From contig SVGR01000014.1 of NCBI GenBank assembly GCA_015056265.1, forward strand, positions 1 to 32,960: a stretch of 32,960 bases of DNA. The letters are read 5' to 3'. The DNA comes from Clostridiales bacterium (GTDB lineage Bacteria > Bacillota > Clostridia > Christensenellales > Aristaeellaceae). Under the pieces are notes generated by a model. The model had not been told where the DNA came from. It saw only the letters and a list, made by a program, of their open reading frames with translations, and searched no databases. Made by a program: the position numbers and the translations under genes. Positions 1 through 32,960 of the stretch are shown here, in pieces. Position 1 is the stretch's first letter; every line of letters begins with the position of its first letter.

Positions 1-125
1 GTGACAACGTGGAAATGGAAGTAGAAATCATCACCCCCATCGCCATCGAACAGGGTCTCCGCTTCGCTATCCGTGAAGGCGGCCGTACCGTGGGCGCCGG
101 CGCTGTGGCCCGTATCGCCGAATAA
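1..125 (+). CDS. tuf: Elongation factor Tu, C-terminal end (partial)
   Basis: This is the last 41 codons of an open frame that enters from the left edge (frame starts at base 3) and stops with TAA at 123-125. The translated end contains [20 protein letters not shown] and finishes [10 protein letters not shown], the conserved third beta-barrel domain of EF-Tu, which carries aminoacyl-tRNA to the ribosome as a GTP complex. The neighbours (rpmG, secE, nusG, rplK, rplA) are the usual company of tuf in many bacteria. The GTPase domain lies outside the window, so nothing can be said about it. Identification is secure despite the short fragment. Confidence 0.97.
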
Positions 126-138
126 TTCCCATAGTGCT

Positions 139-165
139 TTCCGGGCCGGGAACGCCGGCCCGGAA
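139..165 (+). other. GC-rich hairpin between tuf and rpmG
   Basis: An 11-bp perfect inverted repeat (139-149 with 155-165) encloses the loop GAACG. It starts 13 bases after the tuf stop. It is as strong as a terminator stem but is followed by GCGGCGGG rather than a U tract. It is therefore more likely a 3'-end protecting or processing hairpin that lets tuf mRNA accumulate separately from the genes downstream. A Rho-independent terminator is the less likely alternative. Confidence 0.6.
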
Positions 166-207
166 GCGGCGGGATCAACGTAACCCCTAAGAAAGAGGTG
201 TTTTCAC

Positions 208-372
208 ATGGCAGCCAAGGAAGCGCGGCAAAACATCGTGCTGGCCTGCACCGAGTGCAAACAGCGCAACTACAACAAGAAAAAGAACAAGAAGAACACC
301 CCCGACCGTCTTGAACTGTCCAAATACTGCCGTTTCTGCAAGAAGCACACCGCTCATCGCGAAACCCGATAA
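208..372 (+). CDS. rpmG: 50S ribosomal protein L33
   Basis: This 54-residue basic protein is the L33 component of the large ribosomal subunit. It has the two CxxC pairs of the zinc-binding form: CTEC near residues 14-17 and CRFC near residues 41-44, separated by a lysine-rich stretch ([10 protein letters not shown]). The length fits the family. ATG 208 is preceded by AAAGAGGTG at a good Shine-Dalgarno distance. The gene lies directly upstream of secE, the arrangement common in Bacillota. The intact cysteines indicate the zinc-containing paralog, the type that in some species is exchanged for a zinc-free copy under zinc limitation. Confidence 0.96.
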
Positions 373-391
373 ACGCAAGGATGTGACAATC

Positions 392-667
392 ATGGCAGAC
401 GAAAAGACCATTGTGAAGGCTGGCGAAGCCCAGGCCGAAAAGGCCAAGGCCAAGGAAAGCAGCAAGTTCGTGAAATTCTTCAAGAACCTGCCCAAGGCCA
501 TCGTCCGTCCCTTCAAGAACATGTGGCACGAACTGCGCAAGGTAACGTGGCCCACCCGCCAGGATTTGATCAACTATACGCTCATCGTTCTCGCCTTCCT
601 GGTGTTCATGGGCGTTGTGATCGGCCTGCTGGATATGGCTTCTCTCACGTTGATTAAAGCGATCTAA
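392..667 (+). CDS. secE: Preprotein translocase subunit SecE
   Basis: This 91-residue SecE clamps the SecY channel of the general secretion translocase in the cytoplasmic membrane. A charged, lysine/alanine-rich N-terminus (about residues 1-30) leads to an amphipathic helix with the conserved ELRKVTWPTRQ motif (about residues 51-61). One transmembrane helix follows (TLIVLAFLVFMGVVIGLL). ATG 392 is chosen because it begins MADEKT and has CAAGG upstream; the frame is open further upstream only where it overlaps rpmG out of frame. A single membrane helix is the short Gram-positive form; E. coli SecE has three. It sits 19 bases after rpmG and 21 before nusG, as in canonical secE-nusG operons. Confidence 0.96.
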   Translation: MADEKTIVKAGEAQAEKAKAKESSKFVKFFKNLPKAIVRPFKNMWHELRKVTWPTRQDLINYTLIVLAFLVFMGVVIGLLDMASLTLIKAI

Positions 668-688
668 CAACCGATAGGAGAGACCAAA

Positions 689-1234
689 ATGTCCGAAGAC
701 AGACCCGGCACTCTGGAATGGTATGTGGTGCATACCTATTCCGGCTACGAAAACAAGGTCAAGGACAACCTGGAAAAAGCGGTGGAAAACAACGGCATGC
801 AGAACCTGATTCAGGAAGTTGTCGTTCCCACCGAAGAGGTTGTGGAAATCCGGAATGGCAAGCGAGTAACCAGCCAGCATAAGACCTTTCCCGGTTACGT
901 GCTGGTGCGCATGATCATCACCAACGAAAGCTGGTATGTGGTGCGCAATACCCGCGGCGTGACGGGCTTTGTAGGCCCTGAAAGCAAGCCCATTCCTCTG
1001 ACTGCGGACGAGCTGGACCGGATGCTGAACAGCGGTTCCAACAAAGTGGATTTCCGCATCGCCGTTGGCGAGGAAGTGCGCATTCTGTCCGGGCCGCTGG
1101 AAAACTTCACGGGCATGGTGGAGGAAATCGACGCCATGCGCCAGAAGCTGCGCGTGAAGGTCAAGATGTTCCTGGGCCGCGAAATGCAGATCGAAGTCGA
1201 TCTGGATCAGGTCGAAAAAAAGACCGATGCCTGA
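689..1234 (+). CDS. nusG: Transcription termination/antitermination factor NusG
   Basis: This 181-residue protein has the normal NusG layout. The N-terminal NGN domain (about residues 9-115) binds the clamp of RNA polymerase and includes WYVVHTYSGYE and the FPGYVLVRM stretch. The C-terminal KOW domain (about residues 126-178) contains GEEVRILSGPLENFTGMVEE and contacts Rho or ribosomal protein S10. The start has GATAGGAGAG just upstream. It follows secE within the same transcription unit and precedes rplK, as in most bacteria. Nothing is missing or inserted compared with the standard family. Confidence 0.97.
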   Translation: MSEDRPGTLEWYVVHTYSGYENKVKDNLEKAVENNGMQNLIQEVVVPTEEVVEIRNGKRVTSQHKTFPGYVLVRMIITNESWYVVRNTRGVTGFVGPESKPIPLTADELDRMLNSGSNKVDFRIAVGEEVRILSGPLENFTGMVEEIDAMRQKLRVKVKMFLGREMQIEVDLDQVEKKTDA

Positions 1235-1242
1235 GGATAAGC

Positions 1243-1260
1243 CGGGCGGGTAACCGCCCG
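1243..1260 (+). other. GNRA-loop hairpin in nusG-rplK intergenic region
   Basis: CGGGCGG (1243-1249) pairs with CCGCCCG (1254-1260) across a GTAA loop, eight bases after the nusG stop, followed by CTTTCCCCGTTTTCG. The interrupted U-rich tail makes it a weak terminator or attenuator. It would separate secE-nusG transcripts from the rplK-rplA mRNA, whose leader begins just downstream. Confidence 0.4.
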
Positions 1261-1281
1261 CTTTCCCCGTTTTCGTTTTCA

Positions 1282-1320
1282 GTGGGAGGCAGTGCATAAA
1301 GCGCCGCCGCCATTACCACA
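1282..1320 (+). promoter_or_regulatory. L1 protein leader element upstream of rplK (23S rRNA mimic)
   Basis: The stretch opens with GTGGGAGGC (1282-1290), has GCCG in the middle (1302-1305) and closes with ATTACCAC (1312-1319). The L1 stalk of 23S rRNA (helices 76-78) carries the same ordered blocks GUGGGAGGC, GAGCCG and AUACCAC. L1 is known to repress translation of its own L11-L1 mRNA by binding such a mimic. GTGG and CCAC can pair to form the basal stem. The element ends 25 bases before the rplK start, suitable for translational control. Assignment rests on motif recognition, not on a covariance search. Confidence 0.8.
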
Positions 1321-1344
1321 AGTGTTAAGGAGGTGCCATCCAAC

Positions 1345-1773
1345 ATGGCAAAGAAAATTACCGCGTTCATCAAGCTGCAGGTTCCCGCCGCCAAGGCGAC
1401 TCCCGCGCCGCCCATCGGCCCCGCTCTGGGTCAGCATGGCGTGAACATCCCCGGCTTCTGCAAGGAATTCAACGCCCGCACTGCCAAGCAGGAAGGCCTG
1501 ATCATCCCCGTGGTTATCACGGTGTTTTCCGATCGTTCCTTCACCTTCATCACCAAGACTCCCCCTGCCCCCGTGCTGATCAAGAAGGCCCTGGGCATCG
1601 ACAGCGCCTCCGGCCGCCCCAACAAGGACAAGGTTGGCCAGCTGACCCAGGCTCAGGTGCGCGAAATCGCTACCACCAAGATGCCTGACCTCAACGCCGC
1701 TTCCATCGAAGCCGCTATGAGCATGGTGAAGGGCACTGCCCGCAGCATGGGCGTCACCGTCGCTGACGAATAA
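1345..1773 (+). CDS. rplK: 50S ribosomal protein L11
   Basis: This 142-residue L11 belongs to the GTPase-associated centre of the 50S subunit, where it binds 23S rRNA and supports factor-dependent GTP hydrolysis and the RelA response. The N-terminal domain shows the family block [20 protein letters not shown] and a C-terminal rRNA-binding domain follows, with [14 protein letters not shown] and an end in [19 protein letters not shown] 1345 is preferred to an in-frame GTG at 1333, because GTG 1333 lies inside the AAGGAGGT Shine-Dalgarno sequence and L11 normally begins MAKK. Expression is probably controlled by the L1-binding leader just upstream. Confidence 0.97.
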
Positions 1774-1797
1774 TCGAGTTAGCCGTAAAGGAATTTT

Positions 1798-1827
1798 GTG
1801 GGAGGACATAGTGCCGCTAATACCACA
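1798..1827 (+). promoter_or_regulatory. Second L1 leader element, upstream of rplA
   Basis: GTGGGAGG (1798-1805), AGTGCCG (1810-1816) and ATACCAC (1820-1826) repeat the same ordered blocks as the element before rplK, with a shorter spacing between them. It ends 16 bases before the rplA start and just upstream of its GGGAGG ribosome binding site. It would allow L1 to repress its own cistron directly, in addition to the rplK site. Confidence 0.75.
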
Positions 1828-1842
1828 GGGAGGAATAATAAG

Positions 1843-2532
1843 ATGAAACACGGCAAGAAATATACCGACAGCAAAAAGCTGATCGATACCATGAAGCTCT
1901 ACGATCCTGCTGAAGCCATTGAACTGGTGAAGCAGACCGCCAAGGCCAAATTCGACGAAACCATCGAACTGTCCATCCGTCTGGGCGTTGATCCCCGGCA
2001 CGCTGACCAGCAGGTTCGCGGCACCGTGGTTCTGCCTCACGGCACTGGTAAGAAGGTTCGCGTTCTGGTGTTCGCCAAGGGCCCCAAGGCTGAAGAAGCC
2101 AAGGCCGCCGGCGCCGATTTCGTCGGTGACGCCGATCTGGTTGCCAAGATCCAGAGCGAAAACTGGTTCGGCTTTGACGCTTGCGTTGCGACCCCCGATA
2201 TGATGGGTACCATCGGCCGCATCGCCCGTCTGCTGGGCCCCAAGGGCCTCATGCCCAACCCCAAGTCCGGTACTGTTACCATGGATGTGACCAAGGCCAT
2301 CAATGATATCAAAGCCGGTAAGGTGGAATACCGCATCGACAAGACCGCTATCGCTCATTGCCCCATCGGCAAGATTTCCTTCGATAACGATAAGCTGGTC
2401 GAAAACATGACCGTCCTGATGGAAGCTGTGATCAAGGCCAAGCCTGCCACCGCCAAGGGCACCTACATCAAGTCTCTCTACATGAGCAGCACCATGGGTC
2501 CCGCCATCAAGGTCAACAGCCTGAAATTCTGA
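1843..2532 (+). CDS. rplA: 50S ribosomal protein L1
   Basis: This 229-residue L1 forms the mobile L1 stalk that helps release deacylated tRNA, and it is also the translational repressor of the L11-L1 operon. Family blocks are clear: [20 protein letters not shown] near residues 37-56, [12 protein letters not shown], the central [20 protein letters not shown] and the C-terminal [20 protein letters not shown] 1843 follows GGGAGGAATAATAAG. The frame is open back to GTG 1798, but that triplet is part of the L1 leader element and would add residues not seen in the family. It is the last gene of the ribosomal block here. Confidence 0.97.
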
Positions 2533-2547
2533 TCGTAAGATCAATAG

Positions 2548-2576
2548 CCCCGTCAGTGAAAACTGACGGGGTTTTT
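2548..2576 (+). terminator. Intrinsic terminator after rplA
   Basis: CCCCGTCAGT (2548-2557) pairs perfectly with ACTGACGGGG (2562-2571) around a GAAA tetraloop, followed by TTTTTGTTG. It is a textbook Rho-independent terminator 15 bases after the rplA stop and closes the ribosomal transcript. Confidence 0.95.
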
Positions 2577-2756
2577 GTTGTGCGAATCTCGATCACAAAT
2601 TCAATCATCTCAGGGCTCTTTTTTCCTATGGCTTTGTTTCACTTCGGTCAGCGTGACATTGTTGCGCTCCCTTCATGATACTTAGGCAGTGAGAAAACTG
2701 TTTCCGGGGCCGATCGAATTTTCGATCTCATTTCGTATTATTTGGATTATGTATTA
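2577..2756. other. Gene-free spacer between two terminators
   Basis: About 180 bases hold no plausible coding frame. A short palindrome, GATCGAATTTTCGATC, lies at about 2712-2727. I see no convincing promoter. Because a second strong terminator follows at 2757, the spacer may be the remnant of a lost gene or may encode a short transcript, but the sequence alone does not show either. Confidence 0.5.
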
Positions 2757-2785
2757 CCCTGCCAGTGAAAACTGGCAGGGTTTTT
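2757..2785 (+). terminator. Second intrinsic terminator with the same design
   Basis: CCCTGCCAGT (2757-2766) pairs with ACTGGCAGGG (2771-2780) around a GAAA loop, followed by TTTTT. The core CAGTGAAAACTG is identical to that of the terminator at 2548. No recognisable gene lies between the two. Confidence 0.9.
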
Positions 2786-2938
2786 GGATACGATTTATAT
2801 CCGTGAGGAGGAGTTGAGAGAAAGAAAACCTGAAATCAGATGGGAAGGAAAACAATCAGTGAAGGACAAAACTGAGCCTGCAATATAAAATGAAAAGAAA
2901 AGAAAAAATATTTACTATCCAAACGGATGAAAAACGTG

Positions 2939-2944
2939 TATAAT
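2939..2944 (+). promoter_or_regulatory. Probable -10 box of the GH27-led operon
   Basis: A perfect TATAAT lies 31 bases before the first start codon of the operon, in an AT-rich stretch. No TTGACA-like box is found at 16-18 bases. A TTTACTA lies 21 bases upstream, loosely like the upstream box seen at the SBP promoters farther right. Assignment as a promoter is based on position and the -10 only. Confidence 0.55.
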
Positions 2945-2974
2945 GAAAACAAATACATCGTTGGAGGATGAATT

Positions 2975-4219
2975 ATGATTGCACAGTATCCCCCCATGGG
3001 GTGGAACAGCTGGGATTGCTATGGCCCTAGCGTGACGGAGGAAAATACGCAAAAGAATGCCGATTATATGGCGAAATATCTGAAGGAATATGGATGGGAA
3101 TATGTGGTGGTGGATATCCAGTGGTCCCAGCCTACGGCGCTGGATCATGATTATGTGCCCTTTGCGCCCCTGAAGATGGATGATTACGGCCGGCTGATTC
3201 CGGCGGAGAACCGTTTTCCCAGCGCTGCAGATGGAAAAGGCTTTCGGCCCCTGGCCGATTATATTCATTCCCTGGGACTGAAATTCGGCATTCATATCAT
3301 GCGGGGGCTGCCTCGGCTTGCCGCGCATAATCATTTGCCTATCCTGGGTTCGGAATACACCTGCGCCGATGCGGCCCTGGAAAATTCCATTTGTCAGTGG
3401 AATGGGGATATGTACGGCCTGAAGGCGGAGCATCCCGCCGCCCGGGCATATTATGAATCCATCTTTGCCCTGTATGCGGAATGGGGCGTGGATTATGTGA
3501 AGGTGGATGATATCGCCAGGGAATATCCCCACTGCGAAAAGGAAATAGAATTGATTTCCGATGTGGTGCGGCATTGCGGACGGGATATAGTGCTGAGTCT
3601 GTCTCCCGGCCCCGCTCCCGTGGAAAGGGCGGAGCATCTGAAAAAATATGCCAATATGTGGCGCATTACCGATGATTTCTGGGATAAGTGGCCCCTGCTG
3701 CTCAATATGTTTGAACGGGCAGAAAAATGGTGCCTCCATGCAGGCCCGGGACACTGGCCGGATGCAGATATGCTGCCCATAGGCGCCCTGTGCCAGAATA
3801 AGGATCCCGAAATCTGGACCCATTTCACCCATGCGGAGCAGCGTACTATGATGACATTGTGGTGCATGATGCGCTCTCCCCTGATGATTGGCGCCGAAAT
3901 GACAAAGAATGATGATTTCACCCTGAAGCTGCTGACCAATGGGCCGCTGCTGGAGATTGAAAAGACCACCCACTGCGCCCATCCGATGTATCGGACGGCG
4001 GAAGAATGCGCATGGATCGCGCCCCGTCAGGATGGGGAAGGGGGATATATTGCCCTTTTCAATCTGTCGGATGAAGAAAGGGAGCTGTCCATTCAGCCGG
4101 AATGCTGGAGTGGGAAGGCCAAGGAATTGTGGACAGAAAAGGAAAGCGCCCCCGGCGCAGCCCTCACTGCCCGGCTGAAGCCCCATGATGCGGCGGTATG
4201 GAAGGTGGAAAGGAAATAA
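2975..4219 (+). CDS. GH27-type alpha-galactosidase-like hydrolase
   Basis: This 414-residue protein matches glycoside hydrolase family 27 (clan GH-D), retaining enzymes that usually remove terminal alpha-galactose. It opens with the family signature PPMGWNSWDCYG (residues 6-17). The nucleophile is expected in DYVKVDD (D178). The acid/base is expected in WRITDDFWD (D233 or D234). DIQW (47-50) stands where many members have DDGW, and LSLSPG precedes the acid/base strand. There is no signal peptide, so it should act in the cytoplasm on imported oligosaccharides. A small C-terminal beta domain (about 330-414) completes the usual fold. ATG 2975 follows TTGGAGGATG. Alternative activities within GH27 (alpha-N-acetylgalactosaminidase, beta-L-arabinopyranosidase) cannot be excluded. 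It is first in a six-gene operon. Confidence 0.88.
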   Translation: MIAQYPPMGWNSWDCYGPSVTEENTQKNADYMAKYLKEYGWEYVVVDIQWSQPTALDHDYVPFAPLKMDDYGRLIPAENRFPSAADGKGFRPLADYIHSLGLKFGIHIMRGLPRLAAHNHLPILGSEYTCADAALENSICQWNGDMYGLKAEHPAARAYYESIFALYAEWGVDYVKVDDIAREYPHCEKEIELISDVVRHCGRDIVLSLSPGPAPVERAEHLKKYANMWRITDDFWDKWPLLLNMFERAEKWCLHAGPGHWPDADMLPIGALCQNKDPEIWTHFTHAEQRTMMTLWCMMRSPLMIGAEMTKNDDFTLKLLTNGPLLEIEKTTHCAHPMYRTAEECAWIAPRQDGEGGYIALFNLSDEERELSIQPECWSGKAKELWTEKESAPGAALTARLKPHDAAVWKVERK

Positions 4220-4220
4220 A

Positions 4221-4973
4221 ATGAAGCTGATTTCCTGGAATGTGAATGGGCTGAGGGCCGTGATGGGCAAAGGATTTTCGGATATTTTTCAGAATCTGGA
4301 CGCCGATATTTTCTGTCTGCAGGAAACCAAGCTGCAGGAGGGGCAGATTGAAATGGATCTGCCCGGCTATCATCAGTACTGGAATTATGCAGAAAAGAAG
4401 GGCTATTCCGGCACGGCGATTTTTACAAAAGAAGCGCCTCTTTCTGTTCGCTATGGCATGGGCGTGGAAGAGCATGATCATGAGGGACGGGTGATCACCC
4501 TGGAATTTCCCAATTTTTACATGATCACCGTTTACACCCCCAATGCCCAGCGGGAATTGACCCGTCTTGATTATCGGATGCAATGGGAGGATGCATTTCT
4601 TTCCTATTTAAAAGAGCTGGAACAGCATAAGCCTGTGGTTTTTTGCGGCGATCTGAATGTGGCCCATCGGGAAATTGACCTTAAGAACCCCAAATCCAAT
4701 GTGAATAATGCGGGCTTTACCAAAGAAGAGCGGGGCAAGATGGATCAGCTGCTCTCCAACGGCTTTATCGATACCTTCCGCTTCTTCCATCCGGAGGAAG
4801 AAGGCGCATATACCTGGTGGAGCTATATGTTCAAGGCCAGGGAAAAGAATGTGGGATGGCGGATTGATTATTTTATCGTGTCTGAGGCGCTGAGGGAACG
4901 GCTGGAGAGCGCCTGCATCCATCCGGAAGTAATGGGATCCGATCATTGCCCGGTGGAATTGATATTGAAGTGA
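4221..4973 (+). CDS. xth: Exodeoxyribonuclease III (AP endonuclease family)
   Basis: This 250-residue cytoplasmic DNA repair enzyme of the ExoIII/APE1 family cleaves at abasic sites and degrades DNA 3' to 5'. All metal and catalytic motifs are present: WNVNGLRA (6-13), LQETK with E35, YTPNAQ with Y105, GDLNVAH with D144 and N146, WRIDYF with D216, and GSDHCP with D241/H242. ATG 4221 is used because it begins MKLISWNVNG like the family and follows GGAAAGGAAATAAA; it starts one base after the GH27 stop. Its place between a glycosidase and an amidohydrolase gives no metabolic hint and may just reflect operon assembly. Confidence 0.95.
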   Translation: MKLISWNVNGLRAVMGKGFSDIFQNLDADIFCLQETKLQEGQIEMDLPGYHQYWNYAEKKGYSGTAIFTKEAPLSVRYGMGVEEHDHEGRVITLEFPNFYMITVYTPNAQRELTRLDYRMQWEDAFLSYLKELEQHKPVVFCGDLNVAHREIDLKNPKSNVNNAGFTKEERGKMDQLLSNGFIDTFRFFHPEEEGAYTWWSYMFKAREKNVGWRIDYFIVSEALRERLESACIHPEVMGSDHCPVELILK

Positions 4974-4982
4974 GGGCCAATC

Positions 4983-6176
4983 ATGCTGGATTTTGAGCAG
5001 CTGAAGAATCGGGCGGAATCAGGGGCGGAGGAAACCATCGCCCTCTATCGGCATCTGCATCAGTATCCCGAGGCGGCCCACCGGGAACAGAAAACCAATC
5101 AGTTTTTGCGGGAATGCCTGAATGAATGGGGCATTCCCTATCTGGCCCCTGCGGATAATATCACCATCGCTCTGGTGGACAGCGGAAAGCCCGGGGCTAC
5201 GGTGGGCATCCGCTGCGATACGGACGCTCTTCCGGTGACGGAGGAAACGAATCTTCCCTATGCCTCCCAAAATCCCGGGGTGATGCACGCCTGCGGCCAT
5301 GACGGCCATATGGCCATGGGCCTTGCAGCGGCGCGAATGCTGGCAGAAATGAAGGATCAATGGCAGGGAAAGGCGAAAATCATCTTCCAGCCTGCGGAAG
5401 AAGGGGAGGATGGGGCTTCTGAGGTTATCGCCACCGGTCTGGTAAACGATGTGGATGTGTTTTTCGGCGTTCATTTGTGGAGCGCCTATGAAACGGGCTG
5501 GCTCTATGCCTCGCCAACGGTGACCAGCGCGGCGGTGGATATGTTTGAAATCCGCATTCATGGCCAGGGCGGCCATGGAGCCACCCCGGAAAAATGCCGC
5601 GACGCCATTGTGGCGGCGTCGGAATTGGTGATGTCGCTGCAGGCGGTTGTGTCCCGCCGGGTATCGCCCCTGGATGCGGCGTTGATCACGATTGGCAGTT
5701 TTCATGGAGGTACGGCGGGCAATATCATTGCGCAAGACGTGACATTAAAGGGCACCTTCCGCACCCTGAATGCATCTACCCGGAAGCTGGTGGAAAGGTG
5801 CATCGGAGAAGCCGTGGAAAAAATCGCGGCCATTCATGGCTGCCGGGGAGAATTTTTCAATACGCCCCTGCATACAGCAGTGGAAAATGACCCGGCGGCA
5901 GTTGGCATTGCCCGGCGGTGCGCCCTTGCCCTTTGCGGCGCCGTACGGGATCAGAAAACCGCCATGCTGGGGGATGATTTTTCCGCCTATGGGCAGATCG
6001 CTCCCTACTGCTATATGCAGATCGGCATTGCCGATGAAAAAAAGGGCACGAATTACGCCCATCATAACAGCCATTTCGCCATTGATCCCGATATGCTGCC
6101 TCTGGGCGCGGCATGGCTGGCGGCCGCTGCGGCCATGGCCGGGGAGGAATGGCAAAGGAAGGATAAAAATCAATGA
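4983..6176 (+). CDS. M20 family metallo-amidohydrolase (HipO/IAA-amidohydrolase-like)
   Basis: This 397-residue protein is an M20D amidohydrolase; relatives hydrolyse N-acyl amino acids such as hippurate or N-acetyl-diaminopimelate. Metal ligands and catalytic residues are visible: RCDTDALPV (77-85), MHACGHDGH with C104/H106 (101-109), PAEEG with E139/E140, H164 in GVHLW, and the C-terminal HHNSHFAIDP with H360, H361 and H364. A dimerisation domain (about 180-295) is inserted, with GQGGHGATPEK. There is no signal peptide, so it is cytoplasmic. It starts nine bases after the exonuclease stop and its end overlaps the next start by four bases. The substrate cannot be read from sequence; N-acetylated sugars or amino acids would fit the deacetylase neighbour. 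Confidence 0.9.
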   Translation: MLDFEQLKNRAESGAEETIALYRHLHQYPEAAHREQKTNQFLRECLNEWGIPYLAPADNITIALVDSGKPGATVGIRCDTDALPVTEETNLPYASQNPGVMHACGHDGHMAMGLAAARMLAEMKDQWQGKAKIIFQPAEEGEDGASEVIATGLVNDVDVFFGVHLWSAYETGWLYASPTVTSAAVDMFEIRIHGQGGHGATPEKCRDAIVAASELVMSLQAVVSRRVSPLDAALITIGSFHGGTAGNIIAQDVTLKGTFRTLNASTRKLVERCIGEAVEKIAAIHGCRGEFFNTPLHTAVENDPAAVGIARRCALALCGAVRDQKTAMLGDDFSAYGQIAPYCYMQIGIADEKKGTNYAHHNSHFAIDPDMLPLGAAWLAAAAAMAGEEWQRKDKNQ

Positions 6177-7318
6177 AAAAATTGCTGTGCACAGCGCTGC
6201 TGCTTCTGCTGATTCCCATGGCATTTGCTGAAACCCGGGAGGCGGCGGATATTACCGGGAAATGTACATTTGCTTATGCCAGCGGATCGAAAAACCGCAA
6301 CACTATGCGGGATGATTCCTATCTGACCTATTTCACCGGAAAATATCTGGAAATCACTGCGCCGGAGGATCAGCCCTGCTTTGGCGTCTATCTGTGCTTT
6401 GCCCAGCGGGAGACCCCATACGGCATTCAGGTGCAGAAGGAAGGCGGAAAATGGGAAACGGTCCTTACGGATGACCGGCTGTACGCCAACAGCTTCCTGG
6501 CTTTGCCTGGATATACCCATTTCCGCATCGTTCCCCTGGAAAAGGATGCGCTGAATATTGCGGAAATTTCGCTGCTGGGGGAAGGGGAGCTGCCCTCCTG
6601 GGTGCAGACCTGGGTTCCCTTTGAAGGGAAAGCGGATATCCTGGTGCTTTCCGCCCATGGGGACGATGAAATGCTGTTTTTCGGCGGGGTGATCCCTTAT
6701 TACGCCGGGGAAATGGACAAGCATATGATCGTCTGCTATCTCACCGATCAGACCTCCTGCCGCAGAAATGAACTGCTGGACGGCCTCTGGCTGTGCGGCG
6801 TGCGGGAATATCCCCACATGGGCGTTTTCAAGGATATCAAGAATAACTCCCTGGGGGACAGCTATGGCTTCTGGGGTGAAAAGCCGGTGGTGGAATATGT
6901 GACCGGGCTGCTGCGCACCTATCAGCCGGAGGTGGTGGTCACCCACGATATTCGGGGCGAATACGGCCACGGCGCCCACCGGGTGTGTGCGGACGCCATG
7001 ATCAAGGCCCTTTCCCGGGCGGCGGATGCTTCCCTTTATCCTCAGCTGGGGGATCCCTGGCAGGTGAAAAAGCTGTATCTTCATCTGTATAAAGAGAATG
7101 AAATCGTCATGGACTGGCGAAAGCCCCTGGATTTCTTCGGCGGGAAAACCGCCTTTGATATGGCCAACGCCGGGTTTAAATGCCATGTATCCCAGCAAAG
7201 CAACGGCCTGATCGTGCAGGATTGGGGCACCTATGCCAATAATCGCTTTGGTCTGTATTATTCTGCTGTGGGCCCCGATGCCGTGAAAAACGATATGTTT
7301 GAAAATATCCCGGAATAA
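6173..7318 (+). CDS. Exported PIG-L/LmbE-family deacetylase with N-terminal beta domain
   Basis: This 381-residue protein begins with a signal peptide (residues 1-19, MKKLLCTALLLLLIPMAFA). An all-beta segment (about 25-140) of unknown family follows, possibly a discoidin-like carbohydrate-binding fold. From about 153 it is a PIG-L/LmbE zinc deacetylase: LSAHGDDE carries H162, D164 and D165, and GEYGHGAHR (262-270) supplies the third zinc ligand, probably H269. Relatives remove acetyl groups from GlcNAc-containing compounds. The signal peptide puts it outside the cytoplasm, unlike the mycothiol and bacillithiol enzymes. The start overlaps the previous stop as ATGA, indicating translational coupling. 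Likely substrates are host or plant acetylated glycans, by inference. Confidence 0.85.
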   Translation: MKKLLCTALLLLLIPMAFAETREAADITGKCTFAYASGSKNRNTMRDDSYLTYFTGKYLEITAPEDQPCFGVYLCFAQRETPYGIQVQKEGGKWETVLTDDRLYANSFLALPGYTHFRIVPLEKDALNIAEISLLGEGELPSWVQTWVPFEGKADILVLSAHGDDEMLFFGGVIPYYAGEMDKHMIVCYLTDQTSCRRNELLDGLWLCGVREYPHMGVFKDIKNNSLGDSYGFWGEKPVVEYVTGLLRTYQPEVVVTHDIRGEYGHGAHRVCADAMIKALSRAADASLYPQLGDPWQVKKLYLHLYKENEIVMDWRKPLDFFGGKTAFDMANAGFKCHVSQQSNGLIVQDWGTYANNRFGLYYSAVGPDAVKNDMFENIPE

Positions 7319-7334
7319 TAAAGGAGGAAACGGT

Positions 7335-8351
7335 ATGAAACGGTATGCCATTTACGGTGCAGGCTCCCTGGGCACGGTGCTGGGTGCGTATATTACCAAA
7401 AACGGCGGGCAGATTGATCTGATCAACCGGAATCAGGCCCATGTGGCGGCGCTGAAGGAAAAGGGCGCCAGGATCACCGGCACAGTGGATATGACCGTGC
7501 CCGTTACCGCCCTCACCCCCGATGAAATGACGGGGAAATATGATGTGATTCTGCTGCTTACCAAGCAGCTGAAAAACAAGGAAGTGGTGACGTTCCTTCA
7601 GGATTATCTTGCGGAGGACGGCGTCATTGTTACCCTGCAGAACGGCCTTCCGGAGCCGGGCATTGCCGAAATCGTAGGAGAAAAGCGCACCATGGGCTGC
7701 GTGGTGGAATGGGGCGCCACCCTTTCCGCCCCCGGGGAATGCGTCCTCACCAGCGATCCCGACAGTCTCTCCTTCCAGATGGGCAGAATGCAGGGCGTGC
7801 CGGAGGAAAAATTCCAGGAAGTGAAATGCCTGCTGGAAAAGATGTGTCCCGTACAGGGGGAGGATAATTTGACGGGGGTTCGCTGGTCCAAGCTGCTGAT
7901 CAACGCCACCTTCTCCGGCCTTGGTACGGTGGTGGGCGGCTTGTTCGGCGACGTATCGGAAAACGCCGACGCCCGGAAAGTGGCCGTTCGCTGCATGAAG
8001 GAAGTTATTGATGTGGGCCATGCTGCGGGGGCAGAGTTCGCTCCGGTGCAGGGAAAGAGCATTGAAAAGCTGTTCTATTATCAGGGGCCGATGAAGCGGA
8101 TGATCGCAACACTCCTGATTCCCATTGCCATGAAAAAGCACGCCGCGATCGAGCCTTCCATGCTGCAGGATCTGAAGAAGGGAAAGCCCTGCGAAGTGGA
8201 CGCCATCAACGGCGTGGTCTGCCGGGAGGGAAAAAAATACGGGGTGCCCACCCCCATCAATGACAGGATTGTGGAGATTATTCAAAAGGCCCAGGATGGA
8301 AAAATAGAACTGGGAAAAGGCAATATTCGTCAGTTTGATGATCTGTTGTAA
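7335..8351 (+). CDS. Ketopantoate reductase-family oxidoreductase (ApbA/PanE-like)
   Basis: This 338-residue protein has an N-terminal Rossmann domain with YGAGSLG (7-13) for NADPH. It also has LLTKQLKN with K77, LQNGL with N103, RWSKLLINA with the catalytic-position K186, and a C-terminal helical domain with the pattern DLKKGKPCEVDAINGVV carrying E287. These are the landmarks of 2-dehydropantoate 2-reductase. No other pantothenate gene is nearby, so it may act on a different 2-keto acid, and I do not assign panE. ATG 7335 follows AAAGGAGGAAACGGT and begins MKRYAIYGAG; an earlier in-frame ATG overlaps the upstream gene and has no Shine-Dalgarno sequence. Cytoplasmic. Confidence 0.87.
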   Translation: MKRYAIYGAGSLGTVLGAYITKNGGQIDLINRNQAHVAALKEKGARITGTVDMTVPVTALTPDEMTGKYDVILLLTKQLKNKEVVTFLQDYLAEDGVIVTLQNGLPEPGIAEIVGEKRTMGCVVEWGATLSAPGECVLTSDPDSLSFQMGRMQGVPEEKFQEVKCLLEKMCPVQGEDNLTGVRWSKLLINATFSGLGTVVGGLFGDVSENADARKVAVRCMKEVIDVGHAAGAEFAPVQGKSIEKLFYYQGPMKRMIATLLIPIAMKKHAAIEPSMLQDLKKGKPCEVDAINGVVCREGKKYGVPTPINDRIVEIIQKAQDGKIELGKGNIRQFDDLL

Positions 8352-8402
8352 GATAAGGCGGCGGTTTTTTCGGCTTTTGCCAAGTAGAGGAGAAAAAGGA
8401 TT

Positions 8403-8861
8403 ATGTGCCTGATCTGCCACAGAATCGGGATGATTCGGGAGCATAAAAATCCTTGGTTCGTCAGGGAATTGGAAACGGGTTATGTTGTTATTGGGGATAA
8501 CCAGCATTTCAGGGGGTATACGCTGTTTCTTTGCAAGGAGCATAAAACGGAATTATTTCAGCTGGAGCAGACGGTAAAAATGAAATTTCTGGAGGAAATG
8601 TCCATCGTTGCACAGGCCGTGGCCCGCGCCTTTCATGCCGAAAAAATGAATTATGAATTGCTGGGGAATGGGGATACCCATCTTCACTGGCATTTGTTTC
8701 CTCGAGTGAGCGGGGATCTGGGTCCATACGGGCATAACGGAAAGGGCCCTGTCTGGTGGTATCCCCGGGAAAAGATGTACAGCCCGGATAATCAGCCTTC
8801 CCAGGATGAATTGAAGGAAATGAAAGAAAAGCTGCTGGAAGAATTGAGCATTCTTCTTTAA
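8403..8861 (+). CDS. HIT-family nucleotide hydrolase/transferase-like protein
   Basis: This 152-residue protein carries the histidine triad HLHWH followed by LFPR (H93, H95, H97) in the context GNGDTHLHWHLFPR, diagnostic of HIT proteins that cleave nucleotide phosphoramidates or dinucleoside polyphosphates. An N-terminal CLIC pair (C2, C5) and CKEH (44-47) could bind zinc, as in some HIT enzymes. It starts 51 bases after the oxidoreductase with GAGGAGAAAAAGG upstream, and is the last gene of the operon before a strong terminator. Precise substrate unknown. Cytoplasmic. Confidence 0.88.
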   Translation: MCLICHRIGMIREHKNPWFVRELETGYVVIGDNQHFRGYTLFLCKEHKTELFQLEQTVKMKFLEEMSIVAQAVARAFHAEKMNYELLGNGDTHLHWHLFPRVSGDLGPYGHNGKGPVWWYPREKMYSPDNQPSQDELKEMKEKLLEELSILL

Positions 8862-8910
8862 AGGATGCCGACCGGAAAAAAACGAGGGATATGCGTCCAG
8901 GGTAAAAACA

Positions 8911-8945
8911 AAAAATCCGCATGAAAAAGTCATGCGGATTTTTTG
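8911..8945. terminator. Bidirectional intrinsic terminator between convergent genes
   Basis: AAAAATCCGCATG (8911-8923) pairs with CATGCGGATTTTT (8931-8943) over a 7-base loop. The flanks give a T run after the stem on both strands. It ends the six-gene operon on the + strand and the AraC-type regulator on the - strand. Confidence 0.92.
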
Positions 8946-8976
8946 TACAATAAGAAGGAAAGCGCGTATAAACGGA

Positions 8977-9819
8977 TCAGGTTCCTTTTTCCTGTCGGAA
9001 GGATCGGGGGGAGGAACCGGTAACCTGCTTGAACACATGGCAGAAATAGCTGTAATCATCAAATCCCACGGCCTGGGCCACGGCGGTGATGCTGCCCTCA
9101 TTTATCATCAGCAGTTCCTGGGCTTTGCGGATGCGCTTGTTGCGGATATAGGTGGTCAGGGGAATTTGCAGATGGGAGCGGACAGTTTCGTAAAATTGGG
9201 TGCGGCTCATGTGGAAATAATTGCATAAATCGGTGGCCTGGATGCGCTGATCCAGATGGTGATCGACGTATTCATCCAGCCGGCTCAGGAATTCTACATT
9301 GGACAAGGCAACCACACGGGTGGAATACAGATAGAGGGTGATGGCTTCAAACAATGTTTGGAAAGACATGAGCTTTTCTTCTGAAATGGTGGGCAGATTA
9401 TTGATGGCTTCCACCAGTTCAATGCCGTCTGCGCCGTAGACTTCATGGGCATGCTGATAGATGTGCATCCGATCCAATTGAGCAGTGCTGTCGATGAGCG
9501 CCTGGCCCAGCTGCATGTAGCACAGGGTTACTCCATCTTTCTGTACGGGGGAAATCATTTCCGTCAAGCCTGCATGACAGGTGTAGAGAACGGTTTGGCC
9601 TGATTGCTTGCACTGGAGAAAATGATCCCTATCGCATTTCCAGCAGGCATCATCAAATGCTTTATTCTTCCGCATCATTTTGCAGAAGGGGATGACGGTG
9701 TTTTCCGGATGACCGGTGATGCATACGCCGTCCAGATCCAATACGCCGGTGGCCATTCCTGTAAAGGAATAAAAGGATTTAATCAGCTGCTTCATCCTGT
9801 CTTTATCCAGCAAAAGCAT
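8977..9819 (-). CDS. PocR-domain AraC family transcriptional regulator
   Basis: This 280-residue regulator has two parts. Residues about 5-165 look like a PocR sensor domain: FYSFTGMATGVLDLDG, then a cysteine-rich stretch with FC at 46, AC at 59, CD at 62 and C70, and the family-typical SGQTVLYTCHAGLTEMISPV. Residues about 178-278 are an AraC/XylS DNA-binding domain with two helix-turn-helices: ATDLCNYFHMSRTQFY, and ITAVAQAVGFDDYSYFCHVFKQVTG. PocR domains sense small ligands such as diols or sugars. Its start has AAAGGGGGGATA upstream. It diverges from SBP1, the classical position of a local activator for CUT1 transporters, so control of the SBP promoters is a reasonable inference. Confidence 0.88.
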   Translation of the reverse strand: MLLLDKDRMKQLIKSFYSFTGMATGVLDLDGVCITGHPENTVIPFCKMMRKNKAFDDACWKCDRDHFLQCKQSGQTVLYTCHAGLTEMISPVQKDGVTLCYMQLGQALIDSTAQLDRMHIYQHAHEVYGADGIELVEAINNLPTISEEKLMSFQTLFEAITLYLYSTRVVALSNVEFLSRLDEYVDHHLDQRIQATDLCNYFHMSRTQFYETVRSHLQIPLTTYIRNKRIRKAQELLMINEGSITAVAQAVGFDDYSYFCHVFKQVTGSSPRSFRQEKGT

Positions 9820-9841
9820 ATTATCCCCCCTTTAGAACAAC

Positions 9842-9870
9842 AGTATATCACAAATCGAACAATAGAACAA
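9842..9870 (-). promoter_or_regulatory. Promoter of the AraC-type regulator
   Basis: On the - strand TTGTTC (9865-9870) and TATACT (9842-9847) are separated by exactly 17 bases, and the -10 is extended by TGA. GAACAA occurs three times in this small region (about 9835, 9857 and 9865 on the + strand), which could be an autoregulatory operator. Confidence 0.65.
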
Positions 9871-10030
9871 GAAAAATGTGTGGATTTGGACAAAAACGCA
9901 AGAAATGGAACGAAAATGAATAAAAAAGGAAAAAAATGATCCTGATTTTCCATTGAAGATTTGGATAATGCGGAAAATAGTAAGGGAACGAAAAAAAAAC
10001 GGGACGTTCTTTTCAAAAAAATGAATAAAA

Positions 10031-10063
10031 TTTATATATTTTTATTTTAGGAAGCGATATAAT
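10031..10063 (+). promoter_or_regulatory. SBP1 promoter (TTTATAT-N20-TATAAT)
   Basis: TATAAT (10058-10063) is embedded in TAGGAAGCGATATAATA, a 17-base string repeated exactly before SBP2. TTTATAT lies exactly 20 bases upstream (10031-10037). No TTGACA is present, which suggests an activator-dependent promoter. Confidence 0.7.
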
Positions 10064-10139
10064 AATATTGGTTATGTGTTGCCTTTTTGGGGGTAGCACT
10101 GTTTGTATTTCGTTACACGAAAAACAAGGAGGATCGAAT

Positions 10140-11378
10140 ATGAAAAAACTGGTTGCCCTGCTGATGCTGGCGGTAATGCTCGTATCCAGTTTGCCTGCAA
10201 TGGCTGATGACGTGAGTGACGCAATGTACAAAGAAATCCGCGGAACCACGGTGTCCGTTCTGTTTGCGGCAGAGCCCACTGCTCTGCAGAAGAAGCAGAT
10301 CAAGGCCTTTGAACTGAAATACGGCTGCAAGGTGGAACCCTTTATCATGTCCTGGAACGACTGGAAAAACCAGTTCCTTTCCCTGGTTGTGGCCGGAACT
10401 GTGCCCGATGTGATCAGCATTCCTGATGAACCCTACCTCAAGTGGCTGGCCCGGGGCCTGCTCCAGCCGGTGGATGACTACATCAATGTGGACGATCCCA
10501 TCTGGAATCCCCTGGTATATGATGCCTTCGAATGGAAGGGCCAGCATTACGGCTTCCATTTCAATGGCGTTTCTCCCATCTATGTGGTTTACAATGCCAC
10601 TCTGTTCTATGAAAAGGGCGTAAAGACCCCCATGGAATATTATGAGGATGGCAAATGGAACTTCAAGAATTTCCGTAAGTGCGCCATTGAAATGACCGGC
10701 GACGGCGTGATCGGCTGCGGCACCGACTGGAAATACATCTTCGCCCTGGCCAACGGCAGCACCATCATCGATATCGATCGGGATAACGGCGTTGTCACCC
10801 TGGCTTTTAATGAGGAAAATGCCATTGCCGGCCAGGAACTGTGCGTGGAACTGGCCCAGGGCGGCTACTTCAAGTGGGGTAACTGCTTTGACGTATTCGC
10901 CAACGGCGAACTGGCCATGTTCATGGAACGGCCCGGCAACGTAATCGGTCAGTTTGACCTGCGCAACACCACGCTGGCCAATTCTGAAATCGAAATCGTG
11001 CCCATGCCCATCGGCCCCGATAACGATGAAGGTGTGGCCCCCGCCATTTTCGATGCTTATGGTATTCCCCGGGGCGCCAAGAATCCCTTGGGCGGCGCTG
11101 CCTGGGCCTACTATAATGCCCAGTACAGCGAAAAGCACAAGGATGACGAAGACGTGGTGGAAAACCGCCGCAAGACCTATACGGATGAACAGTATGAATT
11201 CGTCAAGGCTTATCAGGATGAAACCACTTTCATCAACACCTTCTGCTACGGTATCTGGTATGCGGAAGACTGGGCTTACTGGGCCGATATGTTCTACAAT
11301 GGCTATACTCCCCAGACGGCTTTCGCCAAGTATGAAAGTGAATTCCAGTATCTGATTGATAATATGTTTGTGGAATAA
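10140..11378 (+). CDS. CUT1 extracellular substrate-binding protein, paralog 1 (SBP1)
   Basis: This 412-residue protein is a family 1 extracellular solute-binding protein of carbohydrate ABC importers. Its signal peptide ends AMA/DD at residues 22/23 and has no lipobox cysteine. The mature start (SDAMYKEIRGTTVSVLF) leads into a two-lobed binding fold with ELKYGCKVEPFIMSWNDWKNQ, VPDVISIPDEPYLKWLARG and the aromatic-rich YEDGKWNFKNFRKCAIEM. The C-terminal part has YTPQTAFAKYESEFQ. It is paralogous to the proteins at 13717 and 15295, and closest to the latter. It is co-transcribed with the secreted two-module protein downstream. The gene lacks permeases of its own and presumably feeds the pair at 20138 and 21058. 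ATG 10140 is set by AAGGAGG and the signal peptide. Confidence 0.9.
   Translation: MKKLVALLMLAVMLVSSLPAMADDVSDAMYKEIRGTTVSVLFAAEPTALQKKQIKAFELKYGCKVEPFIMSWNDWKNQFLSLVVAGTVPDVISIPDEPYLKWLARGLLQPVDDYINVDDPIWNPLVYDAFEWKGQHYGFHFNGVSPIYVVYNATLFYEKGVKTPMEYYEDGKWNFKNFRKCAIEMTGDGVIGCGTDWKYIFALANGSTIIDIDRDNGVVTLAFNEENAIAGQELCVELAQGGYFKWGNCFDVFANGELAMFMERPGNVIGQFDLRNTTLANSEIEIVPMPIGPDNDEGVAPAIFDAYGIPRGAKNPLGGAAWAYYNAQYSEKHKDDEDVVENRRKTYTDEQYEFVKAYQDETTFINTFCYGIWYAEDWAYWADMFYNGYTPQTAFAKYESEFQYLIDNMFVE
10663..10778 (+). repeat. 116-bp segment nearly identical to 15818-15933
   Basis: Within SBP1 these 116 bases differ from the matching stretch of SBP3 at only three silent positions by direct reading, while the flanking parts of the two genes differ far more. 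It encodes the KNFRKCAIEMTGDGVIGCG region. Confidence 0.85.
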
Positions 11379-11403
11379 GGGAAGAGGAGCATCCCCTCTC
11401 CTT
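11377..11403 (+). other. Hairpin overlapping the SBP1 stop codon
   Basis: AAGG (11377-11380) and AGAGG (11383-11387), separated by a GA bulge, pair with the continuous CCTCTCCTT (11395-11403). The stem starts inside the TAA stop and no U tract follows. It probably protects or uncouples SBP1 mRNA from the downstream secreted-protein gene. A matching hairpin begins at the stop codon of SBP3. Confidence 0.55.
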
Positions 11404-11430
11404 ATCAATAAAATGAAAGAAGGCAAAACC

Positions 11431-13341
11431 ATGAAGAAGTTTGCTCTGCTGCTGGTCAGCCTGATGCTGCTGCTGGCCGCCACCTCTGTCGCCATGGGCG
11501 AAGAATTCCCCTACGGCATGCTGCTGCGCGGCTTTGATTCCGCTGAAGAAGTGGAACTGGCCTTCGCGCATCAGGCACCCAATTTCGATATAACCGCTGT
11601 GGAAGCGGCTACCCCCTACGGCTCCTTTGCCGCTGAAATCGGCAGCGCCGAACAGAAGGGCTGGGGCAACCAGATGTACATCAATCTGGGCCGCTCCCTG
11701 GGCGCTACTGAAGCCGCCGAAGCGGATTACATCGGCTTCTACATCCAGACCCCCAAGGCCGTGGAACACAACGGCACCAAGTACATCCATGACTTCCTCA
11801 TGCAGGACGTGCAGATGACCAGCGAAGGCAATTGGTTCACCCTGGCCCTGAACGCCGAATACTATCTGCTGGCTGACGGCGCTTCCGAATGGGAAGTGCG
11901 CACCGCCGATGGCCCCAGCGTCATGGTTCCCTCCGAATGGAAGGGCTATGTGGTGTTTGAAATTGCCGATTTCTCCGCCAATGGCAAGAAGATGAAGGCT
12001 GCCAACGATTTCGGCAAGGAATGGGAAACCTATATTGCTTTCCATGTGCATGCCCTGGGCGGTGATGTGGGCCCCATCCGCGTGGAAAACTTCTTCGTGG
12101 CCGTGGATGAAAACGCCCCCGCAGCCGGTTATCTCAACTATTCTCTGCTGATTGACGTGATGACCCACCGTCCCTTGAAGGGAGAAATCCTGGGCTTTGC
12201 CGACGGCACCATCTTCACCAACTTCCCCTCTGCGCAGGAAGCCGGCTGGGCCGTGGGCGGCGCTGGCAGCTGCGGCTACACCGGCGTGGAAGCTAAGAGC
12301 GAATACGGCGATTATGCCGTCAGCTTCGACAGCGAAAGCCGGATTGGTTGGGGTGACGCCCAGTTCCTGGTCAATATGGGCAACAAGCTGGGCCGCACCG
12401 ACGTGGTCAATGCCACGCAGTTCGGTTTCTACATCACCGCTCCCAAGGGTATTGAAAACAATGGTACCCGGGAACCCAACGCTTTCCTCATGCAGGATGT
12501 GCAGATTCACAGCGAAGGCAAGTACTTTGGAATGAATTCCGGCGCCACCTATTATCTGAAGGAAAAGGGCTCCGATACCTGGGTCGAAAAGAAAATGGAC
12601 GGCCCCAGCGTGATGGTTCCCAGCGAATTTGAAGGGTACGTCATGTTCAGCGTTGATTCTTTCAAGAATCTGGGTGACGGCACGGTGATGGATCCCGCCA
12701 CTGCCTTCGGCAAGGATTGGCAGACCTTCCTGGCCTACCATGTAAACGCCTTGGGCGGCGATCTGGGCGGAATGACCATCGAAACCTTCTTCGCTGACCA
12801 CATCATGCCCGAGGCTGAAGTGGTTCCCTTCGTGGCCTATCCCAACAACACCGTCTGCGTTATCGGCCCCGCTTTCCGCGATTTCGCCGATCCCATCACT
12901 GACAAGTGGTACACCTTTATGCCCCTGGATCTGCAGAAGAGCGGCGAATATCGCTTCTCCCTGGCTGGCGGCAACTGCTACACCATCGGTGAAGTGGTCA
13001 TTACCGTGGATGGCGACAATCTGACTGCCAACTACAAGTACTACAATCTGGGCGCCGGCAACTGGCCCACTGAGGACCTGTCCCAGTATCTGAACTTCTT
13101 CGCCGATTACGAATCCGTCACCGCTGAAGCCCTGGAGGGCGAAACTCCCTTCCAGTTCGGCCAGACCTATTCCATCGCCAATGATCTGGGCGGCGATCAG
13201 CAGGTGCTGCTGTATGTGTGCAACCGCGCCTCCTTCTATACCCACAATGCTTCCATCGAGCCCTACAACGATGACGACTATCTCTACTTCTTCCGCAACT
13301 GGATGGCGGATATGGGCCTGGGCGATGCTTACACCCGGTAA
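11431..13341 (+). CDS. Secreted two-module protein of unknown family (putative glycan binding)
   Basis: This 636-residue protein has a type I signal peptide (about 1-23). Two copies of a ~190-residue, probably all-beta module follow (about 31-225 and 254-455). Shared landmarks are WGNQMYINLG / WGDAQFLVNMG, then GFY.Q or GFYIT, FLMQDVQ, DGPSVMVPSE, GYV, FGK.W and HALGGD / NALGGD. The order of strands and the tryptophan/tyrosine content recall jelly-roll carbohydrate-binding domains, but I do not recognise a named family. The C-terminal part (about 465-636) is different, with ITDKWYTFMPLD, VTVDGDN-like strands and NDLGGDQQVLLYVCN. There is no LPXTG, SLH or other anchor. It starts 52 bases after SBP1 and ends at a strong terminator. 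Binding glycan at the surface and passing it to SBPs is an inference. Confidence 0.72.
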   Translation: MKKFALLLVSLMLLLAATSVAMGEEFPYGMLLRGFDSAEEVELAFAHQAPNFDITAVEAATPYGSFAAEIGSAEQKGWGNQMYINLGRSLGATEAAEADYIGFYIQTPKAVEHNGTKYIHDFLMQDVQMTSEGNWFTLALNAEYYLLADGASEWEVRTADGPSVMVPSEWKGYVVFEIADFSANGKKMKAANDFGKEWETYIAFHVHALGGDVGPIRVENFFVAVDENAPAAGYLNYSLLIDVMTHRPLKGEILGFADGTIFTNFPSAQEAGWAVGGAGSCGYTGVEAKSEYGDYAVSFDSESRIGWGDAQFLVNMGNKLGRTDVVNATQFGFYITAPKGIENNGTREPNAFLMQDVQIHSEGKYFGMNSGATYYLKEKGSDTWVEKKMDGPSVMVPSEFEGYVMFSVDSFKNLGDGTVMDPATAFGKDWQTFLAYHVNALGGDLGGMTIETFFADHIMPEAEVVPFVAYPNNTVCVIGPAFRDFADPITDKWYTFMPLDLQKSGEYRFSLAGGNCYTIGEVVITVDGDNLTANYKYYNLGAGNWPTEDLSQYLNFFADYESVTAEALEGETPFQFGQTYSIANDLGGDQQVLLYVCNRASFYTHNASIEPYNDDDYLYFFRNWMADMGLGDAYTR

Positions 13342-13367
13342 TTAAATCGAATCTTTCCGAAAAAAGG

Positions 13368-13398
13368 GGCCTGTGCTTCGGCACAGGCCTCCTTCTTT
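13368..13398 (+). terminator. Intrinsic terminator after the two-module protein
   Basis: GGCCTGTGC (13368-13376) pairs with GCACAGGCC (13381-13389) over a TTCG tetraloop, followed by the U-rich TCCTTCTTTCG. It closes the SBP1 transcription unit. Confidence 0.9.
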
Positions 13399-13716
13399 CG
13401 TGAAAAACTGACCAACAACGAGCAGACATACCATGTTTGTGTGGAGAGAAAATATATATAATATAGTATACTCTTTGGACAAAAAAACAAAAGAAAATAC
13501 AAAAAAACAACTATCAGGAAATATTAAGCCCAAATAAATCAAGAAAAATTGCAAATTTAGATGTCGACCGGAAATATTCCATGAAAAAAAGAATAGATTT
13601 TCAGAAAATAAGTATATTATTTATATAATTCGGGTGTAGGAAGCGATATAATAGAATCAGAAAAATCATCCGTCGGTGAGGATGAGATATCAGACAAGTG
13701 AAAAGGAGACGAGATC
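13399..13716 (+). other. AT-rich upstream region of SBP2
   Basis: No gene is visible. The region contains TTTGGACAAAAAAAC (13474-13488), also found in the regulator/SBP1 intergenic region; GGAAATATT twice (13517 and 13570, the second part of the palindrome GGAAATATTCC); and the SBP2 promoter at 13620-13652. A leader of about 58 bases and AAAAGGAGACGAGATC precede ATG 13717. Confidence 0.6.
13620..13652 (+). promoter_or_regulatory. SBP2 promoter (TTTATAT-N20-TATAAT)
   Basis: TATAAT (13647-13652) lies in TAGGAAGCGATATAATA, identical to the SBP1 promoter, and TTTATAT (13620-13626) is again exactly 20 bases upstream. There is no TTGACA box. Confidence 0.7.
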
Positions 13717-14961
13717 ATGAAGAAACTGATTACGATGCTGTTGCTGCTGGCCCTTTTGACAACTTCTCTCCCCGCCATGGCAGACGAGCGCAGCGATGCG
13801 CTGTACAAAGGCATACGGGGAACCACCGTCACCATCCTGTTTGACAGCGAACCTACCACCCTTCAGAAAAAACAGATCAAGGCATTTGAACTGAAGTACG
13901 GCTGCAAGGTGGAGCCCTTCATCATGGCATGGAATGATTGGAAAAATCAGATGCTTTCCCTGGTGGTTTCCGGGGAGGTGCCGGATGTATGCTATGTGCC
14001 GGATGAGACCTTCCTCAAATGGCTCAGCCGTGGCCTGCTGATGGAACTGGATGATTACGTCATCGCCGATGATCCCATCTGGAATCAGCAGATTTGGGAT
14101 ATGTTTTCCTGGATGGGCAAGCATTACGGTATATCCAGCAATGGGATCAGCCCCTTGTACTGCATCTATAATGCCTCCATGTTTTATGAAAAGGGCGTGA
14201 AAACGCCTCTTGAGTATTACGAAGAGGGCAAGTGGAACTTCAAGAATTTCCGCAAATGCGCCATCGAAATGACCGGCGATGGCGTGGTCGGCGCGGGCAT
14301 TGGCTGGCGGTACGCGCTGAACCTGGCCAATGGCAATTCCCCCGTGGAGCTGGATCGGGAAAATGGCCAGATTCTCATCACCATGAATAACGAGCCCGCC
14401 ATTGCCGCCATTGAACTGCAGGCGGAGCTGCTGCAGGGCGGATATTCCAATATGGATGGCTGGGGCGTGCCCTTTGGTAACGGCCAGGTGGCCATGGTGC
14501 TGGAACGGCCCGTCAATGTGATTGGTCAGTTTGATCTGCGCACCACCACCATGGCCAATGCGGAGATCGAAATCGTTCCCCTGCCCATGGGCCCCGATAA
14601 TGAGGAGGGACTGGTGCCCTGCATTGCCGATGCTGTCGCCATCCCCAAGAATGCCAAGAATCCTTTGGGCGGCATGGCCTGGACCTATTTCCTGGCGGAA
14701 TACAATGAAAAGCATAAGAACGACGAAGACGTGGTGGCCAACCGCCGCAAGACCTATACCGATGAGCAGTGGGAATTCATTCAGGAATATGAAGAAGATG
14801 CCACCTTCATCAATACCTTCGTCTACGGCGTTGGCGATTGGTATCTGGGTGACTGGAACTATTGGACCGAAATGATCTATAATGGCCTCACGCCTCAGGC
14901 AGCTTATGCCAAGTACGAAAGCGAATTTCAGTATTGGATTGACGGAATGTTCCTGGAATAA
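13717..14961 (+). CDS. CUT1 extracellular substrate-binding protein, paralog 2 (SBP2)
   Basis: This 414-residue paralog of SBP1 and SBP3 has the same signal peptide layout (AMA/DE at 22/23, no lipobox) and the same framework: IRGTTVTILFDSEPTTLQKK, ELKYGCKVEPFIMAWNDWKNQ, WNFKNFRKCAIEMTGDGVVG. Segments likely to line the binding cleft differ: SWMGKHYGISSNGISPLY, GAGIGWRYALNLANGNSPVELD and NMDGWGVPFGNGQVAMVLERP replace the sequences that SBP1 and SBP3 share. This suggests another ligand or affinity. It has its own promoter and no partner gene. No clear + strand terminator follows, so read-through into SBP3 is possible. Confidence 0.9.
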   Translation: MKKLITMLLLLALLTTSLPAMADERSDALYKGIRGTTVTILFDSEPTTLQKKQIKAFELKYGCKVEPFIMAWNDWKNQMLSLVVSGEVPDVCYVPDETFLKWLSRGLLMELDDYVIADDPIWNQQIWDMFSWMGKHYGISSNGISPLYCIYNASMFYEKGVKTPLEYYEEGKWNFKNFRKCAIEMTGDGVVGAGIGWRYALNLANGNSPVELDRENGQILITMNNEPAIAAIELQAELLQGGYSNMDGWGVPFGNGQVAMVLERPVNVIGQFDLRTTTMANAEIEIVPLPMGPDNEEGLVPCIADAVAIPKNAKNPLGGMAWTYFLAEYNEKHKNDEDVVANRRKTYTDEQWEFIQEYEEDATFINTFVYGVGDWYLGDWNYWTEMIYNGLTPQAAYAKYESEFQYWIDGMFLE

Positions 14962-14991
14962 TCCAAATTTTATAAAAAAATGAGCGAAAAA

Positions 14992-15049
14992 GGGGAAGAA
15001 AAGAATGAAAATCCTAAAAAAATGAGGAAATTTTCTACTTTTCTTCCCC
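14992..15049. repeat. 12-bp inverted repeat downstream of SBP2
   Basis: GGGGAAGAAAAG (14992-15003) is the exact inverse complement of 15038-15049. Inside it, GAAAAT (15007-15012) pairs with ATTTTC (15030-15035), so the whole forms a long two-part stem. Read on the - strand the stem is followed by TTTTT; on the + strand no U tract follows. It overlaps the first SBP3 promoter. It may stabilise the SBP2 3' end or act as an operator. Confidence 0.65.
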
Positions 15050-15064
15050 CGAATGCAGTATAAT
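15032..15064 (+). promoter_or_regulatory. Distal SBP3 promoter (TTTCTAC-N20-TATAAT)
   Basis: TTTCTAC (15032-15038) lies exactly 20 bases before TATAAT (15059-15064). The flank AAATTTTCTACTTTTC resembles that of the proximal promoter (AAATTTTATACTTTTTC). Confidence 0.55.
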
Positions 15065-15168
15065 GTATTCAGCAGTTTTTCCGCAATCGGGCGGAGGAAA
15101 CGGCAAGAATTGACTGTACGCAAAGAGAGACAATTGTTTTTGAATACAGCAGGACCGGACGGAAACAA

Positions 15169-15213
15169 AAAAAGTATAAATTCTAAACAAATGGGACAAA
15201 TTTTATACTTTTT
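15169..15213. repeat. 12-bp inverted repeat at the proximal SBP3 promoter
   Basis: AAAAAGTATAAA (15169-15180) and TTTATACTTTTT (15202-15213) are exact inverse complements, 33 bases centre to centre, about three helical turns. The right arm coincides with the conserved TTTATAC upstream box, so the same box occurs inverted upstream. This is suggestive of a regulator operator. Confidence 0.6.
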
Positions 15214-15234
15214 CCGGACAAAAAAGGATATAAT
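15202..15234 (+). promoter_or_regulatory. Proximal SBP3 promoter (TTTATAC-N20-TATAAT)
   Basis: TTTATAC (15202-15208) lies exactly 20 bases before TATAAT (15229-15234), about 60 bases ahead of the SBP3 start. The flanking CCGGACAAAAAA recalls GGACAAAAA motifs near SBP1 and SBP2. It probably drives the long operon that begins with SBP3. Confidence 0.65.
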
Positions 15235-15294
15235 AAAAGAAATCTTCTTCTGGCGATAGAAGAAAACGGAATATGTATAAAGGAAGGTATCTGT

Positions 15295-16533
15295 ATGAAA
15301 AAGGCGATTTCTCTCCTGCTCCTGCTCAGTGTACTGCTTTCTGCATTACCTGCCATGGCAGATGATGCAAGTGACGCCCTGTACAAGGGAATCCGCGGTA
15401 CCACAGTTAGCGTGCACTTCACATCAGAACCCACTGCCCTGCAGCAAAAGCAGATCAGGGCGTTTGAGCTCAAGTACGGCTGCAAGGTGGAGCCTTTCAT
15501 TATGACCTGGAACGACTGGAAAAACCAGTTTCTTTCCTTGGTTGTATCCGGCAACGTGCCTGACGTGACCGGCACGCCCGATGAAACCTACCTTAAGTGG
15601 CTGGCCCGGGGCCTGCTCCAGCCGGTGGATGACTACATCAATGCGGATGATCCCATCTGGAACGATCAGGTTTGGGATGCCTTTATGTGGAAGGGCGATC
15701 ACTACGGCTTCAGCTCCGGCGGCGTTACCCCCATCTATGTGGTATACAATGCGACCCTGTTTTATGAAAAGGGCGTAAAGACCCCCTTGGAATACTACGA
15801 AGAGGGCAAGTGGAATTTCAAGAATTTCCGTAAGTGCGCCATCGAAATGACCGGCGACGGCGTGATCGGCTGCGGCACCGACTGGAAATACATCTTCGCC
15901 CTGGCCAATGGCAGCACCATCATCGACATCGATAAGGAAAACGGCAAGCTTTCCCTGGCATTCGATGATGAAAAAACCATTGCCGGTCAGGAACTGTGCG
16001 CGGAACTGGCCCAGGGCGGCTACTTCCGTTTCGGCAGCTGCTTTGATGTATTCGCCAACGGCGAACTGGCCATGTTCATGGAACGGCCCACTAACGTGAT
16101 CGGTCAGTTTGATCTGCGCAATACCACCTTGGCCAATTCCGAAATCGAAATCGTGCCCATGCCCATTGGTCCCGATAACGATGAAGGCGTGGCCCCCGCC
16201 ATCTTCAGCGTCAGCGCCATTCCGCGGGGCGCCAAGAACCCCCTGGGCGGCGCCGCCTGGATCTACTATCGGGCCCAGTACAGCGAAAAGCACAAGGATG
16301 ATGCGGACGTGGTGGAAAACCGCCGCAAGACCTATACCGACGAACAGTACGAATTTGTGAAGGAGTATGAAGAAAACACCAAGTTCATCAATACCTTCTG
16401 CTACGGCGTGTGGTATACGGAAGACTGGAATTACTGGGCTGATATGTTCTATAATGGTTATACCCCCCAGACGGCCTTTGCCAAGTATGAAAGCGAATTC
16501 CAACACATGCTTGACAGTTTGTTCGTGGAGTAA
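15295..16533 (+). CDS. CUT1 extracellular substrate-binding protein, paralog 3 (SBP3)
   Basis: This 412-residue protein is the closest relative of SBP1, with the same signal peptide layout (AMA/DD, no lipobox). Blocks such as WLARGLLQPVDDYIN, CGTDWKYIFALANGSTIIDID, NGELAMFMERP and SEIEIVPMPIGPDNDEGVAPAIF are nearly shared, while other parts (SSGGVTPIYVVYN) differ. It heads the long operon that supplies the permease pair at 20138 and 21058, so it is the probable cognate binding protein. The ATG has AAAGGAAGGTATCTGT upstream. Two tandem promoters of the same type precede it, implying extra regulatory input. The bound sugar is not predictable from sequence. Confidence 0.9.
   Translation: MKKAISLLLLLSVLLSALPAMADDASDALYKGIRGTTVSVHFTSEPTALQQKQIRAFELKYGCKVEPFIMTWNDWKNQFLSLVVSGNVPDVTGTPDETYLKWLARGLLQPVDDYINADDPIWNDQVWDAFMWKGDHYGFSSGGVTPIYVVYNATLFYEKGVKTPLEYYEEGKWNFKNFRKCAIEMTGDGVIGCGTDWKYIFALANGSTIIDIDKENGKLSLAFDDEKTIAGQELCAELAQGGYFRFGSCFDVFANGELAMFMERPTNVIGQFDLRNTTLANSEIEIVPMPIGPDNDEGVAPAIFSVSAIPRGAKNPLGGAAWIYYRAQYSEKHKDDADVVENRRKTYTDEQYEFVKEYEENTKFINTFCYGVWYTEDWNYWADMFYNGYTPQTAFAKYESEFQHMLDSLFVE
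15818..15933 (+). repeat. 116-bp segment nearly identical to 10663-10778
   Basis: This is the SBP3 copy of the conserved block described for SBP1. It has three silent differences by eye over 116 bases, in contrast to more diverged flanks, consistent with recent duplication or gene conversion. Confidence 0.85.
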
Positions 16534-16555
16534 TCCCGGGGATGAACCGGGGTTA
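16531..16555 (+). other. Hairpin starting at the SBP3 stop codon
   Basis: TAATCCCGG (16531-16539) pairs with CCGGGGTTA (16547-16555), with one G-U pair and a 7-base loop. The stem begins at the TAA stop. No U tract follows directly. Same position and context as the hairpin at the SBP1 stop. Confidence 0.6.
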
Positions 16556-16589
16556 ATCTATAAAAATTTTTTCAGAAAGGATGACCTAA

Positions 16590-19500
16590 ATGAAAAAGAC
16601 GTTGTCCCTGCTTCTGGCGGTCATGATGATGCTCAGCGTTGTGAGCATTCCTGCCATCGCCGAAGAACCCGCTTTCCAGTGGGGTAATCTGATCCTGCCC
16701 CTCGATTCCGCTGAAAAGGCGATCGAGGTATTCCAGGGCACCAGCGAAACGCTGACTGTTACTGCTGTGGAAGGCAAAGTTAACGCTTTCGCCGCCGAAA
16801 TCGGCAGCGAAGCCCGCCTGTACTGGGGCCCCACTGTTGTGGCGGATCTGGGCAAGCTGGAAGGCGCTGACGAAGCCAATTTCTTCGGCTTCCACATTGA
16901 CACCTGCCAGGGCGCTGCCAACTTCTCCAAGTGGCCTGCCGCGTTCCTGCTCCAGGACGTGCATATCAATGTTGACGGCACTATCTACTCCGTCGGCGGC
17001 GGTGAAACCTATTACATGCTGCCTGATGGCTCCACCGAATGGATTGACGATGTTACCGACGGCCCCTCCACCGGTATTGACGGCAATTTCTCCGGCCTGC
17101 TCGTGTATTCTCTCAAATCCTTCGTTAAAGGCGGCGGCGCCACTCTCAGCGGCGAAAAGCTGGCCAAGGCTGAAAATGTGAAGTTTGACTTCCATTTCAA
17201 CGGTCTGGGCGGTGAACTGGGATCCATGAAGCTGGAAGGCTTCTTCCTGAACAATCAGAAGAACTTCCCCGAAGAAATCGTGATCCCCACCCCCGTTGTT
17301 CCCGTGGCCGGCATGCTGCGCGACTTCGAAACCGAAGATGATGTGAAGGCTGCCTTCGCTTATCAGAACAACAACTTCACCGTCACCTACGTCAATGAGC
17401 ACACCGGCACCGGCAAGGGCGCCGTCATGCTCTCTTCTGAAACCGATCTGCACTGGGGCAACCAGATGTACATCAATCTGGGCAACAAGCTGGGCGCCAC
17501 CGACGCCGCTTTTGCCACCTTCATCGGTTTCCACATCCAGGCTGCCAAGGGCGCTGCCAACGGCACCCGCTGGGCTGACAGCTTCCTGATGCAGGATGTT
17601 CAGATCACCTCCGGCGGCGCCTGGTACACCCTGACTGCTGGCAACACCTATTTCTACAAGGCTGACGGCGAAGCCGAATGGGTGGAAGAAACCACTGACG
17701 GCTCCAGCCTGGGCCTGCCCGGCGAATTCAGCGGCTATGTGTTCATCCCTGTGGCCAGCTTCACCGCCGGCGGCGAACCCCTGAATCCCTATGAAATCTT
17801 CTCCAAGGAATGGGAAACCATGTTTGCCTTCCACGTCAATGCGGCTGGCGGCGAATACGGCTCCATCTACCTGGATACCCTGTGCTATTCTTCCGCTCCC
17901 ACCCTGGGCAATGTGCTGCGCACCTTCGAAACTGAAGAAGATGTGAAGGCTGCCTTCGCCCATCAGAACAACGCCTTCACCGTTACCTTCGTGGAAGACG
18001 AAGTGGGCAACGGCGCTGCCATGCTCTCCTCCGAAACCGATCTGCACTGGGGCAACCAGATGTACATTAATCTGGGCAGCAAGCTGGGCGACACCCCTGC
18101 CGCTCAGGCCCGCTACTTCGGTTTCCACATCCAGGCTGCCAAGGGCGCTGCCAACGGCACCCGCTGGGCTGACGCTTTCCTGATGCAGGATGTTCAGATC
18201 ACTTCCGGCGGCGCCTGGTACACCCTGACCAAGGATATGCCCTACTACTACCTGGCCGACGGCACCACCCAGTGGGTGACCGAAACCGTGGACGGCACCA
18301 GCCTTGGCCTGCCCAGCGAATTCTGCGGCTATGTGTACATCCCCGTGACCAGCTTCCTGGCTGGCGGCGAACCTCTCGTTCCTGCTGATATCTTCTCCAA
18401 ACAGTGGGAAACCATGTTTGCTTTCCACGTCAATGCGGCTGGCGGCGAATACGGTTCCTTTGTCCTGGATAACCTCGGCTATCAGCTGGGCTACGAAATG
18501 CCCGTGGTGGAAGAAGTAGAAGAAGTCGTCTATGAGGATATCGACGCTGTCTCCTACAAGGTGGACAAGGAAGCCATCAAGGCCATCAACGGCGAAAATG
18601 CCCTGCCCGCTTCTCAGGATGTGATCCTGCTGGCGGACTATGAAGATCAGGTTGTTGAAACCTACTACATGACCAATGCTTCCGACCGCACCGGTAAGGA
18701 ATTCTCCCGCCTGCATGTTGGCTCCGGCGAATATGCCATGAAGATGACCAGCATGAAGGAAATCACCTGGAACGGCGCTGTGAACTATCTGCTGCTGGGC
18801 AACAAGATGGGTACTCCCGAGCATCCTGCTTCCCAGGCCAAGTGGATCGGCTATCACATCTCCACCCCCAACGTGCCCACCTTCATGATTCAGGACGTGC
18901 AGCTGGCCGCTGACGGCGCCTGGTACACCCTGAAGGGCGGCTCCACCGCTTATATCATGGAAGACGGCGCTGATAAGTGGACCGATGTCAAGAGCACCGG
19001 CTCTACCATCTATCTGCCCGGCAACTGGACCGGCTTTGTGGCCTTCAATATCAGCGATTTCCTGTCTGACGGCAAGTCCCTGATCCCCGCCGACGTGTTC
19101 TCCAAGCAGTGGGGCACTTATTTCCAGACCCACTACAACCTGGCCGGCGGCCCCCACGGCTCCTACTTCGTGGATACCTACTTCATGCTGGCTGACGATC
19201 TCAATCCTGCCGCTCCCACCCTCACCGTGGACGGCGAATACCTGGCCGGTCTCACCGCTGCCCCCGCCAACGACGTGCTTAAGTCCCTGGCTGACAGCGA
19301 AAAGGTGCTGAAGATCGCCGGCGAACGCATCTATGCCCGTGCCATGGATGTGGCCGCTTTCAAGGCCCTGCTGGCTGCTGACGGCTGCGAAATCGCCGTG
19401 ACCAAGGAAGGCGCTGCCGCTGCCGATGACGAAGAACTGGCCCAGGGCATGGTGGTTACCGTTTCCAAGGACGGCGCCGCCATCGCTGCCTACTATGTTG

Positions 19501-20057
19501 CCAACATTACCCGCCAGCTGGATCCCGCCATCGTTTTCGCCCTCACGGCGAAGAAGGATGCCGCTGAAGAAGCCGGCGTGGTTGTGGATGAAAACGGTAT
19601 CTCCTGCATGAACATGAAGGCCGGCGAACTGATCGCCAACGTGTTCAGTGTGCCCTACGGCGCCGTGGCCCATGCCTTCAAGGATGGCGTGCAGGTGTCC
19701 GATGAAACCCCCGTGGAAACCGGCATGACCCTGCGCTGCTATGACGAGCGCGAACCCAACCTCTACTTCGAACTGGTCTTCGCCGAAGTGGGCGTGCTCG
19801 ACCTCACCAATGGCTACGCCCTGCAGACCGCAGAAGGCGCTTCCGCTGTGATTGAAGGCGGCGCTATCACCGTGCCCGCCGGCACCACCGCCGAAGAACT
19901 CTACGGCATGCTGATCTATGCCGGCGCTGATGATTTCGGCCTGCTGCTGGATGGCGATGAATTCCCCGTGGATGACGATATGGTCATCGAATCCGGCTGG
20001 ATCCTGCTGGTTGTGGACGATATGTACGAAGAACTGGCCCGCTGGATCATCCAATAA
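16590..20057 (+). CDS. Secreted four-module protein of unknown family (putative glycan binding)
   Basis: This 1155-residue protein has a type I signal peptide (about 1-24). Four copies of the same ~190-residue module as in the 636-residue protein follow: about 34-222, 242-434, 442-634 and 678-868. Copies 2 and 3 are nearly identical (WGNQMYINLG, GFHIQAAKGAANGTRWAD, FLMQDVQITSGGAWYTLT, AFHVNAAGGEYGS). Copy 4 is more diverged, and an acidic linker (EEVEEVVYED) precedes it. The C-terminal third (about 880-1155) holds about three small repeats with QGMVVTV / ETGMTLRC / ESGWILLVV endings, like the beta repeats that flank dockerins in clostridial surface proteins. No dockerin, LPXTG or SLH motif is seen. 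It lies between SBP3 and the permeases, so glycan capture for import is the favoured but unproven role. Codon use (mostly GAA, AAG, GGC) resembles the ribosomal genes, hinting at high expression. Confidence 0.72.
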   Translation: MKKTLSLLLAVMMMLSVVSIPAIAEEPAFQWGNLILPLDSAEKAIEVFQGTSETLTVTAVEGKVNAFAAEIGSEARLYWGPTVVADLGKLEGADEANFFGFHIDTCQGAANFSKWPAAFLLQDVHINVDGTIYSVGGGETYYMLPDGSTEWIDDVTDGPSTGIDGNFSGLLVYSLKSFVKGGGATLSGEKLAKAENVKFDFHFNGLGGELGSMKLEGFFLNNQKNFPEEIVIPTPVVPVAGMLRDFETEDDVKAAFAYQNNNFTVTYVNEHTGTGKGAVMLSSETDLHWGNQMYINLGNKLGATDAAFATFIGFHIQAAKGAANGTRWADSFLMQDVQITSGGAWYTLTAGNTYFYKADGEAEWVEETTDGSSLGLPGEFSGYVFIPVASFTAGGEPLNPYEIFSKEWETMFAFHVNAAGGEYGSIYLDTLCYSSAPTLGNVLRTFETEEDVKAAFAHQNNAFTVTFVEDEVGNGAAMLSSETDLHWGNQMYINLGSKLGDTPAAQARYFGFHIQAAKGAANGTRWADAFLMQDVQITSGGAWYTLTKDMPYYYLADGTTQWVTETVDGTSLGLPSEFCGYVYIPVTSFLAGGEPLVPADIFSKQWETMFAFHVNAAGGEYGSFVLDNLGYQLGYEMPVVEEVEEVVYEDIDAVSYKVDKEAIKAINGENALPASQDVILLADYEDQVVETYYMTNASDRTGKEFSRLHVGSGEYAMKMTSMKEITWNGAVNYLLLGNKMGTPEHPASQAKWIGYHISTPNVPTFMIQDVQLAADGAWYTLKGGSTAYIMEDGADKWTDVKSTGSTIYLPGNWTGFVAFNISDFLSDGKSLIPADVFSKQWGTYFQTHYNLAGGPHGSYFVDTYFMLADDLNPAAPTLTVDGEYLAGLTAAPANDVLKSLADSEKVLKIAGERIYARAMDVAAFKALLAADGCEIAVTKEGAAAADDEELAQGMVVTVSKDGAAIAAYYVANITRQLDPAIVFALTAKKDAAEEAGVVVDENGISCMNMKAGELIANVFSVPYGAVAHAFKDGVQVSDETPVETGMTLRCYDEREPNLYFELVFAEVGVLDLTNGYALQTAEGASAVIEGGAITVPAGTTAEELYGMLIYAGADDFGLLLDGDEFPVDDDMVIESGWILLVVDDMYEELARWIIQ
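17313..17891 (+). repeat. Module copy 2 of the four-module protein
   Basis: This segment encodes residues 242-434 and is closely repeated at DNA level by 17913-18491. Long stretches, for example those encoding GFHIQAAKGAANGTRWAD and AFHVNAAGGEYGS, are almost unchanged. It is a tandem intragenic duplication. Confidence 0.85.
17913..18491 (+). repeat. Module copy 3 of the four-module protein
   Basis: This segment encodes residues 442-634 and is the tandem partner of copy 2. The two are much closer to each other than to copies 1 and 4, so this duplication is the most recent in the array. Confidence 0.85.
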
Positions 20058-20079
20058 GGAAATAAACCAGGTATCATCA

Positions 20080-20111
20080 GGGGAGGGTGGCAGGTTCCTG
20101 CCATCCTCCCC
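20080..20111 (+). other. 15-bp intergenic hairpin before the first permease gene
   Basis: GGGGAGGGTGGCAGG (20080-20094) pairs with CCTGCCATCCTCCCC (20097-20111), with a single G-U pair and a 2-base connector that must open into a slightly larger loop. The following ATACCCCCATAAAAGG is not a U tract. Very stable hairpins between highly expressed binding-protein genes and membrane subunits are known to stabilise the upstream mRNA and lower permease expression. Confidence 0.75.
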
Positions 20112-20137
20112 ATACCCCCATAAAAGGAGAGAAACAC

Positions 20138-21055
20138 ATGAAACGTGCGCGTGGATTAAGCATGGAACATCGCAGGGGCCTGGCGGGGCTTGTATTTGTG
20201 CTGCCCTGGCTGATTGGCTTTTCAATTTTCTTTATCCGGCCGTTGGTCGTATCACTGACCTATTCCTTGCAGGCATTCAGCGCCGTTTCCCTGAGCTTTG
20301 TTCCCCTGAAGGACGGAGTGTTTGCCAACTACATCAATCTGTTCACGCAGGACACCAAATTTCTGCCCTATCTGACCCAGACCATGCAAACGCTGATGTA
20401 TCAAGCGCCGCTGGTGGTCTGCTTCAGTGTGATTGTGGGCCTGATGCTCAAAAGCAATTTCCGGGGCCGCACCTTCATGCGCGGGATTTTCTTCCTGCCC
20501 GTGATCGTTACCACGGGTATTGTTTCTTCCATTTTTAAGGCCAGTGTGCTCAATGTTGCCCAGGGTCCTGCCGATGCAGGCAGCTTCTTCAACCCCACCC
20601 TTATTCTGGCCGCCATGCAGAATGCAGGCATTCCCAACAGCATTAACCAAGTGATTTCCGGCATCATTACCAATTCCGCCGACGCCGTGTGGCTCAGCGG
20701 GATCCAGATCCTGATCATCCTGGCAGGCGTGATGAACATTCCCTCCAGCTACTATGAAGTGGCCGGGGTGGAGGGCGGCTCTGCCTGGGTGGTTTTCTGG
20801 AAGGTAACCTTGCCGCTGCTCAAGCCCTACCTGCTGGTAGTGGCCATATATACCATTGTGGACTCCTTCACCAGCACGACCAACGTTACCATGAAATATC
20901 TGATTGAAACGGTGTACGGAAATTATAATATTTCCTATGGTTCCGCCATGTTCTGGGTCTATTTTGTGATTGTGTTTGCCATTATCGGGTTCCTGTTCCT
21001 GCTCTTTACCCGGCAGAACCGGAAAGAAAAACGGATGCTGAAAGGAGGATATTGA
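20138..21055 (+). CDS. CUT1 ABC transporter permease (MalF/LacF type), pair 1
   Basis: This 305-residue inner-membrane subunit of a carbohydrate ABC importer has six predicted membrane helices, including FVLPWLIGFSIFFI near 20-33 and VYFVIVFAIIGFLFLLF near the C-terminus. The EAA loop that docks the ATPase is SSYYEVAGVEGGSAWVVFWKVTLP (about 203-226, in two parts here). ATG 20138 follows AAAAGGAGAGAAACAC; an internal ATG at 20162 is possible. It partners the next gene. Its operon position after SBP3 and the four-module protein points to uptake of the ligand of SBP1-3. No ATPase gene is nearby. Confidence 0.9.
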   Translation: MKRARGLSMEHRRGLAGLVFVLPWLIGFSIFFIRPLVVSLTYSLQAFSAVSLSFVPLKDGVFANYINLFTQDTKFLPYLTQTMQTLMYQAPLVVCFSVIVGLMLKSNFRGRTFMRGIFFLPVIVTTGIVSSIFKASVLNVAQGPADAGSFFNPTLILAAMQNAGIPNSINQVISGIITNSADAVWLSGIQILIILAGVMNIPSSYYEVAGVEGGSAWVVFWKVTLPLLKPYLLVVAIYTIVDSFTSTTNVTMKYLIETVYGNYNISYGSAMFWVYFVIVFAIIGFLFLLFTRQNRKEKRMLKGGY

Positions 21056-21057
21056 TC

Positions 21058-22008
21058 ATGCAGAAAAATAAAGCGGCCACTTCTCCCGGATACTACTGGG
21101 GCATGCTGGCGTTCAAATTCTTCCGCTTTGCCTTCATGGCGCTGATGACCTTTGTGGTGCTCTATCCTGTGATTTATATGATCAGCATGTCCTTCCGTAC
21201 GGTGGAGGATGTATACGATCTGACGGTAGTATGGATCCCCAAGCATCTGTCCGTCAATTCCTTTACTTTGCTGTATCATGATTTGGGCATTGTCAAGCCG
21301 CTGCTGAATACCGCCTGGATCAGCATTTCCAGCGCCGTTTTGCAGACCTGCGCCGCCGCTATCACCGGTTACGGCTTTGCCCGGTTTAAGTTCCCCTTCC
21401 GGGGGCTGCTGTTCCTGCTGCTGGTATTTTCCATCGTGGTTCCGCCTCAGATGATCGCCATGCCCACCTATCTGATGTTCAGCAGCTTTGATATTTTCGG
21501 TATCTTCACGGCGCTCAACGGCGCGCCCATTTCTCTGTTGGGCAAGCCTGGGCTCTTCCCCTTCATGGCCATTCTGGGCTCCGGTATCCGCGCTTCTCTG
21601 TTCATCCTAATCATGCGGCAGTTTTACACCGGCATGCCCAAGGAACTGGAAGACGCCGCTCATATCGACGGCTGCGGCCATTACCGGTGCTATTGGCACA
21701 TTATGCTGCCCGCTTCCGTTACCCAGATGATCATGGTGTTCCTCTTCTCCATCGTATGGTACTGGAACGATTACTATTTCGCCAGCATCTATCTGGGGGG
21801 CGCCAGTACCTTCTCGGTAAAGCTTTCCTCCATCCGGGCGGCCCTGGAAACATCCGAAACCCTGGGTCAGCTGTCCCACAATTCGTATCAGATCGCTATT
21901 TATGAGCAGGCGGGATGCTTGCTTCTGATCGCGCCGCTGATTATTCTGTATCTGTGCCTGCAGCGCCATTTCGTGGAAAGCATTGAAAAATCGGGCATCG
22001 TGGGTTAA
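21058..22008 (+). CDS. CUT1 ABC transporter permease (MalG/LacG type), pair 1
   Basis: This 316-residue second permease subunit has a first helix at about 22-45, a GYGFARFKFPFRG motif typical of MalG-like proteins, and the EAA loop LEDAAHIDGCGHYRCYWHIM (198-217). The C-terminus HFVESIEKSGIVG is also family-typical. ATG 21058 is chosen because it lies 9 bases after GGAGG. The in-frame TTG at 21052 is too close to that site, although it would overlap the previous stop. It forms a heterodimer with the product of the preceding gene. Confidence 0.9.
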   Translation: MQKNKAATSPGYYWGMLAFKFFRFAFMALMTFVVLYPVIYMISMSFRTVEDVYDLTVVWIPKHLSVNSFTLLYHDLGIVKPLLNTAWISISSAVLQTCAAAITGYGFARFKFPFRGLLFLLLVFSIVVPPQMIAMPTYLMFSSFDIFGIFTALNGAPISLLGKPGLFPFMAILGSGIRASLFILIMRQFYTGMPKELEDAAHIDGCGHYRCYWHIMLPASVTQMIMVFLFSIVWYWNDYYFASIYLGGASTFSVKLSSIRAALETSETLGQLSHNSYQIAIYEQAGCLLLIAPLIILYLCLQRHFVESIEKSGIVG

Positions 22009-22019
22009 GGAGAATGGAT

Positions 22020-24623
22020 ATGAGAAAATTTTTGTTGATTGTGCTTCTCATGTGTCTGGCGGCGCTGCCCGCCCTGGCGCTGGAGGAAACCTATCCTTTG
22101 GACGTGCCGGAGGATGGGGAATATCTGCTGCAGTTTTCCTACCGCGCCATGCCCGGCAACGGCACCCCGCTTCGGATTCGGGTAACGGTGGACGGCGTGG
22201 ATGCGGGGGAAGAAATCACCCTGCCCCGGCTGTGGAAGGATGAAACCGACGGCGATTTCGAGCGGGATGAATTCGGGGACGAGTTGTCCCCCCGTCAGGT
22301 GGAGGTTTTTGATTGGGCAGAGGCCACGTTGTGGAAGGAAAATGCGTGCGACGACGCACTTTTCACCCTGTCCCTTACCCAGGGGAGCCATGAAATCGGC
22401 ATTACTGCCGTCCAGGGCGAGCTGGAAATCCGGGACGCAGCACTGGTGAAGGCCCCCGCCCTGCCCACTTACGAAGAATACATCAAGCAGTATGAGGGAA
22501 TGGAGCATCATGCGCAGGATACCGTCCTTATCCAGGCGGAGCGGGCATCCCTCAAATCCCTCCGGGGCCTGACCCCTTTCTGCGACCGCAGTTCCCCCAA
22601 TGTGACCCCTAACGATTCCAGGACGCTGCTGCTCAATTCCCTGGGCGGTTACAGCTGGCGGCAGATGGGGGACTGGGTGGAATGGTCCTTCAACGTGCCC
22701 GAGGCCGGCTTCTATACCCTGTCTTTCCACTATCTGCAGAATAATAAGCAGGGCATGGCATCCATTCGCTCTATCCTGCTGGATGGGGAAGTCCCCTTCC
22801 AGGAATGGGAGTATGTGGGCTTTGATTATGGCTTTGGCTGGACGAAGCAGGAGCTTCCCCAGACCGTATATCTGACGGAAGGGGAACATACCCTGCGGCT
22901 GGTGTGCCGGCTGGGGGACAGCGCCCCTGTGCTCAAGGCCCTGGATGAAGCGGTGGAAGCGCTGGGCAATGTGTACCGGGATATCATCATGGTTACCAGC
23001 GCCACCCCCGACCTGAACCGTGACTATTATCTGGACAGCGAAATTCCCGGCATGATGGAGGGCTTCGAAAAAGCCCGGGAAGCCCTGAATACCCAGAAAT
23101 CCGCCCTCTATGCCCTGGGTGGGGGCAGCAGCAATGCCTCCTTCCTGCAGGTGGTCATCGATCAATTGGATGAATTTCTGGAGGATCCCCGGTGCATCCC
23201 GAAAAAGCTGATCACCTTCCGCAGCAATATCACGGCGCTGTCGGATATTCTCAAGAGCATGCAGGAACAGCCCCTGGCCCTGGACCGGATTGAGCTGGTG
23301 CCCCAGGGCGGCAAGGCCCAGGGCGATGCTGGGCTGCTGGAGAATCTCTCCTTCCGCTTTGGCTGCTTTCTCAATTCCTTTGAAAAGGATTATTCCAAGA
23401 TGGGCAAGGGCGGTGAGCTGACCGTATGGCTGTCCGCCAGCGGCGTGGGCGATAAAGGTGCCGCCATCGGCCGTGACCAGGCCCAGCTGATTGAGCAGAT
23501 GATCCGCAGCGGCTTTACCAAGGAAACGGGCGTGAAGGTCAATCTTTCCTTGGTCAATGCGGAGGCAGCCATCGTGCAGGCCATCGTTTCCGGCACCAAC
23601 CCGGACGTGGTGATGTTCGCCGGCGAAGGCACCCCGGTGATCCTGGCGGTGCGCAGCGCTGCGGAAGACCTGACCCAGTATCCCGGCTATGCGGAAATTG
23701 CGGATCGGTTCCATCCCTCTGCCATCATTCCCTTCACCTTTGAAGGCGGGGTATACGCCCTGCCCGATACCCAGATGTACTACATGATGTATTACCGGAC
23801 CGATATCTTTGAGGATATGGGCCTGGAAATCCCCAACACCTGGGATGAATTCTATGCGCTGATCAAGAAGCTGCATCTTAACAACCTGAGCGCCGGTATT
23901 TCCGGCGGCGACCAGACCATTCTGGAAATGTTCCTGCTCCAGCGGGGCGGCAATCTCTACGACGATAAACAATCCTATACCCGGCTTACCGAACCGGAAG
24001 GAATTGAAGCCTTTACCGCCTGGACGGAACTGTACACCAAATACGGCATGACCGTGGCCTTTGACTTCTTCAACCGTTTCCGCAGCGGCGAAATGCCCAT
24101 CGGCATCATGCCCCTGTCCCTGTATGCCACGCTGGTATCCGCCGCTCCGGAAATCGCCGGCCGGTGGGCCATGGCCCCGGTGCCCGGCATCATGGATGAA
24201 AACGGCAATATCATCCGTACCGAAAGCAGCCAGGCGGCAGGCACACTGATGCTCTCCGCGGCAAAGAACAAAGAGGCAGCCTTCCAGTTCATTGAATGGT
24301 GGAGCCGTGCGGAAACCCAGATCGATTTCGGGCAGGCGGTGGAAGCCGCTTACGGCCCGTCCTCCCGTTATTTCACCGCCAATACGAAGGCCATGGAGCA
24401 ATTGGGCTGGAGCAGCGGGGAAATGGAAGCACTGATGGCCCAGCGGGAACATCTCACCGATATTCCCATGACGCCGGCCAGCTATTACGTATCCCGGTGC
24501 CTGACCAATGCTTTCCGCAATGTGGTGTATTATCAGGGCAATCCCCGGGAAATCATGGTGCGCTATGCGGAGCAGATGGATGAAGAATTGCTGCGCAAGC
24601 GCCAGGAATTTGGATTGGAATAA
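22020..24623 (+). CDS. Large substrate-binding protein with N-terminal beta domains (SBP4)
   Basis: This 867-residue protein has a type I signal peptide (1-20, ending ALA, no lipobox). A beta-rich domain follows (about 21-145). A second beta domain (about 165-300) resembles CBM6/CBM35-type galactose-binding folds: VLIQAERASLKS, GDWVEWSFNVPEAGFYTLSF and LTEGEHTLRLVC. After a helical linker (about 305-455) comes a family 1 solute-binding domain (about 466-867), starting GELTVWLSASG, with NPDVVMFAGEGTPVILAV and YALPDTQMYYMMYYRTDIFEDM. It is roughly twice the normal SBP size. ATG 22020 is preferred over 22014 for its 8-base distance to AAGGAG. It is placed before the second permease pair, which it probably serves. 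Confidence 0.85.
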   Translation: MRKFLLIVLLMCLAALPALALEETYPLDVPEDGEYLLQFSYRAMPGNGTPLRIRVTVDGVDAGEEITLPRLWKDETDGDFERDEFGDELSPRQVEVFDWAEATLWKENACDDALFTLSLTQGSHEIGITAVQGELEIRDAALVKAPALPTYEEYIKQYEGMEHHAQDTVLIQAERASLKSLRGLTPFCDRSSPNVTPNDSRTLLLNSLGGYSWRQMGDWVEWSFNVPEAGFYTLSFHYLQNNKQGMASIRSILLDGEVPFQEWEYVGFDYGFGWTKQELPQTVYLTEGEHTLRLVCRLGDSAPVLKALDEAVEALGNVYRDIIMVTSATPDLNRDYYLDSEIPGMMEGFEKAREALNTQKSALYALGGGSSNASFLQVVIDQLDEFLEDPRCIPKKLITFRSNITALSDILKSMQEQPLALDRIELVPQGGKAQGDAGLLENLSFRFGCFLNSFEKDYSKMGKGGELTVWLSASGVGDKGAAIGRDQAQLIEQMIRSGFTKETGVKVNLSLVNAEAAIVQAIVSGTNPDVVMFAGEGTPVILAVRSAAEDLTQYPGYAEIADRFHPSAIIPFTFEGGVYALPDTQMYYMMYYRTDIFEDMGLEIPNTWDEFYALIKKLHLNNLSAGISGGDQTILEMFLLQRGGNLYDDKQSYTRLTEPEGIEAFTAWTELYTKYGMTVAFDFFNRFRSGEMPIGIMPLSLYATLVSAAPEIAGRWAMAPVPGIMDENGNIIRTESSQAAGTLMLSAAKNKEAAFQFIEWWSRAETQIDFGQAVEAAYGPSSRYFTANTKAMEQLGWSSGEMEALMAQREHLTDIPMTPASYYVSRCLTNAFRNVVYYQGNPREIMVRYAEQMDEELLRKRQEFGLE

Positions 24624-24635
24624 GGAGGGAAAGGA

Positions 24636-25538
24636 ATGAAGAAACAAGGCTTACTGCGGGAGATCATCCGCTGCCGCACCAATTACATCATGCTTTCCTT
24701 CTGGTTCATCCCCTTTATCCTGTTTTTCCTGGTGCCGGTGCTATCGGCGGTGGTGCTCAGCTTTACAGACTTCAACATGCTGGAATGGCCCAATTTCGTG
24801 GGCTTTGCCAATTATGAAAAGCTGCTGCTCAATGACGATTTGTTCCTCATCGCCCTGGAAAACACCCTTACCTTTGCGGTGATTACCGGCCCGGTAGGAT
24901 ATCTGCTCAGTTTTGTGCTGGCCTGGATGATCAACGATCTGGGCCGCCGCACCCGCCCCATCCTGACGCTGCTGTTCTATGCCCCCGTGCTTTCCGGCAG
25001 CCTCTACGTGGTGTGGATGTATATCTTCAGTGAAGATACCTATGGCCTGCTCAACTATTTCCTGCTTTCCCTTGGGGCGGTTCAGGGGCCTGTATACTGG
25101 CTTACCGATACTGCCGTCAACATGATTCCTGTTATCGTGGTGTTGATCTGGAGCAGTATGGGCGCCGGCTTCCTGGCATTCATCGCCGGTTTCCAGAGCC
25201 TGAATCAGGAACTGTATGAAGCGGCGGCCATCGACGGCGTGCGCAACCGCTGGCAGGAACTGTGGCACATTACCCTGCCCCAAATGGGACCCCAGCTGCT
25301 CATTGGCGCCATCCTGTCCATCTCCTCCGCCTTTGCGGTGGGCGGCGTGTGTATGGCCATGACCGGCTTCCCCAGCACGGACTATTCCACCTACACCTTG
25401 CAGATGCAGTTGTATGACTATGCCTACGTGCGTTATGAAATGGGCTATGCCTCGGCGGTGGCCATGGTGCTGTTCCTGATCATGATCGGCGCATGGCAGC
25501 TGATCAACAAGGGCATCCGCAGTATTTCCGGCGAGTAA
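24636..25538 (+). CDS. CUT1 ABC transporter permease (MalF type), pair 2
   Basis: This 300-residue membrane subunit has a first helix at about 20-42 (FIPFILFFLVPVLSAVVL), six helices in all, and an EAA loop NQELYEAAAIDGVRNRWQEL then WHITLP (190-215). It starts 12 bases after SBP4 with AAGGAGGGAAAGGA upstream, and is followed 13 bases later by its partner. With SBP4 it forms the second importer of the locus. The ATPase must come from elsewhere. Confidence 0.9.
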   Translation: MKKQGLLREIIRCRTNYIMLSFWFIPFILFFLVPVLSAVVLSFTDFNMLEWPNFVGFANYEKLLLNDDLFLIALENTLTFAVITGPVGYLLSFVLAWMINDLGRRTRPILTLLFYAPVLSGSLYVVWMYIFSEDTYGLLNYFLLSLGAVQGPVYWLTDTAVNMIPVIVVLIWSSMGAGFLAFIAGFQSLNQELYEAAAIDGVRNRWQELWHITLPQMGPQLLIGAILSISSAFAVGGVCMAMTGFPSTDYSTYTLQMQLYDYAYVRYEMGYASAVAMVLFLIMIGAWQLINKGIRSISGE

Positions 25539-25551
25539 AGGAGGAAGGGAA

Positions 25552-26427
25552 ATGGCACGTTCATTTTTGCGGCGGCTGAAGCCGAAAAAGCGGGTTTCCC
25601 GTTCCTTCGGCGGCAATCTGGCCATGTTTTTGTTCCTGCTGGTGTGCGGCGCTTTCACCGCGCTGCCCATCATCTATTCCATCATTTGCGCTTTCAAGCC
25701 CCTGAGCGAATTGTTCATCTATCCGCCCCGGTTCTTCGTTACCAATCCCACCTTCGATAATTTCCGGCAGTTGTTCTCCATGCAGATGGGGCTGCTGGTG
25801 CCCATCGAACGGTATTTGTTCAACAGCATTCTGGTGTCTGTGGTGGCAACCATCGTTTATATCGTGATTGCTTCTCTGGCCGCCTATCCTCTGGCCATCA
25901 ATAATTTCCCGGGGAAATTCTTCCTGTCCCAGCTGGTGGTGTTCGCCATCCTCTTCCGGCAGGAGGTTATCCAGATTCCCCAGTATCTGGTGATGTCCAA
26001 GATGCACATGATCGATACCTATGCATCCCTGATCGTGCCGGTGCTCATTGGTTCCTTCGGCGTATTCCTGATGCGGCAGTTCATGGGATCCATTCCCCGG
26101 TCGCTGATTGAATCGGCCCGGATCGATGGGGCGGGGGATTGGCGCATCTGGCGCAGCGTGGTGATGCCCATGGTGAAGCCCGCCTGGCTGACCCTTCTGA
26201 TCTTCACCTTCCAAAGTGTTTGGAACAATCAGGGCCTGCAGTACATCTATTCCGAAAACCTCAAGACACTGCCCACAGCCCTGAGCCAGATGAGCGCATC
26301 GGGTATCTCAATGAGTGGTGTGGCCTCTGCCGTGGCAGTGATTCTGATGCTGCCGCCGGTCATCCTCTTCATTATTACCCAGAGCAACGTAATCGAAACC
26401 ATGTCCCATTCGGGCATCAAGGACTAA
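25552..26427 (+). CDS. CUT1 ABC transporter permease (MalG type), pair 2
   Basis: This 291-residue membrane subunit has a basic N-terminus (RRLKPKKRVSR) and a first helix at about 23-46. ASLAAYPLAINNFPGK sits where MalG proteins have their AYALAR stretch. The EAA loop is IESARIDGAGDWRIWRSVVM (186-205). The C-terminal VIETMSHSGIKD is family-typical. Start ATG 25552 follows AAAGGAGGAAGGGA. It is translated closely with the preceding permease and precedes the NHL/TPR gene by 16 bases. Confidence 0.9.
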   Translation: MARSFLRRLKPKKRVSRSFGGNLAMFLFLLVCGAFTALPIIYSIICAFKPLSELFIYPPRFFVTNPTFDNFRQLFSMQMGLLVPIERYLFNSILVSVVATIVYIVIASLAAYPLAINNFPGKFFLSQLVVFAILFRQEVIQIPQYLVMSKMHMIDTYASLIVPVLIGSFGVFLMRQFMGSIPRSLIESARIDGAGDWRIWRSVVMPMVKPAWLTLLIFTFQSVWNNQGLQYIYSENLKTLPTALSQMSASGISMSGVASAVAVILMLPPVILFIITQSNVIETMSHSGIKD

Positions 26428-26443
26428 GAAAGGAGGCGCGCCT

Positions 26444-27931
26444 ATGGAAATGAAATTTGGCCTTCGACGGCTGCTGGCTGCCGTATGCGCCCTCCTGGTG
26501 ATGGCAGGCGCCTTGCCCGCCGCTGCGGAAAGCTACACCTACACCACCGGCGCCCAGGCCCGGCCCTCTGCTGAGATTTATCAGCCTGTGCGGGTGATCA
26601 CTGGCGGCGCCACCGGCGCAGGGGAATTCGATATGCCGGAGGATATCTTCTGGCTGGACGGAAAGCTTTATGTGGCGGATACCGGCAATGACCGCATCGT
26701 CGTTCTGGATGAGAATTTCCAGATGATCAAGGAACTGGATACCCCCATCGTGGATGATGATGACGATGAATTCTATTCTCCCACCGGCCTGTTTGTAGGG
26801 GAGAGGGGCATGCTGGTCTGCGACAAGAACAACAAGCGGCTGCTGCTTCTCAATGAAGATGACGAAGCGACGATCGTTTACGAAAAGCCTGACGCCAAGG
26901 CCCTTGCCGGCACCACCTTCAAGCCGGTGAAGGCCGTAATGGATAAGGATGGCAATGCCTATGTGCTGGCCAACGGTGTGTATCAGGGGCTGCTGATGTT
27001 CAATCCTGAGGGCGGGTTTGAAGGCTTTTTCGGCGCCAACGTGATCGAGGCCACCTTGAGCCTGATCATGGAACGATTCTGGAAATCCTTTTTTAGCAAG
27101 GAAGCATCCGAAACCATGGCCCGTTCCATCCCCATCGAATACAGCAACATCGTAATGGACGGCGAAGATTTCATCTACGCCAGCATTTTTAAGACCCAGA
27201 GCGGATCCGGCAACGTGAAAAAGCTCAACGCGCTGGGCAAGAATATCCTCAATCATCCTCGAAACGGCACCGCCCTGGATCCCAACCGTTACGGCGATCT
27301 GCGGGGCTATACCGAAAAGGGCGCCTATAAGCAGACCCAGCTGACCGATATCGCCGTAGATGAAGACGGCGTGATCACCGTGCTGGATGGTACCTGGGGG
27401 CGGCTGTTCCAGTACAGCCCCGATGGGGATCTGCTGGGCACCTTCGGCGGAAAGGGCGATGTGAAGGGCATGTTCTCCGATCCTTCTGCCGTGGTATACA
27501 CCGGCAAGAATTACATCGTGCTGGATAAGGTGAAGGGGACGCTGACGGAATTTGCCCCCACCCCCTATCGGGAATTGCTGGGCGAAGCGCTGCGGTATTA
27601 TACCGCCGGTGAATATCAGGCCAGCATCGACGCATGGCGGCAGATCCTCAAATATGACGCTTCCATGACCCTGGCCTACAAGAGCATCGGCAAGGCCTAC
27701 ATGCAGCAGGGCAAATGGCAGGAGGCGCTGGAAAATCTGGAAATCGCCGGGGCGAGGAATGACTATTCCCTGGTGCTGAGCAATGTGAGAAGAGAATTTA
27801 TCCGGGATAATTTCGTATGGCTGCTGCTGGGTGTGGTGGCAGGGTGCATCGCCCTATCCTATCTCTACCGTGGCCTGCGCAAATGGATGGGCTTCTCTGT
27901 GAAGCAGAAGAAAAGGAGGCGGAAGGCATGA
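26444..27931 (+). CDS. Membrane-anchored NHL beta-propeller/TPR protein
   Basis: This 495-residue protein has a signal peptide (about 1-28). An NHL-type propeller region runs from about 45 to 370, with blades such as FDMPEDIFWLDGKLYVADTG (62-81), NDRIVVLD, YSPTGLFVG, PVKAVMDKDGNAYVL, TDIAVDEDGVITVLDG and FSDPSAVVYTGKNYIVLD. TPR-like helices occupy about 376-440 (EALRYYTAGEYQASIDAWRQ, then AYKSIGKAYMQQGKWQEALE). One transmembrane helix (457-475) and a basic tail (KQKKRRRKA) end the chain, so the propeller and TPR should lie outside the membrane. The stop overlaps the next start (ATGA). NHL propellers bind proteins or glycans; a scaffold for the transporter or for the DUF proteins is an inference. 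Confidence 0.82.
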   Translation: MEMKFGLRRLLAAVCALLVMAGALPAAAESYTYTTGAQARPSAEIYQPVRVITGGATGAGEFDMPEDIFWLDGKLYVADTGNDRIVVLDENFQMIKELDTPIVDDDDDEFYSPTGLFVGERGMLVCDKNNKRLLLLNEDDEATIVYEKPDAKALAGTTFKPVKAVMDKDGNAYVLANGVYQGLLMFNPEGGFEGFFGANVIEATLSLIMERFWKSFFSKEASETMARSIPIEYSNIVMDGEDFIYASIFKTQSGSGNVKKLNALGKNILNHPRNGTALDPNRYGDLRGYTEKGAYKQTQLTDIAVDEDGVITVLDGTWGRLFQYSPDGDLLGTFGGKGDVKGMFSDPSAVVYTGKNYIVLDKVKGTLTEFAPTPYRELLGEALRYYTAGEYQASIDAWRQILKYDASMTLAYKSIGKAYMQQGKWQEALENLEIAGARNDYSLVLSNVRREFIRDNFVWLLLGVVAGCIALSYLYRGLRKWMGFSVKQKKRRRKA

Positions 27932-28629
27932 GCAGCGGAAAACATATGCTGATCAATCTGGGCCGCAGCATTGCGGGCTATGACTGGGGCCGTTTCCGCC
28001 CTTCCAGATGGGATAAGCGGAAGTTTGGCTGGACCTTTTCCGAACTGACCCATCCCATCGAGGCCTTTAACGATATCAAATATGAGGGCCGTGGATCGCT
28101 GATGATTGCCAATGTGATCTGCATCCTCATGTTTGTGCTCTCCGCCCTGGAATATCATGGTAAGGCATTCGTATTCAACTATAACGAGCCCCAGGATTTC
28201 AATCTGTGGACCACGCTGCTTACCTCCAGTTTCCTGATGGTGCTGTGGACCATATCCAACTGGGCGGTATGTTCCCTGCTGGATGGGGAGGGCACTTTCA
28301 AGGAAATCTGGATTATGACCTGCTATGCCATGCTGCCGCGGCTGCTGATAGGCTTCCCCATGCTGGTGGTGACCCATGGGCTGACGCTGGATGAAAGCGG
28401 CATTTACAGCATCATCAATTCCATTTCCCTGATCTGGAGCGCAGTATTGCTGATGCTGGGAATGATGACCGCCCATCAGTATACGGTGAAGAAAACGGTG
28501 GCGTCCATCCTGCTGACGGTGGCGGGCCTGGCCATCATGTTCTTCATTGCAGTGCTGCTTTTCAGCATGGGCCAGCAATTCTATTTCTTCTTTGACACTG
28601 TGATGGATGAAATCCGCTATCGGATGTAA
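27928..28629 (+). CDS. YIP1 family membrane protein
   Basis: This 233-residue protein has a soluble N-terminus (about 1-62) and five predicted membrane helices: MIANVICILMFVLSAL, LLTSSFLMVLWTISNWAV, MLPRLLIGFPMLVV, IINSISLIWSAVLLMLGM and VASILLTVAGLAIMFFIAV. HPIEAFNDIKYEGRGS just before the first helix and the overall pattern match YIP1 family proteins. The function of the bacterial YIP1 family is not established. The start overlaps the NHL/TPR stop and has GGAGGCGGAAGGC upstream, so the two are coupled and may act as one membrane assembly. Confidence 0.8.
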   Translation: MSSGKHMLINLGRSIAGYDWGRFRPSRWDKRKFGWTFSELTHPIEAFNDIKYEGRGSLMIANVICILMFVLSALEYHGKAFVFNYNEPQDFNLWTTLLTSSFLMVLWTISNWAVCSLLDGEGTFKEIWIMTCYAMLPRLLIGFPMLVVTHGLTLDESGIYSIINSISLIWSAVLLMLGMMTAHQYTVKKTVASILLTVAGLAIMFFIAVLLFSMGQQFYFFFDTVMDEIRYRM

Positions 28630-28641
28630 GGGGGAAAAAGC

Positions 28642-30705
28642 ATGAAAAAAGCATGGATTTATGTGACGGTGCTTGCGCTGCTGTTCTCCCTCTGCCCTCT
28701 GGGGCAGGCGGAGGAGGGCCTCTCCCTTTCCATTAATGATGAGACGGGCGAAATCACCATCCTGGAAAATGGGGAAGTGCTGTTCAGCAGCTATCCCGTA
28801 TTGCCCAAAAAGGTTCGCGACAGCGCCGGGGAGGATCGGCGCAACGCCATCATCAGCGTGACGGTGGCGGACAAATACAATAACCGCAACGTGTTTTCTT
28901 CCTGGTCCGGCAGCATTAAGGCCGGCGGCCTGAAGACGGAGGAAATCCCCGGCGGAAAGCGGATGATCTTTGATTTCCCCGGGGCCACCAGCAATTTCAC
29001 CGTACCGGTGGATTTCACCTTCGAAAAGGATACCCTCCGGGCGGAAATCCGCTATGACATGATCGAAAACCGGGGCGATATGACCATCACCACCATCGCG
29101 CTGATGCCCTATTTCGGGGGCGCGCTGGCCACCGATCAGGGCTATGTGCTCATTCCTGACGGTCAGGGGGCGCTGCTTGAATACAATAAGGTGAACCCGG
29201 AGGCGGCGGCCTACAGTGCTCAGGTGTATGGGGTGGATCCCTCCCTGGCCTCCCAGCGGGAAAAGAGCCTGCTCAAGAGTGCTTGTCTGCCGGTGTTGGG
29301 TATGCACAAGAATGGACGGGGCATGTTGGTGATTGCTCATCAAGGCGCCGGTATTGCCACCCTCAATGCATCTGTGCCTGGTAAAAGCTCTGCATTTTCC
29401 AATGCGTATATCACCTTTACCTACACCCAAAGAGATACCTACATCATCAACAACAAGGACGTCTACGCCCAGACCGTTACCGTGAGCGCGCCCTACAGCG
29501 AGACGGTGAACCCGGTGGTGCTCTACCGGGTGCTGCCGGGCAACGGCGATTACAATCAGATGGCCCTGGCATACCGGGAATATCTGATGGCGGAAGTGGG
29601 CCTGCAGAAGGCCGACGCCGGGAACAACCGGCTCTTCGCCCGGGTGATGGGAGGGGCCCAGGAAAAGCGCAACATCCTGGGTATTGCCTATCAGGCCACT
29701 CTGGCTGTTACCACCCTTTCCCAAGCCGAACAGATGGCCAAGGAAATGGCGGCCAACGGCCCGCTGTCCCTGGTGCTGATGGGATTTCAGCCCGGCGGCA
29801 TGTACCGGAACGCTGAAAAGCTTCAGTTCGACGGTGCGCTGGGTGGGGAAAAGGGCTACCGGCAGCTGCAGAAGGCCTGCCAGGAAGCGGGAATTGATCT
29901 CTATCCCATGATCGATCTCATTGGCATTTATGACGGCAAGACCGGCCAGGCCGCCCAGAAAGTATCCGGCGACTATGCAGACCGGGGCACAGTGGATATG
30001 ATGACCAATGTGATCAACAAGCGGTCGGATTGGCTGCTGCGCTCCCCTGTGGAGATGAAGGCGCCTATGCTGGATGCAGCGCCCTATTTCTATGAACTGG
30101 GAAGCCTGCTCTACGGCGATCGGAAGGTGCAGCGCTATACCAGCCGGGAAGATGCGGTGGCCATCTGGCAGGAAATGCTTTCTTCCACTGAAAACCCCAT
30201 CACCGACGGCGGTAATCTCTATGCCCTGCCCTATGTAAATGCGGTGCTGGGATCCCCCGTGTCCGACAGCGGCTGTGACGTTTCCACCCGCACCATTCCT
30301 TTCTATCAGATGGTGGTGCACGGCTTTGCGCTGCTTGCCGGCATGCCGCTTAATGAAGAAAATGATCCCGAAAGGGCCTTCCTCCATCAGATGGCTACCG
30401 GCGATTCCATTTCTGTAACCTTAACCTGGGATTCTCCCTACGAATTGCGCAATACCGCCCTGAATGCACTGATCAGCACCCAGTATTCTCTCTGGCAGGG
30501 AGATATTGCCCTGTGGCAGCAGCGGGCTGAAAAGACCAGGGATCTGGCCGGCCAGTTCATCATGGAATATCAGGAACCGGAAGAAAATCTCTCTGTGACC
30601 ACTTTCGAAAACGGCGTAAAGATCATCGTGAACAAGGCCGGCGAAGCGGCGGAATGGGAAGGATATCAGGTTCCTGCCATGGATTATCTGCGACTGGATC
30701 CCTGA
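28642..30705 (+). CDS. DUF5696-type secreted protein, possible glycoside hydrolase fold
   Basis: This 687-residue protein has a signal peptide (about 1-23). An N-terminal beta-sandwich (about 26-250) contains LSINDETGEITILENG and PVLGMHKNGRGMLVIAHQGA. The central region looks like a (beta/alpha) barrel: LYPMIDLIGIYDG near 420, NLYALPYVNAVLGSPVSDSG near 527-546, and TIPFYQMVVHGFALLAGMPL near 552-571. A short C-terminal beta region follows. Size and gene context (SBP, two permeases, NHL, YIP1) match proteins annotated DUF5696 in Paenibacillus and Clostridia, as I remember them. An enzymatic role on glycans is suggested by the fold pattern and by the absence of any other hydrolase in this operon, but catalytic residues cannot be named with confidence. 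Confidence 0.68.
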   Translation: MKKAWIYVTVLALLFSLCPLGQAEEGLSLSINDETGEITILENGEVLFSSYPVLPKKVRDSAGEDRRNAIISVTVADKYNNRNVFSSWSGSIKAGGLKTEEIPGGKRMIFDFPGATSNFTVPVDFTFEKDTLRAEIRYDMIENRGDMTITTIALMPYFGGALATDQGYVLIPDGQGALLEYNKVNPEAAAYSAQVYGVDPSLASQREKSLLKSACLPVLGMHKNGRGMLVIAHQGAGIATLNASVPGKSSAFSNAYITFTYTQRDTYIINNKDVYAQTVTVSAPYSETVNPVVLYRVLPGNGDYNQMALAYREYLMAEVGLQKADAGNNRLFARVMGGAQEKRNILGIAYQATLAVTTLSQAEQMAKEMAANGPLSLVLMGFQPGGMYRNAEKLQFDGALGGEKGYRQLQKACQEAGIDLYPMIDLIGIYDGKTGQAAQKVSGDYADRGTVDMMTNVINKRSDWLLRSPVEMKAPMLDAAPYFYELGSLLYGDRKVQRYTSREDAVAIWQEMLSSTENPITDGGNLYALPYVNAVLGSPVSDSGCDVSTRTIPFYQMVVHGFALLAGMPLNEENDPERAFLHQMATGDSISVTLTWDSPYELRNTALNALISTQYSLWQGDIALWQQRAEKTRDLAGQFIMEYQEPEENLSVTTFENGVKIIVNKAGEAAEWEGYQVPAMDYLRLDP

Positions 30706-30721
30706 AAGGAGAAACACCGAA

Positions 30722-32167
30722 ATGAAACGATTGCTGATCCTTTGCCTGTGTTTGGCGCTGCTGCCGGTGACGGCATTTATGGAAGGGGAGATCATGGTGT
30801 TCGACACCCCTGCCCTCAGCGGCAAGAATGCCCGGCAGATGCTGAAAAACCCTGACCGCGGCTTCCGCATCGAAAATTACATGAATGTGGATTCCGGCCG
30901 CAACGGCCTGCAGTCCTATACGGTGCACGGGGATTATTTGGGGCCGAATATGGGCGAGGACGCCATCGGCGCGCTGATGAACCGGCTGTACGATTACAAT
31001 GTGGAATCCCCCACGGTTTCCCAGATGTATTTCTATCTGACGGAATATCGGGATCGGGATCTGGATCAGACGGCCTTTGACAACATGAACGCCTTCTTCC
31101 AGGCGTGCCGTCAGCAGAAGATCACCCTGGCCCTGCGTTTTGCCTACATCGTCACCCAAGGCCAGGAAGCCAAGCAGGAGCCCTCCCTGGAACAGATGCT
31201 CAGGCACATGGAGCAGCTAAAGCCCCTGCTGGCGGAAAACCGGGACGTGCTTTTCTGCCTGGAGGCCGGCTTCTTCGGCGAGTGGGGCGAGCAATCGGGC
31301 ATTGCCCATTGGCGGGGCGAAGGCAAGGTGGATGAAATCATGAACGCCATCGTGCGTATGTGCCCCGCGGATCTGCCCATCGTGGTGCGCTATGACTGGG
31401 TGCGCCAGGAAACCGCCGCTACGATGCGCCATCGGGTGGGCTATCATGACGATTACATCGTGGGCTTCTCCCACGCCTGGAGTTTTGGCTCCACTTGGGA
31501 TTCCGAGGATTTCCAACGGGTGCAGAAGAATTGTGAACGGGTGCTGATGGAAGGCGAAATGCCCTGGGCGCAGCAGTGCCCGGATATGGATCCCTGGGCC
31601 GTGGTCAAATACACCCACGATCTGCATTTCACCGCTTTGAGCTGCTATCATAATTACCGGGAGGGCGGCGGCAAGTGGATTCTCTGGCAGGCCAGAGAAC
31701 TGGAAGCCACCCCCGAAACCCTGGCCCAGCACGGCCTTTCCGTGCCCTATGACGCCTGGTTTCAGGATCTGAAGGGACAGCCGCTCAAGCGCACGCTCTT
31801 CGATTACGTCCGGGATTTCCTGGGCTATCACATTCAGGCTTCCGATGCCAAGGCATCCATTCAGGATAGCAAGGTACGTCTTTCTTTAAATCTTACCAAT
31901 TACGGCTTTGCGGCGCCCCTGGCCCTGGAGGATATTGAGGCGGTGCTGGTGAATGAAGCCGGGGAAATCGTATCCCGTGCCTCCCTGTGCACGCTGAACA
32001 AGCTGACCGCAGGGGAAAGCCTTACTTGCACGGCGGCGCTGGATTTGCCCGATGGGGGCGCATACCGGCTGGGGGTGTATATCCACAATCATGCCGGCAC
32101 CGGCGCCAAGATGGCCAATGATATTCCCTTTGAAAACGGTGTGAACATTCTGGGCGAGGTGCAATAA
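30722..32167 (+). CDS. DUF4874/DUF4832-type exported protein, copy 1
   Basis: This 481-residue protein has a signal peptide (about 1-18). The N-terminal part matches DUF4874: KNPDRGFR (42-49), YFYLTEYRDRDLDQ and ITLALRFAYIV. The central and C-terminal part matches DUF4832: CLEAGFFGEWGE (179-190, with E181, E187 and E190) and PIVVRYDW, followed by YHDDYIVGFSHAWSFGSTWD. A final beta domain (about 375-481) ends the protein. The sequence pattern suggests a TIM barrel like those of clan GH-A hydrolases, and the acidic residues of FFGEWGE are candidates for catalysis, but no activity is known to me. A paralog follows 34 bases after its stop. Confidence 0.75.
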   Translation: MKRLLILCLCLALLPVTAFMEGEIMVFDTPALSGKNARQMLKNPDRGFRIENYMNVDSGRNGLQSYTVHGDYLGPNMGEDAIGALMNRLYDYNVESPTVSQMYFYLTEYRDRDLDQTAFDNMNAFFQACRQQKITLALRFAYIVTQGQEAKQEPSLEQMLRHMEQLKPLLAENRDVLFCLEAGFFGEWGEQSGIAHWRGEGKVDEIMNAIVRMCPADLPIVVRYDWVRQETAATMRHRVGYHDDYIVGFSHAWSFGSTWDSEDFQRVQKNCERVLMEGEMPWAQQCPDMDPWAVVKYTHDLHFTALSCYHNYREGGGKWILWQARELEATPETLAQHGLSVPYDAWFQDLKGQPLKRTLFDYVRDFLGYHIQASDAKASIQDSKVRLSLNLTNYGFAAPLALEDIEAVLVNEAGEIVSRASLCTLNKLTAGESLTCTAALDLPDGGAYRLGVYIHNHAGTGAKMANDIPFENGVNILGEVQ

Positions 32168-32201
32168 AGCGCCTTGAATGATAATGACAGGAGGAAAAAA
32201 C

Positions 32202-32960
32202 ATGAAAAAATGTGTTATTCTTTTTCTGACTGCCGTGATGCTGCTGGGCGTGATCCCTGCGCAGGCGGAGACCATCACCTTTGAAACCCCTGCGCTTTGC
32301 GGCGATAGCTATCTCCAGATGCTGAAGAACCCCAACCGTGGTTTCCGGCTGGAAACCTACATGAGCGTGGGCAGCGGCAAGTATACCCCCCAGATGTACA
32401 CCCAGGACGGCGATTACAAGGGCGCAGACGCCGGTACCGACGCCGCCTCCTGGCTGATCAGGTTTGTAAACGATTACCAGCCTGAATCCCCCGTGGTGGC
32501 CCAGGTATATTTCTATTTGACCGAATACCGGGACAGGGACCTGGATCAGGTGGCTGTTGACAACATGAATGAATATTTCCAGCTTTGCCGGGAACTGGGC
32601 ATCACTGTGGCTCTGCGCTTTGCCTATGTGTTTAATCAGTTCCAGGAAGCCAAGCAGGATGCGGTGAGCCTGACCCAGATGCTCAGGCATATGGAGCAGC
32701 TCAAGCCCGTTCTGGCGGCGAACCGGGACGTGATTTTCTGCCTGGAAGGCGGCTTCTTCGGTGAATGGGGTGAAAACAGCGGTGATTCGCCCTGGGTGCG
32801 CCGGGGCGAGGTGGGCGCTATCATGAATGCCGCGGTGCGTATGTGCCCCGAGGATCTGCCCATCGTAGTGCGCTATGACTGGGTGCGTGAAAAGATTACT
32901 TCCACCCTGCGGCATCGGGTGGGCTATCATGACGACTATATCGTAGGCGTTTCCCACGGC
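32202..32960 (+). CDS. DUF4874/DUF4832-type exported protein, copy 2 (partial)
   Basis: The frame opens at ATG 32202 with ACAGGAGGAAAAAAC upstream and runs 253 codons to the window edge without a stop. A signal peptide ends AQA/ET at about residues 22/23. The body parallels copy 1 almost block for block: KNPNRGFRLETYM, YFYLTEYRDRDLDQ, QMLRHMEQLKPVLAANRDV, CLEGGFFGEWGE, VVRYDWVR and HRVGYHDDYIVGVSHG. It is therefore a tandem duplicate. The C-terminal half lies outside the window. Confidence 0.8.
   Translation, partial: MKKCVILFLTAVMLLGVIPAQAETITFETPALCGDSYLQMLKNPNRGFRLETYMSVGSGKYTPQMYTQDGDYKGADAGTDAASWLIRFVNDYQPESPVVAQVYFYLTEYRDRDLDQVAVDNMNEYFQLCRELGITVALRFAYVFNQFQEAKQDAVSLTQMLRHMEQLKPVLAANRDVIFCLEGGFFGEWGENSGDSPWVRRGEVGAIMNAAVRMCPEDLPIVVRYDWVREKITSTLRHRVGYHDDYIVGVSHG

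Follow-up and report, generated by a model that had tools for sequence, protein, structure and literature searches.

Tandem secreted modules of no named family, encoded beside solute-binding protein genes in a Clostridiales bacterium, are candidates for glycan capture

What are the repeated modules of two large secreted proteins encoded beside solute-binding protein (SBP) genes in a Clostridiales bacterium, and what might they do for the cell? To address this question, we analyzed a window that comprises one entire contig, C77, with a length of 32,960 bases; the metagenome bin to which it belongs totals 2.36 Mb in 176 contigs, with a completeness of 77.65% and a contamination of 5.13%. An earlier note, made from the letters of this DNA alone, had described proteins of 636 and 1,155 residues sharing six copies of one module. 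Both open reading frames are indeed present—referred to here as p1 and p2 (Table 1)—and each begins with a stretch that resembles a signal peptide by eye. The count of six also holds, with two copies in p1 and four in p2, and blastp comparison of the two proteins gives E-values down to ~3e-90, far above chance.

Table 1. Features of the window; A2 is the module profile.
Feature	Position	Strand	Description
AraC-type regulator with PocR sensory domain	8977..9819	-	PF10114 PocR E 1.3e-29; PF12833 HTH_18 E 3.7e-19
SBP 1	10140..11378	+	PF13416 SBP_bac_8 E 2.1e-18
p1	11431..13341	+	Secreted protein, 636 aa, ATG at 11431; two modules and C-terminal domain
p1 module copy A	about 11506..12120	+	A2 E 4.8e-86
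p1 module copy B	about 12190..12849	+	A2 E 4.6e-76 at 12202-12804
p1 C-terminal domain, unnamed	12850..13338	+	47% identical to p5 of contig C71 over 271 aa, including module end
Terminator-like hairpin 3' of p1	13366..13391	+	11 pairs, 8 G-C, T-rich tail; strong
SBP 2	13717..14961	+	PF01547 SBP_bac_1 E 1e-15
SBP 3	15295..16533	+	67% identical to SBP 2
p2	16590..20057	+	Secreted protein, 1155 aa; four modules and ~285-aa C-terminal region
p2 module copy 1 (diverged)	about 16662..17294	+	A2 E 2.1e-72
p2 module copy 2	17295..17894	+	A2 E 4.8e-96; copy modeled with AF2
p2 module copy 3	17895..18491	+	A2 E 8.7e-91; 74% identical to p2 copy 2
p2 module copy 4	about 18600..19202	+	A2 E 3.4e-78; 54% identical to p3 copy 3
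p2 C-terminal region	19203..20054	+	Common to paralogue p3; no Pfam match
ABC importer permease	20138..21055	+	PF00528 BPD_transp_1 E 3.5e-7
Second permease gene	21052..22008	+	By look of sequence and position
869-aa protein, C-terminal SBP domain and weak CBM6-like stretch	22014..24623	+	PF13416 E 9.3e-29
DUF5696 protein	28642..30705	+	PF18952 E 3.1e-127; downstream in same gene run
DUF4874/DUF4832 protein	30722..32167	+	PF16173 E 1.8e-33; PF16116 E 2.9e-17

Each module is ~200 residues long. Paralogues are found elsewhere in the genome: p3 on contig C35 (957 aa, three modules), which is 63% identical to p2 over p2 residues 235-1155 (blastp), and two distant one-module proteins on contig C71, p5 (384 aa) and p4 (220 aa), whose modules lack the QD-Q strand found in the other copies. 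The six window modules and the three of p3 are 23-74% identical in pairwise comparison, and 16 alignment columns are invariant in 9/9 of these copies (W54, G63, A74, G78, I81, F97, Q100, D101, G125, W129, G147, F156, H180, G185, G186, and G189 in p2 copy 2 numbering). The sequence landmarks quoted in the earlier note are real, but copies 1 and 4 of p2, which have diverged furthest, lack several of them. In a tree of the modules, p2 copy 4 pairs with p3 copy 3 (support 100/100) and p3 copies 1 and 2 pair with each other (99/98)—groupings that would fit further duplication or conversion after p2 and p3 split; the fork with p2 copies 2 and 3 was left unsettled by this tree.

Do the modules belong to a named family? 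No Pfam model matched p1 or p2 at E<=10, as the earlier note, which knew of no family, would have it. Scanned singly against Pfam, 11 module copies gave a best E of 0.18, to unrelated families, and p1 and p2 had only chance-level matches in NCBIfam and PHROGs (best E 0.13 and 0.034). Once marginal matches from three further families of the order had been included in the profile, it picked up additional secreted domains with a GF-GYV-IPF pattern. Four profiles describe this relationship: A2 (Table 1), A4 (window only), A6 (wider, including the window modules), and A7 (nine remote rows, none from the window). A2 aligned with A7 at a profile-profile score of 54.7 (about 94% probability, E 1.5e-7; unchanged without a shared row) and A4 at 48.0 (90.2%), the remote rows having been picked with A6, which contains window modules and so favors the match in a test that is not fully blind. 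These scores lie above the controls (16.1 for the best of 100 column shuffles and 17.1 for a reversed alignment), placing the module in the GF-GYV-IPF superfamily. Across the order, A6 found 8/293 genomes at E<=0.01, this one among them; of the remaining seven, three had contributed rows to A6 and four were new (E 4e-8 to 4e-4).

The GF-GYV-IPF domain of ten remote relatives had no significant Pfam match; the above-threshold matches among these relatives, Flg_new and Flg_new_2, fall on repeat domains elsewhere in one protein. As far as these ten scanned relatives indicate, the wider secreted-domain superfamily also is without a Pfam model. The module family is thus new among the named libraries searched (Pfam, NCBIfam, and PHROGs) but not isolated, being one part of this larger group. 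In one distant relative (L018), a domain of this type is fused to a GDSL hydrolase, and several relatives end, by eye, in a hydrophobic stretch followed by a basic tail.

The suspicion of a beta jelly-roll fits the predicted structure. An AF2 model of p2 copy 2, computed as a monomer, is a compact beta-sandwich with strands throughout (pLDDT 86.8, pTM 0.86). Among its structural neighbors, 34/50 rows are entries for carbohydrate-binding modules (CBMs) or CAZyme/SGBP proteins, with 7-18% identity to CBMs in the structural alignments; the other 16/50 are not carbohydrate proteins, and a FlaA1 sheath protein also appears among the rows. The best single relative is 8SMQ—the N-terminal domain of CD630_25440, a Clostridioides difficile surface protein of unknown function—whose fold is matched by model residues 5-167 only. 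The domain occurs once in a protein of 358 residues, which crystallized as a strand-swapped octamer (PMC10792529). By sequence, A7 recovered 8SMQ from the PDB at E 2.3e-6; the match was not significant with A6 (E 0.32, window modules included), was not among the A2 matches at E<=10, and p2 alone had a best PDB E of 1.3. A designed beta-propeller found with A2 (best E 0.0017) was judged to reflect a short hairpin motif common to both, given that none of the stretches passes singly and that the modeled fold is a beta-sandwich.

How are the module genes arranged relative to transport genes? In the window, a PocR-AraC regulator gene is divergent from the SBP 1 gene, which is followed by p1, the hairpin, SBP 2, SBP 3, p2, two permeases, and the 869-aa protein; beyond these come two permease-like genes (by look) and genes for NHL/TPR, Yip1, DUF5696, and DUF4874/4832 proteins. 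Much of this order is repeated in the C71 gene run, which also has a weak URO-D match (PF01208 E 7.8e-4). The earlier note's statement that module genes come directly after an SBP gene proved correct for 4/4 module loci of the genome (C77 twice, C35, and C71); on C71, a second module gene comes after the first. SBP 2 has no module gene downstream and is followed by SBP 3, and a close SBP paralogue on contig C176 has a DUF4832 protein there instead, with a corrinoid-protein-like gene (by eye) downstream. The SBP domains score above their gathering cut-offs (67.6 bits against 27 for SBP 1 and 58.9 against 26 for SBP 2), and the CBM6-like stretch of the 869-aa protein stays below its own (PF03422 CBM_6 E 5.7e-4, 20.6 bits against 28.9). 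Comparison by hhalign did not support kinship between the module and the N-terminal portion of that protein (probability 0.1%), and a promoter scan stayed at background (9 found against 9.9 expected). Window-type SBPs number five at 66-100% identity and one at 33% inside this genome; in 28 other genomes of the genus the best match was 31%, with any match at all in 20/29 genomes, this one included. They are, on these comparisons, an expansion of this genome.

Codon use had been taken as a sign of abundant expression, and the ranking agrees: against a reference of rplK, rplA, rplJ, and rplL, which are themselves among the 122 genes ranked, codon adaptation is 0.781 for p2 (rank 5/122) and 0.740 for p1 (rank 8/122). 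The paralogues reach 0.834 (p4, rank 1/122), 0.686 (p3, 11), and 0.555 (p5, 25). Values are 0.640, 0.616, and 0.499 for the window SBPs and 0.451-0.495 for four window permease genes; further secreted, lectin-like proteins of this genome also score high (0.72, 0.688, and 0.643). High codon adaptation of the module proteins fits a role that needs many copies.

What, then, could these proteins do? We give a probability of roughly 60% to the reading that the modules bind glycans, with p1 and p2 gathering a polymer or oligosaccharides on behalf of the SBPs and permeases. Pfam recognizes no catalytic domain in either protein, and p1 and p2 would act as noncatalytic, multivalent, extracellular glycan-capture proteins. 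Each module would be a beta-sandwich, CBM-like domain, and two to four of them in tandem would strengthen the hold on a polymer or clustered glycan through avidity. Secreted in large amounts, the proteins would keep glycan near the cell, where it may serve the SBPs, whose genes lie directly upstream, and the ABC permeases, whose genes lie downstream. For p1, the C-terminal domain may retain the protein at the surface.

How does such a system compare with known ones? The predicted fold is similar to that of the beta-sandwich CBMs (CBM11, CBM22, CBM30, CBM4, CBM27, CBM28, and CBM61), but p1 and p2 have no Pfam match to any of these families at E<=10, and the Pfam models give no membership by sequence in a named CBM family. 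CBMs are usually recognized as domains appended to a carbohydrate-active enzyme, whereas p1, p2, and p3 have no recognized catalytic domain. Because the fold agrees and neither sequence nor enzyme attachment does, we regard the module, by the searches made, as a new family within an already known class of domains, unusual in its pairing with SBPs. In their way of working, p1 and p2 would resemble Sas20 of Ruminococcus bromii, which stands for noncatalytic binding proteins of Gram-positive gut bacteria and is an abundant secreted protein with at least two binding domains of no recognizable family (PMC9112005). Sas20 belongs to a surface complex that degrades starch, whereas the genes of p1 and p2 accompany those for SBPs and ABC permeases.

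The SusD/SGBP surface glycan-binding proteins of Bacteroidota are alike by analogy, although they belong to another envelope and a TonB-dependent SusC importer, in place of the ABC system with SBPs. A bolder and rather doubtful extension would make the locus a Gram-positive counterpart of this strategy, in which SBPs released without lipid anchors are matched one-to-one with ribosome-level, multivalent, lectin-like proteins of an uncatalogued beta-sandwich superfamily; the widespread C-terminal domain of p1 would then be a new surface-retention domain linked to a conserved envelope operon with an Lgt paralogue among its genes. How polymers are concentrated at the cell is settled for Bacteroidota and still a question for most Clostridia. 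If the modules bind glycans, they constitute a carbohydrate-binding family that the libraries searched here do not contain, inside a Pfam-less superfamily of secreted clostridial domains whose annotation would yield functional leads for many hypothetical surface proteins; the proposed role, if true, shows how SBP-feeding bacteria concentrate polymers at the cell.

Could the modules bind protein instead? One rival covers most of the same facts: p1 and p2 would coat the surface in abundance, their jelly-roll modules holding proteins, most notably SBPs that lack a lipobox, at the cell wall. No lipobox cysteine was seen by eye in the signal peptides of the window SBPs, although Lgt has a match in 29/29 genus genomes, this one included, which rules out genomes unable to make lipoproteins. 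The ribosomal-level codon adaptation, the C. difficile octamer as top fold match, the FlaA1 row, and the strict pairing of module genes with SBP genes would suit such a scaffold. Yet other SBPs of the genome also seem, by eye, to lack a lipobox while having no module neighbor, and no module partner accompanies the close SBP on C176. The majority of fold neighbors are carbohydrate binders, and the invariant Trp/His/Asp/Gln set is, we infer, typical of ligand grooves. We consider the scaffold unlikely, if the most serious of the alternatives.

A less probable possibility is that the modules bind a small or noncarbohydrate ligand, imported by the transporter and sensed by the divergent PocR-type regulator. 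PocR domains sense small molecules such as propanediol, PocR-AraC regulators adjoin SBP genes on C77, C35, and C176, and the corrinoid-protein-like gene and the weak URO-D match would sit well with such a ligand. The glycosidase-type neighbors and the fold neighbors of the module point away from it, and tandem multivalency would be of little use with a ligand that is small and soluble; we hold this reading to be improbable.

Is the locus itself sound? The secE-nusG-rplK-rplA genes at the left end of C77 share up to 97-99% protein identity with their counterparts in the nearest genomes of the genus (87-93% in DNA), and this end of the contig therefore belongs to the genus. Beyond rplA, the region varies between genomes among the seven relatives compared, and tblastn at E<=1e-8 detected none of the other window genes in that region. 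Misassembly or contamination could be suspected in so fragmented and incomplete a bin, with a close relative absent from every other genome searched, but it is highly improbable given the ribosomal-end match to the genus and the paralogues of the same architecture on two further contigs, one of which carries ordinary housekeeping genes; nor are the repeats assembly duplicates, because their mutual identity is 24-74%.

How widespread are the modules and the domain attached to them? In overlapping samples, module profiles matched 1/200 genomes of the family, 1/391 of the class, and 1/398 of the phylum; 4/296 genomes of the order matched, with E 2e-4 to 8e-4 in three cases. Strong matches across the sampled genomes came from this genome only, and the 28 other genomes of the genus had none (best E 0.306). 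Scans that detect only close relatives likewise found none in genome contigs (16 and 191 pattern stretches, none related), in viral contigs (29 stretches), or, by tblastn, in plasmids. In a limited literature search no listed title dealt with this locus, and a search for DUF5696 returned no paper. In contrast to the module, the C-terminal domain of p1, which p5 shares, appears from its sequence matches to be common in the family: a p5 query matched 108/300 family genomes and 20/50 genera, mostly in the C-terminal domain among the matches listed. Among the proteins listed, this domain comes after laminin-G or 3keto-disac_hyd-type domains and also after repeat/coiled-coil and Ig-like-looking stretches.

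A domain at the C terminus of p1, the secreted protein of the window with two copies of the unnamed module, recurs in a secreted protein of about 310 residues, found at locus L055 on contig C112 of the same bin and at loci L111-L116. The gene for this ~310-residue protein is the first of a conserved run that ends in an Lgt-like gene. Across six neighbourhoods, which were picked for the closeness of these two genes, the order was identical in all six: the ~310-residue protein, proteins of ~270-290, ~620 and ~300-320 residues, and the Lgt-like gene, with the ~620-residue protein called shorter in one neighbourhood. Judged by sequence features, the products of the middle genes resemble a pseudouridine synthase, a CapA-type protein and an NAGPA-type protein. 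Matches to Lgt (PF01790) are multi-copy in the genus genomes examined, at 2 to 8 per genome in 29/29, the weaker ones mostly scoring far under the genome's best copy.

By eye, rplJ-rplL lie apart from rplK-rplA, and in this bin and genome G069 they are near the gene run with the Lgt-like gene. Neither rplJ nor rplL was found in the rplKA stretches of seven relatives when those stretches were searched.

Coordinates of the features discussed
Feature	Location	Strand	E-value
Ribosomal gene stretches	window 1843-2975; L055 62-994; L114 10164-11000		
SBP genes (starts)	window 10140, 13717, 15295		
p1 C-terminal domain	window 12850-13338		
p2 C-terminal region	window 19203-20054		
DUF5696 protein	window 28642-30705		3.1e-127
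Two right-end secreted proteins	window 30722-32960		
SBP, then DUF4832 protein	L041 (C176) 1-2151	minus	

The C-terminal region of p2, the four-copy protein, resembles by eye three short repeats, each with similar acidic/hydrophobic end strands; a Pfam search of this region returned no match. For the DUF5696 protein, a search of one paper library found no paper naming this domain. At the right end of the window, two secreted proteins of one shared type follow each other (MLKNPDRGFRIE and MLKNPNRGFRLE): the first is DUF4874/4832, and the second is incomplete, interrupted by the contig end as judged by eye.

By eye, the signal peptides of the window's three solute-binding proteins (SBPs) are of the AxA type and have no lipobox cysteine, and the same holds for the SBPs of loci L041, L006 and L053. 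An SBP lacking this cysteine is uncommon for a Gram-positive importer. The L041 stretch also holds a corrinoid-protein-like ORF, seen by eye at the contig end of C176.
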